Source of the DNA: Uliginosibacterium gangwonense DSM 18521
GTDB lineage: Bacteria; Pseudomonadota; Gammaproteobacteria; Burkholderiales; Rhodocyclaceae
Reading direction: 5' to 3'
Assembly: GCF_000373965.1 (NCBI RefSeq)
Contig: NZ_KB892863.1
Coordinates: 62,001-126,000, forward strand
DNA length: 64,000 nt
Shown here: piece by piece, positions 1-64,000 of the stretch
Position numbering within the stretch: the stretch's first letter is position 1
How the letters are laid out: each line of letters begins with the position of its first letter
Position numbers and translations under genes: made by a program
The notes under the pieces: generated by a model
Database searches by the model: none
Told to the model about the DNA's origin: nothing
The model's input: the letters and a program-made list of their open reading frames with translations, nothing else

Positions 1-1
1 C

Positions 2-82
2 GAAGTGCCCCCGGTTGGAGCTGCGGCCGCTGCGCCGGTGGCAGAGGAAGAAGCTTCTGCGACAGGAGTCCTTAAGCACTAA
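2..82 (+). CDS. 3' end of a truncated upstream gene, Ala/Pro/Glu-rich tail
   Basis: The frame beginning at base 2 is open from the window edge to a TAA at 80-82. It gives about 26 residues, rich in Ala, Pro and Glu and ending in VLKH. Codon choice matches the neighbouring genes. In many betaproteobacteria the gene before pilZ-tatD is holB (DNA polymerase III delta'), which would be the guess from synteny, but this low-complexity tail carries no HolB motif. Another frame stays open to base 203 and overlaps pilZ, but its composition looks less like coding sequence. Identity unresolved. Confidence 0.35.
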   Translation, partial: EVPPVGAAAAAPVAEEEASATGVLKH

Positions 83-178
83 CCTTCATCTTTGCGGTGA
101 TGCCGGTGGCAAGATGGCCGGTATTACAGCAAAGTGGGTGATGGAGTATCATTCTGATTCTCTAAGGGGCTTAGTAAG

Positions 179-547
179 ATGGATCCAAAACAACAGCCAG
201 TGACGACTGCACGCGCAGGGGTGTTGTCGCTTAACATCAACTCAAAATCCGCGCTGTATGCAGCCTACATGCCCTTTCTAAAAAATGGGGGGCTGTTCAT
301 TCCCACTGCCAAGCACTATGGCCCAGGGGATGAGGTATTTATGTTGTTGCAGTTGATGGATGATCCTGCACGCCTTGCCGTGAAGGGCCGTATTACCTGG
401 ATTACGCCTGCCAACGCACAAAACAACAAAACCCAAGGGGTCGGTGTGCAGTTCACCCCCGACGAAGGCGGCAACGCGGTCAAGATCAAGATTGAACAAA
501 TCCTGGCCAATGCGCTGGGTTCCTCGCGTCCTACCCATACCCTTTGA
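179..547 (+). CDS. pilZ: PilZ-domain protein, type IV pilus assembly type
   Basis: A 122-residue single-domain protein, the usual length for the stand-alone PilZ of type IV pilus assembly. It has the family pattern of beta strands around VLSLNI, the GGLFIPT strand (residues about 39-45), RITWITP and GVGVQF. The N-terminal RxxxR and D/NxSxxG c-di-GMP-binding motifs are not evident, as is known for canonical PilZ, which acts through protein contacts (PilB/FimX in other species) rather than by binding the nucleotide. AAGGGG lies 11 bases before the ATG. It sits 29 bases before tatD, an arrangement common in betaproteobacteria. Confidence 0.85.
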   Translation: MDPKQQPVTTARAGVLSLNINSKSALYAAYMPFLKNGGLFIPTAKHYGPGDEVFMLLQLMDDPARLAVKGRITWITPANAQNNKTQGVGVQFTPDEGGNAVKIKIEQILANALGSSRPTHTL

Positions 548-576
548 TTTTTCATTGATCAATTCGATCTGCTCAC

Positions 577-1350
577 ATGTTCGTTGATTCTCACTGCCAT
601 ATTGATTTTGAAGATTTGGCAGCACAGGGCTCTGCCTTGTTTGAACGCATGGCCCAGGCGCACGTGTCACACGCCGTCTGCATTGGTGTGAGTATTGAAA
701 GCCTGCCCAATGTGCTTGCACTGGCAGAGCAGCATGAACATATTTTTGCTTCGGTTGGTGTGCATCCTGAGTACACCGAAGGCGAAGACCCCTCTGTTGA
801 GCGCCTAGTTGAATTGGCGGCTCATCCACGCGTGATTGCAATTGGTGAGACAGGGCTGGACTACTATTGGCACAAGGATCGCCCCGAATGGCAGCGTGAG
901 CGCTTCCGGCGCCACATTCAGGCTGCGCGGGTCTGCAATAAGCCTTTGGTGATTCATACCCGCGAGGCGGCCGAAGATGTGGTCCGCATCCTGCGTGAAG
1001 AGCAGGCGGCCAAGGTAGGCGGGGTGATGCACTGTTTCACTGAAACGCTCGCGGTGGCAGAGCAGGCCATGGCAGAGAACTTCTATATTTCTTTCTCGGG
1101 CATTCTGACCTTCAAGAATGCTACGCAGATCAAGGAAGTGGCGGCAGCCATCCCACTTGAGCGGATTCTGATAGAAACCGATTCGCCTTATCTGGCCCCA
1201 GTGCCATACCGTGGCAAACTCAACGAACCTTCATACGTGCCCTACGTGGCTGCCGAAATCGCGCGCTTGCGTGGCATCTCGCTTGAGGAAGTTGCCGACG
1301 CCACCACACGCAATTTCTTCACTCTGTTCAAGGTTGGCGAGCCCATCTAA
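577..1350 (+). CDS. tatD: TatD-family metal-dependent hydrolase (DNase)
   Basis: A 257-residue TIM-barrel hydrolase of the TatD family, cytoplasmic. Metal-ligand motifs are all present in order: SHCHIDF at the N terminus, IGETGLDYYW, VIHTREA, MHCFTE, and IETDSPYLAP near the C terminus. Family members are Mg-dependent 3'-5' exonucleases or deoxyribonucleases linked to DNA repair; the exact substrate of this copy (TatD versus YcfH/YjjV) cannot be told from sequence. It follows pilZ closely and is probably cotranscribed. A strong hairpin follows the stop. Confidence 0.88.
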   Translation: MFVDSHCHIDFEDLAAQGSALFERMAQAHVSHAVCIGVSIESLPNVLALAEQHEHIFASVGVHPEYTEGEDPSVERLVELAAHPRVIAIGETGLDYYWHKDRPEWQRERFRRHIQAARVCNKPLVIHTREAAEDVVRILREEQAAKVGGVMHCFTETLAVAEQAMAENFYISFSGILTFKNATQIKEVAAAIPLERILIETDSPYLAPVPYRGKLNEPSYVPYVAAEIARLRGISLEEVADATTRNFFTLFKVGEPI

Positions 1351-1372
1351 TCATCTGATTGATGCGTGGTTG

Positions 1373-1398
1373 ATGTAAATCCTGATAGGGATTTACAT
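1373..1398. terminator. Hairpin after tatD, 10-bp perfect arms
   Basis: Arms ATGTAAATCC and GGATTTACAT flank a 6-base loop (TGATAG), 22 bases after the tatD stop and 132 bases before kduI. There is no U-tract on either strand, so it is a weak intrinsic terminator at best. Its symmetry would also suit an operator for a dimeric regulator of kduI. Confidence 0.5.
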
Positions 1399-1530
1399 GC
1401 TTGCAATGCTTGGCTTTTCCTCTCCCCGTTCTGTACTAGAATGCTTGTCTGTCTTATGGTTCGCATGTCAGACAGCTCGGCCCGAGAGCCCCTTGCGTGT
1501 GAATCTACCTAACCAAATAGCGGAGTGACC

Positions 1531-2370
1531 ATGCAGATCGATATTCGCCAATCTTGCAATGCAGCTTATACCAAGACTCTTGACACCGAAGGTTTGCGCA
1601 AGGAGTTCGTGGTTGAGCAGATTTTTGTGGCTGACCAGATCACTATGACCTATAGCCATGTTGATCGCCTTGTTTTCGGTGGCATCATGCCGGTGGCTGC
1701 CGTGGTTACTCTACCGGATCTGGGCAAGACCTACGGTACGTCCTTCTTCCTGGAGCGCCGCGAGATGGGGGTCATCAACATCGGTGGTGACGGTGTGATC
1801 GTGGTCGATGGGGTGGAGTACGCAATCGCCGCCAAGGAAGCGCTTTATATCGGCAAGGGTTCCAAGGATCTCTCTTTCAAGAGCAAGTCTGCCGCCAACC
1901 CGGCCAAGTTCTACTACAACAGCACGCCTGCCCACGCTGCCTACCCGACCAAGAAAATCACTCAGGAAATGGCCAGCCCACAAACGATGGGGGACGTCAA
2001 AAATTCCAACCGCCGCACCATCAACAAGTACATCGTGCCGGGTGTGGTGGACTCCTGTCAGCTTGTCATGGGCATGACCGTTCTGGAAGAAGGCAGTATG
2101 TGGAATACCATGCCGTGTCATACCCATGAGCGTCGCATGGAGGTCTATTTCTACTTCAATTTGCAGGCCGATGCAGCAGTTTTCCATTTGATGGGTGAGC
2201 CGACTGAAACCCGCCATGTGGTGATGCGCAACGAACAAGCCGTCATCAGCCCGAGTTGGTCGATCCACTCCGGTGTGGGGACGCAGGCTTACACCTTCAT
2301 CTGGGGGATGTGCGGTGAAAACCAAACCTTCCCGGATATGGATCATGTGGCCATGACGACCCTGAAGTAA
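1531..2370 (+). CDS. kduI: 5-dehydro-4-deoxy-D-glucuronate isomerase (KduI)
   Basis: A 279-residue cupin-fold isomerase, matching the standard KduI length of about 278. KduI (EC 5.3.1.17) converts 5-keto-4-deoxyuronate, the product of unsaturated oligogalacturonide cleavage, to 2,5-diketo-3-deoxygluconate. Recognisable parts are the N-terminal [17 protein letters not shown], the metal-binding segment [15 protein letters not shown] with two His and Glu, and the C-terminal FPDMDHV. The ATG at 1531 is chosen because CGGAG lies 5-9 bases upstream; a GTG at 1525 falls inside that site. Its usual pectin partners (kduD, pectate lyases, kdgK) are absent here, so it stands alone with its own bidirectional terminator. 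Confidence 0.92.
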
Positions 2371-2387
2371 TTCAGGCATATTAAGGT

Positions 2388-2418
2388 AAAAAGCCGGGTT
2401 TTGTGACCCGGCTTTTTT
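2388..2418. terminator. Bidirectional intrinsic terminator, kduI / ybdK
   Basis: A 9-bp stem (AAGCCGGGT with ACCCGGCTT) and a 6-base loop are followed by T6 on the plus strand and T5 on the minus strand. It lies between the convergent kduI (stop 2370) and the YbdK-type ligase gene (stop 2450), so it should serve both transcripts. Confidence 0.9.
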
Positions 2419-2449
2419 GTATGTGCAACAAGTAAAACGATGCCTTCTA

Positions 2450-3565
2450 TTATTGCGTGAAACGTAGCAAAGCGGCATTCACCATCTCTTCGACAGAGCC
2501 CCTGTCGACATATTCGTTTCGCAGATACCCTGCATCATTACCGCCTAACACGATCTGGCGAATCTCTTCCAGCGCAGATAGGCTTCCAAGCTTTTCTGCG
2601 ATGGGTTCGATGAGGTCCAAGGTGTTTTGGATATCATCCCGCAGCAAGGTTTGTTCATAGCTCTTAGGGTGAACAATCATGCCATCCAAACCAAAACGGC
2701 ACGCCTGGAAACGGTTGTAGTTGTAGACTAGATAATCGTCTTCAGCGGGGGGCGCATCGTGGCATTCCAGCAGATAGCCGGAAAGTGCTTGCAGATAACA
2801 CGCCAGCGCTGCAGCACGCTTGACGCATAACGGGGTGTCGCATACACGTAGTTCAATCGTCCCATACTCTGGTTTGGGGCGAATATCCCAGTAAAAATCC
2901 TTCATGCTCTTGACGATACCCGTGCGCTCCATTTTGTCAAAATATTGGGTAGAAAAAACATCCCATTGTAGTAGGAAGGGTGCCCTGCCACTCAAAGGAA
3001 AGGCAAATACAGAGTTCAAGCGGGCAGAATTGAAAAGCGTATCTGTACCCTGCACGAAGGGAGAGGATGCGGACAGCGCAATGAATTGTGGTACGAAGCG
3101 GCTGAGTGCATGCAAAAGAAAGAGCGCCTTATCTCCACTCTCGCAACCGATATGGATATGCTGACCAAAAATGGTAAATTGCTTGGTGAGATAACCATAG
3201 AGTTCAGAGACTTCGAGGAACCTGGGTTTGGGAAAGATGCGCCGATCCGACCAGTGTTGAAATGGATGAGTGCCACCACCGCAGATGCCAATATTAAGAC
3301 GCTCGCCAGCCAGGAGGAGAGTATCCCGAATCTCCAGCAGTTGTCCGAGTAGCGGGCCATATTCAGTTTGCACGTCAGTGGAGATTTCAATCATGCTTTC
3401 GGTGACTTCTGGCGTAACGTTTCCAGGGAAAGGTTTACGCCTGAGCAACTCCAGCATGTCCGGGCAGGCAGCTGTCAGATCGAAATCACTTAGGTTAACC
3501 AACTGCAACTCAAGCTCTACGCCCATAGTCAGGGCGTGTGAGGTTTTGAAGTTCTCGATCGGCAT
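2450..3565 (-). CDS. ybdK: YbdK-type carboxylate-amine ligase (GCS2 family)
   Basis: A 371-residue member of glutamate-cysteine ligase family 2. Visible motifs are GVELELQLV near the N terminus, VTPEVTESMIEIST, GGGTHPF with its catalytic-site His, GQHIHIGCESGD, and YGTIELRVCDTP. E. coli YbdK has weak gamma-glutamylcysteine synthetase activity; the physiological amine and acid of most homologues are unknown. The ATG is preceded by AGGAGG lying inside the end of the antiporter gene, only 3 bases upstream, so the two are translationally linked. The position behind a Kef-like antiporter suggests that the ligase makes a gamma-glutamyl compound connected to ion efflux; that link is inference. Confidence 0.82.
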   Translation of the reverse strand: MPIENFKTSHALTMGVELELQLVNLSDFDLTAACPDMLELLRRKPFPGNVTPEVTESMIEISTDVQTEYGPLLGQLLEIRDTLLLAGERLNIGICGGGTHPFQHWSDRRIFPKPRFLEVSELYGYLTKQFTIFGQHIHIGCESGDKALFLLHALSRFVPQFIALSASSPFVQGTDTLFNSARLNSVFAFPLSGRAPFLLQWDVFSTQYFDKMERTGIVKSMKDFYWDIRPKPEYGTIELRVCDTPLCVKRAAALACYLQALSGYLLECHDAPPAEDDYLVYNYNRFQACRFGLDGMIVHPKSYEQTLLRDDIQNTLDLIEPIAEKLGSLSALEEIRQIVLGGNDAGYLRNEYVDRGSVEEMVNAALLRFTQ

Positions 3566-3568
3566 ATC

Positions 3569-4756
3569 TTAGCCCTCCTGTCTTTGGGGTATCTCATGTG
3601 ACCAGCGCAAGGATAGCCAAGTCAGTATCGGTCCGAACAGTTCCATTGCCATGGCCGCTGCTGCCAGTGGGGCGAATTGATCAACCAAGTCTACGCCAAT
3701 GTGACGAGTTTGCTCCAATACCAAAATGACGAATACGGATAATGGCGCCATAGCGAGGCCGGTGAAAATCCCCTTTTTCCATGAAATTCCGCTGACATGA
3801 GAAAGCATGGTGGTGCTGAAAATCTTTACGGCTTGCCTAGAAATGACAACGACAAACCCAAGAAGGATGCCAGATTGAACATTCCTCCACTCCAGCGATG
3901 CGGCAACAAACACAAACAGCAGCACTGAGAACAGGTCGCCCAGTGTTCCGAACCCACGCTGAGAATAGTTCAGCACGGCACGACGATGGCGGGAAAAAAG
4001 CCCAAATGTTAGCGCTGCCAGCACAGGAGATAGCTTAAGGCTATGTGTAAGTGATACAAGCAGGATGACTGCAAGGGCAAAGGCCAGGGTCGCATCATGA
4101 CAGCTGCGCTTGAGCAGGCGTAGCAATGTCGGCATTGCCATGCTCATCATGATGCCGAGCAGTACCGAGGCAAGAATGACGAAACCACTGCGATAAATGG
4201 CTTGTGAAAGCTCTCCCGAGGTTTGAAACACAAATAAGCCCACGACAACCTTGAACGCAAATACGGCTAATACGCAATTCAGGGTAGAGAGATGAATTGC
4301 ACGCTCGCTGACTTGCCCGGCGCTGCGGTGCTCATTGATAACACGGATAATGGCTGCAGGCGAACTTGCCATGGATAATGTGGCAAGCAGCAGCGATGTT
4401 GTTTGGGGTTGTTCCCACCACATGCTGAGCGCGTACACGACCACGAACGTCAGACAGGACTCTGTGATTGAGGTAATCCCTATCCATGGGTTCGCGCGTA
4501 ACCATGCGAGGTTGATTCGATGCCCGCATTCAAAAAGAATCAGGCCGAATGCAATGTTTGCCAACAGAAGCATGGCGTCTGTGTTGGCGGGTGGCAAAAT
4601 CGCCAACTGTGTGGGGGCGAGAAGAAAGCCAACTAATGCATAAGTGCTGATGCGTGGCAGTTTTAGTCGCCCGTATGCATATTCACCAATGCACCATGCC
4701 AATAGAATGACAAGCGGCCAGGCGATGTCTGATATCAAGGTGGGCAAGTCAATCAT
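3569..4756 (-). CDS. CPA2-family cation/proton antiporter, Kef-like membrane domain only
   Basis: A 395-residue polytopic inner-membrane protein with about 12 hydrophobic segments, of the Na+/H+ exchanger (CPA2) type. It starts MIDLPTLISDIAW and ends with a polar tail; there is no C-terminal RCK/TrkA-N nucleotide-binding domain, so it is not a full KefB/KefC. The start at 4756 is chosen because AAGGAG lies 7 bases upstream; an in-frame start 72 bases earlier would add a charged, non-membrane leader. It lies between the MarR regulator gene (103 bases upstream) and ybdK (3 bases downstream). The transported ion (K+, Na+) cannot be told from sequence. Confidence 0.8.
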   Translation of the reverse strand: MIDLPTLISDIAWPLVILLAWCIGEYAYGRLKLPRISTYALVGFLLAPTQLAILPPANTDAMLLLANIAFGLILFECGHRINLAWLRANPWIGITSITESCLTFVVVYALSMWWEQPQTTSLLLATLSMASSPAAIIRVINEHRSAGQVSERAIHLSTLNCVLAVFAFKVVVGLFVFQTSGELSQAIYRSGFVILASVLLGIMMSMAMPTLLRLLKRSCHDATLAFALAVILLVSLTHSLKLSPVLAALTFGLFSRHRRAVLNYSQRGFGTLGDLFSVLLFVFVAASLEWRNVQSGILLGFVVVISRQAVKIFSTTMLSHVSGISWKKGIFTGLAMAPLSVFVILVLEQTRHIGVDLVDQFAPLAAAAMAMELFGPILTWLSLRWSHEIPQRQEG

Positions 4757-4859
4757 ATGATCTCCTTGTGGTCGACAAAACAAAATTCGTTTTGTCCGGT
4801 TGATTGGATGATTCCGTTTCCAAATCAATCCGTGCCCATTGATTCAGCGAAGGGAGCTG

Positions 4860-5345
4860 TTACATATCTGCTAAGGGAGTGTCTTCCCCGTGTAATGCCA
4901 GTGAATCCATCTTTGCAAGCAACTCTGTTAGGTTTTTGTGAAGGCTGGTGAGGGTGGAATAGGGCATTTTCCCTAATGCATCCGGCAGTACGCCTTGCAT
5001 GGGGCCAGGGGCCGCTTCCAGGCGCCTTTGCCCCAGTTCGGTGATATACAGCAGAACCATGCGGCTGTCCTGACTGCTGCGTTCCCGCTTTGCAAAACCT
5101 AGTTCAACGAGCTTCTCAACCAAGTTGCTGGCGGTTGTTTGGTGAACCGACATGGTCTTTGCCAATTCCGTGACCCGGATACCGGGGTGTTCGGCAATGG
5201 CTGCCGCTGCCCAAAGTTGAGAACCGCTGATGCCGACTGTTTTCTCAATAAGCTGAAAATGGCGTCGAACCGATTTGAAGATGATGCGAAACTGGCGTAA
5301 CACTTCCAGATCCAGTGCATAGGCCTCGATTTGTGGCGACGTCAT
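4860..5345 (-). CDS. MarR-family transcriptional regulator
   Basis: A 161-residue winged-helix regulator. The core runs from FKSVRRHFQLIEKTVGISGSQLW (dimer and first DNA-binding helices) through GIRVTELAKTMSVHQTTASNLVEKLVELGFAKRERSSQDSR, which is the MarR recognition helix and wing. The ATG at 5345 is chosen because the family domain starts about 20 residues later; the open frame continues 41 codons upstream without a good start. The gene sits between clcA and the antiporter on the same strand and is likely to regulate them. Palindromes in its upstream region share a 10-base core with the clcA promoter (see separate entries). Few Cys residues, so an OhrR-type peroxide sensor is not suggested. 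Confidence 0.82.
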   Translation of the reverse strand: MTSPQIEAYALDLEVLRQFRIIFKSVRRHFQLIEKTVGISGSQLWAAAAIAEHPGIRVTELAKTMSVHQTTASNLVEKLVELGFAKRERSSQDSRMVLLYITELGQRRLEAAPGPMQGVLPDALGKMPYSTLTSLHKNLTELLAKMDSLALHGEDTPLADM

Positions 5346-5448
5346 GGTAAGTATGTGATCTTTGTTGTAGTACAAAAAACATGTGGATGCATTTTGAAAT
5401 TGCCCCCACTGAAGGCAGATCCTCTTGCTATTGTGCTTCCATGTTAGC

Positions 5449-5470
5449 ATGTAAATACATTTGCACAAAT
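5449..5470. promoter_or_regulatory. Overlapping palindromes upstream of marR, putative operator
   Basis: Two short inverted repeats lie end to end: ATGTA-AA-TACAT (5449-5460) and ATTTG-CA-CAAAT (5459-5470), just past the clcA stop and about 105 bases before marR. Their junction, AATACATTTG (5454-5463), recurs in reverse orientation at the clcA promoter (6829-6838). A MarR dimer site is the natural reading; this is inference. Confidence 0.45.
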
Positions 5471-5473
5471 ATT

Positions 5474-6823
5474 TTAGTGGTGATGGATGCCTTGCTTGAC
5501 ACCCGCGGCTTCAAGTTGCAGGCGGGAGAGGGTTCCATAAAGGCCAGGTGAGACCAGGCGCGATATCAGGCTGGCCAGTAGGGCTGTAGCCATGAGGCTG
5601 AGCACCATTCCATGCCCGTCGATCATCTCCATTACAATGACGAAAGAAGTAATGGGTGCTTGGGTGGCCGCTGCCAGAAAACCTACCATCCCCAGCGTAG
5701 CCAGCGGCATTGCAGGGGTATGAAATAGGATGGAGACATCATTGCCAAACCCGGCGCCAATCGCCAGAGATGGGGCAAAAATCCCGCCTGGAACACCGCT
5801 CCAGTATGAAAGCCAGGTGGCTACAAACTTGATCAGCACGTAGATGATCGGCATCTGTCTTGATCCCTCCAGAATCTCGCGGGTATAGGCGTAGCCACTG
5901 CCATGGGCCGCTCCGTCGCTTGCGAGGCCCAGCAACGCAATGCCAAAGCCGCACATACCTGCAAACCACACGGGGTGGCTGCGCCGGAAAGTGTGGATGC
6001 ATCCCTGCACACCGGTGCTGGATTCGATCAGCAACCGCGAAAACAGCCCGCCCAAGCTCCCTGCCCCCAGCGCGCAGAACAGGGCGGGAAAGATCAGGTC
6101 TGAATCAAGCCGACTAATCTGGAGGCGCCCGAAGTAGGTGAAATTCCCTTCCAGGGATATGGCTACCACACCAGCCAGAACAATCGCGGAGACCACTATT
6201 CCGCTCGATTTCTGCTCAAATTGGCGCGAAAGCTCTTCAATTGCAAAAATGATTCCAGCCAGTGGCGTGTTGAACGCAGCAGCAATACCTGCTGCACCAC
6301 CGGCCAACAGCAAATCGCGTTGACTGATGCGGGGCAAAGCCCCGCCAATCTGCTGAAATGCATGCATCACGCTGGCTGAGATCTGAACAGAAGGCCCCTC
6401 CCGTCCAGTGGAGAAGCCTGCAAGTAAGGCACTGGCACCAAGGACTATTTTGGCCAACGCCAGACGCAGGGAAACAAAGCGTTTCACCATGGTATCGGGA
6501 AGTGCAGGGTGCAGTGCAGACATGACTTGTGGGATGCCACTGCCGGCGCTGCCTGGGGCAAAGCGTTGGGTGAGCCATACCACAGCCATGCCACCTATGG
6601 GGGTGAGGATCAGAGGCCACCAGATGGAATGGTGCCTGATGCCGCCAAACAGATCGATGGCCCGGTTTGTCATCCATGTGAAGCACACTACGACCAGACC
6701 GGCACATGCGGCAGCAACCCAGACCACAAGACGTTCCCTCCAGGCGGAGAAGCGAACAAGATCAAGGCGGATGAGTTGTTTTTTGAGAGAGGAGGACAGA
6801 CGCACTGGACTCGGAATTTGCAT
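5474..6823 (-). CDS. clcA: CLC-family H+/Cl- exchange transporter, no CBS domains
   Basis: A 449-residue polytopic membrane protein of the CLC family. Anion-filter motifs are present: GSGIPQV, GREGPSVQ with the external gating Glu, and GGIFAPSLAIGAG. The internal proton-transfer Glu appears in FAIEELSRQF, so a coupled antiporter is more likely than a channel. There are no C-terminal CBS domains. In E. coli ClcA supports extreme acid resistance. The ATG at 6823 has no Shine-Dalgarno site, and a TATAAT lies only 12 bases before it, so the message may be leaderless or nearly so. It is followed by the MarR gene and a cation/proton antiporter gene on the same strand. Confidence 0.88.
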   Translation of the reverse strand: MQIPSPVRLSSSLKKQLIRLDLVRFSAWRERLVVWVAAACAGLVVVCFTWMTNRAIDLFGGIRHHSIWWPLILTPIGGMAVVWLTQRFAPGSAGSGIPQVMSALHPALPDTMVKRFVSLRLALAKIVLGASALLAGFSTGREGPSVQISASVMHAFQQIGGALPRISQRDLLLAGGAAGIAAAFNTPLAGIIFAIEELSRQFEQKSSGIVVSAIVLAGVVAISLEGNFTYFGRLQISRLDSDLIFPALFCALGAGSLGGLFSRLLIESSTGVQGCIHTFRRSHPVWFAGMCGFGIALLGLASDGAAHGSGYAYTREILEGSRQMPIIYVLIKFVATWLSYWSGVPGGIFAPSLAIGAGFGNDVSILFHTPAMPLATLGMVGFLAAATQAPITSFVIVMEMIDGHGMVLSLMATALLASLISRLVSPGLYGTLSRLQLEAAGVKQGIHHH

Positions 6824-6828
6824 TTAGA

Positions 6829-6841
6829 CAAATGTATTATA
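6829..6841 (-). promoter_or_regulatory. clcA -10 element overlapped by putative MarR-site core
   Basis: On the minus strand TATAAT (6836-6841) overlaps AATACATTTG (6829-6838), the same decamer found in the palindromes upstream of marR. The distance to the ATG at 6823 leaves room for a 5' leader of only about 5-7 bases. No convincing -35 hexamer is seen at 16-18 bases, which fits a regulated promoter. Confidence 0.4.
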
Positions 6842-6884
6842 ACGTCAGAGTCCAATGATCCATAGCTGTGCGCGTTAGGTGGTT

Positions 6885-6972
6885 GGTTTACGATCTGTAG
6901 TGACAGGAGGCGCGGGGGAATGGGGTCCTTTACACACGCGCCAATAAGCCCCCCGTTGCAAGATCGTAAACC
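6885..6972. repeat. Long-range inverted repeat after ssuB (12-bp arms)
   Basis: GGTTTACGATCT (6885-6896) and AGATCGTAAACC (6961-6972) are exact complements separated by 64 bases. Inside lies a second pair, GGCGCG (about 6910-6915) with CGCGCC (about 6937-6942). The whole 88-base element lies just beyond the ssuB stop (6977) and before clcA (start 6823). It could be the ssu operon terminator or 3' processing structure. There is no U-tract, so a small mobile or REP-like element is also possible. Confidence 0.5.
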
Positions 6973-6976
6973 TTGC

Positions 6977-7813
6977 TCAGATTGCCCAACGTACCTGTCC
7001 AGCTGGGGGCCATAAGGGGTCGGCGGTAAGCTCCAATGGTTGTGGGTAGTGGTTCTGCTTCAAGACCTGCCGTAGCACATGCTCTTCCAAGGCAGCAAAC
7101 TCCTTGCCCCGCTCTCGGGGGCGTGGCAACGGCACTGGCAGGTTGAGCGTGATACACCCCTCATCAATCAATACGATCCTGTCTGCCAGCGCCACGGCTT
7201 CCGTAACGTCATGGGTGACTAGCAATGCTGTAAAGCCATGTTCACGCCATAGGCGTTCGATCAATGTATGCATTTCAATCCGCGTCAGGGCATCCAGGGC
7301 GCCTAGTGGCTCATCCAGCAGTAGCAAACGTGGTTGATGGGCCAGCGCACGTGCCAAGGCTACTCGCTGCCGTTGTCCGCCGGATAGGCGAGCAGGCCAG
7401 TCATGAGCCCGGTCGGCAAGCCCCACCTCGTTGAGTACGCTTTGCGCCAGGGGAAAGGCATCCGGTCCCAAGCCCAGCAGTACATTATCGATGACGCGTT
7501 TCCACGGTAGCAGGCGTGAATCCTGAAACATGATCCGCGTGTCATGCCTGCGGTCTTCCGCCACGCCATCGTAGAGTATTGCCCCAGCCTGATAGGCTTC
7601 CAACCCGGCAACCAAGCGTAACAAGGTACTTTTGCCGCATCCGCTACGCCCGACGATGGCGACAAACTCGCCCGGCTTGATCTCCAGATTGATGTCATGC
7701 AGAACCTGGCGTTGGCCATAGTGCTTGGCAATCGTTTGCAGGCGTAAGGCAATCCCGGAATCGGAAAGCTGAGGGGCTGCGACTGCAGCTGTTTCAATGG
7801 GGTGATTATGCAT
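6977..7813 (-). CDS. ssuB: Sulfonate ABC transporter ATP-binding protein SsuB
   Basis: A 278-residue ABC ATPase of the nitrate/sulfonate/taurine class. Walker A is GRSGCGKST (residues about 54-62), the signature is [15 protein letters not shown], Walker B is [13 protein letters not shown], and the H-loop is [11 protein letters not shown]. It energises aliphatic-sulfonate uptake with SsuC and SsuA at the inner membrane. The ATG has GAGGAG 8 bases upstream, and the gene begins 11 bases after the ssuC stop. It is the last gene of the operon. Confidence 0.93.
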
Positions 7814-7824
7814 ACCTTGGCTCC

Positions 7825-8601
7825 TCAGGATTGGTAGGCTGGATGCCAGCGCAACCAGAAACGTTCCAATGCCCGTGCAATCAGGTCAGCAAGCTTGCCC
7901 AGCAAGGCGTAGACGAGAATGCCGACCAGCACGACATCTGTGCGCAGGAACTCTCTGGCATTCATTGTCATATAACCAATGCCCGCATTGGCAGAAATGG
8001 TTTCTGCCACAATTAGCAGTACCCACATCAAGCCTAGGGAGAAACGTACACCTACAAGGATGGACGATAAGGCGCCGGGAAGTATGACTTCACGGTAAAG
8101 CGCCCAGCGCGAGAGCCCATAACTTTTCGCCATTTCGATCAATCCCGGATCGACTGAACGTATGCCGTGAAAAGTATTGAGGTAGAGTGGAAAGAATACG
8201 CCGATTGATACGATAAAGAGTTTCGCTCCCTCATCAATACCAAACCATAATATGACGAGCGGAATGAGTGCCAAGGGCGGGATGTTGCGCAGCATCTGCA
8301 AACTGGTATCGAGCAATGTTTCCAATTGGCGGAAACTGCCTGTTGCCAAGCCCAGCAATAGGCCTGCGCCTCCCCCAATGGCAAATCCAAGCAAGGCCCG
8401 CTGAGTGCTGACCAGAACATGGTATGGAAGCTCACCACTCAAGGTCAGCTCCCAAGCCGCCTGGGCGACGCTCGCTGGCGATGGAAGTATGCGTACCGAG
8501 ATAAACCCAGTCTGTGCCAGCACCTGCCATAATATGAGCAGGGCAAGTGGTGGCAACCAGGGCGTCAGGCGCTGCCAACGGGGAAGGGAAGGGCTTGCCA
8601 T
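7825..8601 (-). CDS. ssuC: Sulfonate ABC transporter permease SsuC
   Basis: A 258-residue BPD-type inner-membrane permease with about six transmembrane segments and the EAA-loop region around [27 protein letters not shown]. It forms the membrane channel for sulfonates with SsuB. AAGGAG precedes the ATG by 6 bases. It starts 9 bases after ssuD. Confidence 0.93.
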
Positions 8602-8610
8602 GATGACTCC

Positions 8611-9783
8611 TTAGCTTTGGGCCGCGTGTCTGGGAATGTGATCAATGGCCACCACTTCGCCGAAAGGGCCTGCCAGTTTGCGCCCAGGCAGACTTTCTGG
8701 CAGGGTATGCTCCAGAGGTAGCAAGGGGAACACCAGTTCGGCAAAGCGGTAGGCTTCTTCCAAGTGAGGGTAGCCCGAGAGCACAAAGGCCTCCGCGCCC
8801 GCGTCTTGATATTCACGCAGTTTGGCTGCGACTTGCTGTGGGTTGCCGACAATGGCGGTGCCTGCCCCACCCCGTACAAGGCCGACTCCTGCCCACAAGT
8901 GCGGGCTGATTTCGAGTTCTGCACGGGTGCGCCCACTGCCTTTACGATGCAGGGCTGCCATGCGGCGTTGCCCTTCGGAATCCATTTTGGCAAAAGTGGC
9001 TTGTGCCGAGGCTATCGTTTTGTCATCGAGCCGACTGATCAGGTTATCGGCGGCTGCCCAGGCTTCTTCCTCGGTTTCGCGCACAATAACGTGCAGACGG
9101 ACCCCAAATTTTACGCTACGGCCATGTTTGGCTGCGCGAGCGCGCACGTCGTTGAACTTCTTGCGGACTTCTTCCGGCGGCTCGCCCCATGACAAATATG
9201 TTTCTACCTCTTCAGCGGCGAGTTCATGTGCTGCTTCTGATGAACCTCCAAACCAGACGGGGGGATGAGGTTTTTGTACCGGGGGGTAGAGCAGCTTGGC
9301 GCCTTTTACATAGAGATGCTTGCCCTCGAAGTCAAAGCTTTCTCCGCTGTGGCTGCGCTCTAGAATTTCTCGCCAGATGCGGATGAATTCGGTGGAGGCT
9401 TCATAGCGTTGTGCATGAGTGGTCTTGACGCCATCACCTTCAAGTTCCGCTGCATCTCCACCTGTAACTAGGTTGATCAGCAAGCGTCCATTGGAGAGGC
9501 GGTCGAATGTTGCCGCCATGCGGGCGGCAAGTGCAGGCTGATGCAGCCCGGGGCGAACAGCCACGAGAAAACGCAGGTTTTTTGTTGCCCCAATCAGGCT
9601 GGACGTTACCACCCAAGGGTCTTCGCAGGAACGCCCGGTGGGTGTCAGCACGCCATAATAGCCGAGCCGATCAGCGGCTTGTGCCACTTGACGCAGATAA
9701 TCGTAACTGATTTCACGGGCGCCTTCTGAAGTGCCAAGATAGCGGCTGTCACCGTGTGTGGGTAGGAACCATAAAATTTTCAT
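8611..9783 (-). CDS. ssuD: FMNH2-dependent alkanesulfonate monooxygenase SsuD
   Basis: A 390-residue bacterial-luciferase-like TIM-barrel flavoprotein. It oxidises alkanesulfonates with O2 and FMNH2 from SsuE, releasing sulfite and an aldehyde (EC 1.14.14.5). The N terminus [17 protein letters not shown], the [11 protein letters not shown] loop and [21 protein letters not shown] are characteristic. Length matches the family (about 380-390). Its place between ssuA and ssuC is the standard order. Confidence 0.95.
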
Positions 9784-9813
9784 GTCATATCTCTCTGTTA
9801 TGCTGAAACAATT

Positions 9814-10767
9814 CTAGTTTTTGGATTGGCTGTTATTGCGCCAGATCACATCTGCAACCTTGATAGGTTTGGGAATCAGTTTGGCCTGGAAAAATGTGTC
9901 TGCCACCGCTTGTTGCTCGGCAATCACTTTGGGCGTGAGCGGCAGAACAGGTGAGCCGGGGCGTCGTGCCACAAAGCGTTCAACCACCGCAGGTTCCAAT
10001 CCCAACAGGCGTGTGATGAGTTGGCTGGTCTCGTGAGGGCGCTGGGATGAGATGGACGTCTTGTTGATTTCTTCCAGCAAAGCCTTGACGGTATCCGGGG
10101 ATTCACGAGTCAGGCCTGCGCTGGCGAGGTAGAAGGAATTGTTGGGACTCAGCCCTTTGCTGGTGGTTAAAACCCGTGCTTTGTTTGATTGCTCAATTGC
10201 CGCGTAGTAGGGGTCCCATATAGACCAGGCATCCACATTGCCGCCTTCAAAGGCTGCGCGGGCTTCTGCTGGTTGCAGGTAGACCGGGGTGATATCTGCG
10301 AGGGTCAGCCCCGCCTTTTTCAGTGCCTGCACAGTCAGGAAGTGAGCACTGCTGCCTTTGGTGAAGGCAATGCGTTTGCCTTTGAGATCAGCGAGTGCGC
10401 GAATTGGGGAGTCTTTTGGGACGACGATCGCAGAACCTTCTGGCGCGGGTGATTCGTATGCGATGTAAATGAGATCTTTGCCTGCAGCCTGCGCGAAAAC
10501 AGGTGGCGAATCGCCCGTAGAACCCACATCAATGCTGCCGACTGCAAGTGCTTCAAGCAACGGGGGGCCAGCTGGGAATTCGACCCAGGTAATCTTGGTG
10601 CCCTTGAGGCGCTGTTCCAGATGGGTGCTTTCTTTCAGCACAACAAGCGCCAGCGAGCCTTTTTGATAGCCAATCCGCAATTGCTCCGGGGTGGCGTGGG
10701 CAAGGGATGGCACCGTCAGGGCGAGTCCTATCAGGCCACCAAGGAGGTGACGACGTAAATGCTGCAT
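9814..10767 (-). CDS. ssuA: Periplasmic aliphatic-sulfonate-binding protein SsuA
   Basis: A 317-residue periplasmic substrate-binding protein of the NitT/TauT type, with a Sec signal peptide MQHLRRHLLGGLIGLALTV followed by a cleavage site near SLAHA. The mature part begins TPEQLRIGYQKGSL. The ATG at 10767 is chosen because AAAGGA lies 6 bases upstream; the TTG five codons earlier overlaps that site. It begins 11 bases after ssuE. It delivers sulfonates to SsuBC. Confidence 0.93.
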   Translation of the reverse strand: MQHLRRHLLGGLIGLALTVPSLAHATPEQLRIGYQKGSLALVVLKESTHLEQRLKGTKITWVEFPAGPPLLEALAVGSIDVGSTGDSPPVFAQAAGKDLIYIAYESPAPEGSAIVVPKDSPIRALADLKGKRIAFTKGSSAHFLTVQALKKAGLTLADITPVYLQPAEARAAFEGGNVDAWSIWDPYYAAIEQSNKARVLTTSKGLSPNNSFYLASAGLTRESPDTVKALLEEINKTSISSQRPHETSQLITRLLGLEPAVVERFVARRPGSPVLPLTPKVIAEQQAVADTFFQAKLIPKPIKVADVIWRNNSQSKN

Positions 10768-10778
10768 GGATTTTCCTT

Positions 10779-11375
10779 TCAAATGCCCAGTGGTACGGCG
10801 GAAAGCGGTAGGTTCTGCTGTGTGCGTCGATGTAGTGCATCAAGATCCTGGCTATGGAGCCGGTCACGCAGCAATTCCAGCGTGTCATCCAGACGCGTTA
10901 GAATATGCGAGTCAAATGTCGTTGTGCCGTCTGCCGCAACCTGAATCTGGGAATCCAATACACTGACGGGTGGGATGACTTCGCGGACGCCGAGCGCAGC
11001 CAGTACCGGCCTGATCGTGAAGTCTAGTGCGAGTACATGTAGAGGGCTGCCTGCCGAAGAAAGCGGCAAAACCAGTTTTCCTTCAAATGCTTTCTGTGGG
11101 AGCAGATCAAGAAAGGTTTTGAGCAAGCCACTGTATGCTGCTTTATAGATAGGGCTGGCGATCACGATCGCACGTGCCTGCAAAACCTGGCTGACTGCTT
11201 TTGCAATGTTTGGTTCGGCTGCCTGGGCCTGCAGGAGCGCTGTGGCGGGAAGATCACGAACGGCGATCCATTCCGTTTCTTCGCCAGATGAGGCCAAGCG
11301 TTGCTGAACCTCCTTGAGTAGCAGTGAGCTACGCGATGTGGCGGATGGGCTGCCAGAGATAAATGCAATGCTCAT
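10779..11375 (-). CDS. ssuE: NAD(P)H-dependent FMN reductase SsuE
   Basis: A 198-residue flavodoxin-like reductase that supplies FMNH2 to SsuD. MSIAFISGSPSATSRSSLLL is the FMN phosphate-binding loop, and IVIASPIYKAAYSGLLKTFLDLLP the second flavin-contact loop, typical of SsuE. The ATG at 11375 was chosen over one ten codons earlier because it opens directly into the flavodoxin strand and has AAGAGAG upstream. It is the first catalytic gene of the operon. Confidence 0.92.
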   Translation of the reverse strand: MSIAFISGSPSATSRSSLLLKEVQQRLASSGEETEWIAVRDLPATALLQAQAAEPNIAKAVSQVLQARAIVIASPIYKAAYSGLLKTFLDLLPQKAFEGKLVLPLSSAGSPLHVLALDFTIRPVLAALGVREVIPPVSVLDSQIQVAADGTTTFDSHILTRLDDTLELLRDRLHSQDLDALHRRTQQNLPLSAVPLGI

Positions 11376-11468
11376 GGTATGTTCTCTCTTGTTGCGGTGT
11401 CTCACCTACTTTAGTCGGGGTGTGCCCTTTGCAGGAAAGAAGAAATTTTCACTTGCATATTGTTTTTG

Positions 11469-11684
11469 TTAGAGCGTGGCGATGGATACTTCGGTGGACT
11501 TCACCAGGGCGACGACTTCGCTACCAATTTTGAGCCCCAGCTCATCGACGGAGCGGGTGGTGATGACAGAAGTCACGATGCCTGAAGGGGTTTCCACATC
11601 CACTTCGCTGACAACATCGCCTCTTACAATTTCTTTGACCTTGCCCCTGAATTGGTTGCGGACGTTGATTGCTTGAATGCTCAT
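11469..11684 (-). CDS. ssuF: Molbindin-like single TOBE-domain protein (SsuF type)
   Basis: A 71-residue Mop/TOBE domain protein starting MSIQAINVRNQFRGKVKEI, with the family pattern GDVVSEVDVETPSGIVTSVIT and EVVALVKSTEVSIA. Such proteins bind molybdate or related oxyanions as small oligomers in the cytoplasm. Pseudomonas putida has a homologous gene, ssuF, needed with the ssu genes, there at the 3' end of ssuEADCBF. Here it heads the cluster, 93 bases before ssuE. AAGGAG lies 7 bases before the ATG. Its exact role in sulfonate use is unknown. Confidence 0.85.
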   Translation of the reverse strand: MSIQAINVRNQFRGKVKEIVRGDVVSEVDVETPSGIVTSVITTRSVDELGLKIGSEVVALVKSTEVSIATL

Positions 11685-11888
11685 GATGTTTCTCCTTAAT
11701 TTTGGATAGGAATGACCACGAGAAGATTGCATGGCAGGGGGCTCCGCTCCGTGCGCTGCAATCAATCTCTGGGGGATTCGGAGAAATGTATGGCTTGGAT
11801 GATCTGAACAGAACGAAGCAATATTCAGATGCTTATCAGGAAAACAGAGGAAGGGCTGAAAACAGACTAGATGCAGAGGTCATCTTGG

Positions 11889-11918
11889 TGTGTGGCACCG
11901 GGGCAAAGGTGCCACACA
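11889..11918. terminator. Hairpin with adjacent direct repeat after tyrB
   Basis: TGTGTGGCACC (11889-11899) and GGTGCCACACA (11908-11918) form a perfect 11-bp stem with an 8-base loop. A partial extra copy of the arm (GCGCCACACAACA) follows at 11923-11935, so alternative pairings are possible. It lies 37 bases beyond the tyrB stop and about 205 bases upstream of ssuF on the same strand. No U-tract follows. Confidence 0.45.
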
Positions 11919-11954
11919 ACAGGCGCCACACAACAAATGAAGGGGAGAAGATGC

Positions 11955-13151
11955 TTAGGACAGAACTTTGGCGAATGCTTCGGCCACGCGTTCAACGTTG
12001 CTGTTGTTCAGCCCGGCAACGCAGATACGCCCACTGCGAACCAAATAGATCCCGAATTCTTCGCGCAGTCGATCAACCTGCTCAGAGGAGAGCCCTGTGT
12101 AACTGAACATGCCACGCTGAGCAGTGAGGTAGCTAAAGTCACGTTCAGGCAAGGGTTTCTTGAGCGTCGCCACGAGCGTTTGGCGCATGTCCAGGATGCG
12201 CGTGCGCATGGCTTCGACTTCGGCTAACCAGCTCGCTTTGAGTACGGCGTCACTGAGAACGATATTGACGAGTTCTGCACCCAGAGTCGGGGGGCTGGAG
12301 TAGTTTCGGCGTACCGTGGCCTTGAGTTGGCCCAAAACCCGTTCGGCGCTGGAGGCGTCATCACACACAACCGACAGTCCGCCAACCCGTTCGCCATACA
12401 GCGAAAAAATCTTTGAAAATGAATTCCCAACAAGGAAGGGAATTCCTGCGGCCGCCAGGGCACGAATGGCATATGCATCTTCTTCCATCCCGGCGCCAAA
12501 GCCTTGGTAGGCGATATCCAGGAAGGGGATCAGATTGCGCTCTTGCACCAGCTTGACGATCTGATCCCATTGCGCAGTGGTGAGGTCAGAACCCGTTGGG
12601 TTATGACAGCACGGATGCAGCAGGACGATGCTTTCCTTTGGCAAGCTGCCCAGGGTGGTGGTCATGCCAGCAAAGTCGACGGACAAAGTCTTGGGGTCGA
12701 AATATGGATAGGTATGGACTTTGAAACCTGCCCCTTCAAAGATTGCTACGTGGTTATCCCAGGTCGGGTTGCTCACCCACACCTCAGCATGCGGAAAGTA
12801 ACGTTTCAGGAAATCAGCGCCCACCTTCAGAGCACCAGAACCGCCCAGGGTTTGGATCGTAGCGATACGGCCAGCTTGAAGGGCTTCAGATGAAGTGCCG
12901 AAGAGCAATTGCTGGATTGCTTCACGATAGGGCTTCATGCCTTCCATCGGCAGATAGAGGCTTGGCGTTGTACGGCGGGAGGTGAGCCGGGCGTATGCTT
13001 CCTGCACAGTATCCAATTGGGGGATTACACCCTTGCCGTCATAATAGAGCCCGATGCTCAGGTTGACCTTGTCGGCACGTGGGTCTGTCTTGAATGTTTC
13101 CATCAGGGACAAGATGGGGTCGCCAGCGTAGGCGTCGATATGCTTGAACAT
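11955..13151 (-). CDS. tyrB: Class I aromatic-amino-acid aminotransferase (TyrB/AspC type)
   Basis: A 398-residue PLP enzyme of aminotransferase family I, close in layout to TyrB/AspC. Seen are [37 protein letters not shown] (the NPTG motif), and the PLP-lysine segment [17 protein letters not shown]. It transfers the amino group between aromatic amino acids or aspartate and 2-oxoglutarate. The nearby AroP-type permease favours an aromatic substrate, but TyrB and AspC cannot be separated safely by eye. It is followed by a hairpin. Confidence 0.85.
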
Positions 13152-13199
13152 GTTATAGCATCCAAAGAGATTCAGTGGGGTGTGACGTAGGTTGCGCGC

Positions 13200-13814
13200 T
13201 TAGGCAAGATAGCGGTTGGGGCGGTGATTCAGGGCAATAATAAAATTGAGAATGACTGCGCCGCAAATAGAAGCCAGCAGCAGCGGGACGCTGACCAGCA
13301 TCAGGGATGACAGCACGATCACGACATCGACCGCCATCATCACTTTTCCAGCCCTGATGTTGTAGCGATCCTGCAAATAGAGCGCCAGGATATTGACGCC
13401 GCCCAGGCTCGCCTTATGGCGGAATAGGACGATAAAGCCGAGCCCCATGACTGCATTTGCAAATATTGCCGCGTACAGAGGGTTTAGATGCGAAATATTG
13501 ATGAAATGCGGGTGCAGTTCGGTAAACAGCGAAACAAGGGCGACAGCCGAAAATGTTTTGATGACGAAGGCGCGGCCCATCCGGCGAAATGCCAGATAGT
13601 AAAATGGCATGTTGAGGAAAAAGAAGGCGACGCCGAATTTGATGCCTGTTGCGTAATGCAATAAGAAGGCAAGTCCAGCCATCCCTCCTGTGAGTGCCCC
13701 GGCCTGCTTGAGCAGACTGGCTCCAAAAGAGACTACGAGCGTCCCTAGCAACAGGGCCAAAATATCTTCAACAGGTGTATGGGGTACGGGGGCAGGGAGG
13801 GTTGCGCTTGTCAT
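13200..13814 (-). CDS. YitT-family inner-membrane protein
   Basis: A 204-residue integral membrane protein with five to six hydrophobic segments. ALTGGMAGLAFLLHYATGI and SLGGVNILALYLQDRYNIRAGKVMM are typical of the YitT (DUF161) family. It lacks the soluble C-terminal DUF2179 domain found in longer homologues. Function unknown; possible transporter. It lies between tyrB (48 bases) and the Lrp regulator (40 bases) on the same strand. Confidence 0.78.
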   Translation of the reverse strand: MTSATLPAPVPHTPVEDILALLLGTLVVSFGASLLKQAGALTGGMAGLAFLLHYATGIKFGVAFFFLNMPFYYLAFRRMGRAFVIKTFSAVALVSLFTELHPHFINISHLNPLYAAIFANAVMGLGFIVLFRHKASLGGVNILALYLQDRYNIRAGKVMMAVDVVIVLSSLMLVSVPLLLASICGAVILNFIIALNHRPNRYLA

Positions 13815-13854
13815 GGAGTTGAATGCTTATTCGAATCTGTTTTGCCTGGGGGTT

Positions 13855-14340
13855 TTATTGTTGTGCTGCATTGTGAGGTGTAATCACTACACCTGCTTCT
13901 TTGAGGCGCTCCAGCACGACAGAGGTCCGTAGGTGGCTGACGCAGTTACGCAGCGAAGCCAGTTCTTGAATCAGGCGGCTCAGGTCAGCCAGATCAGCAA
14001 CGGCTACCTTGATGAGATAGTCATAATCGCCAGTCAGCTTGAGCACGTCAAGAATCGAGTTCTTTTGCTGGACGAACTGATGGAAAACTTCGACCGCATC
14101 CGGGGAATGGTTCACCATCCGCACTTCTACTACGCCCATGACCGGGGTGCCGTCAGCTTCCGGAGCAAGTTGGGCATGGTAGCCAAGAATCAGTCCGGCT
14201 TGCTCCAAGGCGATGCGCCGTCGTGAGCATTGCGAGGCGGAAAGGCCGATGAGATCGGCAAGCTCCTGGTTGGTGAGACGCCCATTCAGACGTAAAAAAT
14301 CCAGCAGCTTTCGGTCGTTGTCGTCGATCTGGTATGACAT
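13855..14340 (-). CDS. Lrp/AsnC-family transcriptional regulator
   Basis: A 161-residue regulator with an N-terminal HTH (DRKLLDFLRLNGRLTNQELADLIGLSASQCSRRRIALEQAGLI) and a C-terminal RAM ligand-binding domain (VEVRMVNHSPDAVEVFHQFVQ...DYDYLIKVAVADLADLSRLI). Such proteins sense amino acids. Its place between aroP and tyrB suggests control by aromatic amino acids; this is inference from context. A GTG two codons upstream is an alternative start. No strong ribosome binding site is seen for either. Confidence 0.85.
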   Translation of the reverse strand: MSYQIDDNDRKLLDFLRLNGRLTNQELADLIGLSASQCSRRRIALEQAGLILGYHAQLAPEADGTPVMGVVEVRMVNHSPDAVEVFHQFVQQKNSILDVLKLTGDYDYLIKVAVADLADLSRLIQELASLRNCVSHLRTSVVLERLKEAGVVITPHNAAQQ

Positions 14341-14445
14341 GCTCACAATGCTCTCAAATTTTAGAGGGATGTCCGGAAATTGATCCAGTCAGCCAATCGT
14401 GAGCCACGGCTTTGCGCTGATGGCGCACGTTTGGTTGAATCAAGA

Positions 14446-15828
14446 TCAGGCGTTTTCCAGGCCTGGCTTGGCTTGGGCAGGAAGCTTTTGGCGGAAGAAG
14501 TACAACACGCCAAGAATTACCAGCCATGCTGGGATCAGGGATACCGAGATGCGCATATCTGGCGTCATCCACATCACAATCAGAATACCTGCCATGAACA
14601 ACAAACAAATGGCATTGGTGATGGGGTAGCCCCAACTGCGATAACGTGGGGTGAGCGATTGCTTGTGCATGGCGTTGCGGAACATGATATGGGTAACGGT
14701 GATCATTGCCCAGTTGATGATCAGTGCGGAGACGACCAGTGCCATCAGCAGGCCAAAAGCCTTGCCGGGCATCAGGTAGTTGATCAGCACGCAAAACGCC
14801 GTTGCCAGGGCAGAGGCGCCAAGCGCCACAACGGGTACACCGCGTTGATTTACGCTGGCCAGCGCACGCGGGGCATTGCCTTGGACCGCCAACCCCAGCA
14901 GCATGCGGCTGTTGCAGTAAACGCAGCTGTTATAGACAGACAATGCTGCGGTCAGAACCACGATGTTCAGGATCGTGGCAACAAAATTCGCATCCAGCGC
15001 ATGGAAGATCATCACAAAGGGGCTACCGCCTTCCTGAACCTTGTCCCACGGGTACAGGGACAGCAACACAGCCAGCGCGCCCACATAAAAGATCAGGATA
15101 CGGTAGATCACCTGATTGGTCGCTTTGGGGATGCTTTTTGCGGGGTCGTCTGCCTCGGCAGCGGTGATCCCGACGAGTTCCAGGCCGCCAAACGAGAAGG
15201 TGATGATTACCAGCGCCATGATCAGGCCGCTCAGCCCATGCGGAAAGAAGCCGCCAATCTGCCATAGGTTCGTAACACTGGCTTGCGGGCCACCATGACC
15301 ACTCAAGAGCAGGAAAGCGCCAAAAGCGATCATACAGATGATAGCGGCAACCTTGATGATGGAGAACCAGAATTCCATCTCACCGAAGAGTTTCACATGC
15401 AGCAGGTTGATGGTATTGATGACCACAAAGAAGAACAGGGCGGAAATCCAGGTGGGGATGCCTGGCCACCAGTACTGCACGTAGATGCCTACAGCCGTGA
15501 GTTCGGCCATGCTGACCAGTACATACAGTACCCAGTAGTTCCAGCCTGAAATGAAACCGGCAAAGCTGCCCCAGTACTTGTTGGCAAAGTGGCTAAAGGA
15601 GCCTGCTACGGGCTCTTCGACAACCATTTCGCCTAATTGGCGCATGATGAAGAAAGCAATCAGCCCGGCGATTGCATAGCCTAACAGTACGGCAGGCCCG
15701 GCCAGTTTGATCGTTTGGGCAATCCCCAGGAAGAGCCCGGTTCCGATGGCGCCACCCAGCGCAATCAGTTGGATGTGGCGATTCTTTAACCCTCGATGCA
15801 GAGTATGTTGTTTATCTTGTTCAGGCAT
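14446..15828 (-). CDS. aroP: Aromatic amino acid permease, AroP type (APC family)
   Basis: A 460-residue amino-acid/polyamine/organocation transporter with 12 membrane segments. I recognise long stretches shared with E. coli AroP: GLKNRHIQLIALGGAIGTG, EEPVAGSFSHFA, SFGGLELVGITAAEADDP, SVYNSCVYCNSRML and AFGLLMALVVSALIINWAMI. It imports Phe, Tyr and Trp by proton symport at the inner membrane. The ATG at 15828 is chosen by homology to the AroP N terminus. Neighbours Lrp and TyrB support an aromatic amino acid function. Confidence 0.9.
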   Translation of the reverse strand: MPEQDKQHTLHRGLKNRHIQLIALGGAIGTGLFLGIAQTIKLAGPAVLLGYAIAGLIAFFIMRQLGEMVVEEPVAGSFSHFANKYWGSFAGFISGWNYWVLYVLVSMAELTAVGIYVQYWWPGIPTWISALFFFVVINTINLLHVKLFGEMEFWFSIIKVAAIICMIAFGAFLLLSGHGGPQASVTNLWQIGGFFPHGLSGLIMALVIITFSFGGLELVGITAAEADDPAKSIPKATNQVIYRILIFYVGALAVLLSLYPWDKVQEGGSPFVMIFHALDANFVATILNIVVLTAALSVYNSCVYCNSRMLLGLAVQGNAPRALASVNQRGVPVVALGASALATAFCVLINYLMPGKAFGLLMALVVSALIINWAMITVTHIMFRNAMHKQSLTPRYRSWGYPITNAICLLFMAGILIVMWMTPDMRISVSLIPAWLVILGVLYFFRQKLPAQAKPGLENA

Positions 15829-16361
15829 AACCGTTCGATTCTTAAAATAAATTGCTATGTATGGCTTTGCTTCGCACGCCACTGGAGCAAAGCGCCTTGC
15901 TCAAAAACATTCAGCAAAAACGAGGCCAGTTTTTCCAAATCAGAAAAGTGTCAAATAAACCAATTGTTTAGCTTGACCTTGGCCTTATCGCAACCTGTCC
16001 ATAGATATCACAGCATGTGAATCAATTTGGTGCGTTATGCAATATTTGTGTGCATGAATTGTTTTGTTGCATGAATTAAGCGTTATAGTTATGTTTGTGC
16101 AAAGAATGTACGTTTAGGCATTCAAATCCAAACAAAGCTCTATCACAAGCTCACCTTGATTCCAGCACTGGTGGTGACTGGAATGTTCGGTTTATCCCTT
16201 GATTGAGGGCTTCTATAATCACCAGCCGCCAGTTTAACCCGACTCGTGACCTCCCGCTCTGCGTTTGCATCAATAAGCTTTGGTTTTGGGCATGGTTACG
16301 CATGTTTTGCGCAAGAACAGTGGGTCTTGGCAAGCGTAATGCGCATAGTTGCTTCTCTTCT
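15829..16361. other. 533-base intergenic region upstream of aroP with regulatory-looking repeats
   Basis: I see no credible gene. At 15950-15977 there is an imperfect palindrome with ends GTCAA and TTGAC and centre AATT, whose minus-strand side supplies a TTGACA hexamer (a possible aroP -35). At 16051-16060 and 16068-16077 the decamer TGCATGAATT is directly repeated with a 17-base period. Short frames on both strands here have no ribosome binding site. TyrR boxes of the E. coli consensus are not evident. Confidence 0.4.
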
Positions 16362-17273
16362 CTATTCTTTGGCCTTGATTGAATAGTGTTTGTCCAGCCA
16401 CTGTTCCATGTGGCTGACGAAGCTGCGCACCTTGGCGGACAGATGTTTGCGGCTTGGGTAGACCGCAGAAATCGCCAGGGGGGGGATCGGCCAATGCGTC
16501 ATGATCTCCTGCAAGCGGCCATCTTCAACCAAAGGACGCAGGATGAAATCCGGCGCACGGGTAATGCCCATGCCCGCGGCGGCCATTTCTGCAAGTACTG
16601 TGCCGTTGTTGGCATGGATGGCGCCGTTGACGTGGATCTTTTGTGCAGGCTCGTCTCCATGCGCAAAGACCCATATATGCGGGTCGCCCGTGTAGGCGTA
16701 GGTTAGGCAGTCATGCTGAGCAAAGTCTTCCGGTGTTTGGGGTGCGCCGCGTCGGGCCAGGTATTCCGGGCTGGCGCAGATCATTGTGCGGGCGGAGCCA
16801 ATACGGCGCGCAACCAGGTTCTGGCTGCCTAGGGCGCCAATCCGGATGGCCAGATCAATCCCCTCTTCAATCAGATCGATTGCCCGGTCAGCCAGTACAA
16901 CATCGAACTTCATCCCAGGGTAGGCTCTTGCATACTCACCTAAGGCGGGGGCCAAATGGGTTGCGCCAAAGCTGACCGGGGCTGTCAGGCGTAGTGTGCC
17001 GCGTGGATTGGCGGTATGGGTGCCCACCATTTCCTCGGTTTCTGCTAGATCGGCCAAGATCTGAAGGCAGCGTTCGTAATAAGCGCGACCATTCTCCGTC
17101 AGGCTGATGCGGCGTGTGGTGCGGTTGAGCAGGCGCGCATCCAGCATGGCTTCCAGCTGTGCGACTTGGCGTGACACGGCCGAAGTCGAAAGGTCCATCC
17201 GGTCTGCTGCACCCGCAAAGCTGCCGATTTCCACGACTTTGCAAAAAACCTGCATTGCATCGAAACGATCCAT
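16362..17273 (-). CDS. LysR-family transcriptional regulator
   Basis: A 303-residue LysR regulator. The N-terminal winged HTH is MDRFDAMQVFCKVVEIGSFAGAADRMDLSTSAVSRQVAQLE, and the remainder is the two-lobed effector domain (RGTLRLTAPVSFG...YPGMKFDVVLADRAIDLIEEGIDLAIRIG). The sequence type resembles the large DhcR/AaeR-like group. It is divergent from the extradiol dioxygenase gene with 130 bases between starts, so that gene is the likely target. Effector unknown. Confidence 0.85.
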   Translation of the reverse strand: MDRFDAMQVFCKVVEIGSFAGAADRMDLSTSAVSRQVAQLEAMLDARLLNRTTRRISLTENGRAYYERCLQILADLAETEEMVGTHTANPRGTLRLTAPVSFGATHLAPALGEYARAYPGMKFDVVLADRAIDLIEEGIDLAIRIGALGSQNLVARRIGSARTMICASPEYLARRGAPQTPEDFAQHDCLTYAYTGDPHIWVFAHGDEPAQKIHVNGAIHANNGTVLAEMAAAGMGITRAPDFILRPLVEDGRLQEIMTHWPIPPLAISAVYPSRKHLSAKVRSFVSHMEQWLDKHYSIKAKE

Positions 17274-17403
17274 GAGAAGCCCTTTGTTGCGAATTTGGCA
17301 ATAAATAATTGTACATGCGCTGCTTTATCTCTGCAGTAGGGATGAGCACAATCACCTCATGGATTTCAAGCCGCCTAATTGATGCGGCACTGAGGAGCTT
17401 ATC

Positions 17404-18189
17404 GTGACGACCCGCATGCCTGTTTTGTTTATTTCCCATGGCTCACCGATGCATGCCATTGAACCCAGCACGGCAGCAACGGCTTGGGCGGAGTTTGCTG
17501 CAGGAATTCCAGTTCCGCGTGCCGTGTTGATGGTCTCCGCACACTGGGAAAGTGGGATTCCCCTGTTGGGCGGTAATCCTCAGCCGGAAACGATTCATGA
17601 CTTTGGCGGGTTCCCCGAAGAACTTTACCGTATCCACTACGCGGCCCCTGGCGCACCAGACGTTGCGCAGGAAGCCCTGCAGCTCTTGCGTGACGCAGGG
17701 TTTTCTGCGGGCATTGAGGGCTGTAGGGGCTTGGATCACGGCGCCTGGATTCCCATGCTCAAGATGTATCCGCGCGCCAATATTCCCGTGTTGCAACTTT
17801 CAGTGCAGCCCGCACTGGGGGCGCCGCATCATCTTGCACTCGGGCGCGCGCTGATGGCTTTGCGGGATACGGGCGTTTTCATCATTGGCTCCGGGCATAT
17901 GACACATAACCTGCGTGATTTCTTCGTGAATCCGGTTTCGTCCGGTGCTGTACCGTATGTGAAGGAATTCCGGGATTGGGTCGACCAACGCGTGCGCAGT
18001 GGCAACACAGAGGAATTGCTGCAATGGGAACATCTGGCGCCGCATGCTCGCCGTGCGCACCCTACGAGCGAGCATTTTTTACCACTGTTTGTGGCCTTGG
18101 GCGCGGCAGGGGAAGGCTACAAAGTGGAATCCAGTTTTGAATATTTTGATGGCGGCGTGTTGGCAATGGATGCCTACAAGTTTGTTTGA
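17404..18189 (+). CDS. ygiD: LigB/DODA-type extradiol ring-opening dioxygenase (YgiD-like)
   Basis: A 261-residue class III extradiol dioxygenase of the 4,5-DOPA dioxygenase type. Metal-site His residues are visible in VLFISHGSPMHA near the N terminus, CRGLDHGAWIPMLKMYP in the middle and GSGHMTHNL. The GTG at 17404 is the start: GAGGAG lies 6 bases upstream. E. coli YgiD cleaves L-DOPA at the 4,5 bond; the natural substrate is not settled for most homologues. Divergent from a LysR gene, which probably controls it; terminated by a clear hairpin. Confidence 0.83.
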   Translation: MTTRMPVLFISHGSPMHAIEPSTAATAWAEFAAGIPVPRAVLMVSAHWESGIPLLGGNPQPETIHDFGGFPEELYRIHYAAPGAPDVAQEALQLLRDAGFSAGIEGCRGLDHGAWIPMLKMYPRANIPVLQLSVQPALGAPHHLALGRALMALRDTGVFIIGSGHMTHNLRDFFVNPVSSGAVPYVKEFRDWVDQRVRSGNTEELLQWEHLAPHARRAHPTSEHFLPLFVALGAAGEGYKVESSFEYFDGGVLAMDAYKFV

Positions 18190-18199
18190 TTTGCGCTTG

Positions 18200-18237
18200 A
18201 AAGGCTACGGGATCATCTCCGTAGCCTTTCCTTTTTT
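18200..18237 (+). terminator. Intrinsic terminator after ygiD
   Basis: An 11-bp stem (AAAGGCTACGG with CCGTAGCCTTT), an 8-base loop and then CCTTTTTT. It ends at the mfd stop codon (18236) and may also stop the convergent mfd transcript. Confidence 0.88.
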
Positions 18238-21200
18238 ATGCTCCCAATTGTTTGATCACGTTGCGTACTTTGCTGACGCGCTCATTCAGTGTATTGGCGG
18301 TAATGTTGATGGTCAGTTTGTCCTGCCCCGCCAGCTTCCAGTTCCGATTGTTCTGAATCAGCTTGATGATTTTGATCGGCTCAATCGGTGGATTGGCCTC
18401 AAATTGCAGGTGGACGCGCATGTCCGATGCGTCGATCTTGATGATTCCCAGTGGCTTGGCGGCAATGCGCAGACGATGGGTTTCGAGTAGCGCCTGTGTT
18501 TGCGGGGGCATCTCGCCAAAACGGTCGATGAGTTCTTCCTGGATCAATTGCAGTTCATCGCTGTCTTCGCAGTTGGCCATGCGTTTGTAGAGCGTGAGGC
18601 GCTCCTGGATGTCGCTGCAATAGGCATCTGGAAGCAGGGTTGGGGTATGCAAATTGATTTCTGAGGCTACGTCCAGCGGCTGCGCCAGGTCAACTTCCTT
18701 GCCAGATTGCAGGGCTTTGACTGCCCGTTTGAGCATTTCGGTGTAGAGCGAAAAACCGACCTGCTGGATTTCTCCACTTTGTGATTCACCCAGCACTTCA
18801 CCTGCGCCACGGATTTCAAGGTCGTGCATGGCGAGGTAGAAGCCTGAACCCAATTCTTCCATCATGCAGATAGCCTCAAGCCGCTTTTGTGCGTTTGCAC
18901 TCGGCTTGGCATTGGCGTCGGTCAGCAGGTAGGCATAGGCCTGGTGGTGAGAGCGCCCGACACGGCCGCGCAATTGGTGTAATTGTGCAAGGCCAAAGCG
19001 GTCTGCGCGGTTAATGACGATGGTGTTTGCCGTGGGAATGTTGATCCCGGTTTCGATAATCGTGGTGCATAGCAAAAGGTTGGCGCGTTGGGCGGTGAAG
19101 TCCCGCATCACTCGTTCCAGTTCGCGCTCGTTCATCTGCCCATGGCCCACCACGATTCTGGCTTCGGGAAGCAACTCGGTCAGGGATTGGCGGATGTTCT
19201 CAATGGTATCAACTTCGTTATGCAGGAAGTATACTTGCCCACCACGTTTGAATTCACGCAATACCGCCTCGCGTACAATCCCTTTTGACCAGCTTTGCAC
19301 AAAGGTCTTGATCGCCAAGCGCTTCTGCGGCGCAGTGGCAATCACGGAAAATTCGCGCAAGCCCTCCATCGCCATTCCCAATGTACGTGGAATGGGCGTG
19401 GCAGTGAGAGTCAGGATGTCGACTTCGCTGCGCAAGGCTTTGAGTGTTTCTTTTTGACGCACGCCGAAACGGTGTTCCTCGTCAATAATCACCAAGCCCA
19501 GCCGCTTGAAGACCACGTCCTTTTGCAACAGACGATGAGTGCCAATGAGGATATCAACCTTGCCTTCGGCCAACTGCTCAAGCGCTTCAGTTTGTTCTTT
19601 CGCGCTGCGGAAACGTGAGAGTTCTGCGATCTTGACGGGCCAATCCGCAAAGCGATCAGAGAAAGTCTGGAAGTGCTGCTCCGCCAGCAAGGTAGTGGGG
19701 CAGAGTACGACGACCTGTTTGCCATCGGCAATCGCAATAAAGGCTGCGCGCAACGCCACTTCTGTCTTGCCAAAGCCTACGTCGCCGCACACCAGCCGAT
19801 CCATTGGGCGCCCGGATCGCATGTCTTCCACAACCGCATTGATTGCTGCCAGCTGATCCTGTGTTTCCTCAAAGCCAAAACCTTCGGCAAACGCTTCCAG
19901 ATCGTGTTGTTTGAAGTCAAACTTATGCCCTGGCCGGGCGGCGCGTTTGGCGTACAGCACGAGTAGCTCGGCAGCCGTGTCCCGTACCTGTTGGGCTGCT
20001 TTGCGCTTGGCTTTTTCCCACTGTCCAGAACCCAGTTTGTGCAGCGCAATGCCATCTGGGTCGGCGCCTGCATAACGGGTGATGACATGCAGTTGGGAAA
20101 CTGGTACGTAGAGCTTGGTGTCCTCTGCATATTCCAGATGCAGAAATTCCGTGTCTCCTTCGCCCAGGTCCATATGCACCAAACCCAGGTAGCGGCCGAT
20201 GCCGTGGCTCGCATGCACCACTGGATCACCCACTTTGAGTTCGGAGAGATCCTTGAGCCAGCCTTCCACGGTACTCTTGCGGGTGTCTCGGCCACGTCCG
20301 CGCGGGCGTGCCTGACTGGCATAGAGTTCGTTTTCCGTCAGGATGGCGATATTGGCCTCAGGAAAGACAAACCCCGCTGAAAGCGGTCCGACCGTCAGCG
20401 CCAGTTTTGCATCGCTTGCCAGGAAGCCCGCCAGATCAGCACTGGAGCTGGGCTTGAGTTCATATTCGGCAAAATAATCGCTGATGGTCTGTGCTCGCCC
20501 CGCTGATTCTGCCAGCAAGATAACCCGCCACGGGAAATTGCCAAGAAAGTGCTTGAGCTTGTGCAACGGATCGCTGGCTTTGCGCTCTACTGCCAAGTCT
20601 GGCAGGGGGGCGGTGGGCGCTACGGCTTCGTTACGCTCACCAATTGTCAGCCGGGGCAGTTCCTTGGCGGCAATGAAGAAGTCTTCAGCAGGTAAAAACA
20701 GACGGGTAGGCGCGAGTAAGGGGCGGGCGCGATCACCGGCCATCAATTTATAGCGATTGTTGGCCTCGTCCCAGAATGCTTCGATTGCTGCAGGCACATC
20801 CTGGTGAGTGGCGAGCATCACGTTCTTGGGCAGGTAGTCAAAGAGCGTGGCCGTGGTTTCAAAGAAAAGGGGCAGGTAATACTCGATCCCTGCGGGCGCC
20901 ACGCCGTTCGAAATATCCTTGTAGATAGAGGACTTGGTGGGGTCCCCTTCAAACGCCTCACGGAAACGGGCGCGGAAATCGCTGCGTGCCTTCTCGTCGA
21001 GCGGAAACTCACGCGCCGGGAGCAGGCGGATTTCCGGGACGGGGAAGACGGTACGTTGGGAATCCGGGTCAAAGGTGCGGATGGTGTCGACCTCGTCATC
21101 AAACAGGTCGATCCGATAAGGCAGTTGAGAGCCCATCGGGAAGAGATCAATCAGCCCGCCACGTACCGAGAATTCTCCGGGCCGTACCACCTGGGTCACG

Positions 21201-21682
21201 TGTTCATAGCCTGCCAGCGCCATCTGCAGCTTGAATGCTTCAAGGTCAAGCTTCTCTTTGGTCTTCAGGAAGAAGGTGTGCGCTGCCAGATAAGACGGAG
21301 GCGCCATGCGATACAAAGCCGTGGAGGCTGGTGCAATGGTGATGTCCGATTCGCCCTTTTGAATCGCATACAGGGTCGCCAAGCGTTCAGAGATCAAATC
21401 CTGGTGAGGGGAGAAACTATCGTAGGGCAGCGTTTCCCAGTCCGGTAGCAAATGTACCTTAAGGTTTTGGGCAAACCAGGCAATTTCCTCGCTCAAGCGT
21501 TGTGCATCCAGTGGATTGGCGGTAATCACCAAAAGCTTTTGCCCTTGTGCCGCGATCTGGGCCAAGGCCGCTGCGTCTGCTGCCCCGTGAAGACGAGGCA
21601 AATCAAAACGCTGGCCCGGTTTGGGCAGGGAAATCAGAGACAGAGGTTGAAGCGGAGCAAAGCTTGCAGCAGAAGCATTCAT
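18236..21682 (-). CDS. mfd: Transcription-repair coupling factor Mfd
   Basis: A 1148-residue ATP-dependent translocase, the full family length. In order: the N-terminal UvrB-like module, the RNA-polymerase interaction (CarD-like) domain at VVHASHGIGRYLGLVHMDLG, helicase motif I GDVGFGKTEVALRAAF, DEEH box VIIDEEHRFG, TATPIPRTL, motif VI QLRGRVGRSHHQAY, and the C-terminal TRCF domain ending VRNVIKQLGA. It removes RNA polymerase stalled at DNA lesions and recruits UvrA. The minus-strand gene converges with ygiD. Confidence 0.97.
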   Translation of the reverse strand: MNASAASFAPLQPLSLISLPKPGQRFDLPRLHGAADAAALAQIAAQGQKLLVITANPLDAQRLSEEIAWFAQNLKVHLLPDWETLPYDSFSPHQDLISERLATLYAIQKGESDITIAPASTALYRMAPPSYLAAHTFFLKTKEKLDLEAFKLQMALAGYEHVTQVVRPGEFSVRGGLIDLFPMGSQLPYRIDLFDDEVDTIRTFDPDSQRTVFPVPEIRLLPAREFPLDEKARSDFRARFREAFEGDPTKSSIYKDISNGVAPAGIEYYLPLFFETTATLFDYLPKNVMLATHQDVPAAIEAFWDEANNRYKLMAGDRARPLLAPTRLFLPAEDFFIAAKELPRLTIGERNEAVAPTAPLPDLAVERKASDPLHKLKHFLGNFPWRVILLAESAGRAQTISDYFAEYELKPSSSADLAGFLASDAKLALTVGPLSAGFVFPEANIAILTENELYASQARPRGRGRDTRKSTVEGWLKDLSELKVGDPVVHASHGIGRYLGLVHMDLGEGDTEFLHLEYAEDTKLYVPVSQLHVITRYAGADPDGIALHKLGSGQWEKAKRKAAQQVRDTAAELLVLYAKRAARPGHKFDFKQHDLEAFAEGFGFEETQDQLAAINAVVEDMRSGRPMDRLVCGDVGFGKTEVALRAAFIAIADGKQVVVLCPTTLLAEQHFQTFSDRFADWPVKIAELSRFRSAKEQTEALEQLAEGKVDILIGTHRLLQKDVVFKRLGLVIIDEEHRFGVRQKETLKALRSEVDILTLTATPIPRTLGMAMEGLREFSVIATAPQKRLAIKTFVQSWSKGIVREAVLREFKRGGQVYFLHNEVDTIENIRQSLTELLPEARIVVGHGQMNERELERVMRDFTAQRANLLLCTTIIETGINIPTANTIVINRADRFGLAQLHQLRGRVGRSHHQAYAYLLTDANAKPSANAQKRLEAICMMEELGSGFYLAMHDLEIRGAGEVLGESQSGEIQQVGFSLYTEMLKRAVKALQSGKEVDLAQPLDVASEINLHTPTLLPDAYCSDIQERLTLYKRMANCEDSDELQLIQEELIDRFGEMPPQTQALLETHRLRIAAKPLGIIKIDASDMRVHLQFEANPPIEPIKIIKLIQNNRNWKLAGQDKLTINITANTLNERVSKVRNVIKQLGA

Positions 21683-21831
21683 GGCTTGGATTGGGAAAGC
21701 ACTGCACCGCGCGGCGGGCGCAGGGCGGGATGTCCTGGTCCGGCGTGCGGTGGAAGAGGCGAATTATAGCGGTGGCGACTCAAGAATGTGGACTGAGTGT
21801 ATGGCAAAGCTAATTTTTGGGCTTGGCTTGT

Positions 21832-21873
21832 ATTTCGTTAAAAAACGAAATAACATTCGTAAATAGACGAAAT
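21832..21873. promoter_or_regulatory. Tandem inverted-repeat operators before the ArsR gene
   Basis: Site 1 (21832-21851) is a perfect palindrome with arms ATTTCGTT and AACGAAAT around AAAA. Site 2 (21856-21871) has TTCGT and ACGAA arms separated by 6 bases and runs into the start codon at 21872. The shared half-site TTCGT/ACGAA indicates one regulator binding both, most simply the ArsR protein itself. Confidence 0.7.
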
Positions 21874-22204
21874 GCTTGTGATCACTGACATGTCTGAACC
21901 TGAATCTGTGGATATTGATGAAATCCTCAAGGCGCTGGCGCACCCAGCTAGGCGGGAAATTCTCGTGTGGTTGAAAACCCCCCAGAGCTGTTTTCCGGGG
22001 CAACGTCATTCGTTTGAAGTGGGCGTCTGTGCCGGGCAGATCCATGAGAAGGCGGGGCTGTGCGCTTCTACGGTATCCGCTCATTTGGCGGTGTTGCAGC
22101 GTGCTGGCTTGGTTACGACCGAAAAAATCGGGCAATGGATTTTCTATTCGCGGAATGAGGCAGTCATTGAGGCATTTGTAAAGCAGATTCCGCTGGTTTT
22201 TTGA
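21872..22204 (+). CDS. ArsR-family winged-helix regulator
   Basis: A 110-residue ArsR/SmtB-type repressor. Helix-turn-helix core: DEILKALAHPARREILVWLK at the N-terminal side and GLCASTVSAHLAVLQRAGLVTTEKIGQWIFYSRNE as recognition helix and wing. Three Cys (in QSCFPG, GVCAGQ and GLCAST) might sense electrophiles or thiol stress, but no ELCVCDL metal box is present. The start is uncertain (ATG 21872 or ATG 21890): neither has a good Shine-Dalgarno site and 21872 overlaps operator 2. It is followed after 37 bases by an old yellow enzyme gene, which it probably represses together with itself. Confidence 0.82.
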   Translation: MLVITDMSEPESVDIDEILKALAHPARREILVWLKTPQSCFPGQRHSFEVGVCAGQIHEKAGLCASTVSAHLAVLQRAGLVTTEKIGQWIFYSRNEAVIEAFVKQIPLVF

Positions 22205-22241
22205 CGCTCTCCCAACCCCTTCAGAGTAATAAGGAGCAATC

Positions 22242-23303
22242 ATGAGTTCATTGTTTGACCCCATCCGGGCAGGTGATTTGTACTGGCCCAACCGCATTGT
22301 CATGGCCCCCTTGACTCGTTGTCGCGCAGGTACAGGCCGGGTGCCTACGCCTTTGATGGCAGAATATTATGCACAGCGTGCCAGCGCAGGCCTAATCCTT
22401 TCTGAAGCCACTGCAGTGACCCCCATGGGGGTGGGCTACCCCGATACGCCGGGAATCTGGTCAGACGAACAGGTGGAAGGCTGGAAGCTGGTGACCCAGG
22501 CTGTTCATGCTGCAGGCGGGCGGATTTTCATGCAACTGTGGCATGTAGGACGCATTTCCCACCCCGATTACCTCAATGGCGAACTTCCTGTGGCGCCCAG
22601 TGCGCTTGCCCCCGAAGGCCACGTCAGCCTGTTGCGCCCGATGCGTAATTTTGTAGTCCCACGTGCCTTGGAGACTGATGAGATCCCAGGTATTGTGGAG
22701 GCATATCGCAAGGGGGCTGAAAATGCCAAGAAAGCTGGGTTTGATGGGGTAGAGATCCATGGCGCCAACGGCTATCTGTTGGATCAGTTTCTGCAAGACA
22801 GCACCAATCACCGAACCGATCAATATGGTGGAAGCATCGAAAACCGTGCACGCCTGCTATTGGAGGTGACTGATGCAGCCATCAGCGTGTGGGGTGCCGG
22901 GCGTGTAGGCGTGCATATCGCCCCGCGATGCGATGCACATACGATGGGTGATAGCAATCCGCTGGCGACATTTGGCTATGTGGCACGCGAATTGGGCAAG
23001 CGCAAGATTGCATTTCTCTTTGCGCGGGAATCCATCTCTGAACCACGTATTGGGCCAGCGCTCAAACAGGCCTTTGGCGGCGTGTATATTGCCAATCAGG
23101 CTTTGACGCCTGAATCCGCCAAGGCCGTGTTGGCGGCAGGTGAGGCTGATGCGGTGTCGTTTGGTCAGCAATTCATCGCCAACCCTGATTTGCCACGCCG
23201 CTTGTTGGTGGGGACCGAGTTCAACCAGCCCCACCCGGAAACGTTTTATGGTTACGGCCAAGCGGACATGACGGTAGGCTATACAGACTATCCCGGCCTG
23301 TAA
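22242..23303 (+). CDS. nemA: Old yellow enzyme family FMN oxidoreductase (NemA-like)
   Basis: A 353-residue TIM-barrel ene-reductase. FMN and substrate motifs: NRIVMAPLTRCRAG, FMQLWHVGRISHPD, the anion-hole and catalytic region GVEIHGANGYLLDQFLQDSTNHRTDQYGGS, and SFGQQFIANPDLPRRL. NAD(P)H-dependent reduction of activated alkenes, quinones or nitro-esters is the family activity. AAGGAG sits 7 bases before the ATG. Operon with the ArsR gene: E. coli nemA is instead controlled by the TetR-type NemR, so the ArsR pairing points to an electrophile-responsive unit of a different design. Confidence 0.88.
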   Translation: MSSLFDPIRAGDLYWPNRIVMAPLTRCRAGTGRVPTPLMAEYYAQRASAGLILSEATAVTPMGVGYPDTPGIWSDEQVEGWKLVTQAVHAAGGRIFMQLWHVGRISHPDYLNGELPVAPSALAPEGHVSLLRPMRNFVVPRALETDEIPGIVEAYRKGAENAKKAGFDGVEIHGANGYLLDQFLQDSTNHRTDQYGGSIENRARLLLEVTDAAISVWGAGRVGVHIAPRCDAHTMGDSNPLATFGYVARELGKRKIAFLFARESISEPRIGPALKQAFGGVYIANQALTPESAKAVLAAGEADAVSFGQQFIANPDLPRRLLVGTEFNQPHPETFYGYGQADMTVGYTDYPGL

Positions 23304-23329
23304 TCGCCGAATCCACAGCCAATATCAGC

Positions 23330-23361
23330 GACTGCAACACTTCTGATGACGTGTTGCAGTC
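23330..23361. terminator. Hairpin between convergent nemA and the RND outer-membrane gene
   Basis: Perfect 11-bp stem GACTGCAACAC with GTGTTGCAGTC and a 10-base loop. No U-tract on either side. Placed 27 bases after nemA and 31 bases after the opposite-strand gene's stop. Confidence 0.6.
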
Positions 23362-23391
23362 ACCGTGTCTGCCTTATTGGAGACACAAATC

Positions 23392-24813
23392 CTATTGCAT
23401 GGGCGAGTCCGCCTTTGACCCTTGCCATCCGCCACCGAGTGCCTTGATCAGCGCGACGGAATTGACATATTGACGTGACACCAATTGCAGGGAACTCCTC
23501 TCCGCGCTATTGAGAGCGTTCTGCGTGGTGATTACGTCGGTATAAGCGGTCATCCCTGCGCGATATTGGTTCATCGCGATGCGCTCGGCTTCGCGGGCGG
23601 CATCAACGGCCTGGGTTTGCTCCACGATCTCATCCTTGAGCAGACGTAGCGCGGCGAGGTTGTCTTCCACTTCTTGAAAACTGGTCAGAACCGTTTGGCG
23701 ATAGCTGGCAACCGCTGCATCGTAGGCGGCGATGGATTCGTCCACCTTGGCGTTTTTGGCACCACCATCAAACAGGGTCTGACTCAGGCTGGCCCCGAGT
23801 GACCAGACCCGATTTGGCAGACTCAGCCAGGGGTTGAGCAATGCACTGGAGAACCCCGCGCTGGAAGAAAAACTCAGCGCCGGGAATAGGGCTGCCTTGT
23901 TGACGCCAATCTGAGCGTTGGCGGCTGCAACCTTGCGTTCTGCTGCGGCAATGTCGGGGCGGCGCTCCAGCAATGTGGAAGGTAATGCGGGAGGAATCAC
24001 CGGCTGTTGAGCTTGCAATTTGGCTGCAACCAAGCTGAATTCTGCGGGAGATTTACCAATCAGGATGGCAATTGCATGTTCATACTGACTGCGTTGGATG
24101 CCATAGTCGATGAGCGTGGCCTTGGCTGTTTGCAATTGGCTTTGCGCCTGCGCAACATCGGCACGGCTGATTTGCTCGGCAGCGAACTGGTTTTTGGTCA
24201 GTTGCAGCGCTTTTTGATAGGCTTCAACGGTTGTGGTTTGTGAGGCAATCAGCGCATCCGTAACACGTAGTTGGAGATAGCTTTGCACCAGCGTGGCTTC
24301 AGCAGATAGGCGAGTTGCCGCGAGTGTGGCTGCACTGGCTTGGGCTGTGGCGGTGTCGCTTTCCACCCCACGCGAAACTTTGCCCCACAAATCAGCTTCC
24401 CATGAAGCCTGGAGAGACAGGCTATGAGAATTACCAATTGACCCGCCTTTGCTGCTACTGACGCTGCGGCTGCGCTGGGTGCTGGCATCTGCGTCTATGG
24501 TGGGAGCATAGCCAGCACGTGTGACAGAAACAGCCGCCAAAGCTTGCCGATACTGAGCCTGGGCTTGCTGGATATTCTGGTTGGCAGAGGCGACCTGTGT
24601 GGCCAATTCATTGAGTGTTGGATCGCCAAAGACTTCCCACCATGCGCCGCGCGGAGCCAGATCTTTGGGGGCTGCACTCGTCCAGAGCGGATCTTCTTTG
24701 TAGGTGGCAGGTGTATCCATGGTGGGGCGCTTGTAATCAGGGCCCACAGCACAACCTGCAAGCAGCAGGGCAAGCACCATCATGGAGAGTCGAAACGCTT
24801 GGGTGTTCATCAT
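23392..24813 (-). CDS. RND efflux outer-membrane lipoprotein (NodT/OprM family)
   Basis: A 473-residue TolC-like outer-membrane channel. The N terminus has a lipoprotein signal with lipobox LLAGC (Cys about residue 21), followed by AVGPDYKRP, the family hallmark. Two OEP repeats follow, with long Ala/Gln-rich helices ([51 protein letters not shown]). It docks to the MdtABC pump to export drugs to the outside. Its ATG overlaps the mdtC stop by four bases (ATGA), so it is translationally coupled. It takes the place that mdtD has in E. coli. Confidence 0.92.
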
Positions 24814-27800
24814 ATAGCCTCATTCAAGGGCTTTACTTGTTTGCGGGTACGTAACGCGTGGCACCACAGACGGAAACGGTCAAGATACAGATATACGACT
24901 GGCGTAGTGTAGAGCGTGAGTAGTTGAGACAGCAGCAGCCCCCCGATAATGGCGATCCCCAGGGGGCGACGAAGCTCTGCACCATCGCCAGAGCCGAGTG
25001 CCAAGGGGACTGCGCCAAAAATGGCGGCCAGTGTGGTCATCATGATCGGGCGGAAGCGCAGCCCACACGCTTTGAGGATGGCGGCACGGGCGTCTAACCC
25101 CTGCTGGCGCTGTGCGTTGATGGCAAAGTCAATCATCATGATCGCGTTTTTCTTCACAATACCGATCAGTAGCAACACGCCGATCAGCGCAATGATGGAA
25201 AACTCCGTATTGAAAAGCATCAGGGCGAGTAAGGCACCCACGCCAGCGGAGGGCAGAGTGGAGATGATGGTCAGTGGGTGTATGTAACTTTCATACAATA
25301 TGCCCAGCACGATATAGACGGCCAGGATGGCGGACAGAATCAGCAAAGGCAGACTGGACAAGGTACTCTGGAAAGTCTTGGCCGTTCCCTGAAAACTAGC
25401 AAGGACATTCGAAGGCACGCCGATGGCTGCTAGTGCATGGAATATTGTCTGCTGTGCTTGCGAGAGGGAAACCCCTTCGCTGAGGTTGAAGGAAATGGTG
25501 GATGCGGCAAAACCACTTTGATGGCTGACGCCCAAAGACGTGTAGGTCGGCTCATAGTGTGCAAATGCGGAAAATGGCACACGCTGCCCGGCAGAATTGA
25601 TGACGAACATTTGCGCGAGAGCTTCCGGGCTTTGACGGAATTCTGGCGCAACTTCCATGATGACCCGATACTGATTCAAGGGCCGATAGATGGTGGCAAC
25701 CTGGCGCTGGCCAAAAGCATCGTTGAGCGCGGCGTCCACTGTACGTGCGCTGAGCCCCAATCTGGCAAGCGCATCACGATCAATGGTGATGGTGGTTTGC
25801 AAGCCTTTTTCCTGCTGATCGGTGTTGACGTCTTGCAGTATGGGCAGATTGGACAAGGCGCGGCGAATTTGGGGCTCCCATGTGCGCAGACTGTTCAGAT
25901 CATCTGATTGCAGGGTGAATTGATACTGCGCATTGCTTTGGCGCCCCCCTACCCGGATGTCCTGAACAGCTTGTAGATAGAGCCTGGCGCCGGGTTCGTG
26001 GGCAAGTTTGTTGCGCAGGCGGGCAATGATCTGTTCGGAATTTTCGCGCCGTTCCGCCAGGGGCTTGAGTTGGATGAACATGGAGCCGGAATTGACGCGG
26101 CTGCCGCCTGTAAAGCCTGTCACACTCTCTACCGCAGGATCGTTCTGCACAATCTGCATGAAATCCCGTAACTTCTTTTCCATTGCCTGGAAAGAAATGC
26201 TCTGATCGCCCTGAATACCGCCATTGATGCGCCCGGTGTCTTGCTGAGGAAAGAAGCCCTTGTCGATGGCGGTGTAGAGCCATACATTCAGGCAAATGGT
26301 GGCCAGCAGGGAGAGCAGGGTGATCAGGCTATGCCGGATTGCCCAATTCAGACTCGTTTGATAGGCCTGTTGGGTTCGGTCAAAGATGCGTTGACTCCAG
26401 CGCATCAGGCGGGAAGGCTTGTGCAGAGGGTCAGGTGCCTTGAGCAGTCGGGCGCACATCATGGGCGTGGTGGTCAGAGAGACCACCAAAGAAATCAGGA
26501 TGGCTACAGACAGCGTGATGGCAAATTCCCGAAACAAGCGCCCTACGATGCCGCCCAACAGCAGAATGGGGATGAACACTGCAATCAGCGAAAGGCTCAT
26601 TGACAGAACGGTGAAGCCGACTTCCCTTGCACCTTGTAACGCGGCTTTGAAGGGCGGGAGGCCTTCCTCGATATGGCGCGTGGTATTTTCCAATACGACG
26701 ACAGCATCATCGACCACAAACCCGGTGGCAATTGCCAGCGCCATGAGAGAGAGGTTATTGAGCGAGAAACCACACAAATACATTACAGCAAAGCTGCCAA
26801 TCAACGAGATCGGAACCGTAACAGCTGGCACCAAAGTGGCGCGCAGATTGCGCAGGAAGATGAAGACAATGGCAATCACCAGTAATACCGAAATTGCCAG
26901 TGAGCGTTCCACCTCGCGGAGTGAAGCACGGATGGTTGGCGAGCGATCCATCGCCACATTCAACGCCATGGACCCAGGTAGCTGCGCCGATAGACGTGGG
27001 ATCATCGAACGAATCCGGTCTACCGTCTCGATGATGTTGGCCCCTGGTTCCCGGAACAATACGATGAGTACTGATGGTTTGCCGTTGGCAAAACCGGCAT
27101 TGCGGTCGTCTTGTGTACCATCGAAGACTTTCCCGATATCGGATAGGCGGATTGCAGCCCCCTCCTGGTAGCGAACAATAATCGGCGCATATTGCGCGGC
27201 CGTAGAAGATTGGTCGTTGGCCTGTACTTGCCAGTGGCGATTACCGTCTTCCAATACGCCTTTGGGGCGGTAGGCGTTGGAATTGGCGATGGCTGTGCGC
27301 ACGTCTTCCAGCCCCAGCCCATAGCTGGACATCTGTTGAGGATTCAGCTCAACGCGCACCGCGGGGAGTGCGCTACCCGATACCGTGGCATCGCCCACCC
27401 CCTGCACATGCAATAACTCTTGCGCGATGAAGGTAGAAGCCGTGTCATACATCTGCGCTTGAGACGCTGTGTCCGATGTTAGCGCCAGAATCATGATCGG
27501 TGCATCCGCCGGGTTGACCTTGCGATAGGTCGGATTGCGTGGCATTGAAGGCAGGATGCTGCGTGCTGCGTTGATGGCAGCCTGCACATCACGAGCGGCG
27601 CCGTCGATGTCGCGGTTCAGGTCGAATTGCAAGGTGATGCGAGTGCTGCCCAGGGCACTGTTGGAGGTGATCTCGTTGACCCCGGCGATACGTCCCAGTG
27701 TTCGCTCCAGGGGTGTTGCCACCGTGGCGGCCATGGTTTCCGGGCTGGCACCAGGGAGGGAGGCTGATACCGAAATGGTTGGGAAATCCACCTGGGGCAA

Positions 27801-27908
27801 GGGGGCGACGGGTAAGAGCCTAAAGCCGAGAATACCTGCCAGCACTACGCCGATGCTAAGAAGCGTTGTTGCAACCGGGCGGCGGATGAAGGGCGTGGAC
27901 AGGCTCAT
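24810..27908 (-). CDS. mdtC: RND multidrug transporter subunit MdtC
   Basis: A 1032-residue HAE1 RND pump subunit with 12 membrane segments and two large periplasmic loops. N terminus [20 protein letters not shown]. The proton-relay segment [17 protein letters not shown] carries the paired Asp, and a [20 protein letters not shown]-like run lies in TM10-11. In E. coli MdtB and MdtC form a B2C heterotrimer exporting novobiocin and bile salts. The start lies 4 bases after the mdtB stop. Confidence 0.94.
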
Positions 27909-27912
27909 GGTT

Positions 27913-30900
27913 TCAGGCCTCTTCCGCGTAGGATTCTGAGTTGGTGTTCTTTACGCCCAGCCACGTGGTGAGGCGATCAAAAGCCAAATAGATCACCGGG
28001 GTGGTGAACAACGTCAACAATTGGCTCAGAAGCAGCCCCCCGACCATCGTGATCCCCAGGGGGTGGCGCAATTCAGAGCCTACGCCACTGCCGATCATGA
28101 GAGGCAAGGCCCCCAGCAATGCGGCCATCGTCGTCATCAGAATCGGGCGGAAGCGCAACAGGCAGGCCTGGAAGATGGCCTCCCGTGGGGGCTTGCCCTC
28201 ATCGCGCTCTGCCTGCAAGGCAAAGTCAATCATCATGATGGCGTTTTTCTTGACAATGCCGATCAATAGTACGATACCAATGATGGATATGACCGATAAG
28301 TCATTGCCTGATAACATGAGGGCGAGCAGCGCGCCTACGCCAGCAGAAGGAAGCGTTGATAGGATGGTGATCGGGTGGATGTAACTCTCATACAGTACCC
28401 CCAGCACGATATACATGGTAACGATGGCGGCGAGGATCAGCCAGAGTTCATTGGCAAGCGACGCCTGGAAAGCCAGCGCGGCACCTTGGAAGCTCGTTTT
28501 GATGGCCATGGGCATATTGAGCTGCTGTTCCGCCTTCGTGATGGCCTCGACCGCATTGCCCAAGGATGCGTTTGGCGCAAGATTGAAAGAGATGGTGGCT
28601 GCAGGGAGTTGCCCCAGATGGTTGATGGCCAGTGAGCCGCTGCGCTCTTCAAAACGTGCAACGGCTGACAAGGGGATTTGCTTGCCGGAACTGCTTGGCA
28701 CATAAAGCGCGTTGAGCGAGGCCATATCGCGGCGGAAATCGGGAGCCACTTCCAAGACCACCCGGTACTGGTTGGATTGGGTAAAAATGGTGGAAATCAG
28801 GCGTTGACCATAGGCGCTATAGAGTGCGCTATCAATGGACGCGACCGATACGCCAAGCTGCCCGGCGGCATCGCGATCAATGAGGACGTATGCCTGCAAA
28901 CCGTTTTCTTGCAAATCGCTGGTGACATCCTTGATGGTCGGAATCCCATGCAGGGCATCCATGAGTTTGGGCACCCAGGCCGATAGCAAGGTGTCATCAG
29001 AAGCCTGCAAGGTAAATTGGTACTGGGTGCGGCTGACCCGGTCTTCTACGGTCAGGTCCTGCAAAGGTTGCAGGTAGAGTGACAGCCCAGGCAGATGGGC
29101 GGTGCTATTTTGCAGGCGGCGCACGATTTCGTCAGCCCTGGCTTTGCGCTGGGCGAGCGGTTTGAGGTTGATGAGCAGGCGAGCGCTATTGAGAGCGGAG
29201 TTGTTGCCGTCTGAACCGATATAGGCGGAAAGACTGGTTACATCGGGGTCTTGCAGGATGACGTCTGCCAATGCCTGCTGGCGTTGGGTCATTGCGTCAA
29301 AAGAAATGGTTTGCGGTGCGTCGACAATCCCCTGTATGACGCCAGTATCCTGCATGGGGAAGAAGCCCTTGGGGATCGCAATATACAAAACCACAGTCAG
29401 CACCAGCGTGGCAATGGCTACTAGCAGTGTGGCGGCCTGCCGATCCAGTACCCAGTTGAGTATGCGTCCATACCCGGCGATGATATTGTCAAACATTTTG
29501 TCACTGGCATGGTAGAACCATGATTGCTTTTCTTCCGGCACATGGCGGAGCAAACGGCCACACATCATGGGGGTAAGGGTGAGCGAGACCACCGCCGAAA
29601 TCAAGATCGACACCGCCAGGGTGATGGCAAATTCGCGGAACAGGCGCCCGACCACATCCCCCATGAAAAGCAGGGGAATGAGCACGGCGATCAGTGATAC
29701 AGTCAGCGAAATGATGGTGAAGCCAATCTGTTTGGCGCCCTTGAGTGCCGCTGCCATGGGGGATTCGCCCAGTTCGATGAAGCGGGCGACGTTTTCGATC
29801 ATGACAATGGCGTCATCTACGACAAAGCCGGTGGCAATCGTCATTGCCATCAAACTGAGGTTGTTGATGGAAAACCCCGCCAGATACATGACGCCAAAGG
29901 TGCCGACCAGTGAGAGTGGCACGGCAACAGCGGGAATGATGGTAGCAGGTACGTTGCGCAAAAAAATGAAGATGACCAGCACCACCAGGGCGATGGATAA
30001 GGTTAACTCCATGCTCACGTCCCAGATTGAGGCACGGATGGTGGTGGTGCGGTCGGTCAGGATGGATAGTTCAACCGATCCCGGCAGGCTTTCGCGTAAC
30101 TGAGGGAGCAGTTGTTGAATGTGGTCAACCGTGTCGATGACATTTGCGCCCGGTTGGCGTTGCACGTTCAGAATAATGCCGGGGGTATGGTTTTCCAGTG
30201 CCCCCAGCCGCGTGTTTTCCGCGCTTTCAACTACCTGGGCTACGTCGCTCAGGCGGATTGGTGCTCCGTTGCGATAAGCGAGTACCAACTTTTGATAGTC
30301 AGCGGCGGATTTGATCTGGTCGTTCGCGTCGATGGCGGATGACCGCTGTGGCCCATCAAAATTTCCTTTGGCTTGATTGACGTTGGAATTGGATACAGCC
30401 GTGCGGATATCATCCAGGCTGATTCCAAGCGAAGCCAGTGAGCGTGGATTAACCTGGACGCGTACAGCAGGACGTTGCCCACCAGATAGGGTCACCAGCC
30501 CAACCCCTGAAATCTGCGAGATTTTTTGTGCAATCAGTGTATCGGCAAGGTCTTCGACCTTTGGTAGTGGCATGCCGTGTGAGGTGATTGCCAGCGTCAT
30601 GATCGGCGCATCAGCCGGATTGACTTTGCTATAGATGGGCGGATTGGGCAGATCACTTGGCAGCAGATTGCTGCCTGCATTGATGGCCGCCTGGACTTCC
30701 TGTTCGGCAACGTCAAGCGACAGATTGAGATCAAACTGCAAGGTGATGACCGATGCACCCGCTGAGTTTTGCGAGGACATCTGATTCAAGCCGGGCATCT
30801 GGCCGAATTGGCGTTCTAGTGGCGCCGTGATTGTGGAGGTGATGACTTCCGGCCCCGCCCCTGGGTAGAGGGTTGTGACCTGGATGGTTGGGTAGTCCAC

Positions 30901-31017
30901 CTCCGGCAAGGCTGAGATAGGCAGCACATGCAAGGCCACCAAGCCTGCCAGCAATATTGCCAGCATGAGTAGCGAGGTGGCGACCGGGCGTAAGATGAAA
31001 ATGCGAGAGGGATTCAT
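27913..31017 (-). CDS. mdtB: RND multidrug transporter subunit MdtB
   Basis: A 1034-residue HAE1 RND pump subunit paralogous to the following MdtC. It begins [20 protein letters not shown], and the relay segment is [19 protein letters not shown]. Its order directly behind mdtA and before mdtC is the same as in E. coli. The tandem paralogues suggest a heteromeric pump; conserved Asp pairs are retained in both. Confidence 0.94.
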
Positions 31018-31023
31018 ATGCCC

Positions 31024-32364
31024 TCACTGCTCCGCACGATGTCGTCGTCCGGCTGCTGGCGCGCTTGCTTCCCCTGCAGGAGATGGCCCGGAGACTGAAT
31101 TGCCGTTGGCCTGATTCCTGCCACGGCGATTTTCGCCGCGTGCTCCCGAGGATTTGAGCAGGCTGGACGCGTCACTGATCTCTATTTGGGCGCCATCACG
31201 CAGTTGGTCTATGCCGTCGACCACAACCTGTTCGCCGGGTTTGAGTCCTTCCTCGACGGCGATCTGATTGCCACTTTCAATGCCTAAGCGTACCTTGCGC
31301 TGGCTGACCGTGTTGTCGGCGCCAACCACGTACACAAAGGCCCCGTCACGCCCGCGTTGAACGGCAGAGGAGGGTGCCAGCGTCATCTCATCCAGCGTGC
31401 GCGCCAGGAGTTTGATATTGACGAACTGGTTGGGGAACAGGGCCATGTCTTCATTGGCGAACCGTGCCTTGAATTTGATGGTGCCTGTTGTGGTGTCAAT
31501 CTGGTTGTCAAAAGACAGTACCTTGCCACTTGCCAAGAGGTTTTTTTGCTCTCTGTCCCAGGCATCCACCTTGAGTTCCTTGCCGGCTCGCCATGACTTC
31601 ATGAGGCCCGGTAATTGAGCCTCTGGAATGGTGAATGCCACGTCGATGGGTTGCACCTGATTGATGACAAACAAGCCTGTGGAGTCCGAGCTATGCACCA
31701 TGTTGCCCGGATCAATCTGGCGCAGGCCCAGTCGCCCGGAGACTGGCGCGGTGATGCGGCAGTAGGAAAGCTGCAAGCGCGCATTATCCAAGGAAGCCTG
31801 ATCGGCCTTGATGGCCCCCTCATACTGCTTGACCAAGGCATCCTGAGTTTCAACCTGTTGCCGGGAAATGGAGTCTTGCGACAGAAGTGTTTGGAAACGC
31901 GTCAGTTGTTGACGTGCGCTGATCAGTTGCGCCTGATCCTTGGCAAGCAGCCCCTCCGCCTGGGCCGCTTGCACCTGGTAAGAGCGGGGATCAATCTGGG
32001 CGATCAATTGACCGACCTTGACCAAATCCCCTTCGTGCACCGGCATACTCAGCAATTGCCCATCCACGCGGCTGCGTACCACCACTGAGTTGGGCGGGGT
32101 TGCCGTACCCAATGTACTCAAATAGACGTGGACCGGCCCCCGGCTGACTTTGGCGACCTGTACAGGAATCGTGCGAACGGCTCCACCATTTCCCTTTCGA
32201 GGGCCACGAGGCTGAGACTGGGCTGACTGCTCATTGAGCTGCGCAGATGCCTTTTTATCTGCTGAGTTATGCCAAAGATATGCAGTGCCAGCAGCCAACA
32301 CTATGACTACCAGGCTGACAATCGCCCATCGTCGCACCTTGATGCGCTCTGCCCCATTTGCCAT
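31024..32364 (-). CDS. mdtA: RND membrane-fusion (periplasmic adaptor) protein MdtA
   Basis: A 446-residue adaptor anchored by one N-terminal helix (IVSLVVIVLAAGTAYLW). Lipoyl halves are GQLIAQIDPRSYQ and PVSGRLGLRQIDPG around an alpha-hairpin (SARQQLTRFQTLL...IKADQASLDNARLQL), then a beta-barrel and a membrane-proximal domain. The C-terminal tail is Arg/Gly/Ala-rich. The start at 32364 has AAAGGAAG 5 bases upstream; a longer frame would add 23 residues before the anchor. First gene of the mdtABC-oprM operon; no regulator gene is adjacent. Confidence 0.93.
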   Translation of the reverse strand: MANGAERIKVRRWAIVSLVVIVLAAGTAYLWHNSADKKASAQLNEQSAQSQPRGPRKGNGGAVRTIPVQVAKVSRGPVHVYLSTLGTATPPNSVVVRSRVDGQLLSMPVHEGDLVKVGQLIAQIDPRSYQVQAAQAEGLLAKDQAQLISARQQLTRFQTLLSQDSISRQQVETQDALVKQYEGAIKADQASLDNARLQLSYCRITAPVSGRLGLRQIDPGNMVHSSDSTGLFVINQVQPIDVAFTIPEAQLPGLMKSWRAGKELKVDAWDREQKNLLASGKVLSFDNQIDTTTGTIKFKARFANEDMALFPNQFVNIKLLARTLDEMTLAPSSAVQRGRDGAFVYVVGADNTVSQRKVRLGIESGNQIAVEEGLKPGEQVVVDGIDQLRDGAQIEISDASSLLKSSGARGENRRGRNQANGNSVSGPSPAGEASAPAAGRRHRAEQ

Positions 32365-32691
32365 GACTGCTTCCTTTGCCAAGCACTTGTTTGGCCTGAT
32401 CTTAGCAGCGGCGGCGTGTCTGCGTGTGCTCAACTTGTAGCCAATTTGTTACCAATCTTTATGGATATCTGCAGATGTTGCCGCTTAGTTGACCTATTAC
32501 TCCGGTAAACGCAGGAAATATGGCCGAGAGGACGTCAAACCTTGCTTCAGACCGGATGGGCAGATTTTGCATGCATGTGCTGACTGCATTGTAGGATCAA
32601 TGAGGGGGCCGATACATGGCCCCTTGGCCGACATGCAGCAACTGCATGGGTGCGACAACGGCGCTGGCAATACCTTGGATGGGGGCAGAAC
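32365..32691. other. 327-base divergent promoter region, mdtA / hydB
   Basis: Contains the start regions of two divergent operons and no credible gene. Short symmetric elements are visible on the hyd side: GGGGCC/GGCCCC around a 7-base loop (32605-32623) and CATGCAG/CTGCATG around CAA (32632-32648). A TTGACC hexamer at about 32489-32494 has no good -10 partner at 16-18 bases. I found neither an FNR-box (TTGAT-N4-ATCAA) nor a convincing sigma-54 site. Confidence 0.4.
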
Positions 32692-33804
32692 ATGAAAGAC
32701 ATGCGGTATTTTCCCCGGGCTGGTTTGGCCGAATTGATTGCGGCAATCAAGGAATCGGGTTATCGGGTAATTGGCCCGCGTGTGGAGCCGGGGCAAGGGG
32801 GGCTGGCGTACCGTGAGATAGCAGGGGTAGAAGATCTTCCCCGGGGCTTGTCGGATGAACAGTCTCCCGCGCGCTATCGCCTTCATCCCAATGGTAGCCA
32901 GCGATACTTTGCCTGGGCCAATACTTCGTCGGCGATCAAACCCTTTGTATTTACGCCCAGAGAGAAACTTTGGACGGTGGTCCGCAAAGAGGGGCGTCTG
33001 CACTTTGAGGCAAATCATGAAGTGGCGAAAAAAACCGCCGTCTTTGGGGTTCGGGCTTGTGATCTGGCCGCGTTGGCATTGCAGGACGCCCATTTTCTTC
33101 GAGGTGCGCATACGGATGTGTTCTATCGGGCAAGGCGTGAAAAATTGCTGCTCGTCGCTGTCAACTGCAGCCACGCGGCAGAGACATGTTTCTGCGCATC
33201 TACTGGGGACGGCCCTGAAGTTTCCGATGGCTACGATTTGCTGCTGGATGAGTTGGATGACGGCTTTTTGATCCGGCATGGCTCTACCAAGGGGGCTATG
33301 ATCATGACGGATCTGGTAACCCAGGAGGCTAGCCCTGAGCAGATATCCCAGGCGTGTGCGCAGGGGGAGTTGTGCCGTGAGAGGCAAACGCGTGCCTTGC
33401 CTGAAGCATCCAGGCTACCCGGTTTGATGCAGCGTCTGGAAAGTCCTTTGTGGGATGAGGTCGCAGAACGCTGCCTGGCATGTGGTAACTGTACGGCGGT
33501 ATGTCCAAGCTGTTTTTGCCACCGGGAATTCGACTCACCCTTGCTGAATGGGAAACATTCAGAGCATTGGCGGGATGCAGATTCCTGCTTCAGCGAAGAC
33601 CATAGTTACCTGGTAGGCGAAGTGGTGCGCGCGCATACGCGAGCGCGTTACCGGCAGTGGATGACCCATAAGTTGGCAACTTGGGTTGAGCAGTACGGGC
33701 GAACGGGGTGCACTGGCTGTGGGCGTTGTATTACATGGTGCCCAGCGGGAATTGATTTTGTTGACGAAGCCAACAAGCTGCTGTCAGCAGAGGAGGAGGC
33801 ATGA
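32692..33804 (+). CDS. hydB: Group 3b [NiFe] hydrogenase beta subunit, 4Fe-4S protein (HydB)
   Basis: A 370-residue iron-sulfur electron-transfer subunit of the bidirectional NADP-linked hydrogenase (sulfhydrogenase). Two ferredoxin-like clusters are visible near the C terminus: CLACGNCTAVCPSCFC and CTGCGRCITWCP. Earlier Cys residues in VRACDLAAL and ETCFCAST match the family. It relays electrons between the NiFe module and the flavin subunit in the cytoplasm. The ATG at 32692 is chosen because MKDMRYFP starts the conserved region; the ribosome binding site is weak. First gene of hydBGDA. Confidence 0.88.
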   Translation: MKDMRYFPRAGLAELIAAIKESGYRVIGPRVEPGQGGLAYREIAGVEDLPRGLSDEQSPARYRLHPNGSQRYFAWANTSSAIKPFVFTPREKLWTVVRKEGRLHFEANHEVAKKTAVFGVRACDLAALALQDAHFLRGAHTDVFYRARREKLLLVAVNCSHAAETCFCASTGDGPEVSDGYDLLLDELDDGFLIRHGSTKGAMIMTDLVTQEASPEQISQACAQGELCRERQTRALPEASRLPGLMQRLESPLWDEVAERCLACGNCTAVCPSCFCHREFDSPLLNGKHSEHWRDADSCFSEDHSYLVGEVVRAHTRARYRQWMTHKLATWVEQYGRTGCTGCGRCITWCPAGIDFVDEANKLLSAEEEA

Positions 33805-34640
33805 TGAAAACGCATAATTGCTATGTGCCTCACGAGGCCGAAATCATTGAGCGGGTGCAGGAAACGCCTGATATCTTTACTTGGCACCTGCGGTTTTCCG
33901 ATGCTGAGATTGCACAGCACTATCGCTTTCGCCATGGGCAGTTCAATATGCTGTATTTGTATGGTGTGGGTGAGGTGGCCATCTCGGTGATGTCTGGGGA
34001 TGGAGAAAACCTTTGGCATACCGTAAGGGCTGTCGGGCGGGTCACCAAGGCCATGATGGATCTGCCTGTGGGAAGCCGCATTGGGGTGCGTGGCCCCTTT
34101 GGCAGTTATTGGCCCTTGGATATCGCTCGTGGCAAGGACGTTGTCTTTGTTACGGCGGGCCTGGGGTGTGCGCCGGTCATGTCATCAATCCGTTATGTTG
34201 TCGAGCATAGGCAGGATTATGGCAGACTGGTGATTATGCAATCTGTACGCCATCGTCATGAAAGCCTGTGGGAGCCACAGTATGAGGCTTGGCGGGCGCT
34301 ACCGAACACTCAGGTGCTGTTGACTGCATCGCGGGACCAGACACGCTGGCCAAATTGGGAGTTGGGCCGCGTGAGCGTGCTGCTGGAAAAAGCGGATTAC
34401 AACAAGGAAGAATGTGTCGTGATGATGTGCGGGCCAGACGCAATGATGCGTGATACCGCCATGACCCTGAAAGGTCTTGGTGTGACGGCCGCAAATATTT
34501 ATGTGTCTTTGGAGCGCAACATGCAGTGTGCGGTTGGGCACTGTGGGCATTGCCAACTGGGTGGCAAGTTCGTTTGCAAGGATGGGCCGGTATTTCCTTG
34601 GCCCGAGGTCGAAGCTCTGATGTGTGTGAAGGAGTATTGA
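33801..34640 (+). CDS. hydG: Hydrogenase gamma subunit, FAD/NAD(P)-binding reductase (HydG)
   Basis: A 279-residue FNR-type flavoprotein. FAD site FRHGQFNMLYLYGVGEVAISVM, NAD(P) site VFVTAGLGCAPVMSSIRYV, and a C-terminal [2Fe-2S] Cys cluster in MQCAVGHCGHCQLGGKFVCKDGP. It passes electrons to or from NADP(H). Its ATGATG start overlaps the hydB stop by four bases, with GAGGAGG just upstream. Not to be confused with the radical-SAM HydG of [FeFe] hydrogenases. Confidence 0.9.
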   Translation: MMKTHNCYVPHEAEIIERVQETPDIFTWHLRFSDAEIAQHYRFRHGQFNMLYLYGVGEVAISVMSGDGENLWHTVRAVGRVTKAMMDLPVGSRIGVRGPFGSYWPLDIARGKDVVFVTAGLGCAPVMSSIRYVVEHRQDYGRLVIMQSVRHRHESLWEPQYEAWRALPNTQVLLTASRDQTRWPNWELGRVSVLLEKADYNKEECVVMMCGPDAMMRDTAMTLKGLGVTAANIYVSLERNMQCAVGHCGHCQLGGKFVCKDGPVFPWPEVEALMCVKEY

Positions 34641-34641
34641 G

Positions 34642-35451
34642 ATGAATGCCTCTGCCAACACACCCATGCCCAAGGTGGCCATCCATAAATTTGCTTCTTG
34701 CTCGGGTTGTCAGCTCGCTTTTGTGAACATGGGCACCGATCTGATTGAACTGACCAAGCTGGTCGATATTGTGCACATGGCTGAATTTGGACATGTAGCA
34801 CCAGAAGATGAACCGGTAGATGTTGCGTTTATCGAAGGTTCTATCACCACACCACATGACGTGGAGCGCCTGCTGAAGATCCGTGCCAACAGTCGCTATC
34901 TGCTCACCATGGGAGCATGTGCCACATCTGGCGGCATTCAGGCTTTGCGCAACAACGCCGATACAGCCGAGTGGATGCGATCGGTATATGCCAAGCCAGA
35001 ATTCATTCAGTCTCTATCCAGTTCCGCCGCAATAGCCAACCATGTGAAAGTGGACTTTGAGTTGTGGGGTTGCCCGGTGAGTGTGCGCCAGATGCTGGCG
35101 GCAATTCGTTCGCTGCTCTTTGGCGTGGCGCCGCAGATTTCTCGTGAGAAGGTCTGCCAGGAATGCAAACGCAGGGGAAACAACTGCATTTTGGTCACGC
35201 AGGGCGCTCCTTGCATGGGGCCGGTGACGCGCACCGGTTGCGGTGCTTTGTGCCCATCTTTTGGCGCACCATGCTATACCTGCTATGGGCCTGCTGAAAA
35301 TGTGAATGCACAAAGTTTCGGCATGTGCCTGATGGGGTTGGGCTTGAGCCCCGAGCAGGTGGCGCGCAAGTTTGCTTCGATCAACAATGCGGCCCCTGTG
35401 TTCAGCGAAGCAACCCAGTTGTTTTCCGGCAGTGCCTGGATGGAGGAATGA
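34642..35451 (+). CDS. hydD: [NiFe] hydrogenase small subunit, delta (HydD)
   Basis: A 269-residue small subunit of the NuoB-like fold. Proximal cluster motif SCSGCQLAF at Cys20/Cys23, a further Cys in TMGACATSGGIQ and ELWGCPV, then an extended cluster region with CQECKRRGNNC, GAPCMGPVTRTGCGALCPSFGAPCYTCYGP. There is no twin-arginine signal, so the enzyme is cytoplasmic, as expected for group 3. It starts one base after hydG and carries electrons from the active-site subunit. Confidence 0.9.
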   Translation: MNASANTPMPKVAIHKFASCSGCQLAFVNMGTDLIELTKLVDIVHMAEFGHVAPEDEPVDVAFIEGSITTPHDVERLLKIRANSRYLLTMGACATSGGIQALRNNADTAEWMRSVYAKPEFIQSLSSSAAIANHVKVDFELWGCPVSVRQMLAAIRSLLFGVAPQISREKVCQECKRRGNNCILVTQGAPCMGPVTRTGCGALCPSFGAPCYTCYGPAENVNAQSFGMCLMGLGLSPEQVARKFASINNAAPVFSEATQLFSGSAWMEE

Positions 35452-35455
35452 GAGC

Positions 35456-36772
35456 ATGAGCCATACCGCCAATCATGATCCCAATCGGGAAATCCGGATT
35501 GATGTGCCATTGCTGACCCGCGTTGAAGGGGAGGGTTCGCTAGAGTTCGTTGCCCGCAACGGGCGTATCGAAAGTCTGCAATTGCGGATTTTTGAACCTC
35601 CTCGATTGTTTGAAAAATTTCTTGAGGGCAAGGATTATTCGGAAGTGCCCAATATCGCTGCACGGGTCTGCGGCGTGTGCCCGATTGCCTATCAGATGAC
35701 CTCGATCCGGGCGATGGAAAAAGTGTTTGGCATGCAGGAATCTCCCTGGGTGCATGCCATGCGCCGTGTGGTGTATTACGGAGAGTGGTTGCAAAGCCAT
35801 GCCTTGCATTTGAACCTGTTTGCCGCACCAGACTTTCTGGGTTTTAGCGATGTCATCCATATGGCACATCGTCACCCTGAAGATGTCAGGCGAGGGATGC
35901 ACCTGCAGGAATTGGGGAATGACATGCTTCGCTTGTTGGGGGGGCGCTCGGTGCACCCGATTGGATTACGGGTGGGCGGCTTCTTTCGTGCCCCACCCAA
36001 GCACGAGGTGGCTGATCTTGTTGACAAGCTGTTGGCTGCTCGTGATTTAGTGCGGGAGTTTGTGGCATGGGCGGTCGGTTTGCCCTACCCGAAGGACGAA
36101 CAGGAATTTGTCAGCATTGCAGTGCGTCATCCTCATGAATATGGAATCAATGAGGGGCGTTTGGCATCGGATCGTGGATTGGACATTGATTTTTCTGAAT
36201 ATCCCGAGCGTTTTCGTGAGCACCAAGTATCCCATTCAACGGCTCACTACTCCATGCTGGATGGTAGCAGTTATTTCCTGGGGCCATTGGCCCGGATGAA
36301 TCTGAATTTTGATTTGCTTCCGGCTGAAGTGCAGGATCTTGCTCGTGAACTGGGTCTGCGTTTTCCCTCTCATGATATGTTTCATAACGTGGCAGCCCGT
36401 GCTTTGGAGTGCTATCTGGCGGTAGTGGATAGCCTGAATATATTACAGGCTTATCGTTTGCCTAACCGCCCTTGGATTGAGCCAACGCCGCGTGCCGGAG
36501 TCGGGCATCATTGCACTGAAGCACCGCGCGGCATGATCTATCATCGCTTTGAACTGAATGAAAGTGGAGAGGTGATTGCTGCCACAATGATTCCCCCCAC
36601 ATCGCAGAATCAAGCCCGCTTGGAACAGAATCTTAACGTGGCGATGGAGCGCTTCGGTCTTCAACATGCTGACGAGCAGTTGCGTGAGTTATGCGAGAAG
36701 GTGATCCGCAATTACGACCCATGCTTGTCTTGTTCAACGCACTTCCTGAAAATGACCGTGCATCGTGAGTGA
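35456..36772 (+). CDS. hydA: [NiFe] hydrogenase large subunit, alpha (HydA)
   Basis: A 438-residue catalytic subunit. Nickel ligands: RVCGVCPIAY (Cys72, Cys75) and DPCLSCSTH at the C terminus (Cys423, Cys426). The residue that is His in the N-terminal motif of respiratory hydrogenases is Tyr here; I recall this as common in group 3b but cannot verify it. After DPCxxCxxH there are nine more residues (FLKMTVHRE), the peptide expected to be cut off by the maturation protease encoded next. It starts 4 bases after hydD; AGGAATGAGAG precedes the ATG. Together with HydBGD it would couple H2 to NADP(H). Confidence 0.92.
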   Translation: MSHTANHDPNREIRIDVPLLTRVEGEGSLEFVARNGRIESLQLRIFEPPRLFEKFLEGKDYSEVPNIAARVCGVCPIAYQMTSIRAMEKVFGMQESPWVHAMRRVVYYGEWLQSHALHLNLFAAPDFLGFSDVIHMAHRHPEDVRRGMHLQELGNDMLRLLGGRSVHPIGLRVGGFFRAPPKHEVADLVDKLLAARDLVREFVAWAVGLPYPKDEQEFVSIAVRHPHEYGINEGRLASDRGLDIDFSEYPERFREHQVSHSTAHYSMLDGSSYFLGPLARMNLNFDLLPAEVQDLARELGLRFPSHDMFHNVAARALECYLAVVDSLNILQAYRLPNRPWIEPTPRAGVGHHCTEAPRGMIYHRFELNESGEVIAATMIPPTSQNQARLEQNLNVAMERFGLQHADEQLRELCEKVIRNYDPCLSCSTHFLKMTVHRE

Positions 36773-37211
36773 GGTGTTGATTGCTGGCGTGGGCTCTTCG
36801 CATGGGGCCGACCGTCTGGGTTGGGAGGTGGTGGATGCACTCCAACAGCGTCCACTGCCACCGGAGGTGGGGCTGTATCATTGCAGCTTGCCGGTAGAAC
36901 TCAGCTCCCTCTTGTTGTTGTCAAAATATGCGATTGTGGTCGATGCGATGCTTGGGCACGGCCCCGTAGGTAAGATACATGTGCTGGGAGCAGACAATCT
37001 ACCTCAAGCCCGTTTTTCTTCCGGGGCGCATGGCGTCGGTTTGAGCGATGCCGTTGGATTGGCGATTGCCCTTGGGTTTGAACCCCGGAATTTGTCGGTA
37101 GTGGCATTGGATGTGGTTCAACCCGATGCGGTATGGGACCCGGAATGGGTCGCTGTTTTGACGCAAGCGGTACTTGCCCGCTTAACAGAGGAGCTGGAAA
37201 AAATTCCCTGA
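36765..37211 (+). CDS. Hydrogenase maturation protease (HycI/HyaD family)
   Basis: A 148-residue nickel-dependent endopeptidase that removes the C-terminal peptide of HydA after Ni insertion. Family fold marks: VLIAGVGSSHGADRLGWEVV at the N terminus, AIVVDAMLG with the central Asp, and SSGAHGVGLSDAV with the His ligand. The first metal site is less standard (GADRLGWE rather than DDGVG). The GTG start at 36765 overlaps the end of hydA by 8 bases. The other maturation genes, hypA-F, are not in this window. Confidence 0.82.
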   Translation: MSEVLIAGVGSSHGADRLGWEVVDALQQRPLPPEVGLYHCSLPVELSSLLLLSKYAIVVDAMLGHGPVGKIHVLGADNLPQARFSSGAHGVGLSDAVGLAIALGFEPRNLSVVALDVVQPDAVWDPEWVAVLTQAVLARLTEELEKIP

Positions 37212-37223
37212 CTTCGTGATCCA

Positions 37224-37262
37224 TCTCATCTGGCCACAGCCCCTGTTGTAGCCAGAGAGATA
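37224..37262. terminator. Hairpin between convergent hyd operon and lemA
   Basis: ATCTCATCTGGC and GCCAGAGAGAT pair (TCTGGC/GCCAGA core plus an AT-rich extension with one bulge) around a 16-base loop. It lies 12 bases past the protease gene and 20 past the lemA stop. No long U-tract on either strand. Confidence 0.45.
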
Positions 37263-37282
37263 AGGTTGCCAATGGTCGTTAT

Positions 37283-37846
37283 CTAGGATGCAAAATGTAC
37301 AAATTCGGGCTTGGGGTGATAGCCAAGAAACGTTGCAAAAATGCTGCTTGGGAATGAACTGGTCAAGGTATTGTACTGCGCGACAGTTTCGCTGTACTTT
37401 TTGCGCACCTCGTCCAGGCGATTGTTTTTGTCGGCGCCATCAAGATAGTTGTTCATTACCGTAATTTCACTGCTCTGGCTCAGGGCTGGGGAGGCTTTGG
37501 CTACTGCTTTTACCCGATACATGGCTCCGGTCAACATGGCCTGAGCCTGCTTAAAATTGTCGAATGCTTGCGAGTCTTGAATCAGCATTGTAGTTGGGGG
37601 TTGCTTGCGCGCATCAGAAAGAGCTTGTTCTAGCGCTTTGATCGTATTGGCATCGAAGCCGGGTTGGGCTTTTGCCGTGACGATTACCGCCTGAACAGCA
37701 TCATTTCGTTCTGCATAAGTATTTGTAACGCTTTGCCAAGCTGTAAGTACCTTTGAGTCGGCCTGCGAGAGTTGGTTGATCAATATGCCACTGATTACAA
37801 TGGCTACAACAATTCCCACCAACGCTATACGCTTAAAAACCTTCAC
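37283..37846 (-). CDS. LemA-family membrane protein
   Basis: A 187-residue protein with one N-terminal membrane helix (RIALVGIVVAIVISGILINQL) followed by a helical cytoplasmic or periplasmic domain with LTAWQSVTNTYAERNDAVQAVIVTAKAQPG and RKKYSETVAQYNTLTSSFPSSIFATFLGYHPKPEF, the C-terminal family signature. The GTG at 37846 is preferred because AGGAGG lies 8 bases upstream and it opens at the membrane segment; the frame continues 38 codons upstream without a membrane or signal character. Function of LemA proteins is not established. It lies downstream of the cellulase gene on the same strand. Confidence 0.8.
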   Translation of the reverse strand: MKVFKRIALVGIVVAIVISGILINQLSQADSKVLTAWQSVTNTYAERNDAVQAVIVTAKAQPGFDANTIKALEQALSDARKQPPTTMLIQDSQAFDNFKQAQAMLTGAMYRVKAVAKASPALSQSSEITVMNNYLDGADKNNRLDEVRKKYSETVAQYNTLTSSFPSSIFATFLGYHPKPEFVHFAS

Positions 37847-37991
37847 TTCTTTTTCCTCCTCATGCGCGTTTCGTCCCCCCGAAACAGGGTCAGGTGGAGC
37901 GATACTGCTTGATTGCAATCTACGACTGTGACTGTATTGACTGGGTATTCCTTGTTCCAAAGCGATGTCCCTGGCCTCGCCTGGAGTTGAT

Positions 37992-38023
37992 AGAGCCAGT
38001 GGGGCTTTTGCTCCACCGGCTCT
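37992..38023 (-). terminator. Hairpin after the GH48 gene
   Basis: On the minus strand AGAGCCGGTGG pairs with CCACTGGCTCT (one G-U) around a 10-base loop, 19 bases after the cellulase stop. No U-tract, so either a rho-assisted end or an RNA-stabilising stem between the cellulase and lemA. Confidence 0.5.
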
Positions 38024-38042
38024 GCTCAGATGCTAATTGAGA

Positions 38043-40781
38043 TTACTTCACCGTGATTTGACAGTTATGGCTGGCAAGGCTGACATTGCTCGGCACGGGT
38101 TTCGCGCCACTGTACGTCAATTGCATGCCGAAGCCAACGTTTCCAGCGGCCGGGATGCTGCCATTGGAACTGGAGGGCGTAACCGTCATGATGCGACCAC
38201 TTTGTTTGATGGTGCCATTCCAAGAATTGACGACTGTAAAGTCATTCGACTCTGTCCAGCTTAGGCTCCAAGCATTGATGGGCGATGTTCCCGTGTTTTG
38301 CATTGTAACTTGAAGCACCTGACCCACACCCCAGTCACTGGATGTATCTACCGTTACATTGCAATCGCTGGGAACCGGAACAACTTTATCCTTGTCGTGC
38401 TCGGTGACAATTACGGATGCAGTTGTAAAGCTTGTAGCACTCAAGGTAAATGTTGCGGTGCCGTCGACCTGGTCGCTGTCAATGGCGGCTGCAACAGTCA
38501 CTGTTTGTGGTACGTTGTAGTTGGTCGGTGTAAAGGTTAGCGAGGTGGCCGATGCACTGACAGAGTCTTCGCCTGATACCTTGGCAATGCTCACGACCGT
38601 GTTGGCGGTGGGGGCGTCTGACAAGGCTACGGTGAAGGTGCTGCTGCTGCCTTCGTTCACATCAACGCCCGAGCTGCTGACGACAATGGAGGGGCTTGTG
38701 TTGGTCAAAAGGCGTCCGTAGTCAGCCATTGCCATGGCGATGTCTGATTGGGCCCAGAACCGGTGGTAAGTCCACGTCGTTGCACTAGAGGGGTTTTGGA
38801 TGAAAGCGTTGAGCTTGGCCCAGTCTTTGTCATTTTGATACTTAGGACGCATACTGGCGAAGGTGACGTTCTGATCGATTGTCGCCCCTTGAGCGTTCGT
38901 TCCAGTCCAACCCGACGGAATATAGATGCCTTGTCCGGTTGTGGCGTTGTACTTGTCGGTAAAGCGAGTGTAATCCGCGCGGGTTTCTGGAACGGCTACG
39001 CCAAGTGAATCCTGATACTTCGTCCACATGCGATCCAGCAGTTCCTTGGCCAGAGTTTTGGCCGCAGCACTCTTGGACTTTGCCGCATAGAAGGTCAGGG
39101 TGCGAGCCAGACCTGCCGTGGGGCCAACGTCGGTCGTGTAATCGACGATCGATACATGCAAGCTGGCATTCTTCCCTGGTGAGGTAGGATTCCAGGTATC
39201 AGGCGCGCCACTCCAGGCCAGGGTGCTTGGAATCGCATAGGTGCCATCTGTATTCAACTTGACGTTTGCAATGACCCACGTCACCCACTTATCAAGCAGG
39301 GCCTTGGCTTGGGTATCGCCTGTTGAGTAGTAATACTCTGCGACCCGTTCCATTGACCATGCCTGCATGCCAAACCATTGGTTGGAGGGCGGATCGTTGT
39401 AGACAGGCGCCACTACATAAGGCATGCCGTAAAATGTGGGTGTTCCTGCCGGCGGTTGTGCATAAGACCCACCGTAACTATTTGTTGCTCCGCCTGCAAT
39501 GGCCCCTTCAGAGGATTGCAGCCAAGTATAGAACTCCATCATACGCTTCAAACTCTTGCCCCAGTCTCCCGCTCCAGTCGGCGTGGCTGGCTTAAAGTCT
39601 GAAACGCTGGACAATACCCAGGCAGTCAAGGGGTTTTGATAGCCGAAGTGGTTATGGCTGTCACCAATCCGCCAAGCCCACCCGCCATTGTCCAGGGCGC
39701 CTCCCCATGCATAGTACCAACTCATGAGGTAGTGTTGATTATCGCGGTAACCGCTGGCATCTGCTTGACCCGTACCTGGCTGGCAGGTTGTGGCGCCAAC
39801 GCAATTTCCGATTTTCTTGAAGTACTTGTCAAACATTGAATAGCGTAGATAGTCACCCATCTTGGATGCTTTTTTGACTATGTCCGCAATGTCTGCACTC
39901 TTACCTTGCGCTTTGGCCCAGACAGAAGCCCAATATACCGCTTGGATCGCACGTGCATCTGCATCTGGAGCATTGGTATAGCGCCATTGTTTGGAATAAT
40001 TGGAGTCTTGCATGAACAGACTCAAGAAGCCCTGGGTGTTCCCTGTGCGACCCCATTTAAAGGTTTCGCAGGAAGGGTGGGGTACGGTTTCCCACACAGA
40101 CTCCTGTTCGCCGCGTTGGAAGGTGTTGATATATGCAGGTTTGGTTACACCGTCGCCACAGTGCCCATATCCATACCAGTTATCCACGTCCAACAGCCAG
40201 TGCATGCCATAGATATCTTTTGTACCGTAGGTGCCGGATAGCTCGGCAAAAAGCGGATCTTTCCCAGGCGTTGCAGCGCTGTTCATCGGTGAGGGGTAGC
40301 TGCTGGGCTGCGGATATTCGGGCGCATAGGTGGCCGGCTTGCTGTCGTTGTATGAAGCGTTGCTCGGCTGATCGGTTTGGGCAGGAATAATATACTTTTC
40401 CATATTGGCCCAAGCTTTGTTGAGCGGTGCCCAATCGCCTGTTGCACGCCCGTATTGGGCTTCCAGCCACAACCAATAACTGTATGCTTCCGACGTGGTT
40501 TCATGACCATAGTCGGGCGCCTCGACAATCATGGTTTCAACAGAGTGATAAGGAACTCCGTCTGAGCTGAAGTAGCCGTTAGCCGGGTCCTTGATTTTGT
40601 TGTATTGCGTGATGAAACGTTGGCTATATTCTGCTTGGTCATCTGCGGCATAACTGTTTGCGGCCAGTAGGATAGCGAGTGCAGAGAAAGCTGCTTTTAT
40701 AGAGCAGCGTGCAAGCATCTTTCCCACCTCCATACCGATAACAGATCTATTTGCCTTCTTGATGAACACATTTTTTCTCAT
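38043..40781 (-). CDS. Secreted glycoside hydrolase family 48 cellulase with Calx-beta and CBM2 modules
   Basis: A 912-residue modular exported enzyme. A Sec-type signal ([16 protein letters not shown]) ends about residue 45. The GH48 catalytic domain fills residues about 50-695: the acid Glu98 lies in [16 protein letters not shown] and the base-containing segment is [13 protein letters not shown]. Residues about 705-800 form a Calx-beta/immunoglobulin-like module ([29 protein letters not shown]). The last 105 form a type 2 cellulose-binding module with Cys at both ends (CNVTV...HNCQITVK) and exposed Trp in SDWGVG, NAWSLSW and VVNSWNG. GH48 enzymes are processive reducing-end cellobiohydrolases. 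ATG 40781 has AGGAG 7 bases upstream; ATG 40718 has an even better GGAGGTGG and gives a standard 25-residue signal, so it may be the true start. No other cellulase gene is nearby. Confidence 0.93.
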
Positions 40782-42241
40782 AATCATACTCCTGATGTAT
40801 TAAGCATAATCAATAGGCGCATCTACAGCAAAATCTCATTCCACTTAAAAATGTGGAATGCTATCCCAGCACGGTTACGGGATATCTTGTTTGTATGAAG
40901 TCTTTTTTGACTCACACATTAAAAACAACTCCTGTGAAGATCAAAATCTTCTGTGCTTACCATATTAAGTATGACATTTTGTCATATAAAAAATACCATG
41001 TGCGTAGAGTTTGTTAAAAGACTGGCTTTTTATGGAACAAGCCAACACTAAACAAACGAACAGAAGTGGTTTTTAACATGCACCATTGGCTGAATTTGGC
41101 ACAAAAATTTGTTATGAAAACGTTTGCATAGATAAAAACAGATAAAGCTTCCCCAGCCAGATTTGGGACGCGTTTGCGAGTCGCCAAATTCTGCCTTTAG
41201 TAATAACTCTGTCCGTGGAAACCGTCTGTCAGGAAAGCTTGAAAAGCACTTACCGCATGTCTCCTTTTATAATCGCTGAGCTAGATTTTTATCATCTATT
41301 TAGCGCTTCCAACAGTTTAAACAAGCTATTAACGCATGATCTGTTAAACCTGGGTGTGCAATGCTATTTATATAAGTTGTAATGCATGTTCTGCATGTAT
41401 TGCTATAAGCATATACACCTATTATGTTTACCCTTTCCTTGCCCGTAGAAAATGAGAAATCGTTTAATCAAAGCATTTTTGGCATTTTTGAATGGTATTT
41501 TCATTTCGAACGCCAAATAAATATCGACAGTATTTCTTCGTGTGATCAATATTGGGCACTCAAGCTTGCCAATTTCAACCCTGTTTTGAGGGTAACCGTG
41601 GCCTCGTTCCTAAAGTTTTTGAAAGACAATCCTTAATTATCAATGGGTTAATGTCATAGCGTTAGGAAATATGCGTACCCCAATGGCTTACACCATAAGC
41701 CTTTTTAAAGATTTTAACATTCGTATGCCCTTTTGTACCTATCTAAACGTAATTTTAAAATATGTTTATCGGGTTTTGTTCGTTTTGCGAACTAAATGGC
41801 ATTCTGTTCTTGAGCATGCCCTCCAAATTTTTATGTGATTGCCTACCGGATTTTGGAAAGTAAGCAATATATTTACGGTATGAAGTTAGAAAATGAGTCT
41901 AGTGATAGATTCTTGATGTATCTGTATTGGGTATGCAGTGTGGGACTTGTTGTGGTGTGCTGTCAAGACTGTAGTCACCTGCCTTTGGTCGGATTTTTCT
42001 ACGCCAGTGCGATGAACAGGCCCTCGTCACTTGCCAACCTTATGGTGGGATGCCATTCCAGCGGCCCTGTGCTCACGATGAGTGCCGCGACAGGTGTTGG
42101 GCCTTTGGTCGTGTCAGGCGCCTGTACTTGAATCCCATCACTTTTTCAGTGTGTCCGTGAAGCGGGCATTATTGCGAGATTGCGTACTCTTTGCCTGTGA
42201 GCTTGGTACACTGCGGGTTTAGGTTTTAGAAACTCTGTGTG
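40782..42241. other. 1.46-kb AT-rich region with palindromes, no convincing gene
   Basis: Upstream of the cellulase gene and of moeB. Base composition is visibly more AT-rich than anything else here, especially 40800-41900. Symmetric elements: CATTCCAC/GTGGAATG with 8-base loop (40837-40860), TATGACA/TGTCATA around TTT (40970-40986), and ATTTGG...CCAAAT with further GAC/GTC pairing (41161-41189). A 70-codon plus-strand frame (41424-41636) lacks a ribosome binding site. From about 42000 composition returns to normal. On the minus strand, 42130-42003 encodes an uninterrupted protein-like C-terminal fragment (DGIQVQAPDTTKGPTP... ending EGLFIALA) with no start, possibly a gene remnant. Confidence 0.5.
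40837..40860. promoter_or_regulatory. Perfect 8-bp-arm palindrome upstream of the GH48 gene
   Basis: CATTCCAC and GTGGAATG flank an AT-only 8-base spacer, 56 bases upstream of the proposed start. Position and symmetry suit an operator for a cellulase regulator or a leader hairpin; no regulator gene is adjacent. Confidence 0.4.
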
Positions 42242-43003
42242 ATGAACGACGACCAGCTTCTACGGTATTCCCGCCATATTTTGCTGCCCGAGATTGATGT
42301 TGAGGGGCAGCAGGGCATTATTGATAGCACTGTGCTAATTGTGGGGGCTGGGGGGCTGGGGTCGCCTGCCGCGATGTATCTGGCTTCCGCCGGGGTGGGA
42401 ACCCTGATCTTGGCGGATGGGGATACGGTGGATTTAACGAATCTTCAGCGCCAGATTCTGCATCGTGAGGATCAAGCAGGGATGCTGAAGGCGGAGTCCG
42501 GCAGACAGACGCTGGCAGGGATCAACCCTGCAACGCAGGTGGAGGTGATCGCCCAACGCTTGGAAGGTGAATTGTTGGAAGAAGCTGTTTCACGTGCCAG
42601 CGTGGTGCTGGATTGCTGCGATAACTTTGCCACCCGCCATGCCGTGAATCGTGCCTGCCTGCGTTACCGCAAGCCTTTGGTATCAGGGGCTGCGGTGCGT
42701 TTTGATGGACAAGTGTCGGTATATGATCTTCGCTACGTAGAAAATCCTTGTTATCACTGTCTGTTTCCAGAAGGTGAGGATTTGGCGGAAATGCGTTGTG
42801 CAGTAACAGGTATTTTTGCGCCGTTGACGGGTGTGGTAGGGTCGCTGCAAGCCTGTGAGGCTTTGAAGATACTGGCTTCTTGCGGTGAGCCCCTGGTGGG
42901 GCGCCTGCTGCTGATTGATGCTTTGAGCATGAACATGCGCACCGTGCGCTATGGCCGTGACCCTGGCTGTGCAGTGTGTGGGGAAGCCGCCGCGCAAAGG
43001 TAG
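42242..43003 (+). CDS. moeB: HesA/MoeB/ThiF-family adenylyltransferase (MoeB-like)
   Basis: A 253-residue E1-like enzyme. ATP site VLIVGAGGLGSPAAMYLASAGVG, the Arg of LQRQILH, VVLDCCDNFATRHAVNRAC, and the structural zinc Cys pairs CYHC and CAVC. MoeB adenylates the C-terminal Gly of MoaD for molybdopterin synthesis; ThiF does the same for ThiS, and the two cannot be separated with certainty here. The ATG at 42242 follows directly a GTG that could also serve; the ribosome binding site is weak. It converges on ribD with one base between the two stop codons. Confidence 0.85.
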   Translation: MNDDQLLRYSRHILLPEIDVEGQQGIIDSTVLIVGAGGLGSPAAMYLASAGVGTLILADGDTVDLTNLQRQILHREDQAGMLKAESGRQTLAGINPATQVEVIAQRLEGELLEEAVSRASVVLDCCDNFATRHAVNRACLRYRKPLVSGAAVRFDGQVSVYDLRYVENPCYHCLFPEGEDLAEMRCAVTGIFAPLTGVVGSLQACEALKILASCGEPLVGRLLLIDALSMNMRTVRYGRDPGCAVCGEAAAQR

Positions 43004-43004
43004 C

Positions 43005-44102
43005 TTAAATGGGGATTGCCCGGATGCGAAGGTCTTCGCCGATCGGGGTGATCTCTTTGAAGCGCAGGTGTGGCGCCGCATCCACTGTGGCGTAATCGGG
43101 CAGGTAGGCCATACCGCGTGCGGGGTGGCCTAGTAGACGGGGCGCCAGATAGAGTAGGTATTCATCGACCAGTCCGTTGGCGATGAACGCTGCATTGAGC
43201 GTCGCACCGGCTTCAACCAGCAACTCGTTCGTACCTTGCTGTGCGAGCAAGGGGAGCAGGGCGTGTAGGTCGATTTTGCCTTTTCCGTCGTCCAGGCAAA
43301 CGAGTTCGGCGCCTGCCTGGGTAAGCGGCTCGGTGCGTTCAGGATGCGTATCTGCGTGTACCAACAGGGTTTTGGCCCCGGTCAGAATTTTGGCCGTGAC
43401 GGGGGTGCGTAGTTGGCTATCAAGCACGATGCGTCGAGGCTGGCGTGGCGTAGCGACGGCCCGCACATTCATCTGCGGATCATCCGCGAGGACGGTTCCA
43501 ATGCCAGTGAGCACCGCACAGGCGCGGGCGCGCCAGTGGTGGGCATCTGCGCGGGCCGCATCTGCTGTGATCCATTGGCTGTGCCCATTGGCCATGGCTG
43601 TTTTGCCATCGATGGAGGCAGCAATCTTCAGGCGCACAAATGGGCGCCCCCGGGCAATTCTGGAAAAAAAGCCTGCATTGATTTCGCGTGCGGCTTCGCT
43701 GAGGACGCCTACCGTGAGGGCGATACCTGCTTCCTGAAGCCGTTTGAGGCCATTACCTGCCACCAGCGGATTGGGGTCTTCCAGGGCTGCAACAACACGG
43801 GCAATGCCCGCTTCGATCAGGGCGTTGCAGCAAGGGGGGGTGCGCCCAAAGTGGGAGCAGGGTTCCAGCGTGACATAGGCCGTAGCACCACTGACATCGT
43901 GACCACGCTGTTTGGCGTCCAGCAGCGCTTGCACCTCGGCGTGATTCTGACCAGCCGGTTGGGTCCAACCTTCGCCAAGGATCTGACCTTCAGCACTGGT
44001 GATGACGCAACCTACACGCGGATTGGGCGTGGTGGTGTACAGCCCGTTTTCGGCAAGCGCCAAAGCGCGAGCCATCAACAATTCATCATTTGCCGCAGAC
44101 AT
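43005..44102 (-). CDS. ribD: Bifunctional riboflavin deaminase/reductase RibD
   Basis: A 365-residue enzyme of riboflavin synthesis. The N-terminal deaminase has zinc motifs NHAEVQAL and EPCSHFGRTPPCC; the C-terminal half is the NADPH-dependent reductase (RPFVRLKIAASIDGKTAMANGHSQWIT, TNELLVEAGATLNAAFI). It performs the second and third steps from GTP (EC 3.5.4.26 and 1.1.1.193). Its ATG overlaps the nrdR stop by one base (TGATG), giving translational coupling. Order glyA-nrdR-ribD is usual in betaproteobacteria. Confidence 0.94.
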   Translation of the reverse strand: MSAANDELLMARALALAENGLYTTTPNPRVGCVITSAEGQILGEGWTQPAGQNHAEVQALLDAKQRGHDVSGATAYVTLEPCSHFGRTPPCCNALIEAGIARVVAALEDPNPLVAGNGLKRLQEAGIALTVGVLSEAAREINAGFFSRIARGRPFVRLKIAASIDGKTAMANGHSQWITADAARADAHHWRARACAVLTGIGTVLADDPQMNVRAVATPRQPRRIVLDSQLRTPVTAKILTGAKTLLVHADTHPERTEPLTQAGAELVCLDDGKGKIDLHALLPLLAQQGTNELLVEAGATLNAAFIANGLVDEYLLYLAPRLLGHPARGMAYLPDYATVDAAPHLRFKEITPIGEDLRIRAIPI

Positions 44103-44575
44103 CAGGCACCTGTACGTGTGCGAGCCTTAGCGGTGACTTCGCGGATCGCTTCGGAGAACTCCTCGGCGTCTTCAAAATTGCGATAGACCGAAGCAAAGCG
44201 GATGTAGGCAACTTTGTCCAGACGCTTGAGTTCGCGCATGACCAGTTCGCCAATCTTTTCGCTCTGAATCTCGCGCTCGCCCATTGCGAGCAGGCGGCCT
44301 TCAATGCGGTCCAGGGCGTGCTCAAGGCTTTCGGCATTGACCGGGCGTTTACGCAGTGCCAACTTCATGCTGGCCTGAATTTTTTCACGATCAAATTCGG
44401 TGCGGCTGCCGTTTTTCTTGACGACTTGGGGCAGCTTTAACTCGATGCGTTCGTAAGTGGTGAAACGCTTGTCACAATCTGGGCAGCGGCGGCGGCGGCG
44501 GATGATGTCGCCTTCGTCATTTTCCCGGGTATCGGTCACCTGGGTGGAGGCGGAGCCACAGAAGGGGCACCTCAT
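44102..44575 (-). CDS. nrdR: Transcriptional repressor NrdR
   Basis: A 157-residue regulator of ribonucleotide reductase genes. Zinc-ribbon: [13 protein letters not shown] with [15 protein letters not shown], followed by the ATP-cone domain ([29 protein letters not shown]). It binds NrdR boxes when loaded with dATP. The ATG at 44575 begins the canonical MRCPFCG; a GTG three codons earlier is possible. The start codon and its GGAG lie in a very strong hairpin (see separate entry). Confidence 0.95.
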
Positions 44576-44599
44576 GGTGCACACTCCGTGTGCACCATG
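44573..44599 (-). promoter_or_regulatory. Perfect hairpin enclosing the nrdR ribosome-binding site and start codon
   Basis: CATGGTGCACAC and GTGTGCACCATG are exact 12-bp complements separated by three bases. In the nrdR message the loop is GGA, part of the GGAG ribosome-binding site, and the last three bases of the stem are the AUG. Folded, it would hide the start; as DNA it is also a near-perfect operator palindrome. It does not match the NrdR-box consensus. Confidence 0.7.
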
Positions 44600-44610
44600 G
44601 AAACAAGGAA

Positions 44611-44678
44611 AGAAGTGAAACGTGATACGTAGTGCCTGACTTCAGAGGTGAGCATTGCGCTATTCACTTTTCACTTCT
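44611..44678. repeat. Inverted repeat in the glyA-nrdR spacer
   Basis: AGAAGTGAAA (44611-44620) and TTTCACTTCT (44669-44678) are exact 10-bp complements separated by 48 bases, between glyA (stop 44686) and the nrdR hairpin. Possible terminator or processing stem; no U-tract. Confidence 0.4.
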
Positions 44679-44685
44679 CCTGTGT

Positions 44686-45936
44686 TTACGAGCCGTAGAC
44701 CGGGAACTTCTTGCACAGCGCGGATACTTCGTTGCGCACCCGTTCGATCACGGCTTGGTCGTGTGGCGCATCCAGCACGTCAGCAATCAGGTGGGCAACA
44801 CGTTCTGCTTCGATTTCGGTGAAGCCGCGCGTGGTCATGGCCGGGCTGCCGATACGGATGCCGGAAGTCACAAAGGGCTTTTCCGGGTCGTTCGGGATGG
44901 CGTTCTTGTTGACCGTGATATGGGCTTGGCCCAGCACGGCTTCGGCTTCCTTGCCGGTGATCTTTTTGGCGCGCAGATCCAGTAGGAACACATGGCTTTC
45001 GGTGCGGCCAGACACGATGCGCATGCCGCGTTGCTCAGAGAGTACGCGAGCCATGGTGCGGGCGTTGTTGATCACCTGTTCCTGGTAGGCACGGAATTCT
45101 GGTGTGGCCGCTTCCTTGAAAGAGGTGGCTTTAGCCGCAATCACATGCATCAGCGGGCCGCCTTGCAGGCCGGGGAAAATGGCGGAGTTGATGGCCTTTT
45201 CATGCTCGGCGCGCATCAGGATTACACCACCACGCGGGCCACGCAGGGTCTTGTGAGTAGTGGAGGTCACCACATCAGCGTGCGGCACCGGGTTGGGGTA
45301 GAAGCCCGCTGCGATCAAACCTGCGTAGTGGGCCATGTCGACCCAGAAGATTGCGCCAACAGCCTTGGCAACCTTGGCAAAACGCTCGAAATCGATGCGA
45401 AGCGAGTAAGCAGAAGCGCCCGCGATGATGATGCGCGGCTTGTGCTCGTGAGCCAGACGCTCCATCGCGTCGTAATCAATCTCTTCCTTGCTGTTCAGGC
45501 CATAGGCAACGACATTGAACCACTTGCCAGACATATTCAGCGGCATGCCGTGGGTGAGGTGGCCGCCTTCGGCCAAGCTCATGCCCATGATGGTGTCGCC
45601 CGGTTTGGCAAAAGCCATCAGCACTGCTTGGTTGGCCTGAGAGCCGGAGTTCGGCTGCACGTTGGCAGCTTCGGCACCGAACAGCTTCTTCAGACGGTCG
45701 ATGGCCAGTTGTTCGGCCACGTCCACATGCTCACAGCCGCCGTAGTAGCGCTTGCCCGGGTAACCTTCAGCGTACTTGTTGGTGAGTTGGGAGCCTTGGG
45801 CTTCCATCACTGCAGCGCTGACGTAGTTTTCCGATGCGATCAGTTCGATGTGATCTTCTTGGCGCTTGTTTTCGGCCTGGATGGCGGCCCAAAGTTCGGC
45901 GTCGGTATGAGCGAGGGTGTCTTTTTTGGAGAACAT
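44686..45936 (-). CDS. glyA: Serine hydroxymethyltransferase GlyA
   Basis: A 416-residue PLP enzyme that interconverts serine and glycine with tetrahydrofolate (EC 2.1.2.1). Characteristic segments: [30 protein letters not shown], the PLP-lysine motif [14 protein letters not shown], and [15 protein letters not shown]. It is first in the minus-strand group glyA-nrdR-ribD and starts [10 protein letters not shown]. No glycine riboswitch is seen in the 75 bases upstream. Confidence 0.97.
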
Positions 45937-46011
45937 GGCTGGATGAAGTAGTGGTTCAACAAATGGCTAATTGTGGATGATACCGTGTTAGCAGGGGCAC
46001 GGCTATCCAGG

Positions 46012-46653
46012 CTAGGTGGAAACTTCTTCTCTGGTATCAACAAGATGGTTTTCTTCGTTCCATTTGTCGAGGCGCCAACCCTGTGGGTTGATGCTGAGCC
46101 AGTTCAGTGTAGCGTTACCCAGGGGAAAATCGCGGTGCGCGGAAAGGGGTTTGCCTGTGGCTGCCCGATAGGCCACATCCAAACAACCGCCGTGGCAGAC
46201 CACCAGAACGGTCTGGCCCGGATGGCGCGAAGCGATCTCCTGCAGCACCGTGGTGATGCGGTTGCTGAATTCAGCCAGTGATTCTCCTCCTTGTGGAGGT
46301 GTGGCTTGCGCTACGCGTTCGCGCAGTGGGGTGTAATGGCTGGGGTAGCGTTCCTTGGCTTCATCCCAGGTCAGGCCTTGGAAGGCGCCAAAGTGGCGTT
46401 CGCGTAAGCGGGGCTCGGCAATGACCTGTTGCTTCTTGGGGGCTGCAATGATCCGGGCGGTTTTTGCTGCGCGCAGCAAATCGGAGCAATACATGGCATC
46501 AAAATGCACAGATTGCAGTACGGTTGCAGTCGCTTCAGCCTGGGCCAGCCCTGTCGCATTCAAGGGGATGTCGGTATGGCCTTGCAGGCGGTGGACTACA
46601 TTCCAATCTGTTTCGCCATGGCGAATCAGGCAGATTTTTGTGCTATGGGGCAT
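46012..46653 (-). CDS. Histidine phosphatase family protein (phosphoglycerate mutase-like)
   Basis: A 213-residue member of histidine phosphatase branch 1. The phosphoacceptor motif is CLIRHGETDWN near the N terminus, with RLRERHFGAFQG, GESLAEFSNRI and the second catalytic His in VLVVCHGGCLDVAYR. The family includes cofactor-dependent mutases, CobC and broad phosphatases; substrate not predictable here. No cobalamin genes nearby, so CobC is unlikely. Confidence 0.84.
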   Translation of the reverse strand: MPHSTKICLIRHGETDWNVVHRLQGHTDIPLNATGLAQAEATATVLQSVHFDAMYCSDLLRAAKTARIIAAPKKQQVIAEPRLRERHFGAFQGLTWDEAKERYPSHYTPLRERVAQATPPQGGESLAEFSNRITTVLQEIASRHPGQTVLVVCHGGCLDVAYRAATGKPLSAHRDFPLGNATLNWLSINPQGWRLDKWNEENHLVDTREEVST

Positions 46654-46733
46654 GGTGCAGGCCTGTGGGCAGGCTCAAATAGGCTAGGGGAAAACGCATT
46701 CTACCGGGCATGGTTGCCAGAGTGAAACATCTA

Positions 46734-47501
46734 CTACCGGGGCCAGCCGATTTCCCGTGCAGTCAGTGGGCCAATCAATGTGTCTTTCAGTCTGGGAGGG
46801 ATGTCTGCCTGGGTTTCACTGACAGGGATTCTGCCTGCCATGATTTCTGCCTGGGCCTGCGGATAGAGGGGGGACTGGTTGGGGGCGGCGTAACCATCAG
46901 GGAAAACCGGCAGCCCCGTACCCAAGTCGTAATGATCCGTGGCGCCCAAGGCATGGAGCATTTCATGGGTGAGCACCACGAGATTGCTTCCTTGCATGCT
47001 TTGCGTGGCGAACAGGTTGGCCAAGCCGATATGTGCTTTGGCCAAGCCGGTGGAGTCAGGGGCAACCTGAGTCTGCGCAGGATCATAGAACAGTGCGTAC
47101 ATGCGGATATCTGGGCGGATGCCGGTTGCAGGCGTCCGCAGCCAAGCCCAGTAGCGGATGGAAAGACTCCAGCGCATCACCTCGAATATGCTGGGGCGAA
47201 TCGGGCGTGGTGGGGGCACGTAGCTGATCACAGGCCCGAGTGAGACTCTGACCGGCTGAGGCTGTGTAATGCCGTGTTCATGCGCCTGCTGTTCCAGGTA
47301 CTCCTCTACGGGTGCGAAACTGGAGGCATCCAAGGATGCGATGAATTTTGCTGCGGCTTGGCTGCCATCGGCATTGATGGGATAGACCGTGACATACAAG
47401 GTCGACTTCCAGGCGTGAACCCGTTTGTTGGCCTGCCATGTTCCAATAGCAACGCTGACCAGGATGAACAGTAAAATGGCGATACGGATGCGTTTGAACA
47501 T
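46734..47501 (-). CDS. Membrane-anchored metzincin-like metalloprotease, uncharacterised
   Basis: A 255-residue protein with an N-terminal anchor or uncleaved signal (IAILLFILVSVAIGTWQA). The centre carries VVLTHEMLHALGATDHYD, which fits HExxHxxGxxD, the zinc signature of the snapalysin-like metzincins in which Asp replaces the third His. A later EIMAGRI could be the Met-turn. The preceding region has no familiar domain. The ATG at 47501 is chosen because the membrane segment begins directly; the ribosome-binding site is poor. It lies 78 bases downstream of clpB behind a terminator. Substrate unknown. Confidence 0.6.
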   Translation of the reverse strand: MFKRIRIAILLFILVSVAIGTWQANKRVHAWKSTLYVTVYPINADGSQAAAKFIASLDASSFAPVEEYLEQQAHEHGITQPQPVRVSLGPVISYVPPPRPIRPSIFEVMRWSLSIRYWAWLRTPATGIRPDIRMYALFYDPAQTQVAPDSTGLAKAHIGLANLFATQSMQGSNLVVLTHEMLHALGATDHYDLGTGLPVFPDGYAAPNQSPLYPQAQAEIMAGRIPVSETQADIPPRLKDTLIGPLTAREIGWPR

Positions 47502-47531
47502 GGCAATGAGCGGCGGATGCAAATGGCAAAG

Positions 47532-47554
47532 AAAACCCGGCCGGGCCGGGTTTT
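47532..47554 (-). terminator. Intrinsic terminator after clpB
   Basis: Perfect 10-bp stem AAAACCCGGC with GCCGGGTTTT and a 3-base loop, 26 bases beyond the clpB stop, ending in T4 on both strands. It lies just upstream of the metalloprotease gene, which therefore probably has its own promoter or depends on readthrough. Confidence 0.82.
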
Positions 47555-47579
47555 GCGATTATGCGCGAATTTGTGAGGT

Positions 47580-50162
47580 TCAAGAGGGTTTGCGGAATAC
47601 GAAATGACCGGTGGCGTAATCGACAATCACGCTATCCTTGGGGCCAAAGTGCCCTTCAAGGATCTCGCGTGCAAGCGGATTTTCGATATGCTCCTGAATC
47701 GCCCGCTTGAGCGGGCGTGCGCCAAAGACAGGATCGAACCCCGCTTTGGCAATTTCGCCCAACGCGGCATCGGTGACAGTCAGGCCGATTTCCATCTTGG
47801 TGAGCCGGGCCAGTAACTTGCCCAACTGGATCTTGGCGATGCCCTGGATATGCTCTTCAGCCAAAGCATGGAAGACCACGACCTCATCGATCCGGTTGAT
47901 GAACTCAGGGCGGAAGAAGGTCTTTACTTCGGCCATGACCGCCGCCTTGACTGATTCATAGCTCTCACCCGCCATCTGCTGGATCATCTGGCTACCCAGG
48001 TTGGAGGTCATCACGATCACCGTGTTCTTGAAGTCCACGGTGCGGCCTTGTCCGTCGGTCATGCGCCCGTCATCGAGCACCTGGAGCAGAACGTTGAACA
48101 CATCCGGGTGGGCTTTTTCCACTTCGTCGAACAGGATGACCGAATACGGTTTGCGCCGAACCTGCTCGGTCAGGTAGCCCCCTTCTTCATACCCTACATA
48201 TCCTGGAGGGGCTCCAATCATGCGGGCAACGGAATGTTTCTCCATGAACTCGCTCATGTCGATGCGAATCAGGTGTTCTTCGGAATCGAAGAGGAAGTTG
48301 GCAAGGGTCTTGCACAGTTCGGTCTTGCCCACGCCCGTTGGCCCCAGGAATAGGAAGGAGCCGTAGGGGCGGCCTTCTTCCGATAACCCGGCACGAGACC
48401 GGCGGATGGCGTCCGCCACCAGGCGTACCGCTTCGTCTTGCCCAACGACACGTTGATGGAGCTTGTCTTCCATCTGGAGCAATTTTTGGCGCTCACCCTG
48501 CATCATCTTGGCAACAGGAATGCCCGTGGCCCGGGAGACGACTTCTGCAATTTCCTCCGCCCCCACCTGGGTGCGCAACAGCTTGTTTGCTGGCCGTGTG
48601 CCCTGGACTCCCTCGGCAGCCTTGAGCTGGGCTTCCAACTTGGGCAACTCGCCGTACTGCAACTCGCTCATCTTCTGCCAGTCGCCTTTGCGGCGAGCTT
48701 CTTCCATCTGTTGGCGAACCTGATCGATGGCTTCCTTGATATGCTGGGAGCCAACAACAACAGCTTTTTCTGCCTTCCAGATTTCTTCCAGGTCGGCGAA
48801 TTCACGTTCCTGTCTGGCGATTTCCTCTTCGATCAAGGCCAAGCGCTTTTGCGAAGCCTCGTCGGTTTCCTTCTTCATCGCTTCACGCTCGATCTTGAGC
48901 TGGATAAGGCGGCGTTCAAGCCGGTCCATCTCCTCGGGCTTGGAATCGATCTCCATGCGGATGCGGGCGGCTGCCTCGTCGATCAGGTCGATGGCTTTGT
49001 CGGGCAGGAAGCGATCCGTGATGTAACGATGCGAGAGTTCTGCTGCCGCAACAATGGCCGGATCGGTGATGTCGACCCCGTGGTGGACTTCATATTTCTC
49101 CTGTAGCCCGCGCAGGATGGCGATGGTGGCTTCCACAGTAGGTTCATTGACCAGCACTTTCTGGAAACGGCGCTCCAGCGCGGCGTCCTTCTCTATGTAT
49201 TTGCGATATTCATCCAGCGTGGTGGCGCCAATACAATGCAATTCGCCGCGCGCCAAGGCGGGCTTGAGCATGTTACCTGCATCAATGGCACCTTCTGCCT
49301 TGCCTGCGCCAACCATGGTGTGCAATTCATCGATAAAGACGATGATCTTGCCTTCCTCTTTGGCAATGTCATTGAGCACTGCTTTGAGGCGCTCTTCAAA
49401 TTCCCCGCGATATTTGGCACCTGCGAGCAGCATGGCCATGTCGAGCACCAGTACCCGCTTGCCTTTAAGGGTTTCGGGAACTTCGCCATTGATGATGCGT
49501 TGCGCCAGTCCTTCGACGATGGCTGTTTTGCCTACGCCTGGTTCGCCAATGAGTACGGGGTTGTTCTTGGTGCGCCGTTGCAGGATCTGGATGGCACGGC
49601 GGATTTCATCGTCGCGCCCGATCACCGGATCAAGCTTGCCTTGGCGAGCCCGCTCGGTGAGATCCAGGCAATACTTTTTGAGTGCCTCGCGTTGGGTCTC
49701 GGCTTCTGCATCGTTGACGCCGGTGCCGCCACGCACGGCCTCAATGGCTGCTTCCACACTGCGCCGTGTGCCACCATGTTCCTTGAACAATTTACCCGTC
49801 GGGCCTTTGTCTTCAGTGAGTGCGAGCAGGAACAGCTCGCTGGCGATGAACTGATCGCCGTGCTTTTGGGCTTCACGATCTGTCAAATTGAGCAGGTTGC
49901 CCAAGTCGCGCCCCACTTGCACGTCACCGCCGTGTCCTTGCACCTGAGGCAGACGATCAAGTGTCTTGATCAAAGCAGCCTGCAAAGGCGCCACATTGAC
50001 GCCCGCATGTGCCAGCAGGGATGCCGTGGCGCCATCTTCCTGTTGAAGCAGGGCCAGCAGGAGGTGCTGAGGTTCAATGAACTGGTTTTCGTGCCCAACC
50101 GCAAGACTTTGGGCATCAGACAAGGCCTGCTGGAAACGGGTTGTGAGTTTGTCGAGTCGCAT
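47580..50162 (-). CDS. clpB: Protein disaggregase ClpB
   Basis: An 860-residue Hsp100 AAA+ chaperone that rescues aggregated proteins with DnaK. Domains: Clp N-terminal repeats (residues about 1-145), first ATPase with [16 protein letters not shown], the long coiled-coil M domain (about 400-525, [11 protein letters not shown]-type heptads), second ATPase with [15 protein letters not shown], and the C-terminal D2-small domain. No ClpP-binding tripeptide loop is expected in ClpB. A consensus heat-shock promoter lies upstream. Confidence 0.97.
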
Positions 50163-50198
50163 GGGGGTACTCCGGGTTACTCATTTTTGATGACATAA

Positions 50199-50227
50199 AG
50201 ATGGGGCTGACTTACCAGAGTTTCAAG
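50199..50227 (-). promoter_or_regulatory. Sigma-32 (RpoH) heat-shock promoter of clpB
   Basis: Minus strand: CTTGAAA (50221-50227), 14 bases, then CCCCATCT (50199-50206). This matches the E. coli heat-shock consensus CTTGAA-N13-15-CCCCATNT. It lies 37 bases before the clpB ATG. Confidence 0.9.
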
Positions 50228-50345
50228 TCTTTGTCTCCAAAAGGAAGCCCGGGCATGTACTCCCGGGCTGATCCGTACAGGCTTGTATCGGAGTGATGCT
50301 AGTGTCCAAGCAGCTTGAATCCCCACATCAGAGAAGGAGCGCAGC

Positions 50346-50861
50346 ATGAGCACGAAAACAGAGCAGGCGGTGATCAGCATGCAGAAGAAAAATCTGGATT
50401 CCGCCGTGCGGCTGGCGCAAATGTCGATTGAGAATTCGCAACGCATCCTGCAACTCCAGGTGGATGTGGCGCGTGATCTTTTCGATGAAGGGGTTGCCAG
50501 TGCCAAGCAGATGGCGCATGTGGGCTCCCCGCAGGAAGCCATGGAATTGCGGGCCCGCTATGCGCAGCAATCGGCGGAAAAAATGTTTGCCTGTAGCCGC
50601 AGCATTGCCGAAATTACCGCTGAATTGCAGACTGAGATGGGGAAGATGGTGAGCGATCAGCTCAATTCAGGCAGTCATGACATGCTTGAAGCCATGCAGC
50701 AATTCATGACGGGGATGCCCTTGAATAATCATGCGGCGGCGGAAGTTTTGCAACATACCTTTGATGCAGCGCGTAAAACGCTGGAGCAGGTTGCCAAAGT
50801 CTCTAGCGAAGCCTTTACAGCATTTTCCATTCCACCAGGAAATGGGGCCAAACATCGTTGA
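50346..50861 (+). CDS. Phasin family protein (PHA granule-associated)
   Basis: A 171-residue, almost wholly helical, amphipathic protein of the PhaP/phasin_2 type: NLDSAVRLAQMSIENSQRILQLQVDVARDLFDEGVASAKQMAHVGSPQEAMELRARYAQQSAEKMFACSRSIAEI. Such proteins coat polyhydroxyalkanoate granules and limit their size. AAGGAG lies 10 bases before the ATG. No pha biosynthesis genes are nearby. Convergent with hpnE. Confidence 0.85.
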   Translation: MSTKTEQAVISMQKKNLDSAVRLAQMSIENSQRILQLQVDVARDLFDEGVASAKQMAHVGSPQEAMELRARYAQQSAEKMFACSRSIAEITAELQTEMGKMVSDQLNSGSHDMLEAMQQFMTGMPLNNHAAAEVLQHTFDAARKTLEQVAKVSSEAFTAFSIPPGNGAKHR

Positions 50862-50873
50862 TTGAATGATGTT

Positions 50874-52181
50874 TCAGGCGGAGGGCAGGCTGCGTAACAA
50901 TTGGCGCGCAGCCGCCAAGCCGGAACGCACGGCTGCTTCAATGCAAGATGGGTAGTCTGATTCTACGTAATCCCCTGCCAGTAACAGATTGCGGATGGGC
51001 GTGATCGTCCTGGGGCGAACCAGGCAGGGGGTACAAGAGAAGGCCGCGTTGTCTTCGCGGATCACGTGCGACCAGCGAGGCGCAGGCAGGCGTGGCACGA
51101 TCCGTTCAATGGCATGATGGGTATCCAGGGCCAATTCTTCATCGGGCAGGGCTGTACGCGGTTCATCCGCAATGCTTACGCACGCAACAAGCCCCGTTGA
51201 GCTTCCCAAACGAGCCGTGTCGAAAAGCCAGCGGATTGGTGGGCCGGGGAGGTGCATCACAGGGTTGGGTAAGCTGACTTCGGGACCATAATCTAGATAC
51301 ACGGTTGTCATGTTCTCGGTGGGCACGCTGTCGATCTGTTCTCGCAATAAAGTCAGCGCTTCCAGCCCCGTAAGCAGTTTGCCAGCCTGTTGGGGGGCTA
51401 CTGCCAAAATGACGTGGCTGTACAACTGGTTTTCTGAGGCGTTGCCTTTAAGCCGGAATAGCCCTTCGTCGAGTTGGATTTCCCGGATCGGGGCTGCGGT
51501 GTGAACGGAGTTACCCTGCCGGGAAAGGTATAGGGTGGCGGGCACAGGCAGCAGTTCGGACAAATCGATGCGCGGCACAATCCACTCTGCTTCTGAGCGA
51601 CCTGCAAAAAGCGTGTTGCGAAGCATGTTGGCGAACATTTGCGCAGAAGCACGCTCAGCCGGTGTCTTGAGCATGAGCAGGCAAAGGGGGTTCCAGACCA
51701 ATTCCTTAAGGAGTGGTGTTTGCCTCGTATCCGCCAGCAATTGTGTAACAGTGATGTCTTGTCGCAAGGCGTAGCGTTGCCGACGCAGATCCCAGTACAA
51801 ACGCATGGCTGCGAGGCTGTCTTGCCAGCCCAACCCGCTAGCACCAAACATGCCCAGTGACAGATGCAAGGGCGGTGGCAGGCTGGATAGACTCAGGCCC
51901 AGCCGTTCAGGTACAAACAGGTCGAAGGGGCGTGTGTGCAGAGTTTTGGGATTGACCCCCAGGAAACGCAGCATCCTGAGTGTTTCTGTATATGCACCAA
52001 ATAATTGGTGGTACCCATTGCTGATCGTTCTGCCATCCGGGTAGGCTACACGGGCACGCCCGCCCAGTACGGTAGCAGCCTCGAAAACGCTGACTTTGAC
52101 CTGGGCACGGGTCAATTCCACGGCAGCACTTAAACCTGCGTAGCCCGCGCCAATGATGGCAACATGCGGAGAGCTTGTCAT
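50874..52181 (-). CDS. hpnE: Hydroxysqualene dehydroxylase HpnE
   Basis: A 435-residue FAD amine-oxidase-like enzyme. Dinucleotide-binding N terminus HVAIIGAGYAGLSAAVELTRAQVKVSVFEA, GGRARVAYPDGRTISNGYHQLFG, and the C-terminal FAD contact NLLLAGDYVESDYPSCIEAAVRSGLAAA. It converts hydroxysqualene to squalene in the HpnC-HpnD-HpnE route to hopanoids. The ATG at 52181 overlaps the hpnD stop by four bases. Confidence 0.9.
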   Translation of the reverse strand: MTSSPHVAIIGAGYAGLSAAVELTRAQVKVSVFEAATVLGGRARVAYPDGRTISNGYHQLFGAYTETLRMLRFLGVNPKTLHTRPFDLFVPERLGLSLSSLPPPLHLSLGMFGASGLGWQDSLAAMRLYWDLRRQRYALRQDITVTQLLADTRQTPLLKELVWNPLCLLMLKTPAERASAQMFANMLRNTLFAGRSEAEWIVPRIDLSELLPVPATLYLSRQGNSVHTAAPIREIQLDEGLFRLKGNASENQLYSHVILAVAPQQAGKLLTGLEALTLLREQIDSVPTENMTTVYLDYGPEVSLPNPVMHLPGPPIRWLFDTARLGSSTGLVACVSIADEPRTALPDEELALDTHHAIERIVPRLPAPRWSHVIREDNAAFSCTPCLVRPRTITPIRNLLLAGDYVESDYPSCIEAAVRSGLAAARQLLRSLPSA

Positions 52182-53011
52182 GGCTTTAACCATACCCGGG
52201 TGGCGATCCAGAGTTTACGTAATGGTGTCAGGCTGATTTTATGCGTGAGCACTTGGCGTGGGGCGAAGTGTATCTCGTGCAGCATGGCTTGCTGGATGGC
52301 CGCCAGGATGAGGGATGTGCGCTGGGTTTTGCGGTCTGCCGCCTGCAAGTGGCTCAGTGCCTGGGAAAAGAGGGCCTGGGTGCGCTGGATCTGGAAGGTC
52401 ATCAGCCGATCAAAATTTTCGCTGCCATGGCTGTCCAGGATTTCCGCCGCAGGCACATTGTATTGCTGTAGCTCATCCACGGGCAGATAGATTCTGCCTT
52501 GACGTGCATCGGCGCCTACGTTGACGAGCAGCTCTGCCAGCTTGAGGGCAACTCCCAGATCGTGGGCGAACTTCTGTGTGGCACGGTCGGTATAGCTGCA
52601 GATTTCACTCATCAGCAGGCAGACTGTACCGGAGACGCGATAGCAATACAGTTGCAGATTCTTGAAATCGAGATAGCGCCCTTGCTGGAGATCCATGCTG
52701 GTGCCGTCGATCATCTCGCTGAACAGTTCCTGAGGAAGATCGAAAGTATGGATGGCTTGCGCCAGGGCTTTGCCAACCGGATGCTCAGGCAGACCTGAGA
52801 ATACGCTATCCAGTTGTGATTCCCACCACTCCAGCTTGCGTTCTGCAAGCTGCGGATCGTGGGTGTCTGCTACAACAGATTCCAGCTCACGTAAAAAGGC
52901 ATGCACAGCAGCGATAGCGGTCCGCTGCTCCTGAGGCAGAAAAACCAGGCTGTAGTAAAGGCTGGAGCCTGGCATGGCTGCTTTTTGCTGGCAGTAGTCA
53001 TCGGGTGTCAC
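52178..53011 (-). CDS. hpnD: Presqualene diphosphate synthase HpnD
   Basis: A 277-residue trans-isoprenyl diphosphate synthase of the squalene/phytoene family. Aspartate-rich sites: LESVVADTHDPQLAERKLEWW and NVGADARQGRIYLP, with EMIDGTSMDLQQGRYLDF. It joins two farnesyl diphosphates to presqualene diphosphate. The GTG at 53011 is chosen: AAGGA lies upstream and the protein then starts (V/M)TPDDYCQQKA, the canonical N terminus; a GTG eleven codons earlier is the alternative. Usual partner hpnC and the cyclase shc are not in this window. Confidence 0.88.
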   Translation of the reverse strand: MTPDDYCQQKAAMPGSSLYYSLVFLPQEQRTAIAAVHAFLRELESVVADTHDPQLAERKLEWWESQLDSVFSGLPEHPVGKALAQAIHTFDLPQELFSEMIDGTSMDLQQGRYLDFKNLQLYCYRVSGTVCLLMSEICSYTDRATQKFAHDLGVALKLAELLVNVGADARQGRIYLPVDELQQYNVPAAEILDSHGSENFDRLMTFQIQRTQALFSQALSHLQAADRKTQRTSLILAAIQQAMLHEIHFAPRQVLTHKISLTPLRKLWIATRVWLKP

Positions 53012-53104
53012 TGCGGTGGAATCCTTGCTACGTGCGATCAGCACGAAACCGCTATCGTAACCGCAAGGCCTGTCTGTCTTCTACCCCAGGATGAGTGTGG
53101 GCAG

Positions 53105-54529
53105 CTATGTTTGAATGCGTGGGAGTGAGATGCTCGCCGTCAATCCTCGGCCGGGAGGGGATTTGAGTGTGAGGCTTCCACCATGCATTTCAACAATCGC
53201 CTTGGCGATGGCAAGGCCAAGTCCGGTGCCCCCGGTGTGGCGAGCGCGCGAGGCTTCCAGCCGGAAATAGGGCTCCAGGACTTTTTCCAGGTCGGCTTCT
53301 GGAATGCCTGGGCCGTGATCCCGGATGTGCAAGCGGACTTCTTTGCCCAAGTCCTCCAAATGGAGTTCTATCGTGCCGCCGCCGCCGTAGCAGCGGGCGT
53401 TTTCGAGCAAGTTGGCGATGCAGCGGCGCAGCGCATGAGGGCGTGCCGTGATGGGGGCATGGCTCCTTCCCTCGCGGCGGATTTGGGCGCCCAGTTCTTC
53501 CATGTCTTCCACCACGCTATCGAGCAGTGCATCAAGATTGAGCAGGACTGGGGGCTCCGTGTTGCTTCCTGCACGCAGAAAGTCCAGCGTGTGGCCGATC
53601 ATCGTATCCATCTCCGTCAGATCGTGCGACATCTTGTTGCGCAAGGCGGGGTCAGGTATGGCTTCCAGACGGAGCCTCAGGCGGGTGAGCGGCAGGCGCA
53701 GATCATGTGAAACAGCGGAGAGCGCCTGAGCTCGGGTATCGATATAGCGCTTCAAGGCCCGCTGCATGGCGTTGAATGCCTCGGCCGCACGCCGGACTTC
53801 CACTGTGCCGGTCTCTGGCATGGCAGGGTTGTTCAGGTTACGTGCAAGCCCGGCTGCCGCATCGGCAAAACTCGCCAGGGGGCGGGTCAGACGGCGGACG
53901 GCCCAGATTGACAGCAAGCCTGCAGACAGACTGAGTAGAGCCAGTAGTGCGATGACACGGGTAGGGTAGTTATCTGTGGGTTTGGGGAGTACATGATGGA
54001 ACGTGACTGTTGTGCCATCCCGTAAACGCGCTTGGGCGATAAAGACGAGTGGATAGAGTTTGAATCTGAACAACTCATCATCATCAGTGGTCCTCTCATG
54101 TGGGCGGCGGGTGTGTTCTTCAGGGGGGTGAAGAAAGGGCGCGAACAGGTCACGATTGATTGTCTCCATGCGCAGAACCTGAATGGTTGTGGAGTAGGGG
54201 CTTTGCTCACGTGCCTGATGGACAAACGTTTGGGCAGCGTTGCTCTGGTCCGCTCCATCTTGGGCCCAGGGTAAAGCCAGCGTCAGCGTTGTAGGAGGTA
54301 CGCTCAGTGCCTTGACGAGCACGGCCCGTTCCTGCGGGTCGGCCTGCTCCAGTGCCGTAATGATTCCGCCTGTACGGCGTGCGGAATATTCAGCCAGAAG
54401 CTTGTAATTGAGCTTGCTGCGCTCATCGAGCATCAGCCATAAGCCCAACACCTGCACCAGCAGCAAAACGCTGAAAAGGGCTAGGGCAAGTTGCCCAAAC
54501 AGGGTTTTGGGCAACAATCTGGAGATCAT
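53105..54529 (-). CDS. Two-component sensor histidine kinase (EnvZ-like, HAMP)
   Basis: A 474-residue membrane kinase. TM1 (LALALFSVLLLVQVLGLWLML), a periplasmic domain of about 150 residues containing a His/Asp/Glu-rich stretch (HPPEEHTRRPHERTTDDDEL), TM2 (VIALLALLSLSAGLLSIWAV), HAMP, the H-box SAVSHDLRLPLTRLR, N-box NLLENARCYGG, and G-boxes RDHGPGIPEADL and TGGTGLGLAIAKAI. The charged stretch could bind metal, which is a guess. Its ATG overlaps the regulator's stop (ATGA). Likely partner of the response regulator encoded just upstream. Confidence 0.92.
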   Translation of the reverse strand: MISRLLPKTLFGQLALALFSVLLLVQVLGLWLMLDERSKLNYKLLAEYSARRTGGIITALEQADPQERAVLVKALSVPPTTLTLALPWAQDGADQSNAAQTFVHQAREQSPYSTTIQVLRMETINRDLFAPFLHPPEEHTRRPHERTTDDDELFRFKLYPLVFIAQARLRDGTTVTFHHVLPKPTDNYPTRVIALLALLSLSAGLLSIWAVRRLTRPLASFADAAAGLARNLNNPAMPETGTVEVRRAAEAFNAMQRALKRYIDTRAQALSAVSHDLRLPLTRLRLRLEAIPDPALRNKMSHDLTEMDTMIGHTLDFLRAGSNTEPPVLLNLDALLDSVVEDMEELGAQIRREGRSHAPITARPHALRRCIANLLENARCYGGGGTIELHLEDLGKEVRLHIRDHGPGIPEADLEKVLEPYFRLEASRARHTGGTGLGLAIAKAIVEMHGGSLTLKSPPGRGLTASISLPRIQT

Positions 54530-55233
54530 TGTCGTGATACCTGGGCGGAAAGCATATAGCCCTCGCTGCGCATGGTCTTGATCAGTTGTGGGTCTCGGGC
54601 ATCATCGTTCAGTCTGCGGCGCAGGCGTGAGATCATCACATCAATGGTTCTGTCCAGTGGGTTGGCATCGCGTCCTGCCAAGGCATCCATGAGTTGATCC
54701 CGGGAAAAAACGGTGTTGGGTGTGTCGGCCAGCAGATGCAGCAGGCGGAATTCTCCAGCCGAGAGGGCAATCACCACGCCGTCGGCGCCAATCAGGTTGC
54801 GCGCCGCCAGATCAAGCGTCCAGCCTGCAAAGCGGAGGGACTTGGCACTTGCTTCCTGGTGGTTGTTATCTTGGGCCCGTCGCAAAATGCTTTTGATACG
54901 GGCAAGCAACTCGCGGGGGTTGAAAGGTTTGGGTAAATAGTCGTCCGCCCCCATTTCTAGACCGATGATGCGATCCATGTCATCCCCACGTGCGGTCAGC
55001 ATGAGAATGGGCAGGCGTGAGGTCGCACTCAGATTGCGGCAGAGCGTAAGACCATCTTCCCCTGGCAGCATCAGATCAAGGATCACCAGATCAGGCGGGT
55101 TTTCCGCCAGCCGCTGGCGCATTTGCACGCCATCTGCGGCGGTATCCACGGTGTAGCCCTGGCTGCCAAGGTAGCCATGCAAAAGCTCAGTCAGCTCGGG
55201 GTCATCATCAACCACCAGTATTCGTTTGCTCAT
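54526..55233 (-). CDS. OmpR-family response regulator
   Basis: A 235-residue regulator: receiver domain (ILVVDDDPELTELLHGYL, phosphoacceptor Asp in PDLVILDLMLPGEDG, Lys in YLPKPFNPRELLARI) and C-terminal winged helix (ALSAGEFRLLHLLADTPNTVFSRDQLMDALAGRDANPLDRTIDVMISRLRRRLNDD). It resembles OmpR itself. The ATG at 55233 is preceded by GAAGTG. It is divergent from the PepSY-flavodoxin reductase gene, a plausible target. Confidence 0.93.
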   Translation of the reverse strand: MSKRILVVDDDPELTELLHGYLGSQGYTVDTAADGVQMRQRLAENPPDLVILDLMLPGEDGLTLCRNLSATSRLPILMLTARGDDMDRIIGLEMGADDYLPKPFNPRELLARIKSILRRAQDNNHQEASAKSLRFAGWTLDLAARNLIGADGVVIALSAGEFRLLHLLADTPNTVFSRDQLMDALAGRDANPLDRTIDVMISRLRRRLNDDARDPQLIKTMRSEGYMLSAQVSRQ

Positions 55234-55313
55234 CACAGATTCACTTCTCTTTACGTATGTCTAGCATACCTTGGCAATTGGCGGGTACAGGCTTTGTGAC
55301 ACCCAAAGAACAA

Positions 55314-55364
55314 TCATTTACGGTCCATTAACAAAACGGGAGGGTGTGCGAATACCTCATTTAC
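55314..55364. promoter_or_regulatory. Direct repeats TCATTTAC in the divergent regulator/reductase spacer
   Basis: TCATTTAC occurs at 55314-55321 and 55357-55364, 43 bases apart (about four helical turns), with a related CCATTAAC between them (55325-55332). Direct repeats are the usual site form for OmpR-type regulators, so these may be binding sites of the adjacent response regulator. Confidence 0.35.
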
Positions 55365-55425
55365 AGAAGGGATATGTAATGGAGCCATCTCATTTTAGAT
55401 GCCCGGATCACGGGTTCGGCTCATC

Positions 55426-57621
55426 ATGTTCAACGCAAAGACTCTTGCCTGGTTTCTCAAATTTCATCGTTGGCTGGCGCTTCTGCTATCGCCAGTGTTT
55501 TTTGCCGTGTTGATTTCTGGCTCCATTCTGGCATTTAAACCCATTGTTGAGGCTGGGGCGCAGGCGAGGCTTGATGTGGGCGTGCTTGCAGCCACCCTGG
55601 ACAAGGTTGATCCCCAAGGCAAAGCCAGTTCTCTGAGTGTGGCGGCTGATGGCAAGAGCTTTGAACTGCGCTCGCGCAGGGCGGGGACGATCGGGCGCTT
55701 TGAAATGGGCTCTGGCGCACAGTTGCCTGCTTCAGGATTCAATATTTTCGACACCGCCCTTAGCTTGCACAAGAACCTGATGCTGGGGGCTGGCTGGCTG
55801 GTTGAGTTGGCTACCTACGCAATGGTGGTGCTGATCGTTTCGGGTTTGCTGCTTGGATGGCCCAAACTGCGCAATAACCTAAGCGGCTGGCACAAGGGGC
55901 TTGGCTGGATCGGTCTTCCGCTGGTGGTGGTCACGCCGCTGACAGGTTTGCTGATGGTGTTGCACCTGGGGATGCCTCGCCTGCCTGCTTACGAGGCCGC
56001 TGAACGGGCGTTGCCGATTGCCCAAACGCTGGCAATCGCTGCCCGCCAGACTGATTTGAGTGGAGTGACACAGGCCCGCACATTCCGTCGTGGTGCAGTC
56101 ATGATTTCGGCCAAAACCGATACCGGCACAGTCACGCATATCGTCTCCGGTACAGGTCAGCTGGTCACCATGACACAAGGGCCGGGATGGGTACGGATGC
56201 TGCACGAGGGGACTTGGGCAGGTGCCTTCTCGGGCGTGGTCAACTTTCTTTCTGCCAGCGTGTTGATGGGTTTGCTGGGAACCGGGATGTGGGCTTGGGT
56301 GCGTCGGCAGCGCCAAGCGAAACGGCGGGAGCAGGCAAGTGCCGATCCTGCCCAGACCACACTGGTCGCTTTTGCCAGCCAGACCGGAACTGCTGCCAAA
56401 CTTGCAGAAGCTACGGCACAAGCTTTGCGTAAAGCGGGGGAATCGGTTGTGTTGGCATCTCTGGCCGCATTGCAGCCAGCCGAGCTGGTGGGTTTTCGCC
56501 GCACGCTGCTGATAGCGTCGACCACCGGGGAAGGTGAGTTGCCAGACCCCGCCCAAGGTTTCATTCGCAAGCTGCAGGCAACCCCTGTACGTGGCAGTCG
56601 TTTCAGCTTGTTGGCGTTGGGAGATTCCCGTTACAAGCAATTCTGTGGTGGCGGGCTGAAGCTGCGCTCTGCTTTGTTGGCGCAAGGGGCAGAAGAGTTT
56701 CTGCCGACTGAGACGGCAGATGGCGACGCATTCAATCATTGGCAGAAGTGGCTGAGCAAACTTGGGCAGACTTTGGGTTTACAGGAGATCGACTCTACCG
56801 TGCCAGCGATGGCGCAGCAGCTTAAGCTGGAACTGGTTTCGCGTACGCGTCTGGATAATCCGCAAGTGTCAGATGTATGTCCTGCTTGGCAGTTGAGGTT
56901 GCGTGTATTGGATGCGGGCGTTGCCTTCCGCCCTGGCGATCTGCTGCAGATTCGCCCCAACACCCAAGCCATGCCGAGGAGTTACTCGATTGGGTCCTCC
57001 TCGCTTACGGGGACATCCTTTATTGAACTTACCGTTGGTTTGCATACCTATACGGATGCAGACGGCAAGCAGGCATCCGGTTTGGCGTCTGGCTATCTGT
57101 GCCAGGAGTTGGCAATCGGTGAGCGGTTCGAGGCTCAATTACGGCGGCATGATGGATTCAATCCACCTAAAGATGTGACACGCCCATTGATTCTGATTGC
57201 TACCGGCGCGGGTATTGCACCTTTCCCTGGATTTCTGGAAGAGCGCAAAGGCAAACTGGGGGCTGGGCCGGTGTGGCTATTCTTTGGTAACCGCAAGAGC
57301 CAGGGCGATTTTTACCACCGGAATTACTTTGAAGCCTGCAGGCAGCTCAGGATTCTGAGCCGTATCGATACTGCATTCTCACGCGATGAGGATGATCATG
57401 CCTACATTCAGCAACGCCTGCTGGAGCAAGAGGGCGAATTGCTGCGTTGGATGAATGACTGCAATGCGATCATCTATGTCTGCGGCGGAGCCGAGACAGT
57501 GGGCAAAGGTGTGGATCTTGCCCTGCGCAAAATCTTGATTGGACAAGGCTTGCCAGCAGAAGAAACCCTGGCGCGCTGGAAGGCAGAAGGGCGCCTGCGT
57601 CAGGATTTGTTTAGCTGCTAA
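55426..57621 (+). CDS. PepSY-TM / flavodoxin / FNR fusion reductase
   Basis: A 731-residue inner-membrane fusion. Residues about 1-310 are a PepSY-associated TM region with four membrane helices and conserved His (WFLKFHRWLALLL, LSLHKNLM, GWHKGLGWIGLPL). Residues about 325-455 are a flavodoxin (FASQTGTAAKLAEATAQAL, STTGEGELPDPAQGF, ALGDSRYKQFCG). The rest is a ferredoxin-NADP reductase unit (PRSYSIGSSS, GAGIAPFPGFLEER, VCGGAETVGKGVDLAL). The layout would pass electrons from NADPH via FAD and FMN into the membrane, perhaps to heme; related proteins are often called sulfite reductase flavoprotein or linked to iron reduction. ATG 55426 has only a weak ribosome-binding site. Divergent from a two-component system. 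Confidence 0.85.
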   Translation: MFNAKTLAWFLKFHRWLALLLSPVFFAVLISGSILAFKPIVEAGAQARLDVGVLAATLDKVDPQGKASSLSVAADGKSFELRSRRAGTIGRFEMGSGAQLPASGFNIFDTALSLHKNLMLGAGWLVELATYAMVVLIVSGLLLGWPKLRNNLSGWHKGLGWIGLPLVVVTPLTGLLMVLHLGMPRLPAYEAAERALPIAQTLAIAARQTDLSGVTQARTFRRGAVMISAKTDTGTVTHIVSGTGQLVTMTQGPGWVRMLHEGTWAGAFSGVVNFLSASVLMGLLGTGMWAWVRRQRQAKRREQASADPAQTTLVAFASQTGTAAKLAEATAQALRKAGESVVLASLAALQPAELVGFRRTLLIASTTGEGELPDPAQGFIRKLQATPVRGSRFSLLALGDSRYKQFCGGGLKLRSALLAQGAEEFLPTETADGDAFNHWQKWLSKLGQTLGLQEIDSTVPAMAQQLKLELVSRTRLDNPQVSDVCPAWQLRLRVLDAGVAFRPGDLLQIRPNTQAMPRSYSIGSSSLTGTSFIELTVGLHTYTDADGKQASGLASGYLCQELAIGERFEAQLRRHDGFNPPKDVTRPLILIATGAGIAPFPGFLEERKGKLGAGPVWLFFGNRKSQGDFYHRNYFEACRQLRILSRIDTAFSRDEDDHAYIQQRLLEQEGELLRWMNDCNAIIYVCGGAETVGKGVDLALRKILIGQGLPAEETLARWKAEGRLRQDLFSC

Positions 57622-57633
57622 GTAGTTGCGGAG

Positions 57634-57660
57634 GCCAGGTCTGTTTTGTGCCCTGGCTTT
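57634..57660 (+). terminator. Intrinsic terminator after the PepSY reductase
   Basis: GCCAGG and CCTGGC pair around a 12-base loop and are followed by TTT, 12 bases after the stop and before the convergent hydrolase gene. Confidence 0.6.
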
Positions 57661-57677
57661 CGCATGCCTTCAGGCGA

Positions 57678-58226
57678 TCAGGGGGAAACGAGAGACCCCA
57701 GCGGAAGGTTGGCGTAAGAGCGGCGAAGCTGTTCAAAGATTTCCAAACCCTCGGGCCAGGGGCCGAAACCTGAATCCGGATTGACATGACCGGCTGCGCC
57801 AATATTGATAAGGTGGCTGCCCCATAAATCAGCCCAGTAGACTGCCTTGGTCAAACGCATCCAGGGATCGTTGGTGGTGGCAACCATGATGCTTGGAAAT
57901 GCAAAACGCGTCGTGGGCAGGGTGCTGGCGACCGAAAATTTGTCGGGGTCTGCCGGTGCTACAAACAGCACACCTGCAATCCGCTCCGGGAATTCCGTGG
58001 CTGCATGGGCAGTAGCCAAGCAACCAAAACTGTGGGCGACGATCCAGACTTCTCCGATGGCATGATCGATTTCGCGCCGGACGGCGCCCGCCCAGCGTGG
58101 CAGGTGCGGCTCGCTCCAGTTGGTTTGCTCCACCCGTTTGGTGTTGCGCAACTGTTTTTCAAACCAGGTTTGCCAGTGCTGTTCTCCGCTACCGTGCAAG
58201 CCGGGGACAATCAGAATAGTCGTCAT
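57678..58226 (-). CDS. RBBP9/YdeN-family alpha/beta hydrolase
   Basis: A 182-residue small serine hydrolase. TILIVPGLHGSGEQHWQTWFE carries the oxyanion loop; the nucleophile is in VWIVAHSFGCLAT; the acid is in VATTNDPWM; and the catalytic His is in NIGAAGHVNPDSGFGPWPEG. Length and motifs match the RBBP9/YdeN group (DUF1234-like). Substrate unknown. Confidence 0.83.
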   Translation of the reverse strand: MTTILIVPGLHGSGEQHWQTWFEKQLRNTKRVEQTNWSEPHLPRWAGAVRREIDHAIGEVWIVAHSFGCLATAHAATEFPERIAGVLFVAPADPDKFSVASTLPTTRFAFPSIMVATTNDPWMRLTKAVYWADLWGSHLINIGAAGHVNPDSGFGPWPEGLEIFEQLRRSYANLPLGSLVSP

Positions 58227-58277
58227 GGCAACACCCTCTGTCTAGATTCTGTACGTGCTGTTCATGATAGTGCTGCA

Positions 58278-58318
58278 AGGGTATCCCTCCGCAGTGTCTG
58301 ACTGCGTATGGATACCCT
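58278..58318. repeat. 41-base two-tier hairpin between sbp and the hydrolase gene
   Basis: Outer arms AGGGTATCC (58278-58286) and GGATACCCT (58310-58318), inner arms CGCAGT (58290-58295) and ACTGCG (58301-58306), with a symmetric 3x3 internal loop. It lies 26 bases after the sbp stop and 51 bases before the hydrolase start. Possible terminator without a U-tract, or a REP-like element. Confidence 0.6.
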
Positions 58319-58344
58319 GTTTAGCAGGTTATAAGCGTCGTGGC

Positions 58345-59352
58345 TTAGCGTGGCCCGATCTGATCAAACACCCCACCATCGGCAAAGTGAGTTTTCTGTG
58401 CTTTGGCCCAGCCACCGAATACTTCGTCGATTGTGAAGAGTTTCACGTTGGCAAACTGTTTGCTGTATTTGGCAGCAATCTTCGGGTCGGTTGGGCGATA
58501 GTAGTTTTGGGCTGCGATCTCCTGACCTTCTGGGGAATACAGATACTGCAGATAGGCTTCTGCTACCTTGCGTGTGCCGCGCTTGTCGACTGTCTTGTCG
58601 ACCACCGAAACGGGGGGCTCAGCCAAGATTGAAACCGATGGCGTTACAATATCAAACTTATCCGGGCCCAGTTCCTTGACGGCCAGGTAAGCTTCATTTT
58701 CCCAGGCGATCAGCACATCACCAATCCCGCGTTCTGTAAAACTGGTGGTGGCACCGCGGGCCCCCGTGTCAAGTACCTTGACATTGGAATAGATGCTCTT
58801 GACGAAGCTCTTGGCAGATTCCTCGTTGCCATTGTTATGCTTGAGCGCATAACCCCAGGCTGCCAGATAATTCCAGCGTGCTCCGCCGGAGGTCTTGGGG
58901 TTGGGGGTGATCACATCCACGCCACTGCGGGCCAGATCGGGCCAATCCTTGATCTTTTTCGGGTTGCCCTTGCGCACCAGGAACACAATGGTGGACGTGT
59001 AGGGCGAGGCATTGTGTGGCAGACGCTTTTGCCAGTCAGGGGAGACGGATTTGGCTTTTTCCGAAATCGCATCAATATCATAGGCCAGTGCCAAGGTGAC
59101 AACGTCTGCCTCCAGACCATCAATCACTGTGCGGGCCTGGGCACCGGAACCGCCGTGAGAGGCGCGAATGGTGACGTTTTCCCCCGTTTTGGCTTTCCAA
59201 TACTTGGCAAAAGCCTTGTTGTAGTCTTGATACAGTTCGCGGGTGGGGTCGTAAGAGACGTTCAGCAGACTGGTGTCTGCCACTGCCTGATGGGAGATCC
59301 CCAGCCCGCCAAGTGCGAGAGCCAAGAGAAAGACGCGGGGAGAAAACTTCAT
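58345..59352 (-). CDS. sbp: Periplasmic sulfate-binding protein (Sbp/CysP family)
   Basis: A 335-residue ABC substrate-binding protein with a signal peptide ([19 protein letters not shown], cleavage near QAVA). The mature N terminus [27 protein letters not shown] and [31 protein letters not shown] are family hallmarks. It captures sulfate or thiosulfate for CysTWA. The ATG at 59352 is preferred (AAGGA 8 bases upstream) over one three codons earlier. No cysTWA genes are adjacent, so it works with a permease encoded elsewhere. Confidence 0.92.
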
Positions 59353-59406
59353 GATTGTCATCCTTTTTATTAAGTGACCAGGAACATGAAGAACTTTAGC
59401 GGTTTT

Positions 59407-59431
59407 CTTTTATCAGCGAAAAGAATAAAAG
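59407..59431. promoter_or_regulatory. Interrupted palindrome upstream of sbp, possible CysB site
   Basis: CTTTTAT and ATAAAAG are separated by 11 bases, about 55 bases before the sbp start. A T-N11-A-like dyad in front of a sulfate-uptake gene would suit the LysR-type regulator CysB. The assignment rests on position and symmetry only. Confidence 0.35.
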
Positions 59432-59497
59432 GGTAGTTGTATATAACAATGTTTGATTATGAAAGTTCTATCGACCGTGCGAACTCAAGGGAGGCGC

Positions 59498-60076
59498 ATG
59501 CCTGAAATCTTGATGCTTTATTCTACTGTTGATGGGCATACCGCCAATATTTGCCAGCGTATCGCACAGACCTTGTTGGCAAAGGGTAGGAGCGTTCGGG
59601 TCAAGAACATGGTGGACTGCGCGGCAGAAGATCTCCGTACAACGGATGTGATCGTGATTGGTGCGAGCATTCGGTACGGTCATCATCGTCCTGATGTGGG
59701 GGCGTTTATTGCCCAACACAGAGCGTTGCTTGCGCAGCGGGCGACTGCATTCTTTTCTGTGAATGTTGTAGCGCGGAAAGCAGGCAAGGATGCGCCCGAG
59801 ACGAATCCTTATCTACAGAAGTTTTTACGGCAAGTGGCGTGGAAACCAGCGTTGCAGGCTGTCTTTGCCGGGCGGATCGACTATCCGAAGTGTGGGTTTT
59901 GGGATCGGCACATGATTCGCCTGATCATGTACCTCACGCATGGGCCAACTGACACGAGCAAGGCTTACGAGTTTACCGATTGGATGCAGGTTGATGCATT
60001 TGGCTATCAACTCAATGCGCTGGCTGAATCATGTGGAGTTGGATCAGATGGCTGTGGCGCTGATGCAGTGAAATAG
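59498..60076 (+). CDS. hemG: HemG-like flavodoxin domain protein
   Basis: A 192-residue flavodoxin-fold protein of the menaquinone/quinone-dependent protoporphyrinogen oxidase type. MPEILMLYSTVDGHTANICQRIAQTL is the FMN phosphate loop; VIVIGASIRYGHHRPDVGAFI and FFSVNVVARKAGKDAPETNPYLQKFL are typical of HemG, including the long loop. It would oxidise protoporphyrinogen IX to protoporphyrin IX at the membrane. The ATG at 59498 has GGGAGG 4 bases upstream. Its 3' end overlaps the convergent methyltransferase gene by 33 bases. Confidence 0.83.
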   Translation: MPEILMLYSTVDGHTANICQRIAQTLLAKGRSVRVKNMVDCAAEDLRTTDVIVIGASIRYGHHRPDVGAFIAQHRALLAQRATAFFSVNVVARKAGKDAPETNPYLQKFLRQVAWKPALQAVFAGRIDYPKCGFWDRHMIRLIMYLTHGPTDTSKAYEFTDWMQVDAFGYQLNALAESCGVGSDGCGADAVK

Positions 60077-60682
60077 CCCTTGCCCCTGTTGTTGATCGCT
60101 ACTGAGTGTGATATCGCCAAAGCCTGAGTTCATCAGCAGATCTGCGACTTCCGCAACCTCGTATAGCCTGAAGCCATGTTTGTGGCCCGGCCAACTGAGC
60201 ATGTCTTTTTTGGCGTTGAAGCACAGAATAATCTTTCCGCCTGTTTGCAGAACACGGTGGCATTCGGCAAGCGCACGAACCGGATTGCTCCAGAAATACA
60301 GTGTATTGACACTGCAGAGCTTGGTGAAATACCCAGGCGCAAAGGGGATACTCTCAATCCCTCCCTCTTTGATTTCCGCACGGCCAATCTTGATGTGGTG
60401 GCGAAGGCGTTTGCTGACCACTGCCACCATTTCAGGTGATATGTCAATGCCAGCCACTGTTGCTGAGTTATGGCTTTTGAGTATCCTGTCAAGCAACTGC
60501 CCACTGCCGAAACCAATTTCCAGAATATGGTCCCCTTCTGTTGGAGCGATATGTAGCAGGCTTTGAGCATTCATCTGCACATTCACCTGTTCTAGAATTC
60601 GGGCCGTAAAGAAACGCCCGAACAGGCCAGAAGGTTTTGCCAATTGTTTGGAGATGAACTTTTGGAATGCCGACCGAAGCAT
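60044..60682 (-). CDS. Class I SAM-dependent methyltransferase
   Basis: A 212-residue methyltransferase. Motif I is HILEIGFGSGQLLDRIL, followed by ATVAGIDISPEMV, LYFWSNPVRALAECHRVLQTGGKIILCF. The family (Methyltransf_11, UbiE/COQ5-like) has varied substrates; none can be assigned. Its last 33 bases are antisense to the end of the hemG-like gene. Confidence 0.82.
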   Translation of the reverse strand: MLRSAFQKFISKQLAKPSGLFGRFFTARILEQVNVQMNAQSLLHIAPTEGDHILEIGFGSGQLLDRILKSHNSATVAGIDISPEMVAVVSKRLRHHIKIGRAEIKEGGIESIPFAPGYFTKLCSVNTLYFWSNPVRALAECHRVLQTGGKIILCFNAKKDMLSWPGHKHGFRLYEVAEVADLLMNSGFGDITLSSDQQQGQGLFHCISATAI

Positions 60683-60737
60683 GGTGATAACGTCGGGGAA
60701 ATGGTGCAGTTTTTACAGGATACCTGTAAGCAGGCGT

Positions 60738-61667
60738 TCACGCCAGAAGATCCCCATGTGGTAGAAACTGTTGGGCAGCGTCACGAATGGTTTCCAGGAA
60801 AAGACGCACGCGGCGTGCCTGCCGTCGATTGACATATACTGCGTGCATTTGTGGGGTCAAGCCGGTAGATGAAGTGACGTTGTATGCAGTGCATACACGC
60901 ACAAGCGTGCCATCCTGTTCATGGGATTGCGCCAGCCAGTCCCCTAGGCGGGCAATCCCCAATCCTTGAAGGGCTGCGTGATAGACAGCAGAACCGGAGC
61001 TGAAACGATAACGGGGTTGAACGTGCAGGCGGCATTGGTGATCCGGGGCGATGAAGTGCCAGTCTTTCAGAATGCGTGGTGCGGTATGCACGATCATGGC
61101 GTGTTCTTCCAACTCGTCTGGGCGCGCAGGGCTACCATGTTGCCTGATGTAATCAGGGCTGGCGTAGAGATGGCGGCTATAGTTCCAGAGCGGAAATCCA
61201 ATCAAATCGCTTGAATGTGGAAAGCCTCCACGGATAGCAAAATCGAGTTTCTCCCGGATTGGGTCGAGCATCTCGTCTGTATAGCGCACATCGAAACGCA
61301 CGTCCGGGTGCTGGGCGGCGAAACGTGCGATGACCTCAGGCAAAAAGCTGATCGCCAGTGTTTCCGGCGCAGAGCAACGTATCCAGCCGTAGGGCGCCAC
61401 GCCGATGCCGGTAAGCTCTTCTTCTGCTTCCGTTTGTAATTCGAGCATCTGGCGGGCGAACTCATAGTAGCTATCGCCTGCGGTGGTTAGGTTGATGAGC
61501 TTTTGCGAGCGTTGCAGCAACTCGCAACCCAATTCCTGCTCCAGCGCCTGGATAGAGCGGGTGATCGCACTGGGGGAGCGGCCCAGAAAGCGTGCTGCAG
61601 CAACGAAACTGCGTTTTTCGACGACAGCACAGAAGACCCGGATTTCCCACATCAGTGCGATAGACAT
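60738..61667 (-). CDS. LysR-family transcriptional regulator
   Basis: A 309-residue LysR regulator with N-terminal HTH (IRVFCAVVEKRSFVAAARFLGRSPSAITRSIQALEQELG) and effector domain (IRCSAPETLAISFLPEVIARFAAQHPDVRFDVRYTD). GAGGCGG precedes the ATG. It is divergent from the TauE/SafE exporter gene with 102 bases between starts; a perfect 19-base palindrome lies between them. It probably controls the exporter. Effector unknown, perhaps a sulfur or organic acid ligand. Confidence 0.88.
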   Translation of the reverse strand: MSIALMWEIRVFCAVVEKRSFVAAARFLGRSPSAITRSIQALEQELGCELLQRSQKLINLTTAGDSYYEFARQMLELQTEAEEELTGIGVAPYGWIRCSAPETLAISFLPEVIARFAAQHPDVRFDVRYTDEMLDPIREKLDFAIRGGFPHSSDLIGFPLWNYSRHLYASPDYIRQHGSPARPDELEEHAMIVHTAPRILKDWHFIAPDHQCRLHVQPRYRFSSGSAVYHAALQGLGIARLGDWLAQSHEQDGTLVRVCTAYNVTSSTGLTPQMHAVYVNRRQARRVRLFLETIRDAAQQFLPHGDLLA

Positions 61668-61689
61668 ACGCGCCGCCTCGTTGCGATTT

Positions 61690-61708
61690 TTGCAATACCG
61701 TATTGCAA
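61690..61708. promoter_or_regulatory. Perfect LysR-type operator palindrome
   Basis: TTGCAATAC and GTATTGCAA surround one central C. It sits 23 bases before the lysR ATG and about 61 before the tauE ATG, the usual place for an LTTR site, and contains the T-N11-A arrangement. Confidence 0.75.
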
Positions 61709-61769
61709 CACGAAATGCCGCTTCTGCCTATACTCCCAGCTTTGGAAGAGTTCGCCAGGGGTATGTTTG

Positions 61770-62528
61770 ATGTTGACGGTAACTGTGCTGTGTTTTTTTG
61801 CGTTTTGTGCAGGCTTGATTGACGCGGCTGTTGGTGGCGGTGGTTTGATCCAGATTCCCGCGCTGTTTGGTGCCTATCCCCTGATGCCCTCGGCCGCCTT
61901 GCTGGGGACCAACAAATTCGTGTCCGCCTGCGGTACAAGTCTGGCGGCACGCTCATACATGGGGCGGGTCCAGATTCCCTGGACGCTGGTGCTGCCTGCT
62001 GCTGTGACGGCATTCGTTATGTCGTTCATTGGCGCTGCTGCAGTGTCGTTGATCCCACAAAGCATGATGCGCCCCTTTGTGCTGGTGATGATCATTGTGA
62101 TGGCGATCTACACCTTCATGAAGAAGGACTTCGGCTCCATGCAACGCCCCTTGACGATTGGCACCAGGGAACGCGTGCTGGCTGTGTTGATCGGTGGCGC
62201 GATTGGTTTTTATGATGGCTTGTTCGGCCCCGGTACAGGCAGCTTCCTGATCTTCCTGTTTATCCGTTTCTTTGCTTTTGACTTTCTGCTGGCCTCGGCT
62301 TCGGCCAAGATAGTCAATCTGGCCACGAATGTGGCGGCGCTGATATTTTTTATTGCGGCAGGCAAGGTGCTTTTTCTTGTTGCTGCACCGCTGGCGGTAT
62401 GTAACGTAGCGGGCGCCTATGTGGGCACACAGATCGCACTCAGGCGTGGCTCAAAATTCGTACGTATTCTTTTTCTGTGTCTGTTGGTGGCGCTGATTGC
62501 CAAGTTGGGCTATGACATGCTCAAGTAA
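61770..62528 (+). CDS. TauE/SafE-family sulfite/organic anion exporter
   Basis: A 252-residue inner-membrane protein with about eight helices. The two family repeats are visible: FCAGLIDAAVGGGGLIQIPALFGAYPLMPSAALLGTNKF and GAIGFYDGLFGPGTGSFLIFLFIRFFAFDFLLASASAKIVNLATN. Members export sulfite, sulfoacetate or other anions. ATG 61770 follows CAGGGG; the open frame extends upstream but covers the lysR start and operator. Its stop is directly followed by the stop of the convergent DUF817 gene with no spacer. Confidence 0.87.
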   Translation: MLTVTVLCFFAFCAGLIDAAVGGGGLIQIPALFGAYPLMPSAALLGTNKFVSACGTSLAARSYMGRVQIPWTLVLPAAVTAFVMSFIGAAAVSLIPQSMMRPFVLVMIIVMAIYTFMKKDFGSMQRPLTIGTRERVLAVLIGGAIGFYDGLFGPGTGSFLIFLFIRFFAFDFLLASASAKIVNLATNVAALIFFIAAGKVLFLVAAPLAVCNVAGAYVGTQIALRRGSKFVRILFLCLLVALIAKLGYDMLK

Positions 62529-63386
62529 TCAAGGGGCTATGTGGATACGTTCCTTGACGTGTTTCAGACTACATATGATGGCGAAACTCATCATCGCCAG
62601 CATCGTCCAGGACGACCATTTTCCCAAGGACACGGTCGCCCATGCGCCTAATTGGTTGGGATAGCGCCACACGCCGAAGAAGGTGCCGATGTTCTCTGCC
62701 AGCCAGATAAAGAATCCCACCAGGGTATAGCCCAAAAGAAAGGGCATGCGTCGTTCCCTGTCCAAAGGGGTGAAGCAGATGTTGCAGCGGGCATACAGAC
62801 CGAGCGCCAATGCCGCCAGATACCAGCGGAAATCGCCGATAAAATGATGGGTGAAAAGGTTGGCATACATCAAAAGTGCCAGCCCTGTGCTGATCCAGTA
62901 GGGAGGGTGCCGTTCTACGCGCAGATGCAGAATCCGCCAGGCCTGCATGATGTAGCTGCCTACCGAGGCGTACATGAAGCCAGAAAACAGAGGCACCCCA
63001 AAGACCTTGGTGTAGGCCGGATCAGGGTAAGACCACGAAGGATGAGCGCCGGAGACCTTGAACACCTCCAGGGCAAACCCCGCCAAGTGAAAAGTCAGAA
63101 TGGTACGGGCCTCGTCCCAGGTTTCAATCTTCCGCCAGATTAGCCACGCCTGTAGCCCGAGTGCGATCAGTAAAAGTAGATCATAGCGGGCCACCCCCAA
63201 TACGCCTGCACGTGGAACCAGGAACACCGCCAGGAAAAACAAGCCTGCAAACAGGCAAGAACGCGCCTCCTTGATGCCAAACCACCAGAATTCATGCATG
63301 AAGCGCATCACACCTTGTAGATCCTCCCGTGCGGAGCGGTTGGACAAACGTCGGTCAAGAATGGTGATGGCGGAATGGAAGGGCAT
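62529..63386 (-). CDS. DUF817-family integral membrane protein
   Basis: A 285-residue protein with eight or so hydrophobic segments. EFWWFGIKEARSCLFAGLFFLAVFLV, the HPSWSYPDPAYTKVFGVPLFSGFMYASVGSYIMQAWRIL stretch and NLFTHHFIGDFRWYL are the DUF817 pattern; the family has no known function. The start is uncertain: ATG 63386 gives about 26 residues before the family region, a TTG at 63449 gives more. A small hairpin (GCCAGA/TCTGGC, 63400-63416) lies just upstream. Confidence 0.75.
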   Translation of the reverse strand: MPFHSAITILDRRLSNRSAREDLQGVMRFMHEFWWFGIKEARSCLFAGLFFLAVFLVPRAGVLGVARYDLLLLIALGLQAWLIWRKIETWDEARTILTFHLAGFALEVFKVSGAHPSWSYPDPAYTKVFGVPLFSGFMYASVGSYIMQAWRILHLRVERHPPYWISTGLALLMYANLFTHHFIGDFRWYLAALALGLYARCNICFTPLDRERRMPFLLGYTLVGFFIWLAENIGTFFGVWRYPNQLGAWATVSLGKWSSWTMLAMMSFAIICSLKHVKERIHIAP

Positions 63387-63501
63387 ATATCGCAATGAGG
63401 CCAGAACAAATCTGGCATGAATTTTCAGGGTTAGACTGAAAATCGGCAAGCCTGAGCAGACCTACGGAAGAGTGGGCTGTGTGATATAGACCATCTGATA
63501 T

Positions 63502-64000
63502 TCATAGCTTGTATTTCTTCAACTTGTACCAGAGTGTGCGTTCACTGATGTCGAGCAGTGCGGCGGCTTTGGGTTTGCTGCCACCGGTTTGGGCAAGCGC
63601 ATCGAAGATCATGCGTGCTTCCAAAGCTTCAACCACAGGGGCCATTGGGCCGATGGGCGTGGGGGAATCGGGGCCGGGTGCCGGTGTTGCGGTTTTAGGG
63701 GTGGGATCAAGGGGAAAGTGTGCGGGTTTCAAAGGCCCGTTGCCTGAGAGCACGAGTGCGCGTTCTGTGATATTTTCCAGTTCGCGCACGTTGCCGGGCC
63801 AATCGTAAGCCTGGAGTCGTTCAACGATGCCAGCGCCTAATTCGACACCTTGGGTACGATGGCCGTGCTTGGTGATGAAGTGCATGGCGAGGTGGGCAAT
63901 GTCCTCTTTGCGCTCACGTAGCGGAGGGAGATTGATGGAGAAGACATTGATCCGGTAGTACAAGTCTTCGCGCAGGCGGTTGTCGCGTATAGCTTCGCGT
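63502..64000 (-). CDS. C-terminal part of a sigma-54-dependent response regulator (NtrC family), truncated by window edge
   Basis: About 165 residues are present; the 5' part lies beyond base 64000. The upstream edge codes for REAIRDNRLREDLYYRINVF, then LPPLRERKEDIAHLAMHF and YDWPGNVRELENITERALVL, the end of the AAA+ sigma-54 interaction domain. A Pro-rich linker follows, then a Fis-type HTH (KPKAAALLDISERTLWYKLKKYKL). It activates RNA polymerase-sigma54 at its target promoters. Whether a receiver domain is present cannot be seen. Confidence 0.92.
   Translation of the reverse strand, partial: REAIRDNRLREDLYYRINVFSINLPPLRERKEDIAHLAMHFITKHGHRTQGVELGAGIVERLQAYDWPGNVRELENITERALVLSGNGPLKPAHFPLDPTPKTATPAPGPDSPTPIGPMAPVVEALEARMIFDALAQTGGSKPKAAALLDISERTLWYKLKKYKL

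Follow-up and report, generated by a model that had tools for sequence, protein, structure and literature searches.

GH48 enzymes are among the main crystalline-cellulose enzymes of many bacteria, and those of insects act on chitin. As far as we are aware the export of large multidomain cellulases by Gram-negative bacteria is poorly known, and to the best of our knowledge the function of LemA proteins is also largely unknown. Our search of the literature, in which most subscription journals fell outside coverage, returned nothing that joins GH48 with LemA: where the two words co-occurred Lema was the name of an author, the co-occurrence of 'LemA family protein' with cellulase led to what is by its title a hexosaminidase study, and no title or abstract start in the search had betaproteobacterial GH48 as its topic. 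In one report on a Flavobacterium mutant, lemA is listed with other genes of membrane homeostasis that are raised in it (PMC13236525).

The GH48 gene described here lies in a stretch of 64,000 nucleotides from Uliginosibacterium gangwonense DSM 18521 (hereafter the window, meaning the whole stretch of DNA that was analysed), and its features and immediate surroundings are collected in Table 1. For comparison, the best 80 of 323 GH48 relatives in a scan of named genomes comprised 15 betaproteobacterial loci (L002-L016) and 65 actinobacterial ones. The former, together with the window and with G463, make up the set of 17 betaproteobacterial GH48 loci used throughout. G463 is the only other member of the family in which GH48 was found; its GH48 domain is 75% identical to that of the window, and its GlyA 90%.

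Table 1. Features of the GH48 locus, in window coordinates.
Feature	Position	Strand	Basis and remarks
LemA-family small protein, 187 aa	37283..37846	-	GTG start behind GAGGAGG by reading; ORF extends to 37960; Pfam, 75.3 bits
Spacer from GH48 stop to LemA-like start, 196 bases	37847..38042	.	minus strand without terminator-like sites in the scan
GH48 cellulase gene (GH48 + Calx-beta-like domain + CBM2)	38043..40781	-	ORF to 40787, alternative start 40718
CBM2 cellulose-binding module, residues 809-909	38061..38363	-	Pfam
Calx-beta-like beta-sandwich domain, without Pfam match	38388..38693	-	alignment of 17 proteins, model, structural matches
GH48 catalytic domain, PF02011, residues 54-693	38709..40628	-	Pfam and solved homologues
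Likely signal peptide region, 24 residues, if the start is 40718	40647..40718	-	by reading of the sequence
AT-rich upstream region	40788..42238	.	1.45 kb long, no ORF reaching 100 aa; matchless among the other loci compared

The GH48 protein and its relatives

The GH48 gene is an uninterrupted ORF of 914 codons on the minus strand (38043-40787). Two RBS-like starts lie within 40718-40787: the start at 40781, which is the one taken by an earlier, sequence-only reading of this DNA, corresponds to the third codon (ATG), follows AGGAG at a distance of seven bases and looks better than 40787, and a third candidate at 40718 is, by reading, preceded by GGAGGTG. The encoded protein matches Glyco_hydro_48 (PF02011) over residues 54-693 with 1013 bits against a cut-off of 25 (profile positions 1-618 of 619), and CBM_2 (PF00553) over residues 809-909 with 65.2 bits against a cut-off of 24, at full length (1-101 of 101). 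Among solved structures, GH48 enzymes come out as its best relatives (4l0g, E 2.4e-256), and the conserved acidic GH48 motifs that begin at residues 83 (18 residues) and 274 (10 residues), which we take to hold the catalytic residues, align with 4l0g. Judged by these alignments, this is a genuine GH48 + CBM2 cellulase gene, of the cellobiohydrolase type by family.

The sequence-only reading had assigned the architecture GH48 + Calx-beta + CBM2. The two outer domains are borne out by Pfam; the middle one gave no Calx-beta match by sequence, and the resemblance is one of fold. PF03160, presumably the Pfam number of Calx-beta, gave no match in any sequence library with the whole protein, the spacer alone or, at E up to 1, any of 21 copies of the domain, in profile searches of a kind that may miss distant members. 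No other Pfam family matched the middle domain convincingly up to that E, and a search of solved structures with a profile of the middle domain also gave no match. The predicted model of the domain is confident (pLDDT 94.7) and overlays, with 100 of 102 residues, the Calx-beta domains of NCX1 (Z 11.6) and of Calx CBD1 (Z 11.5). Its top structural match is a domain of a ciliary protein (Z 12.8), PapD-like chaperones score 11.2 and below, and in a Foldseek search with the model the first Calx domain appeared at rank 42 (E 5.6e-3). Because the model overlays Calx-beta among other beta-sandwiches and there is no Pfam Calx-beta match, we use 'Calx-beta-like' as a label of fold only, for which it would seem a fair name, membership in the family not being established. 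The acidic residues E14, D43, D72, D74, E98 and D100 are invariant in the 21 copies of the domain and would suit calcium binding.

Each of the 17 betaproteobacterial GH48 proteins has the order GH48, middle domain, CBM2, with the middle domain in one or two copies (two in 12 of the 15 named relatives, one in the window and in L002-L004). The spacer had been singled out as unusual, and since all 17 proteins carry it, it is instead the usual one within this clade. As a further observation from the alignment, the GH48 domain of L004 has a tandem duplication of 12 residues (PTADQPTNSFYN).

The rarity of GH48 that had been supposed was confirmed in our genome draws. With the window's genome included in every count, GH48 passed the Pfam cut-off in 1 of 399 genomes drawn from the order, in 2 of 395 from the family and in 1 of 369 from the class; the family draw contained 7 further members of the genus, none of which has it. 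In G003 (L090, C15) a 1255-aa frame has a weak, sub-threshold match that covers 64 positions of the GH48 profile.

A phylogeny of the GH48 domain, which the sequence-only reading had proposed as a check, was built from 36 of the 86 extracted domains (17 betaproteobacterial, 16 actinobacterial, one from Persicobacter and two from Paenibacillus). It places the window GH48 apart from Actinomycetota: the betaproteobacterial rows, all 17 of them, group in a single clade (99/96, and in 100% of 200 bootstrap trees), to which Actinomycetota are sister. Within this clade the window GH48 stands at the base (next node 92/86) on a long branch, with no close donor among the rows, and a clade of the window with G463 was neither recovered nor rejected by the AU test (p-AU 0.31). 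GlyA of the window's genome shares 76-79% identity with its counterparts in the 15 named betaproteobacterial genomes and 53-58% with those of two actinobacteria. On this tree, the window GH48 belongs as an ordinary member to a small branch of betaproteobacterial sequences.

Further cellulases are encoded in the window's genome, namely a GH9 on C5 that also bears CelD_N and CBM4_9, four GH5 genes (a copy with CBM2 on C7 and further ones on C34, C32 and C1) and a GH44-CBM2 on C19, and these matches rule out GH48 as the genome's only cellulase. The earlier claim that it stands alone, without GH9, GH5 or GH6 partners, thus holds in the neighbourhood for GH9 and GH5 and fails for the genome as a whole. 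Neither GH6 nor AA10 gave a match in the window's genome, and absence of GH6 is not demonstrated because the GH6 search gave no match in any control genome either. On C5 (L145, C5:1-16000, at 4351-9776) the GH9 with CBM4_9 adjoins a GH43 with a concanavalin-like domain, the two being convergently transcribed.

The GH44-CBM2 gene (L144, C19:8000-25881, 1-17880) is situated inside a type II secretion-like cluster that contains the end of a T2SSE ATPase, a T2SSM_b match, a secretin and two pseudopilin-like ORFs with an N-methylation motif. A gene for a DUF6055 protein lies beside it. Because GH44-CBM2 sits among such genes, type II secretion would be a plausible route for the CBM2 enzymes of this genome.

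The LemA-family neighbour of GH48

GH48 had been taken to be isolated in the window, and we find instead that it has a regular neighbour. In all 17 betaproteobacterial loci, the window included, the gene directly downstream of GH48 is LemA-like and has the same orientation, these loci belonging to a few lineages and so not being independent. With the window LemA-like protein as query, tblastn (E up to 1e-5) placed such a gene directly downstream of GH48 in 14 of the 15 named loci and in G463, and in L009 a diverged LemA-like ORF, without a Pfam LemA match, was located at the equivalent place by reading and alignment. The spacer between the two genes, the length of which depends on LemA-like start codons chosen by reading, measures 15 bases in three Rhizobacter loci and ranges from 55 to 89 in the 12 remaining named ones; at about 159 bases in G463 and 196 in the window it is longer than in these named relatives.

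Near GH48 in actinobacteria LemA was found at none of the 65 loci, which span up to 6 kb per side and in some cases less (tblastn at E up to 1e-5, profile search at E up to 0.01), and the profile search at E up to 0.01 also gave no LemA in four plasmid records. The records of Persicobacter, Paenibacillus and Nonomuraea have flanks of only 1.5 kb, so that a missing LemA there is weak evidence.

GH9 follows the pair in L002-L004 and L010, GH5 follows it in L008, L009 and L011-L015, and GH9 precedes it in L005-L007 and L016. In G463 (L143, 6774-15627) genes for GH9, LPMO-GbpA_2-CBM2, GH48 and the LemA-like protein stand in a row on one strand, the first two preceding GH48. Pfam was run on six of all these neighbouring genes. 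In the window, it is a NiFe hydrogenase operon (32650-37211) that converges on the LemA-like gene, this region holding Fer4_22, NAD-binding, Oxidored_q6 and NiFeSe_Hases genes and one ORF without a Pfam match. As far as these sequences go, the GH48-LemA pair is the constant part among the genes compared, and the remaining neighbours vary by lineage.

The window's LemA-like protein matches Pfam LemA (PF04011) with 75.3 bits against a cut-off of 26.2, and a match to this family was obtained for 9 of the 10 GH48-linked proteins scanned, L009 being the exception. The predicted model of the window's protein (pLDDT 89.6) shows the helical LemA fold, with 2etd, a Thermotoga LemA, as the sole PDB match with E below 0.001 (E 6.6e-5; TM-score 0.83 by target length and 0.64 by query length). 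Identity of the GH48-linked proteins to that of the window is 17-33%, each of the 17 loci has an intact frame, and nine alignment columns are invariant. A hydrophobic stretch at the N terminus, with a best Kyte-Doolittle mean over 19 residues of 1.4 to 2.5, is common to all 17, and a lipobox-like cysteine is present in 2 of them versus 20 of 20 lipoprotein LemA. The motif R-x-D-[LE]-[ILV]-P, derived in this work, occurs in none of the 17 linked proteins, in all 20 lipoprotein LemA and in 10 of 11 other LemA. Lipoprotein LemA has a TPM-domain gene directly downstream in 5 of the 5 loci given to Pfam, including the window genome's own (L180).

In a LemA tree of 48 rows, from which two rows duplicating genes already present were omitted, the 17 GH48-linked proteins form one clade (100/100) inside lipoprotein LemA, a clade that long branches, of which the program warned, may have sharpened. 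A profile search of 38 genomes gave one match of 169-244 bits in each of the 17 GH48-positive genomes and no match above 135 bits in the 21 GH48-negative ones, which had shown no GH48 in the draws from order, family and class, a gap that arises partly by construction because the search profile was made from the GH48-linked proteins themselves. Ordinary LemA, at 105-135 or 31-68 bits, was seen in GH48-positive and GH48-negative genomes alike, and four of the 38 were without any match. The linked proteins show what looks like the pattern of a duplicated LemA gene that has taken up a new task. In G463 and in G787 the GH48-linked gene was the sole LemA match at E up to 0.001, ordinary LemA not being found.

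Origin of the locus

The distribution of GH48 fits transfer within Betaproteobacteria or repeated loss. Acquisition of the GH48-LemA pair by this lineage from a different betaproteobacterium, with insertion next to the AT-rich region, is a real possibility, to which we would give somewhat less than an even chance, and it is compatible with other explanations. The scarcity of GH48 in the genus (0 of 7 other members) and in the family (2 of 395 genomes of the draw) speaks for it, as do the congeners, in seven of which thiF lies in stretches without GH48 (in five together with ribD, nrdR and glyA). The GH48 distance to G463, 0.247, is large given a GlyA distance of 0.102. The LemA-like gene has a GC content of 47.9% and a GC3 of 51%, both the lowest of 11 genes measured, and the GC3 of GH48 (58%) is below that of four other cellulases of the genome (62-67%). 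On the other hand, this GC3 is comparable to the 55-61% of the neighbouring hydrogenase genes and thiF, the basal and long-branched window GH48 has no close donor among the tree rows, and a clade with G463 is not rejected. In addition, the 11 ORFs scanned in 32650-45936 gave no Pfam match to mobile-element families.

The AT-rich region beside GH48 was correctly pointed out by the sequence-only reading, with a GC content of 37.5% in 41001-42000 versus about 55% over most of the window. It has no BLAST match to the other loci compared, and since low-GC stretches (below locus GC) also precede GH48 in L008, L009 and L011-L015, such a region is not specific to the window. A promoter and terminator scan found 8 and 7 sites against 6.4 and 6.5 in shuffles, which is no excess.

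The suggestion that the gene may have been acquired is left in a mixed position, with the patchy distribution and the low GC of the LemA-like gene in its favour, and with the betaproteobacterial clade, the lack of a foreign donor among the tree rows and a GC3 like that of the neighbours against it. Vertical inheritance within a betaproteobacterial clade, along with a full cellulase set elsewhere in the genome, had been named as what would speak against acquisition; we found the clade and cellulases elsewhere, whereas the tree does not demonstrate vertical inheritance and the searches for GH6 and AA10 gave no match.

Possible function and comparison with known systems

We hold it at about an even chance that the locus encodes a secreted GH48 cellulase, held on cellulose by its CBM2, beside a dedicated envelope factor derived from LemA. 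The assignment of the enzyme to a betaproteobacterial GH48 clade rests on its sequence, and we infer the role of the LemA-like protein as a GH48 factor from the neighbourhood, the co-occurrence and the lost ancestral motif; because its gene adjoins GH48 in every close relative examined, it may be a helper for export or retention of the enzyme. In such a scheme GH48 would cross the inner membrane by Sec, fold in the periplasm and then leave by a type II secretion system. The LemA-like protein, presumably anchored by its N-terminal hydrophobic stretch with a helical bundle in the periplasm, would help GH48 to fold, to reach the secretion machine or to stay at the cell surface. Outside, the CBM2 would hold the secreted enzyme on cellulose, and the partner enzymes would be the GH9, GH5 and GH44 encoded elsewhere in the window's genome, GH9 or GH5 being encoded beside the pair in relatives. 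A more specific and decidedly tentative version, which we regard as on the unlikely side, is that the gene arose by duplication of one for lipoprotein LemA and was turned into an envelope factor for this cellulase alone, as its chaperone, secretion adaptor or surface tether.

It is also conceivable, though in our estimate less likely than not, that GH48 is an ordinary cellulase and the LemA-like gene a passenger, co-inherited or co-transferred without a working link. A weakly constrained passenger can be imagined because the LemA-like proteins diverge fast, with only 17-33% identity to that of the window, and L009 lacks a Pfam LemA match; moreover, the Spearman correlation of GH48 with LemA-like distances (0.74) is hardly above that of GH48 with GlyA distances (0.69). 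Against this, the other neighbours vary by lineage, whereas the LemA-like frame has stayed intact in all 17 loci and keeps its nine invariant columns. Action of the enzyme on chitin, as in insects, we regard as very improbable: the LPMO neighbouring GH48 in G463 bears a GbpA_2 domain and the window CBM2 has, as one of its weak matches among solved structures, a chitinase CBM2 (2rtt), but the closest solved relatives are bacterial GH48, several of them named cellulases or cellobiohydrolases, and cellulase-family GH9 and GH5 genes neighbour GH48 in relatives, so that chitin as the substrate would not be favoured by gene context.

Returning to the LemA-like protein as a dedicated factor for GH48, the regular pairing offers the LemA family a testable cargo. 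If true, this would be, as far as we know, the first cargo-linked role for a LemA protein, and it would form part of how GH48 works in Gram-negative bacteria that degrade cellulose with free enzymes.

Among known systems, MamQ of the magnetosome, which we take to be related to LemA and to have a specialised role at the membrane, shares a weak profile similarity with the window LemA-like protein (E 6.7e-5), but the latter scores 22.4 bits where the MamQ cut-off is 250. Thermotoga TM0961 (PDB 2etd) and the lipoprotein LemA encoded beside a TPM gene resemble it in fold and by profile match; unlike lipoprotein LemA, the linked proteins are without the core motif (17 of 17) and have GH48 in place of TPM as neighbour. 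The actinobacterial GH48 exoglucanases (NCBIfam CbhB, NF041611) share the catalytic family and CBM2 with the window protein, which scores 1019 against the CbhB cut-off of 1950; they differ in an N-terminal CBM2 in the single Streptomyces-type protein scanned and in Fn3 in the single Cellulomonas protein scanned. The GH48-CBM2 loci of Rhizobacter, Roseateles, Rubrivivax, Massilia and Duganella (L002-L016) have GH9 or GH5 beside the GH48-LemA pair, whereas none lies beside that of the window, and they are like it in the GH48 domain (70.6-73.6% identity), in an equal order of domains and in the LemA-like gene downstream.
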